Below are positions 1 through 64,000 of a DNA stretch of 64,000 nt, piece by piece. Source of the DNA: Crossaster papposus. Lineage: Eukaryota > Echinodermata > Asteroidea > Velatida > Solasteridae. The notes below the pieces were generated by a model. That model was given only the letters and a program-made list of their open reading frames with translations, was not told the origin of the DNA and did no database searches. The position numbers and the translations under genes were made by a program. Every line of letters starts with the position of its first letter. Position 1 is the first letter of the stretch. The stretch covers positions 124,001 through 188,000 of the forward strand of contig JBAIAA010000107.1 in assembly GCA_037893245.1 (NCBI GenBank), given 5' to 3'.

Positions 1-605
1 CCCCAAAGTAGTACTTTTCAACATTTAGTCCAAACACCGGTAGAGCGCGGTGGGGCATTGCGTGCACGATGTCCATGCACAGCTGTGGGAACGAGTCGCA
101 GTAAAGCTGTGTCAAAGGTTATTCATTCACGCTTGGCACATTCGTGCGCTTATTCAGGGCTAGTATATAGGGCATCAATACATGTGTGTATGTACACCGC
201 ATGGTTAACGTTGCGCTATACGAAATCATTGCCAACTCGGTCGCCGCGGCGTGTAGGGCGGGCGGCGTCAAAAGTATCTCATCCTCGCAAGCTACGTACT
301 GTATAGCTAGCCAGGGACGCATCGGATTTTTTTCACGGAGTTGCATAGCTGCTAACAAGGTATAACCTGCCGAAGCAATCATTTTTGAACAGCGGACTAT
401 TTGTATCGCTTCTGATTTTAACGTTGGAAATTCGAGATAAAAAAGGAAGGAAACAAAACCAATCATATAATTTTCCTTTGCTGATTGTACGGTACAAAAT
501 CAACATTTTATTTACAATTTAAAGTCGTACGCGGCCTCCGACCCCCCTCCCCCCTGTTGTACGCTTTGTACGACCATTAAAATGTTGTAAACTTTGGACG
601 GCCCC
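1..605. mobile_element. PIF/Harbinger-like MITE, left end outside the window
   Basis: The right end reads ACTTTGGACGGCCCC followed by TTA, the same end as the complete copy at 4426-5395. Bases 1-30 correspond to about 4498-4530 of that copy. About 270 bp present there (roughly 4530-4800) is missing here, so this is an internally deleted relative. Small frames inside (for example 58-306) are shared with the other copy but resemble no protein I know. Non-autonomous; no transposase seen. Confidence 0.7.
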
Positions 606-686
606 TTAGTCATGAAGTAACACAGACATTTGTAAGTCACATCCTATAACTACATAAATATTGAATATTTTAAAGTGAACAAAGCT

Positions 687-758
687 GGCAGGAGCTGGAT
701 TCGAACCTGCGACCTCCAGGTTACCGTACCAGCGCTATACCAACTGAGCTATCTTGCC
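687..758 (-). tRNA. tRNA-like sequence, probably a pseudogene or SINE head
   Basis: Read on the minus strand, 72 nt fold as a cloverleaf. The acceptor stem GGCAAGA/TCCTGCC has one mismatch. The pol III A box (TAGCTCAGTTGGT) and B box (GGTTCGAATCC) are perfect. The D, anticodon and T stems each carry a mismatch. The likely anticodon loop is ACGGTAA, giving GGT (Thr) but with C instead of the invariant U33. No clear run of four T follows closely. A decayed tRNA or tRNA-derived SINE head is more likely than a working tRNA gene. Confidence 0.55.
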
Positions 759-2370
759 GCAATGCCCTATGAATGAGGCTAGCCTACATGTATGTTGGCG
801 GTCTCCCAAATTGTCAGTATCTTTATTTGGGGGCGCTAGTCAGAAGTCATAAACACAAGAATGACGTATGTGACCTGTTGCCCGGAAGTGGGCGTAAAGT
901 TGCAAAATTTCAAAATCAAGACTATGGTATTTCCTGAAAGTACAGGTTGCAAGCTTTAATTATAGATACATTGTGTGTTGTGTATCATACAACCAACAAA
1001 CTTTGGTTTGGGTCACATGGTGAGAAAACAATTGGGTCGGTCGGTCAGCATGACATTTTTTTTTTTTTTATTTTTTTTTAGGTTTAAATATATGTTAGTA
1101 TTAGTATTATTATTATTATTATTTTAGGAACCATACCTGGGCTTGAAGTAAACGACGGCCACGACGGCCATTGCCGTTGTTGCCTTTTTGATGGCCGAGG
1201 TGCCCCACTAAAAATTGCCGTCTTCACGGCCAGTTTTGCCTTGCCCAATTTTTACCTTGGCCGTCGTGCCCTTTTTTGCAAAAACATCCTTCAGCCTAAT
1301 GTTAGTATTCTAATCACTGAATCATTGTTCTAGAAAAAAATATCGCTGCATACGTTACGTATCGCGCACGCAGCAACGTTAACGACACAAACTGAATCTA
1401 GCTTCGCAATCAGGCCCCATAAATATAGCGCACGCTATGTACTGTACATGTTTGTATGTACAGCCAAGTCCAGCTAATTTCGGAGTATGCCGATACTTCT
1501 AGCTGCGACACCCCGCCGCAACACACGTACCAGCAGGAGTAAGTACGGCAGATCGTACTTGCAAAGTCAACTGACTTTCTTTTTCTCAGTGCTACTGTAC
1601 ACGTGACGCGCAGTGCACAATACGAATGCGTGTTTGTGTTCGTGTACGTGTACGTGTACGAGGCAAACGATAGTCGTTACAATCACCCCAACCTCGTTAC
1701 CATGGCTATGATCTTGCTGCGCTATTTTTTCCCACCATGCCTTCGCGATAACGCGCACACGCTCATATGGAGTCGAGGCTGCGATCACCCTGCATGCGGC
1801 TGGTGCTCCAATATTGTCAACAGGTTTTTGATGAAGTTATCCCTCTGCTAAATGAACGGCATTGAATTTGTTAGGAAGAAAATCAGAAAAATCAACAATG
1901 CCGGGCAAGGATCGCGTAAAGCGAACAGCCTAAAATTTCAATATGATTTTCCACACACCCCAGGGAGTTAAGGTTGCATTGCAGATATAGTGCATGCAGC
2001 TGGAGCGTAAGATTTCTTTTTCTCATTTTATAACCTAATTATATGTTTCAGAAATTTTGAGGTTTGGAAATGTCTAAATAATTCGGTGATTAGGAAGCTT
2101 ACGTTTTAGACATTTGAAATGTCTGAAACGTAATCGCTATGTCTGAAACGTATATTGTTCATGTTTCAGATATTTTGACACGTAACAATAGCGTTTCAGA
2201 CATTCTTGGTTCACAGAAAAAATAGGACCCCGTTCGAACCTCGTTCGTTCGAATTCTTGACCTGTTTGTCCGTGTTCTTTCCTCCATGCCATGGTACATG
2301 TACGTTAAACCACGATGTTTGTCTTTCGGATAATACCAGAAAGAAAACAATCACTGGCTGAAATTGTTTT
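759..2370. other. Non-coding stretch with simple repeats
   Basis: No supportable gene. It holds a T tract near 1057-1080, an (ATT)n run near 1100-1125, a segment rich in GACGGCCA-type motifs at 1150-1275, a GTACGT microsatellite near 1635-1662, and repeats of GTCTGAAACG with its inverse around 2118-2204. The frame at 1603-1851 is partly translated from the microsatellite. Confidence 0.5.
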
Positions 2371-2595
2371 GGTGTTCGGCGATTTTCACCAATATGATCG
2401 AAAGTTTGTATCGTAATAATATTTTTTCCAATAACCAATAACAATTAACATTTTGTGGGGTCGCATTTTATCCTTTCTAAAAATAGGGTTGGTCTGGTAT
2501 TTTTTGTTTAGCCTTTAACTTGTGACATGTTGAACCCTTTGCATAGGGTTAACATGCATACAGTATTTCTAATCATACATTTTGAATATTTGCAG

Positions 2596-2706
2596 TAACC
2601 TCCTGATCGAGACCCAGACTCGTAGTGTACTTCATTCAGCAGAGATCATCATGTGAACCACAACAAACAGGCTTCTTTGAAGTGCAGTTCATCAATGAGT
2701 ACATTG
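2596..2706 (+). pseudogene. Decayed copy of a duplicated exon-like segment
   Basis: A good acceptor (TATTTGCAG) ends at 2595 and a donor (GTAAG) begins at 2707. The last residues, GFFEVQFINEYIG, are identical to those of the copy at 4225-4358. The middle is shortened. Small insertions move the 5' part out of frame and place a TGA at 2604-2606. Upstream sequence to about 2390 also matches the region upstream of the second copy, so this is a segmental duplication of about 1.63 kb period. I do not recognise the peptide. Confidence 0.45.
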
Positions 2707-2894
2707 GTAAGGGAGCTTACCAATTCGTCCTTACCTTGATTCTGCGGAAAGTCCGCCGTTGTCAAGGGGGCAGGAAAGTTTGCGAACTGCACGCACGTGC
2801 GCACCCCAGCGCATCGAAGTTAATAAGCTAGCCCAATCGGGCGCTAATGTTGCTGAGAAATTTCAACTCATGAATAAACACAAGACGCGGATAA

Positions 2895-3050
2895 CATTTA
2901 AATACCACGTTCTGTTCGCGGACTGAACGCGTTCAAACCTTGTTTGTTGAATCGAAGCGGTGAGGCCTGTTTATACTCGGCATTTAAATACCACGTTCTG
3001 TCCGCGTACTGAACGTGTTCAAAACCTTGCTTGTTGAACATCTTCTTGAG
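2895..3050 (+). repeat. 86-bp direct duplication
   Basis: The segment beginning CATTTAAATACCACG at 2895 is repeated at 2981 with a few substitutions. Each copy contains a GAACGCGTTCAA-like palindrome. Confidence 0.6.
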
Positions 3051-4224
3051 ATTAACAGGCAAAAATGTGCTCTTTGTTTTTGAAAAATGTTTACATTCGC
3101 CGAGGTCTATGGCGAAAACTGCTGTCATTTTTAAACAATGCATATACACGTACGACACGACGGTCACTGACGCAGGAAAACGTGGTGCCGCGGTATATGC
3201 ATGCCGGCGCGCGTGCCCGATAGACTTGACAGTATAGATTGGCCACACCCGACATATACAAATATTAAGTGGCTCAGAGTGGAATATTAATCCCATTTCA
3301 CGATTAAATGCCACTCAATATTTGTTTTATATAACCGAGATACAGATCCTCGTCATTTGATCTTAAACAGATCCTTGCACTTTTCCGAACTACCCCTTCA
3401 CAAAAATGTTTTAATCCACACACAAAAACAACCATTTCTGACTATCAGTGCGGATATGCATGCATGCAATACAGTATGTCGACAAATTCTCCATTGTTGC
3501 TGTGCTAAGGCGATGTTGGCCGCGTTCGAACTTGGCTATATACGTCTGGAAATCACACACGTGGCCAAGTAAGCAGATGTAGCAACTAACTTTGTGTGTT
3601 ATTCTCAATGTTATTCTTCTATTTAGTAGCAAAGAATTCACAAACGGTACCTTTGCTTTGAGAAAATTGATGAGCTTGTCTCAATTAAGTGCAGCCAAGA
3701 GGGCATGCACGCAATCGTGTTCTGGGAAGGAACGGGAGAATGCGTAACGTTACGTTATTTCTCTTTTGGCATTCCACTTTTTCCATGGGAAATATATTAT
3801 GGCCACTAGTCAATGTCGATAACATTGTTTGCAGTCGCCGATTATGATCGAAAATCGCTATGGTACAATTAAGTATTTTAAACTCAAACTAATACAATTG
3901 TATAAAGTCGCATTTTATGGCTTTCGGAGATAGGGTCTGTCCGGTGACCCGAACCAAAGGTATTTTTTGTTTGTCCTCATCAGAGTTTTGACCATTGTTT
4001 TAAAAAATGAAGTTAAAAGTTGTTGATCTGTTAAAACAAATTCAGTTAAAAAACTTTGGGATATGACAGAACAGTTTTCAAATAGAAAGTTGTTAAAATC
4101 CCAAAATTGACTTTTCAGTTAAAATTATTGTTATTCTTGTAACTCGGAAGAGCCATAGTGCGACTTTACGCTTATTTTGTGTTGTCAGGTCAAATGTAAC
4201 TACATAGATATTGATTATTTGCAG

Positions 4225-4358
4225 TAACCTCCTGAGACCCACAATCATGCTTCGTTCTCGGAGATCATGTGAACCACTACAACAGGCTTCAAAACCATGC
4301 ATCAGAGGCACAGACAGTGGCGGCTTCTTTGAAGTGCAGTTCATCAATGAGTACATTG
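4225..4358 (+). CDS. Exon-like segment of unknown gene
   Basis: Flanked by a good acceptor (GATTATTTGCAG) and a donor (GTAAG). It is open throughout in the frame starting NLLRPTIMLRSRRSCEPLQQ and ending GGFFEVQFINEYIG. If internal, it starts after two bases of a split codon and ends after one base. No partner exon was identified within several kilobases, and the peptide is unfamiliar. It may be an exon of a host gene or of a multi-exon transposon. The decayed relative at 2596-2706 supports descent from a coding sequence. Confidence 0.4.
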
Positions 4359-4425
4359 GTAAGAACCTTTTTACTAAATTATCAGCATGATTAAAAAGTC
4401 TTGGTTTAATTTTTGCTAATGTTTA

Positions 4426-5395
4426 GGGGCCGTCCAAAGTTGTCAACATTTTTAAGGTCGTACAGAGCGTACTACTTTTCAAGACCCCCTTCCCTCCCCC
4501 CAAAGTACGGTAGTACTTTTCAACATTTTATTTTTTCAATGTTGATGCACATGTTTTATCATCATTTTACATTTTTCATGTTGCTGATGATCAATGCAAG
4601 TTAAAAACAAAAGCAGATGAACATTTAATTTTGTCAAAAACAATGTACTCATAGTACTTGCTGTATAGTTTATTTTAAACATACATGTACAATGCTAAAA
4701 GCATGGCTGGTCTCTGGACTGCAACGATCGGACTGCAACAAGTACCGGTACAGTGCGACGCCATGATCATCGGCAGTGACAACCTCGTCCCAAGTGTACA
4801 AACTCCAAACACCGGTAGAGCGCGGTGGGGCATGGCGTGCACCATGTCCATGCACAGCTGTGGGAACGATTCGCAGTACAGTCGTGTCAAAGGTTTATTC
4901 ATTCACACTTGGCACCTTCGCGCTCTATTCAGGGTGTTGATATACTGTACATGTACGTCATTTACATGTACATGTACAGTAACACACTTGTGGGATTCGT
5001 CCATGCGCGCACGTATGTGTACACCTTGTGGTTAACGTTGCGCTATACGAAATCATTGCCAACTCGGCCGCTGTGGCGTGTAGGGCGGGCGGCGTCAAAA
5101 GTATCCTATCCTCGCGCCAGCTACGCTAGGGACGCATCAGGTTTTTTTTCTCGGAGTTGCACAATAGCTGTAAACAAGGTATACCTGCTGAAGCAATCCT
5201 TTTAGAACAGCGGACTTTGTATCGCTTCTGATTAAAAAAACCAAACCTCAAATTATATAATTTTCCTTTGCTGATTGTACGATACAAAATCAACATTTTA
5301 TTCAGCATTTAAAGTCGTACGCGGCCTCCGACCCCCCTCCCCCGTGTCGTACGCTTTGTACGACCATTAAAATGTTCACAACTTTGGACGACCCC
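4426..5395. mobile_element. PIF/Harbinger-like MITE, complete, 970 bp
   Basis: The left end reads GGGGCCGTCCAAAGTTGTCA, mirrored by TGTTCACAACTTTGGACGACCCC at the right with few mismatches. The inverted repeat extends about 45 bp, through GGTCGTAC...AGCGTAC. TTA flanks both sides (4423-4425 and 5396-5398). A G-rich terminus with a 3-bp TTA duplication is the PIF/Harbinger signature. The internal frames (4685-5205) show no transposase motif. Non-autonomous. Confidence 0.8.
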
Positions 5396-5400
5396 TTAGT

Positions 5401-5645
5401 CATGCTTCCGATTACATGCCTTTCAAAAGGTTGCTGCGGCACATCTCGTGCTTTAAATGTTTCCATTTACGCTACGAAAGCCATCAAATATTGCCTCAAA
5501 AAGTGATAAAAACTTGCCTTAATTAATGTCAAAAATGTTTACAGTCAATCATTCTTTTAACAAGAATGGAGAATTTAGGTCGTGAACAGTGCTATGCACA
5601 ACGCCTAGCCCCGAGTTTGAGGTGCGGCGGTAAGCGTGCGTGATG
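5401..5645 (+). repeat. Partial copy of dispersed repeat family R
   Basis: This matches 7590-7785 (shared string GTGATAAAAACTTGCCTTAA followed by ATGGAGAATTTAGGTCGTG) and the inverted copy at 58960-59650. It lies immediately beside the MITE at 4426-5395. Confidence 0.6.
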
Positions 5646-5689
5646 AGTTTTTGAAAATAATAGTGTATAACTTCTACATGTACATGCTT

Positions 5690-5965
5690 TCACAGATTTT
5701 GATAAAACTTGGATGCAGTGACCCTTGGGTCGGAAGACACATTTCCTCATTGGGTTACAGAGGTCAAAGGTCATGAAGGGGTCATTAGATGTCATTGCTC
5801 AAACATACCGGTACTTCAAATGTTTCTTTGTACATGTATACAGAATTTGATGGATTTTAATGTAACTTGGATGGAGTGATCCTTGGGTGGGGTTCATCAA
5901 AACTCCTTTGAAATAGGAGGTCAAAGGTAATCAAGGGGTCATTTGAGGTCATTGAAAAATGCACA
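5690..5965 (+). repeat. Two direct repeats of about 145 bp carrying DR1 motifs
   Basis: Two related units contain CCTTGGGT...AGGTCAAAGG...AAGGGGTCATT. Unit one has a perfect AGGTCAAAGGTCA at 5761-5773; unit two has AGGTCAAAGGTAA at 5918-5930. AGGTCA direct repeats with a one-base spacer match the nuclear-receptor DR1 consensus, but here they may only be part of a dispersed repeat. Confidence 0.45.
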
Positions 5966-6854
5966 AAATTTGACTTTTTAAAGAAAACTAAACATAGGGA
6001 TCGACCGCGGGGAAAAGGCGACACTCGCGACTCAGGGGATCACTTGTATAGTGATACTGACCTTTATAAAGATTTGTGTTCATAGATGAAAATGAAAAAC
6101 TGTCTCAGGTATGTATGCTTTTTGCTGGTTTTGATTTTCTTAGGTCGATCGAGGAACATTTGCTCAGAAGATTTTCAAAAAAGCCAATTTCTTGCTGGAA
6201 TATCGGGGAGAACTGATAACTCATACTAAAAGGGGAACAGTGGCAGGACACATACCCAGACGAAAAGGGATCGTTTCTCTTCTTCTTGTTCAAGACTAGC
6301 GGTGTTTCACTGTGATAAGTTGCTTCTGATCATAATGAACTCAAAGTTACCTGCGCTTAATATGCTGTAACCCTCTCAATTTTCACTAATGGGCAATTCC
6401 ACGATTACGTTACGTTTTTAGCCATTTAGCACAGCTCTTTGGGCTCCCATATCCAGATGTATGCTTAGGCTAAACAAAAGAAATGGTGTGTTTACGGTAA
6501 CGGCTTGAAAAAAATACAGGTAGGTACGCAGGGAAATATTTTAATTTTGTCTTTTCTTTTCCATTTTAGTTGTGTTTTAAGTGTGGAAAATGATTGTTTG
6601 TGACAAATAATTGAAACTAGTATTTATCTACAATTATCAACTAGCAAAACAGCAATAACAAGTTTGAGGTTGGCAATTGGGCCACCAAAAATCCAGGGTT
6701 AGTGTAAACACACCATTTTTCTTTTGGCCTCATCAATTCTTCATTTTATCATTAATAAATTTTATTAAAATAAATAAATAAAATAAATAATTAAAATCAT
6801 TTAGACATGTTTTGCGAGTTGATATGGGAACTTGAGTGTTCGTTAGGCCAACAA
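5966..6854. other. Non-coding AT-rich stretch
   Basis: No gene supported. It includes a short AAATAAATA-rich segment near 6755-6790. Frames are short and have no recognisable motif. Confidence 0.4.
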
Positions 6855-7262
6855 AAAATAGTTCTGCTTCCGGTTACCCAACCGACCATAATTTAAGGCT
6901 GCGACCCTAAAGTTTTTATCGGCAAGTTAAAAAATAATAATAATAACCATTAAAACATTTTTTTTTAAATTAACAAAAATGTCTTTTCTGTCTTTACAAA
7001 ATGCTTTTCAACTACCCATTTACGTCAAAAAACGGTCGTACTTTTTTTTGCCTACTTACATTCGCTATTTTCTGAGATTCCCTATCACTTTCTCTTCGCA
7101 ATGACAACGCGTTGCGTGATTCCCTATCAGTATCACGGTGATGAAAACACGTGCATAATGCTCAATGCAGCAATGCTGTAATGGTCCCCCCCGCACCGCC
7201 CACTAAAAGTGCCAAAGAAGGCAGGATGGAGTCTATGCATACACGGCCGACCAACAGGAAAC
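6855..7262 (-). repeat. Dispersed repeat family R, inverted copy
   Basis: This matches 58960-59290 in the same orientation over TTCTGCTTCCGGTTACCC, the CCTATCAGTATCACGGTGAT block and the AAGAAGGCAGGATGGAGTCT block. It matches 8040-8290 in inverse orientation. With 7590-8345 it forms an imperfect inverted pair. Confidence 0.65.
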
Positions 7263-7589
7263 GGGCAGATAAAAAGAACACGTGTTTGAATCTATGATAA
7301 AGCCAGAATCATTGAATGGACATTGTGGGGTTCCAGACGCTTTTTTTTTGGTTAAGAACAAATCACGCTGCGAACTATGGAATTCCGTACGATTTCGCCA
7401 TTCTTAAGGGCAGAGTGTTGGTTTGATGAAACAATGAGTCTGTCGTCAATTGTACACAAAGGATAAAATGCCTTGAGCACGCTAATGATACGTACACCAC
7501 CATACGTAGTTGGCAGAATTAACTCAATCCAAAAGGAAGTACGGTGAAAACGTTTGTAGCAAGTAGCATGCTGCGAGCCTCGCGGTGTG

Positions 7590-8345
7590 AGTTGCCGCGG
7601 CATATGTCGCGCTTCAAATGTTGACATTGATTTACGCTACATGTACGAAAGCCATTAAAACAATTGCCACAAAAAGTGATAAAAACTTGCCTTAATTAAT
7701 GTCAACTATTTACTGTCGATAATTCTTTAAAATAATGGAGAATTTAGGTCGTGCACACCACTATGCACAACGCTACCCACAAAGGGAAACTTGCCAACAC
7801 TGTCCGTCTGTAGTGTGTGAAGCACTGTGTGGCAGGCGACGAACCTCGCGTTGCGGCAGAAAATGTCGGGGAAACATGCTGCGCTATCATTTCAAGTACA
7901 AGCGATACAACCTCATCATAATTCATGAACACAGAAAACACATACACAGTTGAGAGATCAAGTTTTGTGAATTAACTTGCAGAAATATTCGTTCTCCATC
8001 GATGTTTATTCGGCATTTAGATTGACCTAGAACTGCAGTGTTACGATGTTAATCGGCCATGCATGTACATGTACATGTATAGACTGATTGTCGCATACAT
8101 CATGCCTTCTTTGGCGCGGCAGGGACCAGTACAGCGTTACTACATTGAGCGTTACGCACATGTTTTCATCACCATGACTGGGAATTGTGCACCACGAAGG
8201 GAACTTGTAATCGCGAAGGGATCTTCTAAAACCAACAGAGGTTTCTTCTCAGAAAATAGCGAACGTAAGTGGGCCGACAAATTAGAAGCGTTTTGACATA
8301 AATAAGTATAGTTGAGAGTCATTTCGTGAAGACGGAAAAGACACA
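7590..8345 (+). repeat. Dispersed repeat family R, longest copy
   Basis: It contains a small frame at 7735-7953 (begins MENLGRAHHYAQRYPQ) that is partly conserved, with frame changes, in the inverted copy near 59410-59600. Four copies or parts occur in this window: 5401-5645, 6855-7262, this one and 58960-59650. No terminal repeats or transposase motifs were identified; the class is unknown. Confidence 0.6.
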
Positions 8346-9000
8346 AACCGACACAAACTTTAGGGCCGCATCAAATATGCTTGCAAATGGGACTGGTGGG
8401 AGAAGGAAGTGGATGGAGTTCCTCTTGCAAAAGCTATAGGAAAGCTTAATGGACCATGCATGGCATATTTCTGGGTATGCAAGAACTTCAAGGAGATGAC
8501 GTGGATAGCGCTGGACGATAATATCGTCACGATACGATACCGAAGACGATATAGACAGTATCGTCTTTGGTTTTTTGCATCCAATCTTAACATTTTGTCT
8601 CTTGTCTTTAAAAAAAAGGTTGTTATTTACATACATTTTTATCATCTAATGACAAAAATTGTATTGAAAATGAAAAAACAGTCCCCTAAAAAATGGCCGT
8701 TGACGTACCAATGCTGCACGTGGAGATCGTGCACAAATACACAAACGACGTTAACAAATACCTCCCCTAAAAAGGGCAACATTAATCGATACATTTTTGA
8801 AAATTCTTCTTCGAACCCACACAGTTTTTTCTATGAATACGTTAAAAAAGGATGTATACGTAGCAGTGATATACTGAATTTTTTGAAAAATCTGTCTGCC
8901 GGCCCCAATTCAACCTCCGCAAAATACGCACAGGCTAGCCCCGGGAAAAGGTCCCAAGGATGTGACATGAGGCAGTTATTTACCGAACTGTTAGAAATTC
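8346..9000. other. Unassigned sequence with an ATCGT-rich palindrome
   Basis: A frame at 8409-9047 has no recognisable domain and runs into the 41-bp minisatellite. Around 8518-8570 the ATCGT/ACGAT and GACGATA/TATCGTC strings form an imperfect inverted repeat, perhaps a MITE remnant. Confidence 0.35.
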
Positions 9001-9040
9001 CACCAAGTTCGGCAAGCCTACATCCAAGCACAGCCAAGTG

Positions 9041-9745
9041 CACCTGAGCTGGCAAAAGCCCATCCAAGCTCACACCAAGTCCATCTGAGCTGGCAAAAGC
9101 CCATCCAAGCTCGCACCAAGTCCATCTGAGCTGGCAAAAGCCCACCCAAGCTCACACCAAATCCACCTGAGCTGGCAAAAGCCCATCCAAGCTCACACCA
9201 AATCCACCTGAGCTGGCAAAAGCCCACCCAAGCTCGCACCAAATCCACCTGAGCTGGCAAAAGCCCATCCAAGCTCGCACCAAGTCCACCTGAGCTGGCA
9301 AAAGCCCATCCAAGCTCGCACCAAGTGTACCTGAGCTGGCAAAAGCCCATCCAAGCTCACACCAGGACTAACCAAGTCAACTCGAGCTGGCAAAAGCCCA
9401 TCCAAGCACACACACCAAGTCCAAGCAGTCGTGAACCACATAACGACCGAGGATCGATATTGTGTTTTCCTTTGTTCCTTTACTATACCCTAACCCCATT
9501 ACTTATCGCTTGCCCCAACGATCGAGGACCGAGTTCGGACAAGCAAACCGTCCTTCGAGGATCCTTTGTTCCCTTTGTTCTTTTTTGTGTTTCGATCCTC
9601 GATCGTAATACGATACAAGAACACCTGAGCTGGCAAAAGCCCATCCAAGCTCACACCAAGTCCACCTGAGCTGGCAAAAGCCCATCCAAGCTCACACCAG
9701 GACTAACCAAGTCAACTCGAGCTGGCAAAAGCCCATCCAAACTCA
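9041..9745. repeat. 41-bp minisatellite, interrupted
   Basis: The unit contains GAGCTGGCAAAAGCCCATCC followed by AAGCTCACACCAAGTCCACCT. The GAGC start recurs at 9046, 9087, 9128 and 9169, an exact 41-bp period. About nine units span 9041-9418 and three more 9622-9745. The 203 bp between them is unique and has CGAGGATCGA-type inverse motifs near its ends, so it may be an insertion. Since 41 is not a multiple of 3, the long minus-strand frames here are artefacts. Confidence 0.9.
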
Positions 9746-9950
9746 TCACATAATTACTACCGTAATTTCCTGCGGTAAAGCCGCACGGCGGTTAAGGCGC
9801 AGGTCCCTAAAATCACCCAAATAAATTTCAAACGTCAACAGATAAAGCGCACCGCCGAATAAAGCGCATGCTTGAACGCACCCAAAAGAACACCAGACGC
9901 CACCCGGTGTAGGTACATCGCCAGAAAGGGGTCATTTTGTTGCCTGTCGG

Positions 9951-10110
9951 TCACTTCGCCCATTTTCCACTTCGCCCATAACCACTTCGCCCACAACCAC
10001 TTCGCCCATTTACCACTTCGCCCACTTACCACTTCGCCCACTCGCCACTTCGCCTACGCGCCACTTCGCCCATTTACCACTTCGCCCATCCACCACTTCG
10101 CCCATCCATT
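9951..10110 (+). repeat. 15-bp TTCGCCC minisatellite, copy 1
   Basis: Tandem units of CCACTTCGCCCATTT type, preceded by CCTGTCGGT (9942-9950). Variant order after TTCGCCC: ATTTTCC, ATAACC, ACAACC, ATTTACC, ACTTACC, ACTCGCC, TACGCGCC and others. The same order opens the arrays at 11296-11500 and 63870-64000. Confidence 0.9.
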
Positions 10111-11295
10111 ATTTCTTTAGAAGTAACAAGTTAGTATAGGGTCAGATCAGTCGGCCAAAAAAAAATGAGAAAAATGCATTCCCGACCTGTATAAATTTAA
10201 TGATGACCTACGCAGCTTAATGGTTACGTCTTCAAGTCAAGAAACCACAGGTTACTTTTGAAGTCCCTTTTTTGGCCGCCAGTGGAGACCCACGGGCGTT
10301 TTGCAAGTGCCATTGACAACTTGAGTAACAACGCGCCGGATTTCGGCGATTCAAAGAGGGCGGTCGTTCCTGTGTGGAATGCTTGACGCGTGGTGGTATG
10401 GTGCAGTGGCAGCTGTCGCTCGCTTTCACTGGAAATATCAGCTGTGATTAGACAATAGTTCATTAAGGGCGGGGAGGATGTTTCAATAAGACGAATGGGG
10501 GTGTATGTTTGTTTGTTTGGTATACATCATACATGTAGTTGTTTGTCAAGCTGCCAGGTCTGTTTATATAATGCTTAACTGCTTTACTTCTACTTCTTGC
10601 CTGTCTAACATGCAGATCCAAATCTGTAGATTTTAATTTACCGTTTACCAATCCTGCTATCAAACTTAATAAATAGTACCAAGTTATGGAAAGTTGTAGC
10701 TTGTAGCTGCTTGTCTGCATTATTTGTCTCTGTAACAATCTTGTTTCATTATTGAATTGGCGAACATTATTGAATTGGCGAACTTTATTTCCACACGGCC
10801 TATATTCAAGGAAAGTCACGCTATCACTTCACACTAATGGTGAATTCTAACTTCATCAAAATTTACACAGGATAGAAGCGCAGTGCTAATTGGTAGAAGA
10901 ATAGTATACATGTATAAACAAGTCGACGAATGAGAAATAAACGCTTTTATATTTGAAACGGACCGTTTGATTTTATGAACTTCATGCAAAAAATGGGAGA
11001 CTCGTATTTAGGAATTTGGCTGCCAAAACGCGTTACTAGCTTGGTAGGCTTACTTGGTTGATTTCCTCCTAAAAACATTATCTTTTGATCTTGGCATTCG
11101 CCACGAAAACAGATTTTAAAAACCTTTATTGCTTTAGTGAATACATTGCAGAATAGTAATAATCCTGTTATGTCTTTTATTGAAACATTCCCAAATGTAT
11201 GGTTTAGGGCGGGCCGGGCCGGGCCCACCCAACAAACGGTCCCCCCTGCCGCCTCAAGCATGCAACGACCTGTCGAATTAACACGGGCGTGCTAT
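10111..11295. other. Segment between two inverted 15-bp arrays
   Basis: No supportable gene. Minus-strand frames at 10224-10463, 10463-10819 and 10947-11261 lack known motifs. GGGCCGGGCCGGGCCC lies near 11210-11226. The flanking arrays are inverted relative to each other, so this 1.2 kb could be the body of an element or simply the spacer between two insertions. Confidence 0.35.
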
Positions 11296-11500
11296 GCGTG
11301 GGCGAAGTGGTAAATGGGCGAAGTGGCGCGTGGGCGAAGTGGCGCGTGGGCGAAGTGGTGCGTGGGCGAAGTGGTAAGTGGGCGAAGTGGCGCGTAGGCG
11401 AAGTGGTGAGTGGGCGAAGTGGTAAGTGGGCGAAGTGGTAAATGGGCGAAGTGGTTGTGGGCGAAGTGGTTATGGGCGAAGTGGAAAATGGGCGAAGTGA
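11296..11500 (-). repeat. 15-bp TTCGCCC minisatellite, copy 2 (inverted)
   Basis: The same 15-bp unit as at 9951-10110, on the opposite strand. Read in reverse complement, it starts with the same CCTGTCGGT lead (11501-11509) and the same first five variants in the same order, then diverges in number. Frames across it encode repeated HFAHN/HFAHA-like pentapeptides and are not genes. Confidence 0.9.
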
Positions 11501-11589
11501 CCGACAGGCGTATATACGTCATCTATGTGGAACTACACCCAGGGCCGGGGACATTGTATGCGATAATAATACAAATATTTGCAAGCCCA

Positions 11590-11962
11590 GCTGAAAAGCA
11601 CCCTTTCAAATATTTTAAAGGAGACTAAGGAACAATAGTTTAACAATTTAAACGTCAAGAAATTACTAGACGCAGCTGATAATCCTCGGCTGTATAAATT
11701 CAACGGAAACAATGGAACTAGGGTGTCGAATAGGCCTAATCACTAAAGTGTGATACCACAATATAGCACGTCCACGAAGCATGCTTGGCAACATTGACAT
11801 ATACTCATGTGCACCGCGTGTATGCATACATGTTGTGTATACCCATCCTCCGCAGCGCTAGCGGGTAGCTTTTGGCGTAAATACACTTCAACTGCAACAA
11901 CCAAGAAAACCTTGGCAGCGTATATACACGTCCTCCGCGGAATTAAACTGCTGTGCCCGACG
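11590..11962 (+). repeat. 5' part of a repeat interrupted by the CR1 LINE
   Basis: It matches 54190-54535 through ACGCAGCTGATAATCC, GAATAGGCCTAATCACT and CAACTGCAACAA. The 3' part resumes at about 16995-17113, after the LINE. This means the open frame seen upstream of 11990 belongs to the interrupted repeat, not to LINE ORF1. Confidence 0.7.
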
Positions 11963-11989
11963 AGTTTTCTATCAAAACTCGACACTAAG

Positions 11990-13825
11990 ATGCAGGATAT
12001 CGTGTCTAAATTCCAAGTGTCGCCGCCTATGTCATTGCGGTCAGTGCTAAGTAGTGATTTTACCATTGATGAATTGTTACAAGCGAGGATTGTGATTTTT
12101 GAAGCTGCGATGGAGAAGTACCGTGAAGACGTCCAAGATGGCGACGAAACGGGCGACTCGTCAAAAAAGCTAAGTACAGTTTTTTCACTTAAATCCCGTA
12201 GATCTAATCAAACAGCATCCGATGACATCAAGGACCTATGTCTGTATATTTTTGGTCATCGGAACACTTTTCCCATGTCTTGTCTTAGTTCAGCTTGTCA
12301 GATAAATTACAAGCAAACAATTACTACAGATCGGGACTTAACAGGTGTCACAACCCCCGATCAAGTCCCCGAACCCACCCCACAGGTCATTTATCAAGCC
12401 ATCATACAGGTCAAAAATGACATAAAATTACTTGATCAGAAATTTTCAGACCAATTTGCAACACTATCTGACCAGATTTCTCGATCTTCTTGTTCCCAAA
12501 GGGAAACAATAGACCACCTGAAGAAGGAATGTGACGCTCTCCATTCTACCATTGATATGCTGATGAGTCCTTCTCGTGAAGCCCATGATGATTCAGAACG
12601 CCCGCCGAGTGCTCTGAGCCGGAACCACCCATGGACGCCCACAAGTCTAGCCAGTCCAGCGAGCCACCGTACAGCGGATCTCAGTCCAGCGAGCCACTGT
12701 ACATTGGATGTCGGCCCAGCGGTTCTGGTACCGACAAGCAACCGCTTCGCTGCATTGGCGACAGAGGATCCCGTCATCACCGACTCCAGCACCGGTGATT
12801 CCCGGACCGAGGCCGAGTTGGTGATCGACACGTACTTCGAAGTCTTGCAGCTAAACGGCCAGCCTGACACCGAGGAGCAGGGATCCTCCCCAACCCCAAA
12901 CCATTTGCCCCATCCCTCAAAAACTAAAATGTCCTTAGCATTTGACGAGCAGCTGAATCAATACCGGAAAAAGCACAAGAAGCTGACCACTGCAAAGGAC
13001 AAACCGGCACCTAAAGTAAAACAATCACCAACGGAACACCACTGTGCAGATGTGCTTCTAATCGGTGACTCGATGATAAAACGGCTTCAGCCCAGGAGAT
13101 TGAGCAGGCAAAAGAAAGTGATGTGCCACACCATGCGTGGAGCAAAAATCCAAGATCTTGCTCCCCACGTCATACAGCTGTCGACCAAGCACGACGTATC
13201 TCGGGTAATTCTCCATGTTGGGACCAACAACACATCCGACAACCCGGAGACTATTGCCGCTCAGATCACCTCCCTCGGCGAGTCACTACAACCAAGATCA
13301 GTGACAATATCTTCGATCATACACCGTAAAAACCAAACGGTGCCACAGTGCAAGAGAGTAGATGATTCCAATAATCTGCTCAAGTCCATAGCAAAGCGAA
13401 ATAACTGGGGCTTCATTGACAACGGTAACATAAACTCAAACCACCTTGTGTCGGACGGTGTGCACCTCGACTCGGCAGGAGTGCGCCTACTTGCCACGAA
13501 CATTATCCAACACATCAAAGGACCACCAAAGACCTTTGATAGTCGCATTCCACATCAGAAAACCCCTTTCGGTCAGAGTTTGTACTCTGATGTCCTGACG
13601 AAGCGGACTACAGCGACCCGTGATGTTCCGACGGGTTTTCTAATGGCCAACCAGTATTACCCGCATCCCCATCAGAAACGGCACCAAATCAACCTCAATC
13701 AACGACGGCAGCCAGTATCCCAGACCAGAGCACCCGCCCCGACACATTATCGAGGCCAGGAGTGGAACCAACATCTGAAAATGGTCAGGGAGCTGCTCAA
13801 CCCACAAGGCAAGGTTCTAAAATAG
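11990..13825 (+). CDS. LINE ORF1 protein with SGNH/GDSL esterase domain
   Basis: The 611-aa frame starts at MQDIVSKFQ. I chose this ATG because the longer frame from 11807 runs into the interrupted host repeat. Residues about 150-190 look coiled-coil. A Ser/Pro-rich linker follows, then an SGNH hydrolase fold at about 353-510: GDS motif at residue 359 (GDSMIKR), GTNN at 411 and DGVHLD at 489 supplying the likely Asp/His. Esterase-type ORF1 proteins are known in the CR1 group of LINEs; their role is thought to be in RNP formation or membrane/lipid contact. The last 64 nt overlap ORF2 in another frame, so ORF2 probably depends on reinitiation or a similar mechanism. Confidence 0.85.
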   Translation: MQDIVSKFQVSPPMSLRSVLSSDFTIDELLQARIVIFEAAMEKYREDVQDGDETGDSSKKLSTVFSLKSRRSNQTASDDIKDLCLYIFGHRNTFPMSCLSSACQINYKQTITTDRDLTGVTTPDQVPEPTPQVIYQAIIQVKNDIKLLDQKFSDQFATLSDQISRSSCSQRETIDHLKKECDALHSTIDMLMSPSREAHDDSERPPSALSRNHPWTPTSLASPASHRTADLSPASHCTLDVGPAVLVPTSNRFAALATEDPVITDSSTGDSRTEAELVIDTYFEVLQLNGQPDTEEQGSSPTPNHLPHPSKTKMSLAFDEQLNQYRKKHKKLTTAKDKPAPKVKQSPTEHHCADVLLIGDSMIKRLQPRRLSRQKKVMCHTMRGAKIQDLAPHVIQLSTKHDVSRVILHVGTNNTSDNPETIAAQITSLGESLQPRSVTISSIIHRKNQTVPQCKRVDDSNNLLKSIAKRNNWGFIDNGNINSNHLVSDGVHLDSAGVRLLATNIIQHIKGPPKTFDSRIPHQKTPFGQSLYSDVLTKRTTATRDVPTGFLMANQYYPHPHQKRHQINLNQRRQPVSQTRAPAPTHYRGQEWNQHLKMVRELLNPQGKVLK

Positions 13826-16683
13826 ACATAACAGATGGTATTATCTGCAATCAAAGTTCCGAGGGTTTCTCATTCGCCCATCTTAATGTAAGAAGCCTCA
13901 TAAACAAATTTGACCATTTTAAGATTGTAATGTCTAAAAATCCATTCGACATCATCTGTCTAAACGAAACTTTTTGCGACGCCTCAATCTCTGATGACGA
14001 AATAACTCTACCAAATTATTCTATTGTCAGAAAAGACAGGAACCGACATGGTGGCGGTGTTGCAATTTACATTCGAGATACCCTAATGTTCTCTCGTCGT
14101 GAAGATCTCGAAATATATGATGTCGAGTGTATATGGGTTGAAATTAAGTGCAAACAAAGACAGCCTGTGCTTATCAGTTCTATTTATAGGCCTCCTTCAA
14201 GCTCTGTCGAATTTATGGGAAAACTGAGTGATATCCTTAATAAGGCCTCGTGTGAATGTAAAGAAATTATTACAACTGGGGACTTTAATTGTGATGTTTC
14301 AGATGAATACGATAGTATGCAATCAAATCCAATTATTTCTTGCTTTAGTTTGTTCCAAATGGCGCAACTCATACATGACCCAACACGTGTCACTGAATCT
14401 ACTAAAACTACCATCGATCTCATTTTTAGTTCCCACCCAGAGCTCATAAAGGACTGTGGTGTTTTACCAGTCCTAATCAGTGATCATTATCTTGTTTATG
14501 GGCTACACAGTTGGAAAACACCAAAAATGAAAGGTCGTTCAATAAATTTTCGATGTCTAAAAAATATAGACAGTGATGCATTTACGGACGATCTCCGTAA
14601 TGCACCATGGCAAGATGTTTTTGGTTGTTATGATGTGGATAATGCATGGTCTATATGGTACTCCATATTTATGAGTATTATTAACCTCCATGCGCCAGTC
14701 AAAACCAAACGCATTCGGGGTGCCTCAGTTCCGTGGCTCGATAGCGAAATTCTTAAACTTATGCGGCAGCGCGATCGTGTACACAAAATTGCAAAGCACA
14801 CAGGCTTACAAATTCATTGGGATTCATACAAAAACCTGCGGAACAATGTTACTAATAAAATCCGCAGTAAAAAGAGTAATTACTACACATCCGCCATAGA
14901 AGAAAATAAAAGCAACTCTTCTATGCTGTGGAAAACTCTGAAGGAGGTACTCCCTAAGAAACAAATAACTGTACCAAATTCGATTACTTCCCCAAATGGG
15001 GAAAATATTGACAATATCGCCGACATTGCTGATACATTAAATGAACACTTTTCAACAATCGGCAAGCGTACTGCTGGAAATTACCCTTTGCGTGAACTTG
15101 AAATAGATGACAATACTGACGCCTCTATATTTGATTCTGTTGATGAAGATTGCGTAGTACCTAACATTACAGAAGAGTTTGTTCGAAAGCAAATATCATC
15201 TATGTCGGTTGGGAAAGCAACAGGTCCGGATGGAATTAGTGTTAAAATGATTAAAATTGCTTCACCTTATATCATTAAATCTTTAACTCATATTGTTAAC
15301 CTGTCTATAAGATGTGAGCGATACCCTAAAGATTGGAAACATGCTTTAGTAACACCAATTCACAAGGGAGGAGATAAATGTAGTACAGGTAACTATCGTC
15401 CAATTTCTATACTGCCAATTATCTCTAAGATTTTAGAAAGATGGGTGCACTCATCGGTATATAGATATCTTGATGAAAACAATCTGATTCCTAGTTGCCA
15501 GTCGGGATTTAGACCCCTGCACTCAACTGAAAGCACCCTACATGACTTAACAAACAAGTGTTTTGCGGCCATGGAGAATGGACAAGTTACAGGCAGTGTG
15601 TTTATAGACCTCAGTAAAGCATTTGATTGTGTTGATCATGAAATCTTACTAAAGAAACTAGAAAGGATGAACGTGTCATCTTCTGTAACAAATTGGTTTA
15701 AGTCGTACCTAAGTGAACGTAGTCAGTCTGTGAATATTGGCGGCACCATATCAAAGGTCCTGTCCGTAAACACTGGTGTTCCACAGGGGTCGATACTAGG
15801 TCCACTTTTATTCATTGTTTATACTAGTGACCTTCCATTTTGTATTGCCCCAAACTGCAACTTATTTATGTATGCAGATGACTCAACATTAACGTGTAGC
15901 TCCTCCAACATTAATATAATAGAAAGTAGCTTAAATACAGCTCTTACTAGTTTTCACAACTGGTGCGGAAGAAACAAGCTAGCTTTAAATGCCACCAAAA
16001 CCAAATGCATGCTTATTGGTACTAGGCAGAAAATATCTAATGTTAATTTAAATGTATGCATTGCTGGTAGTCGTATTGAAAATGTGAAGTCATATAAATG
16101 TTTGGGTGTAATTATTGATGAAGCATTAAGTTGGGGCCCACATGTCGAATACGTAAGAAAAAATGTGGTGTCTAAATTAGGTATAAGAAGAATCCGTGAT
16201 TGTATTCCTCAGCACAGCTTGCACACACTATTTGTAAGTCTAATTATGCCAACATTAGAGTATTGTTGTACTGTGTGGGGAGGAAGGTACATATCTCACG
16301 ATAATATTTTAAACAAATGTCTCAAAAGAGCCGCGCGGATAATCCTTAAATGTACCTTCCTCACCCCTTCAGAGGATATGTTTGCTCGTCTTAATTGGAC
16401 CCCTTTTTCAAAAAGAGTCAAGTCAAAAAAGGCTATTCTTGTCTTCAAAAGTATCAACAAAATGACTCCTTTGTACATGACAAATATTTTCAAACCACTT
16501 ACAGTAATTCGCGAAACAAGGCAATCAACCCACACGGCACTGAAAGTTCCTTTCGCCAAAAAAGAATGCTACGCCACAAGTTTCGCTGTGAGTGGTGCAA
16601 ATATTTGGAATAATCTGCCCGAACAATTGCGAACATTGGACTCATTAAGCACATTTAAATCAGAACTCCGACATGCCATCTGA
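13762..16683 (+). CDS. LINE ORF2 polyprotein: APE endonuclease and reverse transcriptase
   Basis: The 973-aa frame has no internal stop. The AP-like endonuclease is at about 37-245: N in LNVRS near 41, E69 (NETF), GDFN at 173 and SDH at 240, the metal-binding and catalytic positions of the family. Reverse transcriptase starts at about 484 (GKATGPDG), with later motifs including FIDLSKAFD, GVPQGSILGP and the catalytic YADD at 704-707. The C-terminal segment ends with the CR1-typical WNNLPEQLR. The enzyme nicks target DNA and copies the element RNA in place. All visible key residues are intact. The start at 13762 overlaps ORF1 by 64 nt; a later start is possible. Confidence 0.93.
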   Translation: MEPTSENGQGAAQPTRQGSKIDITDGIICNQSSEGFSFAHLNVRSLINKFDHFKIVMSKNPFDIICLNETFCDASISDDEITLPNYSIVRKDRNRHGGGVAIYIRDTLMFSRREDLEIYDVECIWVEIKCKQRQPVLISSIYRPPSSSVEFMGKLSDILNKASCECKEIITTGDFNCDVSDEYDSMQSNPIISCFSLFQMAQLIHDPTRVTESTKTTIDLIFSSHPELIKDCGVLPVLISDHYLVYGLHSWKTPKMKGRSINFRCLKNIDSDAFTDDLRNAPWQDVFGCYDVDNAWSIWYSIFMSIINLHAPVKTKRIRGASVPWLDSEILKLMRQRDRVHKIAKHTGLQIHWDSYKNLRNNVTNKIRSKKSNYYTSAIEENKSNSSMLWKTLKEVLPKKQITVPNSITSPNGENIDNIADIADTLNEHFSTIGKRTAGNYPLRELEIDDNTDASIFDSVDEDCVVPNITEEFVRKQISSMSVGKATGPDGISVKMIKIASPYIIKSLTHIVNLSIRCERYPKDWKHALVTPIHKGGDKCSTGNYRPISILPIISKILERWVHSSVYRYLDENNLIPSCQSGFRPLHSTESTLHDLTNKCFAAMENGQVTGSVFIDLSKAFDCVDHEILLKKLERMNVSSSVTNWFKSYLSERSQSVNIGGTISKVLSVNTGVPQGSILGPLLFIVYTSDLPFCIAPNCNLFMYADDSTLTCSSSNINIIESSLNTALTSFHNWCGRNKLALNATKTKCMLIGTRQKISNVNLNVCIAGSRIENVKSYKCLGVIIDEALSWGPHVEYVRKNVVSKLGIRRIRDCIPQHSLHTLFVSLIMPTLEYCCTVWGGRYISHDNILNKCLKRAARIILKCTFLTPSEDMFARLNWTPFSKRVKSKKAILVFKSINKMTPLYMTNIFKPLTVIRETRQSTHTALKVPFAKKECYATSFAVSGANIWNNLPEQLRTLDSLSTFKSELRHAI

Positions 16684-16994
16684 GTGTTAGATATTATGCC
16701 AATTGCGCTGATCTACGGAGTTAGAACTTGGTTGCCACTATAATGTGGAGCCGGATAGGAATTTCCCCTTCTTATTTTTCACCTAAAAGGTTTTTTTATT
16801 TTGCGGGTTTTCGCCTATCTCGTAAATCAGAGTTAGTATTAATGTTTAGAATTCCTGTAATATCCTTGTTTTTATAATATGTACTGTTATTTTATTTGAT
16901 GATGTATGCAGGGCCCCAATGAAAACCAGTTTTAAACTGTTTGGGCACACCCTGGGTAAAGAAATGGAATAAATAAATAAATAAATAAATAAAA

Positions 16995-17113
16995 CACGTC
17001 ATCCGTGGATAGTAAACAATTTGTTGGGGCTTTGCTCGGGATGTGTTTATTTGTCATCCGTTTTAAATCTCAGAAAAATTGTGTGTGTATATATGTCAAC
17101 CGGCGCAAACTGG
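16995..17113 (+). repeat. 3' part of the LINE-interrupted repeat with TTAA-type end
   Basis: Matches 54541-54656 over CATCCGTGGATAGTA. It ends with the GCGCAAACTGG terminus followed by TTAA (17114-17117), the same end as the TTAA MITE family at 37110, 49943 and 58610. Confidence 0.65.
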
Positions 17114-17289
17114 TTAAGCCCAAGACTAATTTCTTTGCAGATTTCTGTGCACATTTCTGCGATGTCAGCACATAAAGGTACCTTTTTATCATACATTAAT
17201 CGCAAAGATTGTTTTCTTCGGCAAGATTAGGTGATCATACATGGTATAGCTTTGTCCAGGGTACAGGTAAACTCGGCCCCTACCCTACT

Positions 17290-17857
17290 AGAAAAATCAG
17301 TCATCATGATGACTGAATTTGGTCATCGTTTGCAAAAGAGGCATCAGAGGCATCAGAGGCATCAAAAGGGCAGCATTTGGAACCCTCAAATAAAGAAACA
17401 AATAGGGATTTAAAGTCATCAACAGTCATCACAATGATGACTATTTGATGAAACATGCACCAAATAGTCATCATTTGTGATCAGGCATCACTACCGATGA
17501 CTCTTTGATGCCTGATCACAAAGAGTCATCAGTAATCGGGCATCATCAAACAGTCATCAGGAACCAAACAGGCATCAAAGAGGCATCAAACGGTCATCAA
17601 ATGTGATCAGGCATCAAAACAGTCATCAAATGTGACCAGGCATCAAAACAGTCATCAAAACAGTCATCAAAACAGTCATCAAAACAGTCATCAAAACAGT
17701 CATCATAATGTTGGGATCAGGCATCAAAACAGTCATCAAACAGTCATCAGTTGGGATCAAACAGGCATCAAACAGTCATCGGTTGGGATCCGGCATCACA
17801 GAGTCATCAAACAGTCATCAGATATGATCCGGCATCAAACAGGCATCAAAGAGTAAT
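17290..17857 (+). repeat. Left subterminal repeat array of the CACTA element
   Basis: Dozens of heptamers of two types, GTCATCA and GGCATCA, separated mostly by AAA, AAACA or GAT-type spacers. A section at 17640-17705 repeats AAACAGTCATC every 11 bp. Such arrays are the binding sites of the accessory protein TNPA in plant En/Spm. The frames here (17231-17413, 17632-17856) are translated repeat. Confidence 0.85.
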
Positions 17858-18815
17858 TAATTATGCAAAAAAAAAAAAAAAAACCCATAAAAGCACAATA
17901 ATTCACTCCAAATGCATCATATTGAAATACAAATGCAACCCTGGTTGCTTCCTTTATTCTACTGTTGCGTTAGAAAGTTTAAGCTCAATCGGTCAAATCG
18001 GTCAAGCGGTTCAAACATGGTTTTCGACTCATGAGGTAAAAACTAATTGTTTTACTCATTTCTCAAAAACTACAGCACCTCAGCCAGTAATATTTCAAGG
18101 GAAGCTTTCTGTCATCATTATCTTTAAACCTTGTAAGTTTAATGTGAATCTGTGAGCTTTTCTGTTTTGTGTTTTACCAGAAGTATAGAGACCCTTTCAA
18201 ATATTTTAGTGGAAAAATATTTCTTTCTCGAAAACTACGTTTCTCACAATGTTTTATACTATCAAAAGCTCTCCATTGATCGTTAACAAGTAAGTTTTTA
18301 TGCTAACAGTGATTACCAATAGTGTCCAGTGCGGATACTGGTCTTTGAAATTTACCAAAAGTATGGACTCCCTAGTTAGTTACAGTTGGCAAGTTACAGG
18401 CATTGTACTTCAATGTCTACTCAGCCTTAGAGTTACCGGTAGATGAACGCCTGGCATTATAACAGGCACTGTTGATGATCCGGACGACATCAGTCTTCTT
18501 CAGAGGTTGGATGTTGTTTTCAATCGCAAATTTAGAGATGAAACCTTGAAAAGAAATAAATATGAAAGAAATCTATTGAGCAAACATTTTAAAAGCACTA
18601 AATATCTGCATCCGTGTTTTATCTGTCATGGCAAAATTGATGTATGTTGTGTAGCCGCCATGTGGTTTTTGGAGATTGCTAAACTAGAACTACCCAGTAA
18701 TTGCATGGGACTCACATGACAATATATCAAGTATTTTTGTACTCAAAAGTGCAAAGAAAAATAATTGCCCAGGCATGAGCTAAGGGGATGTAAGTGTACT
18801 CCAGATATCAAACAG
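17858..18815. other. CACTA interior, left side, no confirmed gene
   Basis: An A tract at about 17867-17883 is followed by AT-rich sequence. The frame at 18507-18719 (+) starts MDVVFNRKFRDETLKR and has no recognisable domain or clear splice context. This segment holds the 3' side of the BEN gene, whose stop codon is at 18816-18818. Confidence 0.4.
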
Positions 18816-21800
18816 TTACATACTTTTAACAGCTTGAACAGCACTCTCTGGTAGGGCCTCTCGGCTGTCATCTTTGCCCCTCTGACCCTTGCAACACGAC
18901 TTGGAAAGTTGTTTCCTGGAGAACAGTGTCAAAAGGAGATTCCTCACAACGACCTTAAGTCCCTTCGTATCCTTTTCACCCAGTGATGCCTTCACTGCAT
19001 CCTGTTGTTTAGCAGTGACATACACGCCTGGATACAGTTCCACTTTTTGAATGCCACAGCTCTAATGAAGGATCAAAATAAAGAAAAGAAAAATTGAAGT
19101 TACACCTACAAAACTTCATTTTCAATTTGCACAAAGAAAAATTGATGGAACAAGGATTCGGTCCCAAGAGGTTTAAGTCCTTGTTTAGTCAAATTTTATT
19201 TCCACAATTGCCAAATTCATTTAAAAATATTCCCAGTCAGTTTAAATTATTGTTGCCTGTCAAACAAATACAATGACAATTTATCATTTACTGTTATATC
19301 AGTAGATCCTTCGGTTGGTTTAGAACTTGTTTTTTTCCATTGTTTAATGGGTATGACCCCCCATTATAAAGCAAATCAAGAGTTTTGGATTGTGACTGGC
19401 AACCCAGACCAATCAAAGGTGCTATTTGGGAGGACGAAACTGCAGGCCTGGAAACCTCAGGTGGTAGAGTGCTGGTACGGTAAAACACATTTAAAGTTAA
19501 AAATTCCTTTCAAAATTGTCCAACTTTTTTCTGTCCAAACATTTTCAGATGAAATGGTAAATTCTGAAGAAAAAAAAAAAAAAAATGTTGGTATGGGGGT
19601 CTGCCGCTCTTCAGTTGAAATCAACGGTACTGTGTTGCTCTCAGATTCATAAGAACTGGTTTCAAACAAAAGTTTGGGAAAAATAATACCTGAAAAAACA
19701 AATTGATAAAAAAATACGTACATCAGTTTCCTTACACCACTGCCATTCGGGGGTCAAGCTCGGTGCTTCCTCAGTCACCTCCCGTCTTCTGTTGTCCATT
19801 GATGTGGATGCCTCAGACGGTGGCTTGGGGTCTGCTGGAGGTGTGGGCTTGGGGTCTGCTGGAGGTGTGGGCTTGGGGTCTGCTGGAGGTGTGGACAGGT
19901 CCGTCGGTGGTGCAGAGGACACTGTTGTGGGCTGAATAAAAAAGAAAGATACATGTATAATCAGATCATTCAGTGTTGAATTCATCCGATTTGCCCACTT
20001 ACAAAGTAGTGAGGAATAACAGTCTAGAAATTGTCTGTCTTCATCTGCCAAATAACCTTACATACATTTTCATGTTTATTTTGGTTTTTATAATCTAACA
20101 AGTAGAAAACAACGGCTCTGGGCTGAGTGCATCGAGGTACAGCTTGACTGAAGTCGACTGAAAAATACTAAAAACCAAGTTTTTCAACTGTTGTCTTTAA
20201 GTACATGAATATCAAACATACCATAGCATCAGCCCCCGTTTCCTCCAAGAAGCAGACTAAATTCTTCATGAATTTTACCTTCCTTGGTGTCACATCTGAA
20301 AGTAATCAAAATTAACATCTGAGAGGTAAAAATATACCAAAAGAAAACATACCAATGTCATTGCAAGAAGATGTCAATGCAGAGATTGTACTGCAGCACA
20401 TGTATTATGGGTTTGGGAGATATTACCATATCCATATGCAACAAATTACTTTTATGCTCATGCAGGCCAACTTTGCAAAAAATTGTTAGTAAGGATGTGT
20501 TGATTGTAGTCCACACCCCAGATAAATAGAAGACCCAGTCACTCACTGACTGAACAGAATACTTAGATGTGAAACTGATGGGAATCCCTGTGCCATTTGT
20601 CTGAGGCATAGAAGGCCCATGTAGCATCTCTGGGGTCGCATCATTTAGATGGCATGGAGGGACCGTGTGCTGGTACATGTACAGTTTATATTAATTTAAA
20701 GAACCCAACTGCACGTATCGTGAAAGAGGGGATTACGTATACCCCCAGCATCTCTGGTTGGCAGCAAGATGTGCTGCAGTGCTTTGTATATCTACGAAAA
20801 AGCACTCTATAAATATGTATACACATGTAATTATTATTAATACATGCTTACTCAGAGCAGGCCCAGGGCTTGACTTGTTCTCTCCCAACATTTCCTGAAG
20901 CTGCATGTTTCTCTCCTTGGACTCGGCCAGCTCATTCTTCAGCTCGGCTATCTGTCTCCGCAGATCTACATTCTCTGCCAGGCATTCCTGGTAGGCCTGG
21001 TACGAGTCGTTTCTCCCCAGGAGCTGGGTAAAATACCCATCAGGCCGGTACTCGGGGAACATGTACGATGGGTATGTGGGCGTTGGCTGCGGAAGTGCAG
21101 ACCAATTTGTGTAATTGTTCTGCAAATACACATATGTAAGGAAAAAATCATACAGGTTAGTAGATCAAGAGTAATAAACATTAAAGACACCCACATCAGA
21201 TTAAACAAGTTGACAGCTTGATGATCATCTTCCCTACCTGTGGTGGTTGTTGTTGTTGTGGCAGTGGTGGGGTGGTGACTCTTGGCACTAGCAAGTTCTC
21301 TGAGGTTGGGCGAAAGGCAGAGGCAGTAGCCTGCTCATCGCTGCAGGGAAGCTGTATGAATGCAATACACATACACATGAAAACAAAACTGATATGTGAA
21401 AGCCTCAGCAAGGTTACACTTTCAAAAGGTATTTTTTTAAAAGCTGGCTATAACAAGTTTCCCTCTTGATAGTGGACAGCTTGAAGCTAGGCTCTAATAT
21501 AATATGTGAAAATGTTATTTTTATTTTATATGGTAACACATGTTTGACAAGAATAAAATTGTATGGGGGAAAAAGTTGAAAGCTGGATTTCGGAGATTCT
21601 GACAAACAAAGGTCACGATGACGTCACTCGTTAGACTGAGTACTGTCTGACCCCTGCACTCATCCCGAAACTTTGCCATGCAGCAAGCAACTAGACGTCT
21701 GGGTACGCACTCTTTGTGAATTCTAACATATGGCGTATTCGGGTCATTGCATACATTATATGATACCCATCAAATTGTTCTTATCGCATCAGCTGCTTGC

Positions 21801-24800
21801 CAAAAAATATGATTTTGTTGTTTTGTAGCATGATTTGAAATCAGTAACTATTCTTCCTTTTAAATTTCAATAAATCTCACCCTAGAGCTATTAAACGGAG
21901 CCTAGCTTTAATAATCGTCTTTCGTACCTGTGGTGGTTGTTGTTGTGGCAGTGGTGGGGTGGTGACTCTTGGCACTAGCAAGTTCTCTGAGGTTGGGCGA
22001 AAGGTAGAGGCAGTTGCCTGCTCATCGCTGCAGGGAAGCTGTATGAATGCAATACACATACACATATGAAAACAAAACTGATATGTGAAAGCCTCAGCAA
22101 GGTTACACTTTCAAAAGGTATTTTTTTAAAAGCTGGCTATAACAAGTTTCCCTCTTGATAGTGGACAGCTTGAAGCTAAGCTCTAATATAATATGTGAAA
22201 ATGTTATTTTTATTCTATATGGTAACACATGTTTGACAAGAATAAAATTGTATGGGGGAAAAAGTTGAAAGCTGGATTTCGGAGATTCTGACAAACAAAG
22301 GTCACGATGACGTCACTCGTTAGACTGAGTACTGTCTGACCCCTGCACTCATCCCGAAACTTTGCCATGCAGCAAGCAACTAGACGTCTGGGTACGCACT
22401 CTTTGTGAATTCTAACATATGGCGTATTCGGGTCATTGCATACATTATATGATACCCATCAAATTGTTCTTATCGCATCAGCTGCTTGCCAAAAAATATG
22501 ATTTTGTTGTTTTGTAGCATGATTTGAAATCAGTAACTATTCTTCCTTTTAAATTTCAATAAATCTCACCCTAGAGCTATTAAACGGAGCCTAGCTTTAA
22601 TAATCGTCTTTCGTACCTGTGGTGGTTGTTGTTGTTGTGGCAGTGGTGGGGTGGTGACTCTTGGCACTAGCAAGTTCTCCGAGGTTGGGCGAAAGGTAGA
22701 GGCAGTTGCCTGCTCATCGCTGCAGGGAAGCTGTATGAATGCAATACACATACACATGAAAACGAAACTGATTTGATTTGTGAAAATCTCAGCAAGGTTA
22801 CACTTTCAAAATGTAAAACAAAATCCAAAGCTGGGTCAAACATGTTTTCCCCTGGATACTTGGCAGTTTAATAATCAACTTTCCTACTGTACCTGTGGCA
22901 GTGGCTGTGGGGTGGTCGAGCCAGAGGGCTTTCCCTTCAACTTCTCTAAAATGCCTTGGCACATCTTTTTACTAGCTTCTAATGTTGGGTTTGGAGCTGC
23001 CCGCTTCTTCGCACCTGCAAGCTCGGTGGCCTTGGGGGCAGCTTTCTTCCCAGTTGCCTTGGAGACAGTTGTATCGGTGGCCTTGGGGGCAGCTTTCTTC
23101 CCAGTTGCCTTGGAGACAGTTGTCGTATCGGTGGCCTTGGGGGCAGCTTTCTTCCCAGTTGCCTTGGAGACAGTTGTCGTATCGGTGGCCTTGGGGGCAG
23201 CTTTCTTCCCAGTTGCCTTGGAGACAGTTGTCGTATCGGTGGCCTTGGGGGTTGCTGTCTTCTTTGGGGCAGGGTTTGTGATGCCATCAATTTGTTGGCA
23301 CACAGCTCTCATGGCATCTTGTAGTTCCTCTTGGGAGTCTGGACAAAAGGAACATCACTGTGGTTGTTTCTTTCTAATACTAGTGTACATTAAAAGTTTA
23401 AAATGTATGCACTTATTGTAATTTTTTATAAAAGAATACGCATAACTAGAAGTCCAATAAATACACGAAGTATGCCACTCTTGTATTCGCTCTTTGCACG
23501 GATTCGCCATGTGCATGTAGAGCATCGACTTCATGCTTCATTTGTATTGTGTTTGTGCATCTGTTTGGATGAAAGTGTCATTACATTACCATGACAATAC
23601 AGAGTTATATAATGCTTCTATTCACTGCTAATTAGGTGGTGGCTCGCAGTTTCCCCCAAAACAATGGACTTTTGCCATTGATGACATACATGTAATCTAT
23701 CATAGAGTGGCACTTCGTGTATGAACATGTAATGGACTTCTGATAATACACATTTGTTTGCATCTGTTTGTACTTTCTGGATATTATTTTAAGAATCTGT
23801 AAATATTAATTCACATGTAGTTTTTTGACAATACAAGGTCAAGTTCTGTTCAAGAAAGCTGCTATTTAATTTTACTTTTTAGGAAAAGATAGTTTTTAGT
23901 GTTTTTTTAGTTCAGTTTTGACCCTGGCTAAAACGAGAGTTTCAAGAGCAAAGTTTACTTCCTATTGACTTTTTCTATTTTTAAGAACCTGTAGATACAT
24001 GTAGTATTTTTACTTTGGGAGTTTTAATTTCACCGCCAACCCTCTCCATTTAAAAAAAATTGACAGTTTATTCAACTTTTTTGACAAGATTTTTCGTGAA
24101 TCTGTACGATTTTTTGCGATTTAAAATCGTTCTCGATGTTTGAGCGAGTATTTGTACACAGTAACAATAGGAAGCCAAGATGGCGGCACCCATTTGACAT
24201 CGCTATCTCTAGGCCCTATTTCTTTCTCTACTTCATGCTTTCTCTAAAACCACATTAATTCAAAACTCATTTACAATGTTTTATAGGGTAGAGGCAGTAG
24301 ACATTGGTAGATGTAGGCCTAGTTTACTGACATTATCAACAGCTCTCCACTGCTTCTTACCAAGTTACAAGTACTCCTAGGCCAACGTTACTACATCATG
24401 TATAATCATTCATTTGTGAGTAATGTAGCGGCATTATACATACACTTAATATTGACCAGTTGTGCCTTCCATACTTATGCTCTCCATACTTTATGTAAAG
24501 TGCATTATGGGTAAAACCATGCCGTGGTTGGCAAGATGGCGCTGATCGCACGTTTGTGATTAAACCAGTTCGTGTTTGTGTTTAGATATCAACAATCCTC
24601 TCGGTCTTGTGCGTCATATTAGTCATCCGAATCTGTAAAGTAACGTTAATCCCGTTACAGTAATATAACAAAATATGTAGCCTAGCCCTACCTTTAAAAA
24701 AAAAAAAATTGAATAAATGTACAAAATCGGCAAATTAATTTTTTTTCAAGAGAAACAAAGGCCCTATCTATGTCATGTATGTCATGATTTTCAACTTACC

Positions 24801-25103
24801 ACTTATTTTCAAAATCTTTGCGTTGTAAGATTTCCTCCCCGGCCCTTTCCATTTCACCATTCCAGTGGCCCCTTCCACGCGATGATCTTCTTTGACCACA
24901 GAAGACAGTGGCTCGATGCTGGTCAGCTTTTCGTCGACCCAGAAGACCAGGCAGGATTTTCTTTTTTGCTGGCTTAGTTTCGTGTTGACATCTCCAACAT
25001 TATCACGGAGAAGGTCGTTGACATCCAAATGCGAGGGAAACCCATGCGAGGTCATAGTGCACCAAACAATATTGATAATTTTACGCGTTCGATTGTCAAA
25101 CAA
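18816..25103 (-). CDS. BEN-domain protein of the CACTA element (9 exons, about 628 aa)
   Basis: Predicted exons in coding order: 25103-24800, 23338-22893, 22730-22617, 22038-21928, 21351-21238, 21119-20852, 20295-20222, 19931-19722, 19061-18816. All introns are GT-AG, all phases match and the total is 1887 nt (divisible by 3). Exon 1 has a small domain ending CLVFWVDEKL...VKWKGPGRKSYNAKILKIS, a pattern I associate with BEN-type proteins. Exon 2 holds four 18-aa Lys/Ala-rich repeats (KATDTTTVSKATGKKAAP), like a histone H1 tail. Exons 3-5 are three near-identical Pro/Gln-rich exons. Exon 6 is coiled-coil (about residues 403-440). Exon 8 has PPADPKPT repeats. Exon 9 (residues about 548-628) fits a BEN domain: LYPGVYVT, LLLTLFSRKQLSKS, ALPESAVQAVK. 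BEN domains bind DNA or chromatin proteins. The first ATG is uncertain; Met17 is an alternative. Confidence 0.75.
21196..22800 (-). repeat. 689-bp tandem duplication carrying an exon of the BEN gene
   Basis: Identical strings recur 689 bp apart (for example CTGCACTCATCCCGAAAC at about 21654 and 22343). Each unit holds one exon encoding LPCSDEQATAS...TTPPLPQQQQPPQ (38, 37 and 38 aa) with phase-0 boundaries. Adding a copy therefore preserves the frame. Two units are nearly identical, introns included, so the latest duplication is young. The third, at the high-coordinate end, diverges in its upstream intron. The tail of exon 2 (TTPQPLPQ) resembles the exon tail and suggests an older round. Confidence 0.85.
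23024..23262 (-). repeat. 54-bp in-exon repeat coding 18-aa Lys/Ala-rich units
   Basis: Four units within exon 2 of the BEN gene encode KATDTTTVSKATGKKAAP, one lacking a Thr codon. The unit length is a multiple of three and the frame is kept. Confidence 0.85.
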
Positions 25104-25925
25104 ATGTCATGTGAACTCGGCAGTCAAAAGAATTTGAATAATCACAATTGCGGACGTGACGTGTTCGACATGGCAAAAGTAAACGTGGCAGTTGGTCAAC
25201 CTCGGCCTCTTTCCTTGAATTCAGGCACGCGCAGAACAAGTTTCCAATGTTCATGTCAACTACTCCGTGGGCACGAGGTTGCGAATGCGAAGAACCTTGC
25301 TAGGGCCTTTTGGAAACCTTTGCTTCGTCTTTGGCTTTGCCTTCGAATTCCGAATCCCTGGGAAGCAAATAGAAATATAGAAGCAAATGGAAATAGTCTA
25401 ATTTTTGGGTTCACATCAATCGAGTGAATGTTTCTAAAGCACAACAGACATAAGAATGTGGCTGGAGATCTCGCAGTTAGGAATTTAAAATTGCCTTAAG
25501 CCAAAGACAAAGACGAAGCCAGAGATTCGAAAAGGCCCTAGGTAGTCTGGATACTTACTAGTCGCATACGTACGTACGTATCTGTATACAACAACGCGGT
25601 CGACTAGTCTGGTTTCGCGCCGAACCGTAGCGTTTTGGCGAAGTACATGTACATGTACATGTACCGTGTGCGTGGTAATACCACTGGTATGTAAAATGTA
25701 CACATATGCTGAAGGGCGCTAAAACACAAGAGAGCCGACGTCGAACGTACGACGTCCGTGGGTACGGTGTACATGTACGGATCACATGTACGAATTTACA
25801 TACACATGTGCACGGGTTGCACGGTATACGGGATCGCCCGCGCTCAAACATCGCATGATGTCATGGTTGTCTTGCTTCTAAATTTGAGGTAATTAGTGGA
25901 AATTAGGACCAACATCGATGAAAGG
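25104..25925. promoter_or_regulatory. Shared upstream region of the divergent CACTA genes
   Basis: The BEN gene starts at or near 25103 (-) and the transposase ATG is at 25926 (+), leaving about 820 bp between them. Within it lie an ACGTACGT run near 25568-25577, an ACATGTACATGT run near 25645-25665, and further ACATGTAC strings near 25770-25805. No clear TATA element was chosen. A bidirectional promoter is inferred from arrangement only. Confidence 0.45.
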
Positions 25926-28900
25926 ATGTCCACCAATCCAAGACCAAGGACGAAAAGATTTTATAAAGAACGGTTTCGGCACGAGGATCCTTTCGTGGCT
26001 GCACCCAAAACAACCAAATGGAGGTTGAGGAAAGCCGACATGAACCAGGACGATGCCGATGGTTCCGGTTGCAGTCAAAACGGTGTCGATGATGGCCACG
26101 GTAAGACAAATTCGTAGGCCTGCTTTATCCTCATGCATGTAGGCACAGGAATACATTTTGACTTAAGAACAGATCTAATGCACAACTGTAAGTCAATAAT
26201 AATATTAATAATAATGTCGATATGACAGAGGGCTCCTTTGGAAAGCAGTTTGTTAACTGAAAAGGACTACCCTCTTTAAAGATTACATTTACAATAAAAC
26301 AAAATATAAAAAAAATATAAAAAAGTCATAATTTGTCTCTGTTTGGGTTCCTACTGCAATGTGGAGAAACAGATTTTTACTTTTAGGCGAGAATTTACTT
26401 TAACTTAATTAAAATTTATCTGACAAAAACCTTAGCAATAACTGATCAGCTGTTATTTTAAAACCGGTAGGGCACGGGCATGACGTATTTCAGTACGTAT
26501 TTATTTTAAATTACACAGAGTCTGCAAACAAAATCAAACTTTTTTGTACACATGTGCTTGTTGCCAAGTATACACAGCTCATTTCAAAGGCTATTGTGTG
26601 GAGCTACTTAAAGAGAGCCCTGATTGGAAAATATAATTCGCAGACTCGCAGTTTCCATAAACATGATAAAGTTTCCATAAAGAAATAAATTGTGCACACC
26701 ATGAATAATGCCCTTTATCATTTGCTACCCCGTATACAGATAGCAAGGCCAAAGATGATTGCGTGATGACAGCCGTCCTATGTGTACAGAACACCACAAA
26801 ATCTGCACCTGCTATTATTACCGACACGGAAGACAATTTCATGATGGAACATGATGTCTCCTCGATCTCGGCAAGCTCGGAATCAAAGTCGGAGCCAGAC
26901 ACGTCTAAGACCGAGCACAACAAATCAACAAACATGACGGAGGAAAGTCGACTTTGCCATCCTAGTTCTAGTACTACACCAAACGTTATTAGACCAAGGC
27001 CGCCTACCCTTCTTTCTGCCAATGACGCTTGCAACATAGACACTTGCTCTAGTCCTCCCTGTGAGCTACTATGTGAGCTTACTGCGACTAGTTCCCCCAT
27101 CACGCACAATGAACAACATGAGCAACTTGTGTGTGGTACGGCACCTGATGTTGATATGCCTACATTCAACTTTGATAACCTCACAAGGTACATGCTTACA
27201 CATTTTATTTTTTGCAGGGTCATATTATAGACCTGCAACATAATGCAAAAGCACACTTTTTACCAATACGATGGTGCAGTGGTTGGTAAAACTAAAGGTT
27301 GGGGACGACGCACCGTGTGCTATCCATGCCCAATACAAGAACGAGGAGTTTCCCTGATCTATCAGAAACGTCAACAAAGATCGTGAATAGACATACATGT
27401 ACTAAAATGCAGCTCTGGCATTCGGTGTGTGCACAACGGTACAATGCAATTAACAACATAAACCATTTTAGTAATACACTCGCGATATTTGTTTTTGACA
27501 ATTTTCTGATTGATAGGGGAAACTTCATTGGGCTTAGAAAGCCCGCAGTACGTAGCCCTCACCTTTTATGCACCATGCTAAACACTGTGATATACATTAC
27601 GTTTCAGGTTTATTAGTATTACAGCTCACAAACTCACGCAGGTAGGTTTTGACCGGCAATCGTGGACGGGGTATATTGTCCGACCGTCTTCCCTCTTTTG
27701 TTTATACTCTAACGTTTTCGGATGATCGCCATAGGATTTGTACACGGGAAAAGATCGTGGACGTTGTGTCAATTGTGGACCCATTGTGTTTTTCCCAATT
27801 CTTTTGTCCGACGACCACGATTGCCGGACACCCACCTTCTAAGGTCTGTGGTTGAGGAGCTACCTGAATACCACGAATGTAGTACAAACTGTACAAGTTA
27901 CCGATATGTCGATAGTCTTCTGACAGAGTTACAATTTAGACTTGAATTTTTTGTAACACATTGTGTGTTATCGCGAGTTGTCGGTAATTAGTATGACTGT
28001 TTTGTTTTTTAATAAAACAATTCTGATTACCTCCATTGCAATTGCAGTAATAACTATAAACGTCATAAAACATGCAAGTGCAGCCAGCGGAGGCGATCTC
28101 TTGTAAAGATTGGGGACAAGTCAGTTTGGTTTGACCTACATGTATACCCCTTCCCTATGGCCCCAGTGAGGGTGCTGTTTTCACATTTGAAGTCAAATAA
28201 ACTGCATGGTAATTCATGGAATCATTTCAACTTCCTACATGTAGTCATTGTTAAGCCTATGACTATGTTTTGAGTCACACCTGTGACCAGAAGACTTATT
28301 TTTTTTATTTGCAGGTTGAAGGTTTCTATCGATGCCTGTACTGTGGACCCATGGGCAACAAACAGCGCTACAGACGTTGATCAGCAAGAGGGAATGGATA
28401 CAGCCAACAGAGTATGCATTGCTGAAGAGGGTAAGACTTACTTTTAAGTGGGTTGCAGGTAATCAGTAGGCTTATGACCCCTTTGTCGAAGCGTACAGTT
28501 TAGCCTGATGCGTGTGCGATCTAATTTTATAATATAATAGTTGGTTTTTTTTAACCTGGATGCACATTTTTAAAACCTTGATGCGCACGGACAAACAGTA
28601 TCACTTTCCTTTAAAAATTGTTCGTGATTATATTCTTCAGGGGCCAACATTAATTATACTATAACATTTTGAGAAGAACATTGTTTTTATTCATACCTTG
28701 GCCTCCCCTCAAGATCAAGATTGCTTTGATAATGTTTTGTTTACGGTCTTTTGGAGCTGATTGTAGGACTTTCAGTAGTGCCACTGGCCAGAAACAGCGA
28801 TGAATTACAATGGACATTTCGTCACCGACACCACGAACTGACACCCAGGTTTGACACGAGTTTACTCAGTCAACAAATCCGTCTACTTGAGGGTTTTTGG

Positions 28901-31900
28901 TATCATAAAACGTAACAATTCGTTAACTGCTGAAAAACAATTTTTATATTGTGAAAATACGCTTAGTTAATTAATAATTGAATGATTAAGACGGGTGCCA
29001 GTTCGTAAAAACGAAAACTGTCGCGTTTTCGGGGAGTGCGCGCACACAGTGCTTTGGTGCCGCCGTGTTGACAACATCGTGTTCTATTTATTTCGTAGAC
29101 AAACGTGATACGTATACACGGCGTAATACAACTAGCCCTGGGTACGTTGTATCTACAGTGCCAGTTCGTGAAATCTTTTTTACAGCGCGCCCTCGCAATT
29201 TCGTTTTCACGAACTGGCACTGAGTGCAGTGTCACTTCGTGAAACCGAAAAACGCCAGAATGGACTAATTTTTGCAAAACTCCCTAATAAAAATTAGCAA
29301 ATTGGGATGATTCCAGAAAAAAAACTTCGCTATGTTATACTTCATGGCACAAAATGATATATTCGGCAATAATATTTTTTTCAAATTTCTAGAATTTTTG
29401 GTACACATGTGATGCAGAGGGTGCCAGTTCGTGGTGTCGGTGACGATTTGTGTGTGAACATGTACACTTTAAGTGCTTGGCTGTGTGTAAGGGTACAATG
29501 CTGTTTCATTTTCAATTTCATTGGACATGTAGAGCAAAGTGTGTTATTTGCTTTGCTGGTAATAGCTAGACAACATTTTTTTTTATGGATTGTACCCAAA
29601 ACACTGCCAAACATATAAACTCATGGAAACTTTAATTTCATTTTCTTTTTGTTTAAATTTACCAGGCGCTTTGCTGTACTCCGAACACAGTCCTGATGAC
29701 GAGGGGTTAAGCATCGAGGATCAAACAAGACAAGACCACCAAGCTCTCTGTTGCAATAGTGATGAAGAAGATCCACGTAAAGTTCCTCAGGCTTTCAATG
29801 AAGACGATTTGCCACTCTTTCGTGATGCTCAAATTTCTAAATCAGAGAGTGCATTACTGACATTGACATTTGCGCTAAGGCATGATTTGTCTGGAGAGTG
29901 TTTAAGTGATTTGCTCCGACTCCTTGAATTACATTGTCCTTCACAAAATTCATGTGACACGTCATTGCATTTGTTCAGAAACCATGTCAAAGGGCTTAAA
30001 TCACCCGTTAGGTGTCACAGATTCTGTAGTAATTGCAACATGTTCATAGGCGAGGACAAGAGTATTTCTATATGTCCAAATAGTAGCTGTGGCAAAAACT
30101 TTTCACCTAGTGAAGATATGCCATATTTCCTTGAAATTCCTATAGTTGATCAACTGAATAATATGTTCAAACGACCTAAGTTTCATGAACATCTGCTTCA
30201 CAGGTTTAGTACTACAACCAAATGCACCAGTACCATTGCGGACATATACGATGGTTCACTATACCAACAGCAATGTCTGCCAGGGGGGTTCTTGTCGAAT
30301 ACTAATCACATTTCATTTATGTGGTACGTAGATGGAGCCCAGTTGTTCAAATCAAGCAAGGGAAGTTTGTGGGTACTTTACTTAGCTATCAATGAGCTCC
30401 CATATGCAAAAAGAATGAACCCTGACAACATCATACTTGGAGGCCTGTGGTTTCATGATGGAAAGCCTTGCATGAGTTCATTCTTAAAACCCTTCTGTGA
30501 ATCACTAAATGATTTGTATTCAGCTGGTTGCAATGTCTACTGTGTGCACTGTCGAGATGAGGTCACAATAAAGGCCATGGTACTTTGTGGAACCTGCGAC
30601 TTGCCAGCAAAAGCAGCTGTCATGAACATGACCCAGTTCAATGGTCAGTTCGGTTGTCCTGTTTGCTGCCAACCTGGGAAAGTAGTTAAAGCAGGTAGGG
30701 GTCACACTAGAGTGTATCCTTTTGATGTTGAAAACACTGACGGACCACTCAGAAATAATGCCGAGACAATTCAACATGCTGTTGAAGCTACAGCAACTGG
30801 AAAGCCAGTACAAGGCATGAAAGGTCCATCGTGGTTTTCTACATTGGAAGGCTATGATTTGATTCGAGGGACAGGGGTGGACTACATGCATGGAGTCTTG
30901 TTAGGAGTCGTTAGGCAACTTTTAAAGTTGTGGTTTACACCAAAATATTCCTCCTTGCCATTTAGTTGCTGTAAACAGGTTGATGAAGTTGATGAAAGAC
31001 TGCTTAGTATCAGACCACCTAGTTACATCACGCGTCTCCCAAGATCGATCAAACAACACGTCGCATATTGGAAGGCAAACGAGTGCAGGGCTTGGCTGTT
31101 GTTTTACTCTGTTCCTGCACTCTGTGGGGTCTTGTCAAACGATTATTACCAGCATCATCTACTCATAGTAGAAGCTATACATATACTGTGCAAGGTTGAA
31201 ATTTCTCAAGCCGATCTTGTACACTGCAGACGAGTCCTCATCCACTATGTTGCAACATTTGGGGCTCTTTACTCCGACAGACACATGACAATCAATGTGC
31301 ACCAACTCTTGCACTTGGTTAATGTAGTTCAGAACTTGGGACCATTATGGGTTTACAGTTGCTTCTCCTTCGAAAGTCTGAATGGAAAATTGCTTAAGCT
31401 GGTCCATGGTGCCAACAAACCTGTTCTCCAAATTGCAAATGCAGTGACAAGCATGCTTCGGATCCCCGAGTTGGGTGGGAGACTGGTACCGAATTCGAAG
31501 GCGGCTTCCTTATATGGACATTTCCAAGGTCGTGGCAGTAAACATCCAAGTGCTGTTGAAATTGAGCCCGAGATATACATGTTGGGGAAGTTGAAGATGA
31601 GCTCAAGTGATGAATACCTGAACGCAGTAAACAGAGCAGGGGCTGTTGCTACATCAATGTTCTCCTTTTTGCGAGTACGTGTCAACGACCGGCTTGTTTG
31701 CAGTTCCCAGTATGTTGCTTTGAAGAGCAGAGTTTGCTCTGTTGTTATGCTCCGAGATGGCAGTTTTGGAAGGGTCGAGATATTCCTGAAATGTTGTTCC
31801 TGCGATTGTTCTGGTCAATGTAATTGTGAGAGTTCACGGCCAAGATATTTTGCTCTTGTGAGGAAAATGGATGTTGCAGGCTGTGTTGAAGCTGGACTTT

Positions 31901-32091
31901 GCTGTGATGAATTGACTGGAGTATCTCTTCCACAAGTGCAGTTGGTGAGAAGTACATCTGAGCAATTACTTGCCATACAAATTGGAGCGATCAAGGAAGT
32001 ATGTGTGTATGTGTGTATTGGTTTGGAAAAACAGGACCTTCCTGATTTGGAATTTGTAGTTATACCTCCAAATTGCATAGAATGCGATTGA
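25926..32091 (+). CDS. tnp2-type CACTA transposase (4 exons, about 1054 aa)
   Basis: Exons 25926-26100, 26740-27187, 28315-28430 and 29666-32091 join with GT-AG introns and matching phases (1, 2, 1). The total is 3165 nt (divisible by 3). The start ATG (MSTNPRPRTKRFYKERF) is the first after an in-frame TAA at 25890. The N-terminus is basic; exon 2 is Ser/Thr-rich and acidic. Exon 4 begins with a short C-x2-C zinc-binding-like segment (CHRFCSNCNMF...CPNSSCGKNF). The transposase core has YVDGAQLF (Asp near 469), a central CDLPAKAAV (Asp near 558) and CFSFESLNGKL (Glu near 816); these are my candidate DDE residues. Blocks such as GLWFHDGKPCMSSFLKPF and FGCPVCCQPGK are typical of tnp2 family proteins. 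It should cut and integrate the element at its terminal repeats. No frameshift or stop is seen. Confidence 0.85.
27640..27836. repeat. Inverted-repeat element in transposase intron 2
   Basis: GACCGGCAATCGTGGACG near 27648 is mirrored by GACCACGATTGCCGGACACC near 27820-27836. Imperfect arms of about 20 bp bracket about 195 bp. Possibly a small foldback or MITE. The intron splice sites are not affected. Confidence 0.5.
28819..29446. mobile_element. Inverted-repeat element in transposase intron 3
   Basis: 28-bp arms, 28819-28846 and 29419-29446, match with one mismatch (core CGACACCACGAACTG). Related GCCAGTTCGT motifs recur inside at about 28996 and 29159. An inner hairpin has arms 29156-29173 and 29205-29222 (CAGTGCCAGTTCGTGAAA). 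Likely a non-autonomous element carried inside the larger transposon. Confidence 0.65.
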
Positions 32092-32621
32092 GTCAATATT
32101 GGCTTGCCATTTGTTTTAATGCCAGGTGACTGTAGTTATTGGAATATTGTATTTAATTATATCAGGGCTTGAGATTTTCAGACTTTTGTCTGAAATCAGT
32201 CCTTTCTATCCCAGAGAAAGACATCAGTGAGCAATGGAAGTTTCAGACCTTGCATTTAATTTCAGTCCTTTTACTAAATTGACAATCTCATCCCTGTTTT
32301 ATATTGGAATTGTGAATATTGGAATTGTAACCTCCTGTGGAAATCAATAAATCAACACTTGAAGAATGAAGAATATCGCATGATTGTTTTCTTGCAGTTG
32401 TTAATTTATTGGTTCAATTAGGCCCCACATTTATTTGAAGGTTTAAGACATTATTGAAGTTGGTGTTTATTAAAGATTTTAATTTTGGCTTGGTACATTT
32501 TGCAAGTGTGTACAACAACAACAAAGTCAAAGCAAGACCGTTTCACCAACTGTCCAGATAACTTTGTCCATTGCATTGCATATTATAGCATGTATAGTGG
32601 CTTTGGGAAAATAAGCTAAGT
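32092..32621 (+). other. 3' UTR region of the transposase gene
   Basis: Directly follows the transposase stop. AATAAA-like signals are present (TCAATAAATC near 32342). No other gene is seen before the right subterminal array starts. Confidence 0.45.
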
Positions 32622-32975
32622 TTCAGTCATCAATGAGGCATCATCTTTGATGACTGAAACTTAGTTTTTGGAGGATATGATGCCTGTTTGTTAGAAAATT
32701 TTGCAACAGTCATCCACTGTGATGACTGATGATGACTTTGATGCCAGTTTGTGATGACCATTGATGCCTATTGATGCTTCATGATGACCAAATGATGCCT
32801 ATTGATGACACTTTGATGCCTGAATGATGACCATTGATGCCTTTTGATGACGTTTGATGACTGTTTGATGACCTTTTTGCCCAGTGATGACCAAATGATG
32901 ACTGATGATGACTGATGATGACCAAATGATGCCCAATTTTACTCATGATGACCAATTGATGACTGATTTTTCTAG
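32622..32975 (-). repeat. Right subterminal repeat array of the CACTA element
   Basis: Arrays of TGATGAC and TGATGCC, the reverse complements of the left-end GTCATCA and GGCATCA, spaced mostly 3-10 bp apart and ending at the TIR. The inverted orientation of the two arrays is expected for transposase or accessory-protein binding sites. Confidence 0.85.
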
Positions 32976-33154
32976 TAGGGTAACCATCTCAGCCCCAGTC
33001 TAGAAAGTAGAGTTGTCTTGACTTGGAGCCTTAACTTAAGTGCGCCCTCTGTTGATATAATGTTTTTTAAAGTGCATTGCAACTGCTAAAGTACAAAAGT
33101 ACATTATAATAATGTCTTGGGTGGCTGGAGGGTTCACATCCTATAAAACCTTAC

Positions 33155-33371
33155 CCGGCCTCTGGATGTTATTCAGATAGTCCTGGGTTCGCCTCTCATC
33201 CACCTCAGCCTGTCCCTTCACATCCCCTTTGATCCTCTCCGTCTCCTGCGCTCTCTTCTTCCTCCGTCTGGCTTCCAGCCGGGTTCGCGTTTTCTCCTGG
33301 TTGCGCCCCTGCTCCAGGCGTTGCGAGACCTCAAAGCGCTTCATGTTCTCCTCATGCTCCCTCAATAGTTT
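33155..33371 (-). CDS. Probable host-gene exon, charged coiled-coil
   Basis: On the minus strand an acceptor (CGCTCTCACAG) precedes 33371 and a donor (GTAAGG) follows 33155. The frame is open, beginning KLLREHEENMKRFEVSQRLE and ending NNIQRP plus one base. It is very rich in Glu, Arg and Lys, and a coiled-coil is likely. GC content and codon use are higher than in the surrounding sequence. The gene is not recognised and no adjoining exon was found in the window. This is the best candidate for ordinary host coding sequence here. Confidence 0.55.
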
Positions 33372-33844
33372 CTGTGAGAGCGAAATGTGTTATTATATTA
33401 AAAACTATTAGGAGGGGGCAGTCAAAATTATATCCGATTTTCAAGAGCTAAGGCACAAATAAGGAAATAACATGAGTAAACTTGAAAAAGGCTACTCGGT
33501 AGAGTGCAGATTTCCACCCTAAATGTTATCCAGATTTCTAATCTGCCCACAGATCAATCTAAAAATATAAAGGAATCATCCTTGTGACCCACCAAGTTTC
33601 GTTAACATTCCTCCCAAATAAATTTCATAATCCTCCTAGCAAACAAACAAACAAACAAACACCCCTACAGCCCAACACCTACAAAGTCGGGACCGGCCCT
33701 CGGTTTCCACCTAGATCACAGGTATAGGGACCAGTTGGGAACCAAGCCCCATTTCCGGGACCGAAATGTTCTTTAATCGTCATATTTGAAAATAAGTATA
33801 TAAAATGACAATCCTGTCAAAAAAGTGTAAATTACCACATATTT
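33372..33844. other. Non-coding stretch
   Basis: Contains an (AAAC)n run near 33645-33661 and nothing else identified. Confidence 0.4.
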
Positions 33845-34590
33845 TGCTTTGTGTGGTCCTGGCATTGATGGCAAGTTGAATATTTGTGTTTGTCTGGTCC
33901 CGGGATTGATGGTAAGATGAGTATTTTTGTTTGTCTGGTCCCAGCATTGATGGTAAGATGAGTATTTGTGTTTGTCTGGTCCCAGCATTGATGGTAAGAT
34001 GAGTATTTTTGTTTGTCTGGTCCCAGCATTAATGGTAAGATGAGTATTTGTGTTTGTCTGGTCCCGGCATTAATGGTATGATGAGCATTTGTGTTTGTCT
34101 GGTCCCGGCATTGATGGTAAGATGAGTATTTGTGTTTGTCTGGTCCCGGCATTAATGGTATGATGAGTATTTGTGTTTGTCTGGTCCCGGCATTATTGGT
34201 AAGATATGTATTTATGTTTGTCTGGTCCCAGCATTGATGGTAAGATGAGTATTTATGTTTGTCTGGTCCCAGCATTGATGGTAAGATGGGTATTTTTGTT
34301 TGTCTGGTCCCAGCATTGATGGAAAGATGAGTATTTGTGTTTGTCTGGTCCCAGCATTGATGGTATAAGAGGAGTATTTCTGTTTGTCTGGTCCCGGCAT
34401 TAATGGTATGATGAGTATTTTTGTTTGTCTGGTCCCGGCATTAATGGTATGATGAGTATTTCTGTTTGTCTGGTCCCAGCATTGATGGTAAGATGAGTAT
34501 TTCTGTTTGTCTGGTCCCGGCAATGATGCTAAGATGAGTATTGCCGTTTGTCTGGTCCCGGCATTGATGATAAGATGAGTATTTTGGGGG
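33845..34590. repeat. 41-bp minisatellite, about 18 units
   Basis: The unit contains TTTGTCTGGTCCCAGCATTG followed by ATGGTAAGATGAGTATTTGTG. GGTCC recurs at 33855, 33896 and 33937, an exact 41-bp period. It is unrelated in sequence to the 41-bp array at 9041-9745. Minus-strand frames rich in GPDKHKYSSYHQC are translated repeat. Confidence 0.9.
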
Positions 34591-34734
34591 TATGTGTGTG
34601 ATGGGGCGGAGAGGGGGTGTACCTCATATATGCCCGCAAATGGTAATACAGTCAGACTGTTTTAATTCACTTCATTACGATGATGATAACGAAGACTATT
34701 ACTGTTTCCATTCTCTATAATTATAATAAATAGC

Positions 34735-34813
34735 ATGTGGGGTACCTCAAGGTTCTGTGGTGCTGGGCCCATTATTTTTTCCTGTTTAATATAAATGATA
34801 TTTGTAATTCATA
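34735..34813 (+). pseudogene. Decayed reverse transcriptase fragment
   Basis: TGTGGGGTACCTCAAGGTTC encodes CGVPQGSV. It is followed, after frameshifts and a stop, by LGPLFF and then a YINDICN-like string. These match motif blocks of the LINE ORF at 41319-43277 (GVPQGSVLGPLFFILYINDICN). Only about 80 bp remain. Confidence 0.65.
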
Positions 34814-35060
34814 GAAAACCAGCTAACAGAAGAATGAGATTTTTAACAACGTGTATTGCTACTTCTAAAATCTAAATTTTTGCTAGCAGAACATTGTAAA
34901 AAAACCGATTGTCCACATTTGAGGCATCGAAATATTAGTCAAAGTAAAATCCAAATTTCTTCAAGCAAAAAATTGAGTTTTTTAAATTACCGGTGTCGCA
35001 ATTTCTGAAAACCTAAAATTTTACTAGCAGAAAATCAGAAAATGCGGTTGTCCACTTTTG
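34814..35060. repeat. Diverged direct repeat
   Basis: Two segments of about 120 bp share TTTACTAGCAGAA/TTTGCTAGCAGAA and GGTTGTCCACTTTTGA/GATTGTCCACATTTGA. Confidence 0.45.
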
Positions 35061-35292
35061 ACGCTCCATAGTATACGTTACAAGCATGGTGGCATACGCT
35101 GACAAACGCGAGGATACGCCAAACTAAATTGTTAAGCATGCTTACAAAATGTGTGCGTATGCCTGCGTAAAGGGTTCATACGCTTAGCATACTGTAGGCA
35201 TACGCTGAATACACCAAAGGTACGCTAGAGGTAGGTTACGGCCTAGGTCGAGTACGCTGGACATAAGTTGCCATAGGTTGGCATGAAGGTTT

Positions 35293-35665
35293 ACCATAAT
35301 ATTATTATTCTTTCTGGTAATAAAACCGCAAGGATCCTTCAAAATTGCCTCAAGGCACTGTAGCTCGTAAGCAAAAAGAACCCCGTAGACAGAGGCACAC
35401 AGCCAGGAACACCGGGGATACGCCAAACCCCTTCTCTTCGTCTTAGTGATAAGTGTTCTGGGTTCTTTTACGTGTATTATACAATTTTATAATGAAAATG
35501 ATATATACACACAGTATAAATAATACAACACACGGGACGTCCCATCCGAAGGACGAAGCAACAGTGGTTTAATTGCCTTGCTTAAGGACACACGTGTTGA
35601 GGCCGGGGTTTGAACCCACGCTCTGCGAACAGAAAACCCAGCTCTCAACCGTTCGGCCACGACAC
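35293..35665 (-). mobile_element. tRNA-derived SINE
   Basis: Read on the minus strand, it begins GTGTCGTGGCCGAACGG (pol III A box). The B box GGTTCAAACCC lies at 35607-35617. A body with TTAAGCAAGGCAATTAA and GTGTTCTGGGTTCTTTTACG follows, then a tail of ATAATAATATTATGG. A Leu/Ser-type tRNA head plus a conserved body is typical of SINEs in marine animals. It sits inside the TACGCTGG-rich foldback region. Confidence 0.7.
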
Positions 35666-35756
35666 TTCACATAGCGCATTGATAGCGTATGAGTAACAAC
35701 AGTTGCGCTTTGAATACGATACTCATACGCAACTAATACGCTGGACATACGCCGAC

Positions 35757-36153
35757 AATAAGCCATTTGCGCGTGACCCCGAGTTAAATTTGAATAACAT
35801 CTGGTACACTGACTTGCTCACACAGCTTGGCACAGTTCAACTTTAAATTCCCCAGACCAACGACGATGTTGCTATATCACGTGATTCGGGGCAAGCCTTA
35901 CGCGTCATACGCTAGCAACCCCCAGCTCTGGAATGATCTGGTGTCTTTTTGCCATTCTCACCCATTGTAAACAATGTATTGGTGCTGAGCGTCTCTTACG
36001 TAACTATGCAAAGGCTTGCCCCGAATCACGTGATATAGCAACAGTGTCTTTGGTCTGGAGAATTTAAAGTTAAACTGTGCCAAGCTGTGTGAACAAGTCA
36101 GTGTACCAGATATTATTTAAGTTTAACTCGGGGTCAAGCGCAAATGGCATATT
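35757..36153. repeat. Foldback with arms of about 143 bp
   Basis: The left arm 35757-35899 and right arm 36011-36153 are inverted copies. They share CACGTGATTCGGGGCAAGCC, the TTGGCACAG block and the GACCCCGAGTTAAA block, and are separated by about 110 bp. Flanking TACGCTGG/CATACGC strings on both sides (35080-35290, 35680-35755, 36155-36300) suggest the core of a larger palindromic element resembling the one at 60348-62532. Confidence 0.8.
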
Positions 36154-36159
36154 GCTGGC

Positions 36160-37105
36160 CATACTCAGGCCGTACGCTATTCATACGCTACAAATATGTT
36201 CAATACGGTTAGGTACACGCACAATTCCGTATTTTGAGGGCTTGTTGTGCGTATGTAAAATATGTTATGAAGTGCCATACGCAACAGTGTGACAGCACCT
36301 TAGCGGAAATTTCTTTAAAAATGCATCTTTAGACGCACCGTTCGAAATTGGTCTTTTTTTTCTTCTAAAATAACAGTTTGCCACTTGCCAGAAAGAATAA
36401 TTCCACAGGGAGTTTAGTCCCATTACTACCGATATCTTTAAACCAAGTACATGCTTTATAACATTTCGTCAGCTACAAATGATGGATGTTACCTTTAAAT
36501 TAGTTCACTGAATCATTTATCCAAATTACTAAGACCACTGTTTTAATTATCATCAACATGTACTTGACACACAAATATTGACAATTTCAATGATCCGTTA
36601 AGTAATTGTGAAACACGATCAAGCATGTAGTGTTTTTAAAACATCAATTTGGCCGACAGTGCATGTAATTACATAATATTAATAATTAAATCCTAAGCCA
36701 TTTCATCAAATATGTTTCAACAAGGAAGATGTACTTATTTTAGGCAAGATTCATGGCAATTCATGTTTTCTTTTTGCTGGGTTATACTGCAAATTAAGCA
36801 CCCCTTAACACCAACAGCTGCCAGTGACTGTTTCAGCTAAACATTCCCCTAGTTCTCTGTGTACATTTCTTGGTTTACATGTACATACATATCCTATATT
36901 GTACTTATTTCATTTTAAAAGGGAAAATTTACTTGTTTTAGGCAAAATTCATGGCAATTCATATTTTTTTCAAATCATTAAAGTTGGGATTAACACTAGT
37001 AGCAAGACTCATTAGGATATTTAATTCATAATGCATGTTACATACAGTAACCATGCATTTCATCGTGGTGTGATCTTTCCATTGCAACAGTGAAATTGCA
37101 CTGTT
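36160..37105. other. Non-coding AT-rich region, partly duplicated
   Basis: No gene. Blocks at 36548-36640, 36699-36765 and 36908-36962 recur at 37347-37430, 37497-37530 and 37616-37672, so about 0.7-0.8 kb is duplicated in tandem around the MITE at 37110-37339. Confidence 0.5.
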
Positions 37106-37109
37106 TCAA

Positions 37110-37339
37110 CCAGTTCACGCCAGGATTATTTTGACATTGACCAGACCCAGGATTGTTTTTCACAAACCTTGAGGGTTCGAGTCGGCATATGTGGGTAGCA
37201 CACCTGATATTTCTGGCCTTGCTCGCTGCGAGCCAGTCGCTGACAGATATTTCCGGCCTTGCTCGTGACGTGTTCATCCTCATCCGTTTTGAATTCCGGA
37301 AAAACTTTGCGTGTATACACGTCATCCGACGCTAACTGG
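37110..37339 (-). mobile_element. TTAA-type MITE (piggyBac-like), diverged copy
   Basis: Inverted ends CCAGTTCACGCC and CGCTAACTGG. TTAA follows the right end (37340-37343); the left flank is TCAA, a one-base change. The internal sequence matches the reverse complement of 49943-50179. Confidence 0.75.
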
Positions 37340-37672
37340 TTAATTATCATCAATATGCAAGTAAAAACACACAAATATCAACAATTTACACTGATTCAAG
37401 AAATTGTGAAAAACTATCAAATGTAACTGATACAAAAAGGGATTCCTTTTCAGTTAAATCTTAACCGTTCCATAAAAGCAACCACACATTTTAGGCCACA
37501 TTTCATCAAATATGTTTCAACAGACCTCCTTGGCTTGACATTGTGCTGCAATTGTTCATCTTTTCCCATCAGAAACCACACATTCCTTTAGACATTTTCT
37601 TGGTATTGTATATATTTCATTTTAAAAGGGAAACTTTACTTGTTTTAAGCAAGATTCATGGCAATTCAAAAT

Positions 37673-38980
37673 AAAGAAGGGGGTGCATGGTCCCCATTTG
37701 AACCCCAGGTCCTCCCTTGCATTGGATTACCTATTTTTTTTAATGACCAAGACAACATTACACCTAGACCTGAAGTTGCCAATTTTTTTACTGGATTAGT
37801 TTAGAAACTTGATGTTTGTGGCATTTGATAGAATAATCCAGGATCTTCCTTTTATCTCGTGCGCGTAAAGTCACGTGACCCTTCCTTCCGGTCCAAACCG
37901 GAAGTGCCTTATAATTTGAAAATGAAAAATTTCATGAACTTACTTTCAACGATGTTAGTGTCTTGCTAGAATGAACTTTTCAAACAAATTACCGTCGACG
38001 TCATAACATGTTATAGCGCCCTCTAGTGGCAGGTTGAAAATGGTTGAAATTAATAATATGTTTATGTGTGTGGCGAAGTTTGCTGAAACCACTTTATAAC
38101 CAGTGTATTTAAAAGGGAAACTCCATCCATAGTTTATAATTGCATAATGCTAAAGAGTGTCAATTGCCATTGTGACTTGATTTTTATTTCATTTTTATCG
38201 GTTTACCGAAACCGATAAAAATCATAAAACAGAGATTTCCTCGCACTGCGCTTACCGTCATGCGAGCCGCCATTTTGTTCTGGTTTATCGGTACATCCGA
38301 GATATTGTGACGTAGTGTCTGCACCATCAGTACGCGAAGCCCGATCGATAGCGGCCCTGCACGCGCAATGAATGCAAGTGAACCCTTTTGTGTACGGCAT
38401 AGTGTATACATAATGTGTACTGTACATGTGAAAGTGGGCTCAAAATAATACGGAGAAGGACCTGATGCCATAATTACTAGCTCACAGATTTTCTATTCTT
38501 CTCAGAAAATACAAAAATAAACGATAGTTTGTGGCGCCTCAAGTCGATATTCTGCACAGAAATGCAATACATGTACTCGCAATAGTCGGGCGCCGTACAA
38601 CATACGTCTGCATAATGTAGTTGGCCACGTCAAGGTAGGATACCAGTGCGAACAACACACAATAAAGCGATGTGCAAACACTACGTCATAATGTCCCGGG
38701 TGAGGCGGGAAATTTGAACAATGATATGGACGCGCCCATGTACTCCTGAATGGCAAGAAATCGTGAATATAATAGGCGCGTGAGTCGTTCTCGATAACAA
38801 ATTTTGACGTCACCAGACCGGAAGTTGACGCCATCATACAATTGTATGTGATTTATTACGTTTTGACCTTTAAGCCGTATCTCAGCAACGGAACATGCTA
38901 AAATAAAAAAAAAATTGTATTGGGTTGGTTAGGTAGTTTACCGAAAGTTTACAAATGTGTGACGTCATCGGTTTAATCAC
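37673..38980. other. Intergenic region with short palindromes
   Basis: No supportable gene. Notable motifs: GTCACGTGAC at 37870-37879; the ETS-like palindrome CTTCCGGTCCAAACCGGAAG at 37885-37904; a hairpin at 38191-38222 (14-bp arms, core TTTTATCGGTTT/AAACCGATAAAA); and GCCGCCATTTTG near 38266. The minus-strand frames at 38184-38471 and 38502-38837 show no domain. Confidence 0.4.
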
Positions 38981-39099
38981 TTTAAATTAACTTTAATCTG
39001 TTTAAATAACCTAAATTCGTTTTGATTACTTTTAATCTGTTTATAATTCCTTTTGAATGGTTTTTGAGGAAAAAATACAAATGCGAAAAAGCCCTATGT

Positions 39100-39740
39100 T
39101 CTTTTCCTTCAGACTTTTCTCCATAGAGTTTGTGCACGTTTTTCTTCGACCAATACACTTTGGCAAGTCCGAACGACTTGGGACTTGGCACACAGTTGAA
39201 CCATCACCCAAGGATGGTCCTAGAACAAAATTTGTTGCGATTACGTCATTAGTGGTCACGTGACGTCACGTTAAATGTTCAATTTTTCCCCATAGGTTTT
39301 GTACACGTTTTTCTTCAGACTATTGACTTTGACACTGGTAAATCCGATCGACTTGAGACATAGCACACACCTCGACCACCATCCACAAGTGGGCCAAGAG
39401 AAAAATCGTCACGGTGACGTTATTGTAGGTCATGTGACGTCACATTAAAGGTGTAGTTTTTAAGACCCTTGCGTCAAACTTGGTATACAAGTATGTGTTA
39501 TAGACTAAAATTAATCACTAAAAATTAATGATCACGTCAACGGGTGTCATGTGATGTCACATTAAAGGTGCAGTTTTTCCTCTAAGATTCGGACACGTTT
39601 TTTGTTTACCAATATATATTTGGCGCTTGGGTAAATCCAACCGACTTCAGACTTGGCACACACTTAGACCACCACACACATATTGAAAGTCATTGTAGAC
39701 ACTCGAAACAGCTGTGTTTGTCCACAAACACATTTCTAGG
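39100..39740 (+). repeat. Diverged tandem units of about 120-170 bp with CRE palindromes
   Basis: Four units share CCATAGGTTTTGTACACGTT, AAATCCGA-CGACTT and GTGACGTCAC-TTAAAGGTG. Perfect TGACGTCA lies at 39261-39268 and 39435-39442. A further unit at 44230-44490 also adjoins a Crypton-like fragment, so these probably belong to that element. Confidence 0.6.
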
Positions 39741-39774
39741 TTTTTTTTTCTTTTTCTTCTGTTTTAGTCTCCTC

Positions 39775-40345
39775 TCCATTGGGTTTGTACACATTTTTTG
39801 TTCAGCAGATGCTGCTAACTCGGCAACAATGTCAGACGCCCTTAAAGGAGTGGTTGAATTCTCACAAAGTCGAGAAAACAGGAACTTTTTACCCTTGTTT
39901 TTTTTTAGCCAACATATCTACACTTTCTTTCATGTTAACTGGCATGAGAATTGGAACTCCACGCCCTCGCTTTCCCCGCACCATAAGCAATGTCAGCCTT
40001 TTTAGAGAAACCTTTTCGGGTGGAGTTAGCTTTCGAGAATTTCATCATGAACAGCTCTCTTGGATTGTACTTGCTGATTATAGTTGTCAACCTCAATACT
40101 TTCATATTTTGGTCTTCTATTGTACAAAACAACCTGTGTAAGTGTCACCTTGGCCAGCTCCTTGTATGTTTTAGCCGTGAGTTTTCCATCTGCGTTAACC
40201 TTTTTGCTGATTACCAATGGCCACGCGTATGACATTGTACAATTGCATACCCAGTAGAGATTTACACAATGCAACCATGGAGATTCCTTCTTATTCCTCC
40301 ATGATGCAACTGAATTTCATGATGATGAGGTTTTGTAGCAATCAA
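39775..40345 (-). pseudogene. Crypton-like recombinase fragment, with the empty MITE site
   Basis: The minus strand encodes KVNADGKLTAKTYKELAK, VVLYNRRPKYESIEV and later AYGAGKARAWSSNSHAS with frame changes. It is about 95% similar by eye to 49600-50220. At 39842-39845 the TTAA is uninterrupted, where the other copy carries a 237-bp MITE. The fragment continues into the tandem units at 39100-39740. Confidence 0.6.
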
Positions 40346-40469
40346 CAGTGCAGTCATATTGAGGGGAATTTTTTTAAAGCAACCAAGCTTTATGTGATTT
40401 GGTGATGGAAAACAACTTATCAATCTTGCAGTGCCTGATTTATGTTGATCTTAACGTTTTTGTTCCTGT

Positions 40470-41375
40470 TCCTTCTTGTTCATCTTTGCTTTCACTGTGA
40501 GTGTCTTGTTGTGGATCTTGTTGTTAATATCTCTCCAGCTTTTATTGTCATGCAGGTCGTTGGCTCTTTTGATCATCCGTAAACTAAGGGTTTTTCCTGG
40601 AGTGGCCATCTTAAAAAATTGTTGTTGTATTTCACTCTGGCTTATAGTCAGGTTCATAAGTGTAAGGACACAATACTGACTATCTTTCATTATGCAAACA
40701 CAATCTTGACTTTCTCATATATTACTATTTGCAATCATTTTTTTATTTTAGATAATATTGTACATCATGTACATATGTTTAAGAGATAAATAATGTGTGA
40801 ATACAGGATATTTCGTTTTAAATTCACGTTTACAAGCATCAAAATGGCATCTAAAAACGGGACACAGATTAAAAAAAATTTCATCAAAATTTCATTAAAT
40901 CAAAGACTTTAATATCCCTTATTTATTTTCATTACTTTGTGCATATTACTTGAGTAAGTAAATATACTGGCCCACAAAAAAAATACGCACATGAACGCTG
41001 TGATCTGCGTGTTCCAAAAGTTACACGTCGTGTCCACCACATCATATGATGTTCAAAAAGCCAGATTGTTTTTTTTAAACCTCATTCTTGCCAAACTAAG
41101 CAATTGTTTTCTGAATTAGCTGCATAATCATCGTGTAAAATGTCTGTACATCCCCCATTAATATAAGGATGAAAAAAATCCACACATCGATCACTCATTT
41201 ATGTTCGTGTCCACTTGTACGTTAAATGTTGTCGCAATTTAACTGGTAATCAACAGAATCCTGAGTTGGCCAGTACACATGAAAAGTACCCTGTGTCGAT
41301 GACCTGAAGGTCACTTATTTGCTAATTTACGCGTCGTGTCCACTGCATTCTGTTTCGCGTCTTATTGTAACTAAC
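40470..41375. other. Non-coding stretch with GTGTCCAC motifs
   Basis: No gene. GTGTCCAC occurs at about 41030, 41206 and 41334. The same 8-mer, on either strand, recurs beyond the LINE at about 43753, 43938, 44060 and 44203. Confidence 0.4.
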
Positions 41376-43277
41376 GTAAGTTTTGATCAAACATGTTGGA
41401 ATAAATCTACTTATACTAGCTTTAAAAATAAACTTAACTTTCTGATTAAATTATCCAAAAAGAATTATCTATATAAAAAATTCAATGAAGTAAAAAATAA
41501 TATAAAAGGTACGTGGAATGTAATTAATTCTCTTTTAAATAAGCGTAAACAAAAAAGTAGCTCCTATTTTAACCATGATGGCATTAACATTACGAACGAC
41601 ACCGAAATTGCTGATTCATTTAACAACTATTTTGTTAATATTGGCAGCAGTCTTTCTAGTGGACTACCATTATGTAACACCTCTTTTCATTCATTTTTAA
41701 ATACCCGATGTTCGGATTCATTCTTCTTGTCACCTATTACCCAAGAGGAGATTGTGGACAATATTAACAAAATTCCTTCTGGCAAGGCCCCTGGTTTCGA
41801 CGCTTTGAATTCTTTTGTAATAAAACAGGCAAGGTATTCGTTAGCAAAACCTTTAGCTATTATTTTTAATAAATGTCTAACAGCAGGAGTATTTCCCGAT
41901 GGCTTAAAAATAGCCCAAGTTATACCAATCTACAAAAAAGGTTGTAGACATGATATTACTAATTATAGACCAATTTCAGTTCTGTCGACATTCTCCAAGT
42001 TATTTGAAAGGCTTATATACATTAGGTTAATATCTTTTATAAACAAGAATGATATTCTTTCGGAGGCACAATTTGGCTTCAGACAAAACCGGTCAACTGA
42101 ATTATCAACATCATATGTTCTCAGTAAAATATGTAATGCGATCGATCATAATAAATTTTCAATTGGCATATTCCTTGACTTATCTAAAGCATTTGACACA
42201 GTCAATCATGAAATATTAATAAGTAAGATGGAACATTACGGGGTGCGTGGGATTGCCTTGGACCTATTTAAAAGTTATCTGACTAACAGAAAGCAGTATG
42301 TGTCTTATAATTCTGTAAACTCAACTGATCGTGATATTGTCTGTGGAGTACCACAAGGTTCTGTGTTAGGTCCTCTATTTTTTATTCTTTATATAAATGA
42401 TATTTGTAACACCTCCGACATTATTTCATTTTGCTTATTTGCTGATGACACAAGTTTACTATATACTCACCAAAATGTTGACACTGCTGTTAGAAACCTC
42501 AATGTTGAACTTAAAACAATTAGCACTTGGCTCTTAGCAAACAAATTATGTCTTAACTTATTGAAATCTAACTATATGATTTTCTGTGCCCATCAGTATA
42601 AATATTCTCAATCTGTTCCTCTAATTTTAAATGAATCAAGGCTAAACCAAGTAACAACTACTAAATTCCTAGGAATAACTATTGATGAGCATCTCACCTG
42701 GAGAAACCATATTGATGACATAGCGACAAAAATATCTAAAAATGTTGGCATAATGAACCGTCTAAAATATTACCTGCCCAGTAGAATCTTGTTAACTCTG
42801 TATAATTCTTTTGTTTTGCCATATTTAAATTATTCAATCTTGACTTGGGGGGGTTCTTCATCTAAATACAACAAACTGTTTACCTTGCAGAAACGAGCAG
42901 TCCGAATAGTATCAAAAGCTGGCTATCGTGATCATTCCCTTCCTTTATTTACAAACCTGAGTCTTTTACAGTTTTATGACCTGTACTATTTTAATTTAGG
43001 CAAATTGATGTATAAATTTAAAACCAATGTATTACCAAGTTGTTTTAATTCATTCTTCATGTTAACCTCTGACATTCATTTGTATAATACCCGAAGTACT
43101 GCCAAGAACAATTTTTATGTCCAGTTTAGCCGAACAGAGTTGTGTAAAAATAGTGTTTTTAAACGTGGCACTTTATATTGGAATAGCTTAGACGAGTCCC
43201 TAAAATCATCAAACTCCCTCTCTATATTTGTTAAAAAGCTGAAATTCTATCTCCTTGATTCACATCTATATAATTAG
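41319..43277 (+). CDS. Reverse transcriptase of a truncated L2/CR1-like LINE
   Basis: The 652-aa frame has no internal stop. The first 20 residues or so are probably flanking sequence. RT motifs in order: SGKAPGFDAL, YRPISVLS, FLDLSKAFDTVNHE, GVPQGSVLGPLFFILYIND (from residue 343) and catalytic FADD at 374-377. The C-terminal block has LYNTRS and FKRGTLYWNSLDESLKSS, typical of the L2/CR1 side of the Jockey group. The APE domain is absent, so the copy cannot act alone. An open frame this long indicates a fairly young insertion. It is clearly different from the CR1 LINE at 11963-16994 in sequence, AT content and tail. Confidence 0.88.
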   Translation: MLIYASCPLHSVSRLIVTNVSFDQTCWNKSTYTSFKNKLNFLIKLSKKNYLYKKFNEVKNNIKGTWNVINSLLNKRKQKSSSYFNHDGINITNDTEIADSFNNYFVNIGSSLSSGLPLCNTSFHSFLNTRCSDSFFLSPITQEEIVDNINKIPSGKAPGFDALNSFVIKQARYSLAKPLAIIFNKCLTAGVFPDGLKIAQVIPIYKKGCRHDITNYRPISVLSTFSKLFERLIYIRLISFINKNDILSEAQFGFRQNRSTELSTSYVLSKICNAIDHNKFSIGIFLDLSKAFDTVNHEILISKMEHYGVRGIALDLFKSYLTNRKQYVSYNSVNSTDRDIVCGVPQGSVLGPLFFILYINDICNTSDIISFCLFADDTSLLYTHQNVDTAVRNLNVELKTISTWLLANKLCLNLLKSNYMIFCAHQYKYSQSVPLILNESRLNQVTTTKFLGITIDEHLTWRNHIDDIATKISKNVGIMNRLKYYLPSRILLTLYNSFVLPYLNYSILTWGGSSSKYNKLFTLQKRAVRIVSKAGYRDHSLPLFTNLSLLQFYDLYYFNLGKLMYKFKTNVLPSCFNSFFMLTSDIHLYNTRSTAKNNFYVQFSRTELCKNSVFKRGTLYWNSLDESLKSSNSLSIFVKKLKFYLLDSHLYN

Positions 43278-43585
43278 TTATAATTTATGAAATTAATTTA
43301 TGTGTCTCTCACCAGCTTGTGTTTTCTAGTGTGTGTTTTGTTATATTGTTTGTTTACGTATAATGTCATTTGTCCTTTGTGTTGACCGTATAGATTGTCT
43401 GTCAATAGGTTCGGGTACAAAAGCAATTCGCTTCACCTTATACCTAAATGTTGTCATTAATTTGATTATAATTTTATACTTCTGTATATAATTATAATTA
43501 GATCATTTAATTGTTTACTCTTTGTTAAAGTGAATTCTGTTTTCTTCTATTCTGTGCTAATGGCAGCGTTGAAATAAATGTACTA

Positions 43586-43616
<31 letters not shown>
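41380..43616 (+). mobile_element. 5'-truncated L2/CR1-like LINE with poly(A) tail
   Basis: Reverse transcriptase coding sequence without endonuclease or ORF1, then a 3' UTR of about 300 bp and an A tract of about 30 at 43587-43616. The 5' limit is estimated from where RT-type sequence begins. 5' truncation is the usual result of incomplete target-primed reverse transcription. No target duplication was identified with confidence. Confidence 0.75.
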
Positions 43617-43619
<3 letters not shown>

Positions 43620-44229
43620 TTCCTTAAATTCTACCAGATCAAAATGTAAATAACAACAAAAAAGGTACGTATCAACATTAAGTTCAACATTTTACCATGT
43701 TTTAGTAGGAAAACTTGCTGCGAGTGGCGACCTTTTTTGTTAACGTTGGTTTAGTGGACACTAACATTGGTTTCAGTAGACAGCCATGTTGGCAGGTTGG
43801 TGTATTTTTTGTAACCTGTTTGAGAACCATGCAATGAAAACAGGCCACTGTTAAGGCAAGTACCTTGAAGGCTTTAGTTGAGCAAGTGATAATAAACTTG
43901 ACACACTTGAAATGTTTGCCTTGATTTAAAATTTATGGTGTCCACGTCATTTTTGTAACTAATGTTAACATGCATGATCAGATCTTGAAAACTAAGGGTA
44001 TTTAATCACTGGTTAAATGGTAAAACTTTAGTAGTCTAGCTTAACGGTAGTTAGTTACGGTGTCCACCTTTTAATATGCCGATAAAAACAAAGTCTTTTT
44101 TTAAATTTTTTACTTCAACATAGGAGGAACACATTAACTTAAATAAAAAAAAAATTAAATAAATTTCTTTGACTTGACTCAATGACTCAACTGAGAAGTG
44201 GACACCATGTAACTTTAATGCGTTAAATT
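43617..44229. other. Non-coding AT-rich stretch
   Basis: No gene. It carries four GTGTCCAC/GTGGACAC motifs (about 43753, 43938, 44060, 44203). Confidence 0.4.
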
Positions 44230-44494
44230 TATACGACAATCAGAGAAAACGCTGCTTTCCAGTAGGTGATGGTGACATCATCGCCTGCATGTGACGTCAC
44301 ATTAAAGGTGTAGTTTTCCCCATAGGATTTGTACACATTTTTTTAACCAATAATATCTTTGTCACTTGGGTAAATCCGATCAACTTCAGACTGGGTACAT
44401 ACTTAGACCACCACACACAAATTGAAAGTAATTTTAGACACTCGAAACAGCTCTGTGTTTGTCCACAAACACATTTCTAGTTTATTATTTCCTT

Positions 44495-44715
44495 CTGTTA
44501 GTCTTTTGAGGACAATCAGGTCCTTAGCCTCTCCTTTGAAAACCATGTTGTTGGGTTCATGGTTGCCCAGGTTACGAATATGCAGCCAACTCTGCCGCTT
44601 CATTCTTTTTTCCTCCTTTGGGATTGCCAAAACTTCACAAACCAATGTTTCCTGACAGTGGTGCCTACTGCAATGCCAGGTGAGTTTCTGCTGAGGTTTT
44701 CCACAGAACAAACCA
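44495..44715 (-). pseudogene. Crypton-like zinc-finger fragment
   Basis: The minus strand encodes FCGKPQQKLTWHCSRHHCQE then WLHIRNLGNHEPNNMVFK, matching the N-terminal part of the copy at 48580-49143. A CRE-unit repeat adjoins at 44230-44490 and the 36-bp minisatellite starts just beyond. Confidence 0.6.
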
Positions 44716-44817
44716 TCATTGACCAGTGTGGGTTCGAATATACCGGGGTACATGTAGATAGTGAAACTGTAGGAGCTAATGGCTACATGATGCCGAGTCT
44801 CAATTGAGTACATCTGG

Positions 44818-45590
44818 CTAACAGAAGAGTCCCATCAGAGTACATCTATCTGGCCACCATGATGAAGAGTCCCAACTGGGTACATCTGGCCACCATGATG
44901 CACACTCCCAACCAGGTAACCAGGTACATCTGGCCTCCATGATGCAGAGTCCCAACTGAGTACATATGGCCACCATGATGCACAGTCCCAACCGAGTACA
45001 TCTGGCCACCATGCTGCACAGTCCCAACCGGGTACACCCGGCCACCTTGATGCAGACTACCAACTGAGCTCACCTGGCCGTCATGATGCACAATCCCAAC
45101 TGAGTATATCCGGCCACCGTGGTGCAGAGTCCCAACCGAGTACATCTGACCACCATGATGCACAGTCACAACTGCGTACATCTGACCACCATGATGCACA
45201 ATCACAACTGCATACATCTGGACACCGTGGTGCAGAGTCCCAACCGAGTACATCTGACCACCATGATGCACAGTAACAACTCCGTACATCTGGACACCGT
45301 GGTGCAGAGTCCCAACCGAGTACATCTGACCACCATGATGCAGTCACAACTGCATACATCTGGACACCGTGGTGCAGAGTCCCAACCGAGTACATCTGAC
45401 CACCATGGTGCACAGTCACAACTGCATACATCTGGACACCGTGGTGCAGAGTCCCAACCGAGTACATCTGACCACCATGATGCACAGTCACAACTGCGTA
45501 TATCTGGCCACCGTGGTGCAGATTCCCAACTGAATACATCTAGCCTCCATGATGCAGAGTCTCAACGAGTACAAATGTACATCTGGGCAC
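44818..45590. repeat. 36-bp minisatellite, array 1
   Basis: About 21 units of GTACATCTGGCCACCATGAT followed by GCACAGTCCCAACCGA. The unit length of 36 gives long frames with 12-aa repeats (for example HHGGQMYSVGTV) on the minus strand. These frames are not genes. Many units differ by GTGGTGCAGA or GGACACC variants. Confidence 0.92.
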
Positions 45591-45599
45591 AAAATATTT

Positions 45600-46320
45600 T
45601 CTCAATTATGTTTTGAGTGTTATGAACAGAGTCATTACACATTGCAAATCAAATCTGTGTTCTCAAAATGTGTGTCATGATCTTTGAAAGTGATAAAAAT
45701 TGGGCAAATCTGGTGACTAGTCTGGCAAAAATGGTCGAAATTGCAACTATCTAAATTGTGTAAACTAGTTTTCTCGTAACCCTCCCTACATTGCCTATAG
45801 CTACACATCAGGATGGAATAAAATAAGACTACTTCAAAAACGATACAAATTGAGCTCGACAAAAAATACACTTGATTTTAGTAGAGAATTAACACTAAAA
45901 TGGAAATTGCATATTAATACTCTTGTTGGTTGACTTTTCTTCAAAGCTTCTATCGCAAACGGTTCACTGAAATGTACACGCAATGCACCACATTTACAAA
46001 AGCAGTGCCAGGAAAATCAGTGGAATATAGTTATCAAGCCATGTGAAATATGAATGTTAACATTCATAATTCACAGTAAAGTTCCGGTAATCCAGCTCAT
46101 GATTTGAATAAAACATAAGCGTCTACTAGTCTTGGGCTGTACATTCCAAAACTTAACAAAGAAAGTTTTGCCCTAAAACCTCATAATTGGTTCAAGACAA
46201 CAAGTAAAACGCATAAGCACACATTACAAAACAAGGAAATCCTAAGATTATTCAAATCATCAAATCTCACTTTAATACCAAGTCCTTGACAGACCAAATC
46301 TTTAGGCAGCTAAACTTGTA
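45600..46320. other. Non-coding stretch
   Basis: AT-rich sequence between two repeat blocks; nothing identified. Confidence 0.4.
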
Positions 46321-46334
46321 TTAGATGTACAAAA

Positions 46335-46450
46335 GGGAGAGGTCCTGGGAGCTGGCTGTTCTCTCAAAACAAAATTGGAAAGCTCCAAAACTGATGCCCT
46401 TAACCAAGGATTGTGTTGCATTCAATGCATTTCTTCAAAGAAGAAATATG
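46335..46450 (+). pseudogene. Crypton-like fragment
   Basis: Encodes QNWKAPKLMPLTKDCVAFNA, nearly identical to residues coded at 49505-49585. It is followed by the same minisatellite-flanking block as at 44700-44815. Confidence 0.6.
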
Positions 46451-46584
46451 CGCCCAACCTCGATCATTAGCTGGTCCTGCCTAGTCCAACCATCATTGAC
46501 CAGTGTGGGTTCGAACAAACCCGGGTACATGTAGATAGTGAAACTGTAGAAGCTAATGGCTACATGATGCCGAGTCTCAATTGA

Positions 46585-47026
46585 GTACATCTGGCTAACA
46601 GGAGATTCCCCATCAGAGTACAACGATCTGGCCACCATGAGTCCAAACTGAGCGGTATACATCTGGCCACCGTGATGCAGAGTCCCAACTGCAGCCTCCA
46701 TGATGCAGAGTCCCAACTGAGTACATATGACCACTGTGGTGCAGAGTCCCAGCCTACATCTGGCCACCATGATAATGCCCAGTCCTAACCGGGTAAATCT
46801 GGCCACCATGCTGCACAGTCCCAACCGAGTACATCCGGCCTCCATGATGAAAAGTCCCAACTGGAGACATCTGGCCACCATGCTGCACAGTCCCAACTGA
46901 GTACATCTGGCCACCATGTTGCACAGTCCCAACCGGGTACATCTGGCCACCATGATGCACAAGCCCAGCTGAGTACATGTACATCTTGCCATGCATGGTC
47001 GATGCACAGTCCCAACCGGGTACATC
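46585..47026. repeat. 36-bp minisatellite, array 2 left part
   Basis: The same unit as array 1, about 12 copies. The array is cut by the hAT element at 47027 and continues at 47833. Confidence 0.9.
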
Positions 47027-47832
47027 CAGTGTTGTAGTCGAGTCCCGAGTCACTTGGTCCGAGTCCGAGTCACGGGTCACTTAAGTTTAAATAATTAAAT
47101 AGTTAAACTACTTTGACCAGTTCACTTAGATGACTGGATCACTATTGATCGCAAACAACACACAGCCATCTCAGTCAGGCGGTGTTTTTACAGGTACCAG
47201 ACATGCCAGACTATGGTCAGCTTCGGTTGCGTCTATGGCTAGATCAGCGCGTAAGCCGCCTATGTTTTAACATTAAAAAGAGGTAGCGATATAGCCGCAG
47301 CCAGCTAAAGCCGTCATTCGGATTCCGGAGACGAATTCCTATTTCCCTAGTAATATGCATCAAGCAGTGGCTATGGTGTTAAGGTTGACAGAATACCAGC
47401 GTTAATATTGGTGTCGTGCACAATAATGCTTTTACAGAAATATATCCCAGTGTTATTATGCGTATTGAACATACACATGTACATGTACGTGCGCTGTACA
47501 TTACATGGGCATAGCAACACATTAATCACGAACACTATTACTTGCAACATCAGTATAACTGCTTATTTCGTGTGCTAAACGTTAATATTCCCCAATGTGC
47601 ATGACGATCGGATCATTGGAATTGTTTTTAATATTTACAAAAAAAATAAAAAGGTATTGTTGGTGAAAATACGTGACTCGAGTCACAAGTCCTCGAGGTC
47701 AAGTCCGAGTCATGGTAGTCGAGTCCGAGTCCGAGTCTTTTGCCGACGTGACTCGAGTCAAGTCCGAGTCACCAAAATTATGACTCGAGACGGACTCGAG
47801 TCCGAGTCCTGGACTTGAGTCATACAACTCTG
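47027..47832. mobile_element. hAT-type non-autonomous element, 806 bp
   Basis: Ends are CAGTGTTGTAGTCGAGTC and, inverted, CAGAGTTGTATGACTCAAGTC. Perfect 8-bp duplications GGTACATC lie at 47019-47026 and 47833-47840. An 8-bp duplication with CAG...CTG termini is the hAT signature. Both ends are filled with GAGTCCGAGTC-type repeats. No transposase frame; the frame at 47597-47818 is translated from these repeats. Removing the element restores the 36-bp repeat. Confidence 0.9.
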
Positions 47833-48365
47833 GGTACATCTGGCCATCATGATGCAGAGTCCCAACTGAATACCTCTAGCCTCCATGATGCAGAGTCCCA
47901 ACTGAGTGTATATGACCACTGTGGTGCAGAGTCCCAGCCTAAATCTGACCACCATGATGCACAGTCCCAACTGAGTACATCTGGCCACCATAACGCACCA
48001 CGTGAGTACATCTGGCCACTATGATGCACAGTCCCAACCGGATAAATCTGGCCACCATGATGCAGTGTCCCAACTGGGTACATCTAGCCACCATATGATG
48101 CAGAGTCCCAACTGAGTACATCTGGCCACTTTGCACAGTCCCAACTGAATACATCTAACCTCCATGATGCAGAGTCCTAACCTAGTACATCTGGCCACCA
48201 TAATGCAGAGTCCAAACCGAGTACATCTGGCCACCGTGATGCACAGTCACAACTGCGTACATCTGGACACCGTGGTGCACAGTCATCTGGCTGCCATGAT
48301 GCCTATTACCAAACCTTTTCAACAGGCTGCACAGAAAAAGATTCCCAACCTTGTACATCTGGCAG
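47833..48365. repeat. 36-bp minisatellite, array 2 right part
   Basis: About 14 further units of the array interrupted by the hAT element, becoming degenerate toward 48300. Confidence 0.9.
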
Positions 48366-48448
48366 CATAGTAATAAGCAGATCCCTTTGATGAAGTTGAA
48401 GTTAATGAAGATGATGCGGTGATGATAGTTGATATATGTTAAGTAGTC

Positions 48449-50335
48449 ATGACAGCACAAGCAATGACAACAGCAGGAATGCTGACAGCAGCAGCGATTG
48501 ATGAAATGGACACCAGGAACATAAATGATAATGAAATCCTTAGTGATGGAGAACAGGGGGATGAAGATATCAAGAAGACATGGGTGACCCTGATGGCACT
48601 TATGTCACAGATTCTGGAGATCCAGGCAAGTGCAGTTATTGTTTGTTCTGTGGAAAACCTCGGCAGAAACTCACCCAGAGGCATTGCCGTAGGCACCACT
48701 GTCAGGAAACATTGATTTGTGAAGTTTTGGCAATCTCAAAGGAGGAAAAAGGAATGAAGCGGCAGAGTTGGCTGCATATTCGTAACCTGGGCAACCATGA
48801 ACACAACAACATGATTTTTAAGGAGAGGCTAAGGACCCGATTGTCCGCAAAAGACCAACGGAAGGAAATAAAAAAAAATCAATCCATGACTACATTCCCT
48901 GTGCCGACTGCTTTGGATATTTTCATAAGAGAGTACCTTATATGGGTAAACAAAAAAAACTGCTGCATGGTAATTCATAAACACCTTCCTTACAGTAAAC
49001 ACTGCAAGACCAGGCGGATGCTTATTCCCCTAAAACATGACGTATCCAGGGAATTGAAAGAGGTTCTGCATTCTGTGCAAAAAGACAAGATACGATTAAC
49101 TGTAAGAAATGATCAGGACATTCCACGAGTGGGGAAAATGTGATGAACACAACAAACTCGAACAGAAGACAAGACAAGGCCAGAGAAAAAAATGCGAACA
49201 CTTGGTATAATCCTTAATCATGCAAGAGGGTTCGACTCTACTATTATACAGGCCAGAGATCTGGTGAAGCCCAAGTCTTTTGATGCAGTCATTAACAGTA
49301 CTTTGATCATGTCAGGCTATCAGAAAGAAACACAAAAACACCAAGCATACTCGTGGGCTTTGCACCGACGGATCTTTCACTAATCATGAAGAACATCTAC
49401 ATAAAGGAACAAAACCGTGCTGCCATTCTTAAAGTGGATGATTTCATGCATCTCAGGGAAACTGAGTGGAAGGCTCGGGTGACATCATCAGCACTGCGCC
49501 AGATGCAACAACAAAATTGGAAAGCTCCAAAACTGTTGCCCTTAACCAAGGATTGTGTTGCATTCAATGCATTTCTTCAGAAGAAGTGAACACAAAATCA
49601 AGTCAAAGGTGAACGCACGGCTACAACATACAAGGAGCTGGCCAACACAGGTTGTTTTGTACAATAGGAGACCAAAATATGAAAGTATTGAGGTTTACAA
49701 CTATAATCAGCAAGTACAATCCAAGAGAGCTGTTCATGATGAATTTCTCGAAAGCTAACTCCACCCGAAAAGGTTTCTCTAAAAAGGCTGACATTGCTTA
49801 TGGTGCGGGGAAAGCGAGGGCGTGGAGTTCCAATTCTCATGCCAGTTAACATGAAAGAAAGTTTGGATATGTTGGCTAAAGAAAACAAGGGTAAAAGTTT
49901 CCTGTTTTCTCGACTTTGTGAGAATTCAACCACTCCTTTAACCAGTTCGCGCCAGATGACGTATATAAACGCAAAGATTTCCCCCAATTCAAAACGGATG
50001 AAGCATAAACACGCCAAGTTCAAGTTCGGAAATGTATGTCAGCAGCGAGCAAGGCCGGAAATGCGTGGGTGTGCTTCCCGGCACTATCAGCCTGAACCCG
50101 CTTCGGATCGAGTTTCGACCGTTAAAAATAATCCCGCCCTTCGGCTCGGCGATGTTAAAATAATCCCGGCGTGACCTGGTTAAGGGCGTCTGGCATTGTT
50201 GCCAAGTTAGCAGCATCTGCTGAACCTAAGCTACAACAGCCATTCACAATCAGATGTACAAAGCTCAGAAAGCATCTCGCAACTATGTGTCAGTTGCTAA
50301 ATCTGAAGAAATCTGTATTCAAGGCTAGGCTTAGC
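48449..50335 (+). pseudogene. Crypton-like zinc-finger/tyrosine-recombinase pseudogene, most complete copy
   Basis: Pieces in order but with frameshifts: an acidic N-terminus (SDGEQGDEDIKK); a C-x2-C...H-x4-H zinc-finger-like block (CSYCLFCGKPRQKL...RRHH); WLHIRNLGNHEHN; a region with PKSFDAVINSTLIMSGYQKE and NWKAPKLLPLTKDC; VVLYNRRPKYESIEV; and a C-terminal TIRCTKLRKHLATMCQLLNL. This order resembles multi-domain tyrosine-recombinase proteins of Crypton-type elements in animals (family assignment from memory of motifs). The sequence after LLNL, which should carry the catalytic His/Arg/Tyr, is not evident. A 237-bp MITE sits at 49943-50179. Non-functional. Confidence 0.6.
49943..50179 (+). mobile_element. 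TTAA-type MITE (piggyBac-like), 237 bp, with empty site known
   Basis: Ends are CCAGTTCGCGCC and, inverted, CCAGGTCACGCCGGGATTAT. TTAA lies on both sides (49939-49942, 50180-50183). The paralogous sequence at 39842-39845 has a single TTAA, which proves the TTAA duplication. A TTAA duplication with CC... ends fits piggyBac-type MITEs; Kolobok also uses TTAA. No coding capacity. Confidence 0.85.
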
Positions 50336-50339
50336 CTGG

Positions 50340-50577
50340 TATATCCACGCTATATTCTTACCGTGACGTCATCTTTTGTGGGCGGGGCACGGCGCATATT
50401 GCTTTTCATTTTAGGGTCACGATTAATGAGCAAAACCTAAACAAATAAGTTTTTGCAGTTGTTAAGTATTCAGCGTTATTAAAGCGTATATTTCGCCATA
50501 TTAAAGTTTTAAATTTCAGTTACCCTTTAAGAATTTTGCTTATGGTATATTGCAGTTCTGCGACAACAGATTTGTTA
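50340..50577. other. Non-coding stretch
   Basis: Nothing identified apart from a TGACGTCA motif near 50365. Confidence 0.35.
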
Positions 50578-50785
50578 AAGAACAAACTGACAATTTTGCT
50601 TGACATAATGGCTGTTTCGCATTTAGCTTCGAATGGGAACAAACTGCGACAATATTGCTTGATATAATGGCTGTTTCGCGTTTAGCTTCGAATGGGAACA
50701 AACTGCGACAATATTGCTTGATATAATGGCTGTTTCGCGTTTAGCTTCGAACGGGAACAAACTGCAACAATATCGCTTTGATTGC
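50578..50785. repeat. 59-bp tandem repeat, about 3.5 units
   Basis: ATGGCTGTTTCGC recurs at 50609, 50668 and 50727, a 59-bp period. The unit also contains AACAAACTGCGACAATATTG. Copies are 90-98% alike by eye. Confidence 0.85.
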
Positions 50786-51411
50786 TGTCCCGAGCTTTCA
50801 GCTCAGAGAAGTTGTCACATCGCGGTTGTATCATGCGGGGATAAATGGAAAATAGCATAATTATCAAACTAAAGAGTATTCATATTATAATACTGATGAA
50901 CCGCTGATTTTAGGCTAACCATTTGTTAGATTTTAACAATCAGATTTAATTAATAATGGCCTTCTCCCCTTACAGCCATCTGATCCACCCACTTTACTAG
51001 TCCAATATTTGGAACTCTCAATACTGTGTATGGGAGTCCCTAAATGTAAGCAGGGGTGTGAGTGGCCACATGCAAAAAAAACTGAAAACGGCCAGCAAAA
51101 AGCTGACATTTAATCAGTTCCCATACTTTAGTACAGAGCAGGTGTACCAAAAAGCTTAAATTTAGGGTAAAAATCTAAAAAAAACAACTGAAATCTGCTA
51201 AAAAGCTGAATTCTCACACTCCTGTGTAAGATACTGAAAACATACAACACAAGAAAATAGACCGACACATCAAACACCCTGTCCAATACAACTTTAGAAC
51301 GAATCAGTCAACTGTGTAAAAAAAACAGTCTGCCATAGTCTGCCATTAGACTACTGAAGAGATTTCCAAACAGCATGTTATCACTTTAAAAAATAGAAAT
51401 TGCATATATAC

Positions 51412-51585
51412 CATTTGATACATTTGCTCCTTGGCCAATTATGAAGAATAACAAATGTTGGAACAAAGGTTCCCTCATATCTCGGGCACGCTTTGGTGCC
51501 AGTGTTCTGCCTGCTATGCTGTCTCCCTGAACTTTGTATTCCTCCTCTGGCACCAATGCACATGCTTCAACTGAAGTTTCAACCC
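51412..51585 (-). CDS. Possible isolated exon, unknown
   Basis: The minus strand is open between an acceptor (TATATTTAG) and a weak donor (GTATAT), coding VETSVEACALVPEEEYKVQG and then TLAPKRARDMREPLFQHLL. No known family and no partner exons. It may be chance or a transposon remnant. Confidence 0.2.
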
Positions 51586-51662
51586 CTAAATATAGAAAGA
51601 CAAACAATCTCGTAAGAATAAAATAAATTAAGACCTGATGTTTCGAAAGCATAGTTTCAGAA

Positions 51663-51917
51663 CAGGGCCCAATTTCTTGGCTCTGCTTACCGTTAGCGAA
51701 AAATCCCTGCTTACTATAGCAGAAAATTCGGTGCTTACGGTAAACGTATTTCACGCGTTAGCGAGGAATTTCGGTCTCTGAGCATGCGTACACCCCGTAA
51801 CTAAGGATTCTGTGCTTACAGGGTTAGCGCAAAAAGTTTCTGCTAGCGCGGTTAGCGGAAAATGGAGACCGTAAGCGCGAAATTCTGTGGTTAGCAGAGC
51901 CAAGAAATTGGGCCCTG
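51663..51917. mobile_element. MITE with long inverted repeats, 255 bp
   Basis: The left end CAGGGCCCAATTTCTTGG is mirrored exactly at the right, and similarity continues into CTCTGCTTACCG. Internal GTTAGCG motifs recur on both sides. The end sequence looks hAT-like, but the flanks (TTTCAGAA and GTTTAAAC) are not a clean 8-bp duplication. Confidence 0.8.
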
Positions 51918-54185
51918 GTTTAAACATGTGCAATTTTCACAACATAATATCAATTTTGAAGGGTGAAATGTGTTAGCTTTGGTTAATAATACCAATTGCC
52001 TCATAAAAGTGAACAATATTTTGGGGGTGAAAAACATTTATGGTCAACCAATTACATGTGTAACTGTAACAGTGCGTGTTTCAAAAGTAATCATCACTGA
52101 GGTCAACAATTAAAAAATTAACTTTCTTCATCAGATTGATTCAAACTTGAAACAGACCGCAGAACATGGACAAGTGTCCGCTGTCATCTTATACAGTGAG
52201 ATATATATATTCTCATAAGGCCATTTAAAATTTATTTTTAGGCTTTTATCACTCAACATTGAGGGGTCGACGTCAGGCATATGGATCATTAATTCCAAAC
52301 CATGGCTTGACAACCTTCAACCCACACGTAATCTGTGCACGTAATCTGTGCACGTAATCTGTGTGATTACAAAAGGTATGATGTAGAGTTCAACCAACAA
52401 CACAGCAATTAATTGGCCTACCCTTGCCAGCTATAGATGTCAAACTTTAAACTCTACGAGCACTGTATACAACAAGCGCTTAGCTCAATTCACAGTTCAC
52501 GCACGACATGTTATGTATCGTATGTATGTATGTATGGAGCCTAGAGCGTTGTCGTATCAATACCACATCGACCCATCATGGTTCCCGACTATACGACGAC
52601 GCATTGCATTAATAGCATAATAAATTCGCGCGATGTGGTTTGTTAACTGTTGTAGGGTTGCACCATTAATCTCCATAATAAAAAAAAGATCAACGGGTGG
52701 CACAGACTCTGTTCGTATTCATTGTCAGATGATTGAATGGCTGTTTGCTGTCATTAATGTCGCACAAATTGTTATGATAATTATGGCCATTTTCCAAACC
52801 CTAACTTAGGCTCTGTCTTTATCACCATTACCAAACTGAATGAACAAATCTAAAACGGAGATGAAGCGGGGGTTCAGAAAACGGCCTGTGGGAGACGTCA
52901 TCATTTAGTCGGGAGCCACATCACAGCAAGCTTGACACGACAACACAAGCGCACTATGGCCAAGGCATGCATAACACAATACAGTAGCTATCGTGCAGAA
53001 CGTTAGCGTGCAAATTTGGTGGATTTAGTGAGAAACTTGTCTGGAAAATACCTTTTTGGGGAGAGAAAAAAAAATTATAAATTGGGGCGCAGTGTTCTCC
53101 AAGTGTACATGTATAATAAACCATGGCGGCCCGCCATGCTATATTTTTGAGATTGGTAATCTCGCCATGCTTTAAAAATCGCCGCCATGCTAAAAAAATA
53201 CACCCAATCTGGCAGCCAAGTATTAACCAAAGCCATCACAAATGCAGCTAAACTCATGATGTCAAAGAAATACTGCACCTTGGACATTAACGCATTCCTG
53301 GTTCATGGGACCGATCTTGTTTAAATGGACGTGAAGGACGCACTAGTTTAGTCAATACCGTTTCACATGTGCATGTTGGCAGTCTTAATTGGTTCCAAGA
53401 CCTTCGCATGAATCAATTTCAACAACAGAGGGCGTCACTATATCCTTGGTTTGACTTCCACTACAGTCGTCAGCCGCGCCGCGATGAATTCAAGAACGAA
53501 AAGGGTGCCCTCTGTCGGGTTAACATTGTAACGTCTTCCAGCAATCATGAGCAAGTTTGATTAAGCGACTATATATAGTTTATTATAGTCGACTACAGTC
53601 CCTCGAACGACGGATAATTTCCGTTGTTTCGATGAGCTAGCTCCAGTCGCTGATTCTGTTCTCCTGTGACTGGCTCTTGTAAGTCGAATGGTGGCACTTT
53701 TCAAGATTGGCGTGAAATGTGAAACTCCCTGATTGTGTCCCATCGCTGCAAGTTATTTTGTCCCACGACCAAACTTTGTTGTTCATTTGACCTTGTGCGA
53801 ACAAAATTGATCGGCAGACATGATTTGTGCACTGAAAATACGGCTTTTCACCTTACTATATAGTGTCCAACATACATGTAAGCCTGAAATCGCGTCTAAG
53901 CGCATCTAGATTAAAAAAAATTCGGGGAAGGCCACCCGGACCAAGTGCCTGCAGCACGTGACTCTCACGCCATGCTTTCATTTTTTTTTTTTTTTAGAAC
54001 ATTGGGGCGGGAGTAGAAATGGACGGGCCGTGATGAAAACCTAAAAATCAATTTGAAATGGCCTAATCAAATAATGGCAGAGAATACAGGCAGAGCCCCC
54101 ATTGTGTTGTAGTGACACGTTACATGATTGGTTAAGACGCGAGCTGTTTGGGGTGTTGGCCGATAGGAAATGCACAGAACATTCA
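51918..54185. other. Intergenic region without confirmed genes
   Basis: Contains a 14-bp tandem repeat (CACGTAATCTGTG, three units near 52323-52362), several GCCATGC repeats at 53125-53195, a GTATGTATGTATG run near 52520, and a T tract near 53980-53996. The minus-strand frame 53075-53287 (starts MSKVQYFFDIMSLAAFVM) is not recognised. Confidence 0.35.
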
Positions 54186-54189
54186 TAGC

Positions 54190-54656
54190 TGAAAATTAAA
54201 GGACCCTTTCACAAATTTCAAAGGAGACTAACGAACAATGGTGGGGGAATATGTATGTCTAGAACTTAGTTGACGCAGCTGATAATCCCTCAGCTGTAGG
54301 CATTAATGGAGACAATGGAAGTAGGGTTTTGAATAGGCCTAATCACTGAAGCGTGCATGATGCCATGATATCAAGTCAATGCGGCATGGCATGACAACGT
54401 TAGTGTGTATACATGTCCACCACAACATGTGTCACTGTCATTAACGTAAGCCGTGTATACACCTCAACTGCAACAATCAAGCAAACTTCCATAGCGTGTA
54501 TACGTCCTCCACTGAATAAAACCGCCATGCCTGACGGGTTAACGCGACATCCGTGGATAGTACACAATTTTGTATGGGATGTTCATGACGTGTTTGTCCA
54601 TCATCCGTTTTGAATTCCGCAAAAACTTTGTGTGTACGTCATCTGACGCGAACTGG
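54190..54656 (+). repeat. Uninterrupted copy of the repeat hit by the CR1 LINE
   Basis: Collinear with 11590-11962 plus 16995-17113 but without the 5 kb LINE; the junction corresponds to about 54535-54543. The right end GACGCGAACTGG belongs to the TTAA MITE family. Confidence 0.7.
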
Positions 54657-55575
54657 TTAGAAGGTTCGTGGGCGTGCTCCCTGGAAAATTTTGATAATCT
54701 ACAATGATTCGGCCTGGATTATACGGTAATTTGAGAATAAATTTTGGAACTCTGAGTCAATTTGGTGTAGTATCAAAACTTTAGTCCACGATGCAAGTCA
54801 TGCAACCCGCCCCCCCCCCCCCCCCCCCTTCTCCTATATCCTCCACTGACGTGCCGGACATCACTCGATGCTTTGTTCAAAACCGCGAAATCTAGACCTA
54901 TTGTGTATAGGGCCTAGCCGCATTTCAGTCCCTTTTCAGGGGGTTTCGAGTGTTAAATATACATTCAATCAAGTACGACATTGACTTTGATCCTCTTCTC
55001 CTTTTCCTTTTTTTTTTTTTTTCTCTCTCTATTTTTGTTTTTTTGGGGGGGGTTTCCCAATAGGCCTTACTCTATAATAATTAAAGTAATGAAATAAAGT
55101 TAATTACAAATTAATACCAGTCTGCTCTGATGAATGATTACAAATTTGCGATTAATGCCCCGCTAATGTTTTAAGCCACATTAAATAAAAATGAAAGTGA
55201 GGCTTGGAACGGATAAATAGTCTGCCACCATCCAATTCAACGGTGATTTGGTTGCAACGACTATGTCGCACTGCATGTCACACACGTGCGCGTGTGTAAA
55301 TGAACAAAATAATACGTGGTACATGTATGTTGCACGATTTTTGAAATTATTAGCGCCATGTCGCAGTCGCACGACTTTGTCGCGTAAATGTAAACACGGT
55401 CATTGATTTGGGCGTGTATATTAATACGGGCGACATTATCGCTCAACAAAATCGCTTATGTGTTCAGGGAGCACGATCAAAAATGGCTCCACCGTGAATA
55501 TGGTCTATTATTTCATATTGTAAACAACTTTGACTTTTGGTTTGTTAAAAAAACAAATGTTCAAAGAATGAATAC
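54657..55575. other. Non-coding stretch with homopolymers
   Basis: A C tract of about 18 lies near 54811-54828, T tracts near 55010-55021 and a G tract near 55045-55052. Minus-strand frames at 55181-55449 show no motif. Confidence 0.4.
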
Positions 55576-55577
55576 TA

Positions 55578-56331
55578 GAGCCCCTTTCACACTGGACGAT
55601 TTCCCCAGGAATTCCCCGGGGAATTGCGGTCGGTCTGTTCACACTGCCAAAGAAATCCCCGGGAAACTGCTTTTCCCCGGGACTGCTTGTGAGTAGGGTT
55701 AAAGGAGAAATCCCTGGGGTTTAACGTTTTTCCCGGAGAATAGCAACTACTGTGAACGTCGCAGGGTTTGAACTTACCCCACCTTTTTGCGTCCACGGGT
55801 AATCTCGAAAGGTCACAGGGTCACAAATAATTCGCGTGGTGACTTAGTATTGTAATGCAGTACCTTTCAAACTTTTTGTAAATATATTTACAGTTAAGTA
55901 CAAAAGACAAATAATAACGTTTGAAAATTATACAAATAATTTAATTTTAAAGAATATGAGCAAAATGAATGGTTTTAATATTTAATAAAAGAAGTGTCGT
56001 GAACAAGACTGTGTTTAGCTTCCTTCTCGTGTACATGTATTTATAACGTCCCGTGTGGTTAGGTACCAGTCTTCTATTTTCTTATCCGCATGATGCGTGG
56101 CGCAGCGGTTATCGTCGACCCATGCCACGCGCCCTCAGTTTAAACATTTCCCGGGGTTTGATGGCCAGTGTGAAACGACCGTGCATATTCCCGGGAAATA
56201 GTGTCCCCGGATGTTACCAAATGGGTCCAGTGTGAACTGTTGCCGAGGTGTTGGTGGGGTAAAAAATCCTCTGGAATTTTCCAGGGATTTATTTCCCGGG
56301 GATTGGCTCTGCAGTGTGAAAAAGGCTTTAC
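55578..56331. mobile_element. Inverted-repeat element, about 754 bp
   Basis: The left end AGCCCCTTTCACACTGG is inverted at the right as AGCCTTTTTCACACTGC. TTCACACTG or its complement also occurs at about 55637, 56168 and 56229, and CCCGGG palindromes recur in both arms. No coding capacity and no clear target duplication. Confidence 0.65.
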
Positions 56332-56334
56332 ACT

Positions 56335-57960
56335 TGTAGCTCACAACCCACACACGAGCAGCAATTCCTTGAAAGGATTTTAGAGTCCTTTCTTGAGCAA
56401 GGTTTTGATCATCTGATTAAAAAAGTAGAAGCTTTTTAAAAATATGTAAAGACAGCAGCACTATTTAGTATTTGGGTCATCCATAAATAAGGAGCCAATG
56501 TTAAAATTCTAATATCTATACTTTCATATGGAATTTGCTATTTAATTTTGATCACCGTGTTCAAATCTGTGTATTTATTTTGTTGCCACCATTAATCTGT
56601 ACTGAATAAAACCTACAATGAATCTTCCATGGCAATGTATTTTTAAAATTTTATAAAAAATGAGCAAAAAATGCCAATTTTTAGGCAAACATTTGCAACA
56701 TTGGAAAATTGTGTTACATGTACATTATGAGACATTGTCCTCCTTTTTAATGGTTAACTTGGTTAATTTGTAACTTAAATGATTTATAACACACCAATGC
56801 TCAATATTAGACTGGTTCCCAATCCTTCCCGTTATCTTTTGGCTTAAAAAATGGGTTAATAATTTGTTTTGGCGTGTACGTGCCGCAGTGGCTACTCACG
56901 CTTACTTTGTGTAAGTTAGAAAATGATGGAGGGAGTGGAAACTACATGTAGTCTATGGTTGACTACGATGTGCTAAACTGGTTCCCACTGCACGCTATGA
57001 AAACAAAATAAAATGCATAATACCAGTCTGCACACACGCACGCACGCATCCAGATTAACGTTAACGCGTTCAGCATGCTTACAATCAGCTGTGGTATTTT
57101 TTTGTTAGATTTGTTTGGGGCCACACGCTTTTACACTCGGATACACGCAATAAAGGACAAAGGAGAACGATTTTTGTTTTTGCTATTTTGCTGCAGCTTG
57201 CAAATTTATTAATGTTCGCTAAATGGTACCGTGCCCTTACGGGGGTCAATCGGCCACCGACCCCCAAATAAGAAAAGTTAGCAGAGGTCAGGCTTGACCA
57301 CTGCACCTGGTAATTATCAATCTATTAAATCCATTATAAACCAATTTCATACAAGCACGTGATGACAGCTTGCCAGATAGGCCACAGCTTGTGGCCTGGA
57401 CCATGAACGAATGGGCAGCTTGCCCCAGTTGCAATTGACTTATGGGCTGATTAGACCCCCATGGCAGCTTGCCAAAAGTCGATTACAATGAACGATTTTT
57501 ATAAAACCGTATTGGTAATAATGAATCTACAATCGATTACACAAAAAGATGATAACCATTCTACAATAAACTTGCATTAGACTTGTATGGGTTGATCACA
57601 CCCCCATGGCAGCTTGCCAACAAGTCCAGTAACCACAATGCATTACTATGTCTTCTTAATGATTAGGAGTTTCTAAAAACACTAATGGTGATTTATTAAA
57701 AGTTAACCTATAATTTTACTGCATAGTGCTTTCCACCGCCTGAACTGGCAGTTGGAAATGAATTGCCCCCGCTGAACTTGGACGTGGGTGCAGACTATGC
57801 TTACAATTGTTTCTATCTACTTCTTAATTTACAGGTTAACTAAAGCAAAATGAGTCTGTGTCAGTCCTTCCCCCAGCAAAAATGCCACTCGCGCCACCAA
57901 AAGCGACCCCTGGGAAGAAGGAACTGGCACGATGACTCATGTTGCTTCCTCATCGGCAAC
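56335..57960. other. Non-coding stretch
   Basis: CCCATGGCAGCTTGCCAA-type repeats occur at about 57460, 57603 and related forms from 57367. Otherwise AT-rich with no gene seen. Confidence 0.4.
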
Positions 57961-57964
57961 AAGT

Positions 57965-58321
57965 TTACCGAAAATATGAAATGATGCAATGGGAAATATT
58001 TTGCCGAAATAGAGTGAGCCCTTCAGCAGAGAGGTGTACCCCATCGAATCGATAAAGATGAAAAAACGACCATTTAAACTGTGGGTGGTGCAATACTGTT
58101 ACGCCCAACCTGCGCGCGACCGATCGCGCCCATCTATTTATTGCCCGCCGCTTCATTTCAATTTTTGACTGAGAAAAAGCCCCATAAAAACAGGCCCGAG
58201 GTAAAATATCTGACCACACTAACTGTGCTTCAGGAAATCGGGCACGACACTCCGCCATGAATATGCGGATGCTTTGGCGAATACAAAAGGCATCCAAAGG
58301 CACAAGATCGTTATTTTTAGG
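57965..58321 (-). pseudogene. Partial SGNH-hydrolase-like frame
   Basis: The minus-strand frame of about 118 codons lacks a start. Motifs: NNDLVPL (degenerate ENDL block), AQLVWSDILPRACF, INRWARSVARRLGV, VLHHPQFK, RFDGVHLSAEGLTLF (the DGVHL carries the Asp/His of the SGNH fold), then a stop. The N-terminal GDS block is missing. Such hydrolase frames occur in Ngaro/DIRS-type and other animal retroelements (family knowledge). Likely an element fragment; a host exon is less likely. Confidence 0.6.
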
Positions 58322-58609
58322 TTTTAAAATTTGTCGAGATCTGGGTGGATGAAAATAGTTATTATAAGTAAATAAAACTTACAGAAATTGGGTTTCTGCC
58401 CCAAAGTCTATTACTAATCTACCAGTATATTCCCATACCAGTTGAGTAATTTTCGAAAAATTAAGGTCAAATCCATTTTGGCCAAAATGTTGCTTTTATT
58501 GACCTTGAAAAATGGTTTTCAAACTTAAGATACATGTAAAGCCAAAAGAGTGTTCTGTGATCCATTGGGTCAAAGTTTCTAAACCATTTTACACAAGTTC
58601 TCTTCTTAA

Positions 58610-58843
58610 CCAGTTCGCGCCGAATGACGTGTATAAACGCAAAAATTTCCCCAAATTCAAAACGGATGACGCATAAACACGCCAAGTTCAAGTTCGCAAA
58701 TGTATGTCAGCAGCGCGCAAGGCCGGAAATGCGTGGGTGTGCTTCCCGGCACTATCAGCCTGAACCCGCTTCAGATCGAGTTTCGTTAAAAATAATCCCG
58801 CCCGTCGGCTCGGCGATGTTAAAATAATCCCGGCGCGAACTGG
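58610..58843 (+). mobile_element. TTAA-type MITE (piggyBac-like), 234 bp
   Basis: Ends are CCAGTTCGCGCC and GGCGCGAACTGG, a perfect 12-bp inverted match. TTAA lies on both sides (58606-58609, 58844-58847). The body is nearly identical to 49943-50179. Confidence 0.9.
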
Positions 58844-58957
58844 TTAAACTCAGTGGAAGTCTTTTGTATTAAATAATACTTTATCAGAATGTCTGCTTGA
58901 TTCAGGTGGTTCTGGCTGAAAAATAGATTTTCTTGCGTGGTTATAGACCACACAAAA

Positions 58958-59650
58958 TAAAGTTCTGCTTCCGGTTACCCGACCGATCCTAATTTAAGGC
59001 TGCGACCCTAAAAATGTTATCAGCAAGTAGAAAAAGAATATTACAAAAAAAAATATTTACAAAATGCTTTTCAACTACCTACTTACAATTGCTATTTTCT
59101 GAGAAGAAACCTCTGTTATTTTTACAAGTTCCCTTCGCGATGACAACGCGGTGCACGATTCCCTATCAGTATCACGGTGATGAAAACACGTGCATAATGC
59201 TCAATGCAGCAATGCTGTACTGGTTCCCCCCGCACCGCCCACTAAAAGTGCCAAAGAAGGCAGGATGGAGTCTATGCATACACGGCCGACCAACATCATA
59301 ACACTGGAGTTCAGGGTCGATCTGACAGTGTAAAAATGGCAAGTAAACATCGATGGAAAAAGATGATTTTTGCAAGTTAATTCACAGAACTTGATTCTCT
59401 TGTCTGTGTAATGTATTTTCCGTGTTCATGAATTTATTTCGAGGTTGTACAGCTTGTACGTGAAGTGATAGCCCAGCGTGTTTTGCCCGACATTTCCTAC
59501 CGCAACACAAGGTGCGTCGCCCGCCATACACAGTGCATCACGCACGCTTACCACCGCACCACAAAGTCGTGCCCAGGCGTTGTGCATAGCACTGTTCATG
59601 ACCTAAACTTTCCATTCTTTTAAAGAATTATTGACCGTAAATATTAGGGC
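58958..59650 (-). repeat. Dispersed repeat family R, inverted copy
   Basis: Matches 6855-7262 directly and 7590-8345 in reverse complement, including the ATGGA-AGTTTAGGTC-TG block near 59605-59625. Confidence 0.65.
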
Positions 59651-60347
59651 ATGGATACATGTAACGTGCGTTAGTAAAAAGTGACATCGGCAATTTTGAT
59701 GTGGAATATTAAAAATTAGAGGAGCACAATTGTGGAAACCAATTTCTAGAACGAAAACCAGACACAGCGTCTGCGAAAATTTTTCCCAGGCCAGATTCAA
59801 TTTTTTTGGGAGTTTGGTTTGGTCTGGTTTATGTCGGTTTGACCAAGTCAACCCAACTTGATGAACAAATACATGACTTGGAAGTTCATTTACATTAGAA
59901 ATTATACAAAACTAACAGTAAATGAATAACGCTTCTACAACTACAAGTACCTGTGTAATACCCCAGTCACAATTAAAGCGGAGCCCGGGCGGCGTGTGCG
60001 ATTTCTAGGCATCGGCCGGCGTGTAGAGGTCGGCGAAAGATCGTGCGATATGGCGGTCACAGTCACAATTAAAAGTGCCCCGTACGCTGCCATGACGGGG
60101 CCCGGGGGGTCGCCGACCGGCGATCGGCCGACTTTCTTGGAAATGGGGTCGAATTATTGGCCCGTTTATCGGCCGGTGTCCGGCAGGCACTCGTCCGGTG
60201 CCCTGCTTATGTCCTTGCGATACCCCTGCGGTATCCGGCAGGGTGCCAACCAATTCTTACAGGTCGTACGGCGGCCGGACGGGCATCTGTAGTGTGCCTG
60301 TCGAGTGGCCAGCGATCAACGGCCGGCGGCAGAAGCTCTCCTCTGGT

Positions 60348-62532
60348 GGCCTTGTCACACCAGAACATTTTAGGCCAACGCGCGAGTAGCGTGTTGTAAT
60401 TTTGGCAACACGCTGGCAAACGCTGACCAACGCTAGGCCAGCGTTAGCAACACGCTGAGCGCGTTACTCACACGCTGGGACTAGGCTTGGACGGTATTGC
60501 CTTTTACTATACCGGGATACCGTGACAAAAAAAACCGCGGTATTCGGTAATACCGAGGTGTTATGTTAAGTGGGTATTACGTCATTATTATCAACCCAAA
60601 CAAATTACAGCGATCACTGCATGCTACGTCGAACCCGCAAACCACGTAATTGCATCTTCATGGCAAATTCTTCAACACCTAAGATTCATTATCAGTCTTT
60701 ATATTTGTAAAAATGTATCACTGTGATGGATTATTGAAAATTAAAAGCTTACTTTTTGTGGAATCATTGTTTGAGTTTGTAAAGTCATTGATATGTCTAT
60801 CAAAGAAATGCCGATTGTTAGCGACCGATGCCCAGTCGTAATGCCCATGCACTGCACCGGCACACTGCGAACTTGCTTCCCACGATCATGCTAGCTATCA
60901 GTTGGTATCCTGCATCAATGGCAGTGATTCAATTGGCTCATCATGCGATTCATGCCGGCCACCAGCGATTCCTACTGCGTGTGCGTTCGCAGCATATGCA
61001 GCGGCGATGTACATGTACTGGTACATGTATTATAATATCGCCCTGTTTGCAGGGCGGGCGTACGACGATACAATCAGAGCAGGCGCCAATAGGAGGCCGT
61101 ACTGGAGTAATCGGTGTGACGAAACCTTATTTGTGAATGAAAAATGTTCTGGTCGTTGTTTTAGACGGCCAATCAGATTTGTTTAAAATGACATTAGCTC
61201 GCGGCGTGCAAGTCGTGCGTGGGAGAAAAGCACGTGTATTACCTTGTGCATGCTGTGCGTGGAGTATGCGCTCTTATTGTACCGACATACTATGTACACG
61301 CGTACGACTGTACATTGTACAAACACGTGTAGTGACCCAATACGCTATTTGTTTTCGTTTCGCCTGAGAAGTTGGGAACAAGCAATAGATGACGTGCAAT
61401 TATAAAAAGTGATTTTTAGCATTTAAAAAGTTGTTTGAACTTTCGTCCAGACACTACACACAAAGAAAACCGCAAACACGGCGGCGTAATAAGCAAACTT
61501 CAAAGGCCTTTCTGGAAGGACGGCTGCTGCTGAAGTATCGGGTTATCAAGTGGAGATTGACAATAACGTCTTATCTTTCCACTTGATTGAATGCAGACAT
61601 GACACTGAATGGAATGAAACATGTGGATCGGGTGTTTCTCTTTCTGTTTGAAAGACTTTTGCGAGGTTCTGAACAATATCGCGGTATTGCAATTCCATAC
61701 CGAGATCACCGGTATTTCGGTTTTTGTAGATCATTAGTACCGACTAGTCGGTAATAAAAAAAAACCGTGACTATCCGGTAATACCGAAATACCGTCCAAG
61801 CCTAGCTGGGACACGCTGTCACACGCTGAGAAAAAAATATTTTTTTCAACATAACTACAATTTCCAGTGTTTTCCAGCGTGTGACTGCACACGCTGGCGG
61901 CGCGTTGGAGGTTCGTTACTCACGCGTCGAACACGCTAGACGATCGTTATCAACCCGCTACTCACACGATGGCGTACGCTGGCGTACGCTTGCGACACAC
62001 TGGCTATGGCCCTACCACACCAGAACGTTTTAGGCCAATGCATGAGTAGCGCGTTAAAAATAGTTGATACGCTGGCAATTGCTGAACTTTCACAGAAAAA
62101 AAGTCAAGTGGAACCGTGATTTCAGCGTGTCCATGCAGGGTGATAAGGGGTTCATAGCGTATGCCAGCGCGTGAGTAGCGTGTGAGGAACGCGCTAAGCG
62201 TGTAAGGAACGCATCACTGATTTATAGTAAAAATACGACAGCGTGTCGCCAGCGTGAGAGTAGTGGGTTGGTAACGATCGTCTAGCGCGTTCGACGCGTG
62301 AGTAACGGCCTTCCTGCGCGCCGCCAGCGTGTGCAGTCACACGCTGGCAAACGCTGACATTTTTTAGGTATGTTGAAAAATGTATTTTTGCCTCAGCGTG
62401 TGACAGCGTGTTCCAGCGTGTGGGTAACGCGCGCAGCGCGTTGCGAACGCTGGCCTAGCGTTGGTCAACGTTTACCCGCGTGTTGCCGAAATTCCAACAC
62501 GTTGGCCTAAAACGTTCTGGTGTGACAGGGCC
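60348..62532. mobile_element. Foldback element with arms of about 310 bp (middle level)
   Basis: The left end GGCCTTGTCACACCAGAAC and right end (inverted) GGCCCTGTCACACCAGAACG continue as a long inverted repeat of ACGCTGG/GCGTTAC-rich sequence. The left arm is 60348-60481 plus 61803-61985; the right arm is about 62215-62532. A third copy of the end motif, ACACCAGAACGTTTTAGGCC, lies inside at about 62018. No transposase found. Confidence 0.75.
60484..61802. mobile_element. Innermost inverted-repeat element, 1319 bp
   Basis: Ends GGCTTGGACGGTATT and AATACCGTCCAAGCC are perfect inverses, with TA on both sides (60482-60483, 61803-61804). Inner arms continue with ATACCGG motifs. It interrupts the left arm of the foldback element. 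Frames at 60828-61186 are not recognised. A Tc1/mariner-like or ISL2EU-like TA target is possible, but the class is open. Confidence 0.8.
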
Positions 62533-63192
62533 ATGACCTTCTTTAAATAAGAAGGTGCCGCTGATACCTCCACAACGCTTGCGGGCACCTGCACAGCGCG
62601 TGTAGGTCGCCCGGTTGAGGGAGAGGTTGGCGTTTGCACGCTATACCGCTACAACCTGGTTCTTGTTGCATTGGTGGCTGAAGAAGAGATGTAGTACTTG
62701 CACTATGAAACTTGTGTGATAAACTGTGTGTAGATGTAGACCGATGAGCCGCTTTTTTTTACCCTGCGAGCCCCGGCCGATGCATGACCGATTTCAGGCT
62801 GGGCGCCGGCAGGGCGCCGTCCGGCCCCCGGTCGATTTCCGGCCAGGCACCGCCAAGTCGGCCGGACGCCTGGCGGGACCCGGCCGGCGTGTGGGCGGCG
62901 CCTGGCCGATATATTGATTGTCTGGGTTGTCCAAAATTTGGTTCGGCGCCCGCCCGGCGTGTGCGATGCCCTGCCGGACATCGGCTAGGCATCGACCGAT
63001 TTATTGGCGATCAGTTTGCGATGCGAAACGCCGCACCAGGTTTTAAGTCCGAGTTAAAAGTAACTCGATGCCCGCCCGATGCCAAAAAATGACCCGGCAG
63101 CCGCAAGGAGTCCTGTGGGGCCCCGGCCGAAAATGCCTAGAAATCCGCCGCAAACTAATCGCAAACCCATCGCAAGCCAATTGTGACTGGGG

Positions 63193-63865
63193 TATTAGTG
63201 ATGATATGTGTAGTGAAACAGTCAAAGGTTTTCACGTATAGGTTCTCCGTTGCTTCTGACAGCTGTTTCACTTTTTCCTACATGTATAAATAAATATGAG
63301 TGCAATATGGACTAAGTTACTGTCTTAATATTATCAAACTTGTTACTGTATTTATTTTAAAAGTCTGCCCTCATTTGTTTTGGAATTCATTTTTAAAGAG
63401 GCTTTATCCAAAGATCTATAAATGAAACAGAAAAAAACTTGAAATTTAAATGAATTATTTCAAAGTGATCGCTATATTTCGAGCATTGCTAACTGTTAGA
63501 AACTGTACTTTGGTACATGAATTTGGGAGTTATCCCTGGCTTACATGTACATGGCATACAGCAGTGTTGTAGTACTCATGATAAATGTACATGTACTCAT
63601 ACTGATGATAAGTACTTGTACTCTTGAAAATGTTACCACACATGAGAAGAAAAAAAAGAAGAGCTATTGTACACCCTGGAAACAATCAAGTTTCCTACTG
63701 TTTGGGAAACTTGTACAAGTGTATAAAAGTACTTTGACAGCTAAAAGCATTTGAAAACCTGTTAAAATATTGAAATTTGCTCTACATGTACTTAAAGAAA
63801 GTACTTGTACTCGTGTAAACAAATAACCTTGTACTCGTACTCTTACTCTACTCATGCCAGTTTTA
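63193..63865. other. Non-coding AT-rich stretch
   Basis: ACATGTAC and GTACTTGTACTC microsatellite-like strings at 63540-63840; no gene seen. Confidence 0.4.
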
Positions 63866-63869
63866 CAGT

Positions 63870-64000
63870 CACTTCGCCCATTTTCCACTTCGCCCATAAC
63901 CACTTCGCCCACAACCACTTCGCCCATTTACCACTTCGCCCATTTGCCACTTCGCCCATTTGCCACTTCGCCCACTTACCACTTCGCCTACGCGCCACTT
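63870..64000 (+). repeat. 15-bp TTCGCCC minisatellite, copy 3, runs off the window
   Basis: The same unit and the same first four variants in the same order as at 9951-10110 (ATTTTCC, ATAACC, ACAACC, ATTTACC), followed by two ATTTGCC units not seen in the other copies. Confidence 0.9.

Follow-up and report, generated by a model that had tools for sequence, protein, structure and literature searches.

The window (the whole stretch of 64,000 nucleotides that was analysed, C107:124001-188000) contains a CACTA-type element that carries two genes arranged head to head, a tnp2 transposase gene and a gene for a protein with a predicted BEN domain (Table 1). The genome searched comprised 1.02 Gb in 1,841 contigs. 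The ends of the element are marked by a perfect inverted repeat of 26 nt (17281-17306 and 32957-32982), made up of TA and a 24-nt terminal inverted repeat (TIR), CCCTACTAGAAAAATCAGTCATCA; the TIR begins CCCTACTAG, not CACTA. We read the flanking TA as a 2-bp target site duplication because matching dinucleotides flank three other copies (TT at C285, TA at C886:692406-696572, and TA at C131). At another copy, on C886 near 621 kb, a single end was located. The features of the CACTA (CMC/EnSpm) group are all present, namely Transposase_21, an acidic triad, short TIRs with a 2-bp duplication, and inverted subterminal arrays.

In the tnp2 gene, Pfam's Transposase_21 scores 36.7 bits against a cut-off of 28.6. 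Three acidic residues, D469, D558, and E816, are invariant across nine aligned tnp2 proteins, all from the same genome, and we take them to be the catalytic triad. The tnp2 protein also has conserved Cys pairs. The gap between the start codons of the two genes presumably houses divergent promoters.

Table 1. Features of the element, in positions of the window.
Feature	Position	Strand	Remarks
CACTA-type (tnp2) element, whole	17283..32980	.	15,698 bp, TA on either flank
Left TIR	17283..17306	+	perfect inverted repeat
Left array	17283..17860	+	G[T/G]CATCA, 31 forward, 3 reverse, 578 bp
BEN accessory gene (putative role), ten exons	18417..25055	-	652 aa, no internal stops; head-to-head with tnp2
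BEN gene, exons 1-5	25055-24800, 23338-22893, 22730-22617, 22038-21928, 21351-21238	-	
BEN gene, exons 6-10	21119-20852, 20295-20222, 19931-19722, 19061-18824, 18544-18417	-	
Exon 1, N-terminal domain, no named family	24800..25055	-	conserved across A, A', B, and C
Exon 2, Lys/Ala-rich tandem repeats of 18 aa	22893..23338	-	DNA repeat at 23023-23262
Exon 6, coiled-coil-like segment	20852..21119	-	heptad look, by eye
Exon 9, first part of predicted BEN domain	18824..19061	-	Pfam and PDB comparison
Exon 10, end of predicted BEN domain with putative recognition helix INSACYNARR	18417..18544	-	recurs in copies
Space between BEN and tnp2 start codons	25056..25925	.	870 bp
tnp2 gene, four exons	25926-26100, 26740-27187, 28315-28430, 29666-32091	+	1,054 aa, no internal stops
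Right array	32620..32980	-	G[T/G]CATCA, 23 reverse, 2 forward, 361 bp
Right TIR	32957..32980	-	perfect inverted repeat

The claim of a divergent BEN gene within a tnp2-carrying element holds, as the gene lies wholly between the perfect TIRs. Its end had been placed at 18816, and this has to be corrected, since the gene runs on to 18417 and the exon that had been missed, exon 10, is the one with the putative DNA-reading helix. All introns of the BEN gene are GT-AG; the exon model is computational. The domain encoded by exon 1 returned no Pfam family and no PDB match (best 0.72), and its single-sequence structure prediction was unusable (pLDDT 46.5). The Lys/Ala-rich part encoded by exon 2 had been described as H1-like repeats. 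The repeats are real, a 54-bp tandem repeat of 4.5 copies with 96% matches, and the likeness to H1 is not borne out; homology to histone H1 was considered and rejected, as exon 2 has no Pfam family and "H1-like" describes composition alone. Exon 6, with the proposed coiled coil, has a heptad look by eye, and the Pfam matches there all fall below their cut-offs, several of them being coiled-coil families.

The BEN domain of the window scores below the Pfam gathering cut-off (PF10523, 23.2 bits), at 15.5 bits for exon 9 alone and 18.9 bits for exons 9 and 10 together, and therefore the protein is not a formal Pfam member. Relatives in the genome fall on both sides of the cut-off, with B (30.8 bits), C344 (31.4 bits), and C728 (34.0 bits) above it and C (16.7 bits) and A' (14.7 bits) below, and the Pfam BEN scan of the C5 piece was without a match. 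The best PDB match to the window protein was the BEN domain of NACC1 (phmmer, 4.9e-5), and a profile built from four related families matched the same NACC1 domain at 4.8e-11. The predicted BEN domain, as the sequence-only reading had called it, is identified by this NACC1 match together with the relatives that pass Pfam. DUF4806, described as a BEN subtype (PMC11075544, in excerpt), had no match in the BEN-gene pieces scanned by Pfam. When exon 9 was folded alone, without exon 10, the prediction (pLDDT 59.9) gave two strands followed by helices and was too weak for a fold search.

Exons 1, 9, and 10 gave a dN/dS of 0.227 (dS 0.70, 193 codons; Nei-Gojobori, own script) in a single comparison, that of A with A', and in this one comparison the BEN exons are under purifying selection. 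No ratio was obtained for B and C, where synonymous sites are saturated. In a set of 5.8 billion proteins, the whole BEN-gene protein had no homologue at E <= 0.001 among the 7,999 most word-sharing candidates scored, a search in which low-complexity words may have displaced other candidates, and the BEN part had none at 0.01 (188 candidates).

We then turn to the two genes elsewhere in the genome. The tnp2 search returned at least 58 matches (56 of 349 first-look candidates were scored, so this tnp2 list is partial), and the BEN-gene search returned 39. Exon 10 recurs at 90-95% identity in five further places (C285, C176, C886, C217, and C191) and more weakly in four additional ones. The copy at C285:348643-354222 is a TIR-bounded sister that is internally deleted; its tnp2 matches at 97-98%, and the stretch upstream of this gene contains the last BEN exons. 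The copy at C886:692406-696572 is also TIR-bounded and has BEN exons 1, 9, and 10 at 72-76% with no tnp2 match. This copy was considered as an intact BEN-only element and rejected as such, because exons 1, 9, and 10 are all that was found; it is a deletion derivative. For the C217 copy, both TIR and array are absent from the 10 kb read.

Upstream stretches were read at seven further tnp2 loci (C285, C616, C103, C131, C305, C359, and C5), and five of them (all except C305 and C359) have part of a divergent BEN gene. At the two exceptions, tnp2 itself is split or has stops. The C103 stretch ends after exon 1, the coiled coil, and the exon-7 motif, and the BEN pieces of C616 and C103 are identical, so that these two may be haplotypes. 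The partner at C5 is weak, with an E-value of 1.5e-4 from a profile of our own and a first exon and last helix recognized by eye. The tnp2 proteins of C616, C103, and C131 are only about 43-45% identical to that of the window, yet the divergent partner is present at each, and its parts follow the order seen in the window, from the N-terminal domain through the coiled coil to a short TPKK/TPRK motif. At C616 and C131 a phase-1 intron splits the BEN domain at the same position as in the window. The C131 element (family C; C131:20680-32583, 11,904 bp) has its own TIRs and TA flanks with both genes inside. The first exons at C728, C686, and C5 look similar by eye, and the exon-1 profile search did not recover them.

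Among 12 genome-wide Pfam BEN hits, three have a listed tnp2 no more than 15 kb away (at 5.7, 10.4, and 7.0 kb), and all three are divergent from it. Uniform placement would give this proximity with a probability of about 1e-6, a value to be read with the near-identity of the C344 and C686 BEN domains, which are thus not independent. For the other nine hits no listed tnp2 is that close, the tnp2 list being partial. Counted by the same distance and the same partial list, three of 12 selected BEN-family places (the window, C285, and C131) are near a listed tnp2 and nine are not.

These places bear on the alternative that a host BEN gene was captured or interrupted by this single element, the interruption being a possibility that the sequence-only reading had itself raised. 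The genome does have other BEN genes, and many BEN-family places are without a listed tnp2 nearby, as such an origin would allow. However, the gene lies complete between the TIRs, other TIR-bounded copies contain parts of it, and several distant tnp2 families have it as their divergent partner. We accordingly rejected an interrupted host gene and regard this explanation in either form as very improbable. The BEN gene is the element's own second gene, and the gene pair is conserved across distant tnp2 families.

The arrays of GTCATCA and GGCATCA heptamers that had been described at the element's ends are far denser than 500 dinucleotide shuffles of each end would give, with shuffle means of 2.0 (maximum 7) for the left and 1.8 (maximum 6) for the right against the counts in Table 1. 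The 14,759 bp between the arrays hold one forward and five reverse heptamers, and the remainder of the window holds three and 11. The A' element has the same organization, with forward and reverse counts of 33 and 1 in its first 700 bp, 4 and 31 in its last 1,000 bp, and 0 and 1 between. In family C it is GCAAGCTTGC that is concentrated at the ends (26 copies over the first 900 bp and 14 over the last 900, with one between), and G[T/G]CATCA is absent from them. The first 1,300 bp of family B have 30 copies of GCAAGCTTGC and 41 of another repeat, GCCAGCAAGATT; AAGCTTGC is absent from the A and A' elements. As the right end of family B, we considered CTAGTATAGGG in L011 and rejected it, since three near-identical contigs, which may be haplotypes of one locus, agree past it.

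Adjacent repeats are often 10-12 bp apart, in 15 of 32 and 15 of 22 cases at the two ends of A and in 21 of 32 and 13 of 30 at those of A'. Family C has this spacing in nine of 31 and four of 21 cases, with an additional nine and six at 20-23 bp. Such regular spacing may also stem from tandem duplication of the repeats.

The placement of the repeats also informs what the BEN protein might do. Most cellular BEN proteins act in transcription or on chromatin (PMC11472053, in excerpt), plant TNPA regulates its own promoter as well (PMC1636069, in excerpt), and the Lys/Ala-rich part of the protein is basic, all of which would suit a protein that acts mainly on chromatin or the divergent promoter, repressing or de-repressing the element, rather than in end synapsis. 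We consider this unlikely, however, given that repeats inverted at both ends and rare between them are what end recognition would lead one to expect. A role at chromatin or the promoter and a role in end binding are mutually compatible.

The predicted recognition helix offers a second view of the same question. Families A and A' have in common the helix INSACYNARR and G[T/G]CATCA arrays, and families B and C have in common the helix INQKCATCRR and GCAAGCTTGC arrays. This match covers A, A', B (left end alone), and C, with the ends at C5 (family D), C728, C686, and C344 standing outside it. The BEN domain of NACC1 reads the CAT of CATG via the equivalent helix, in which D462, T465, and R469 contact bases and N466 and R468 contact the backbone (PMC11472053, in excerpt). 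In the PDB alignment, S, Y, and R occupy the three base-contacting positions in family A, where both backbone residues are kept, and the helix of B and C has Q, A, and T at the positions of D462, T465, and N466. The G-reading arginine R469 is thus kept in family A, both arginines stay across the helix classes, and the family A heptamer includes CAT. Helix class and repeat class change together; with two classes to compare, the match is suggestive and falls short of a test, and it lends indirect support to a preference of the BEN domain for the heptamers. Common ancestry alone could yield the same match, the BEN domain and the repeats being inherited together.

A related possibility is that the tnp2 protein or a host factor reads the arrays and that the BEN protein binds elsewhere. 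The conserved Cys pairs of the tnp2 protein could bind DNA, which would fit this arrangement, but BEN domains are sequence-specific DNA binders and the helix type here tracks the repeat type, and we think it quite improbable.

Our preferred reading is that the BEN protein is probably an end-binding accessory protein that acts on the element's own subterminal repeats, a putative role drawn from comparisons of sequence. It would most likely be a functional analogue of TNPA, whether or not the two share descent. Binding to the subterminal repeats would be through the final helix of the BEN domain, and several BEN molecules might oligomerise side by side to coat both arrays, with a spacing near one repeat for each helical turn. 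The coiled coil could then pair the two ends, and the paired ends would present the TIRs to the tnp2 transposase, which, through contact with this complex, would cut there. On this account the BEN protein would be required for transposition. Of the TNPA analogue proposed earlier, the divergent, element-borne BEN partner has been found and looks analogous, and the pairing of ends is a step that we infer.

The recurrence of the gene pair in related elements of this genome hints at how such elements might distinguish their own ends. More tentatively, and with somewhat less confidence than doubt, we suggest an animal CACTA lineage with dedicated BEN end-binders, in which coevolution of helix and repeat would provide a private family address and relict copies could give rise to new host BEN factors. 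With a BEN partner whose DNA-reading helix is known, end recognition would become open to direct testing, and natural pairs of helix and repeat would help in learning BEN specificity. An element-borne BEN domain would also suggest that some BEN genes dispersed in genomes have a transposon origin.

In our searches of one open-access library, we found no link between BEN domains and a CACTA accessory gene, and nothing for a BEN domain with EnSpm. In the excerpts of PMC5704228, BEN occurs solely in the reference list and CACTA refers to a different element, and in those of PMC9233729 "transpos" occurs for ATAC-seq and in references. Where BEN domains are treated together with transposases or transposable elements, a paper on Tn3 (PMC9579193, in excerpt) is the relevant one.

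Compared with known systems, the element resembles maize En/Spm in having a tnp2-type transposase with a second DNA-binding protein, and in the short repeats arrayed in inverted orientation at its two ends. We know of no BEN domain in plant TNPA, and Pfam scans of the BEN-gene exons returned no plant TNPA family. In En/Spm, TNPA and TNPD are alternative splice products of a single transcript (PMC1636069, in excerpt), whereas here there are two divergent genes, the second with the predicted BEN domain. SmTRC1 and other animal CACTA elements share Transposase_21 and the 2-bp target site duplication (DeMarco 2006, PMC1636069, in excerpt), and the TIR of an A. aegypti CACTA element starts with CCC, in likeness to the TIR of the window (same excerpts). 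The TNPA analogue proposed for these elements differs, being an alternative splice product that evolves fast and has no detectable relatives, and a BEN gene goes unmentioned in the excerpts of that account (PMC1636069).

The likeness to NACC1 lies in the PDB match and in N466, R468, and R469, which are kept in the window; the differences are the change of D462 and T465 to S and Y and the nature of NACC1 itself, a BTB-bearing host transcription factor. In Tn3, the DBD1 domain of TnpA folds in a BEN-like way and shows sequence-specific binding to a box within the terminal inverted repeat (PMC9579193, in excerpt). DBD1 sits within the bacterial TnpA, whereas the BEN domain here belongs to a separate gene, and the two are likened by the description of their fold. 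By this analogy, DBD1 supports the idea of BEN-type end reading as a bacterial precedent, and together with Tn3 TnpA (PMC9579193, in excerpt) the element described here raises the question of whether BEN folds have been used repeatedly for marking transposon ends.

One exon of the BEN gene lies in a 695-bp segment that occurs twice, the two versions being 98.8% identical, and beyond them the same exon is found once more. The Pro-rich exon is thus present three times in frame in the BEN gene of the window. On another contig of the same genome, the exon-1 domain occurs six times in a row (75-76%), and one end of this row carries exon-9/10-like pieces; the locus is possibly a repeated-exon or tandem BEN gene. 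The first exons of three more distant BEN genes were similar to one another by eye, each with an aromatic-rich domain followed by GK at the likely donor. A Pfam scan of these first exons matched the aromatic-rich domain to no named family above the cut-off.

Coordinates of the features discussed (L, stretches read from the same genome; C, its contigs)
Feature	Location	Strand	Source
Duplicated BEN-gene segment and third exon copy	window 21200-22740
Exon-1 domain row	G000:C17:587085-598527
Distant BEN first exons	L047 (C5) 1997-2230	+	by eye
	L051 2795-3133	+	by eye
	L052 3927-3565	-	by eye
B-family left array	L042 4274-5337 (C616)
Inverted repeats I5, I23, I24, core GTGCCAGTTCGT	window 28814-29451 (tnp2 third intron)		
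Minisatellites, 41-bp and 36-bp units	window 33840-34584, 9021-9364, 44848-48284		
Overlapping open frames, 675 and 1,019 aa	window 11798-16683	+	

Two tandem repeats, GCAAGCTTGC and GCCAGCAAGATT, are combined in the left array of the related B family; GCCAGCAAGATT is present there in 41 copies. The short inverted repeats within the tnp2 gene are perhaps small nested elements. One minisatellite array with a 41-bp unit starts 0.9 kb beyond the right end of the CACTA element. To its left, two long open frames stop shortly before the element begins; judged by eye, they look like a LINE retrotransposon with an endonuclease and reverse-transcriptase-like protein.
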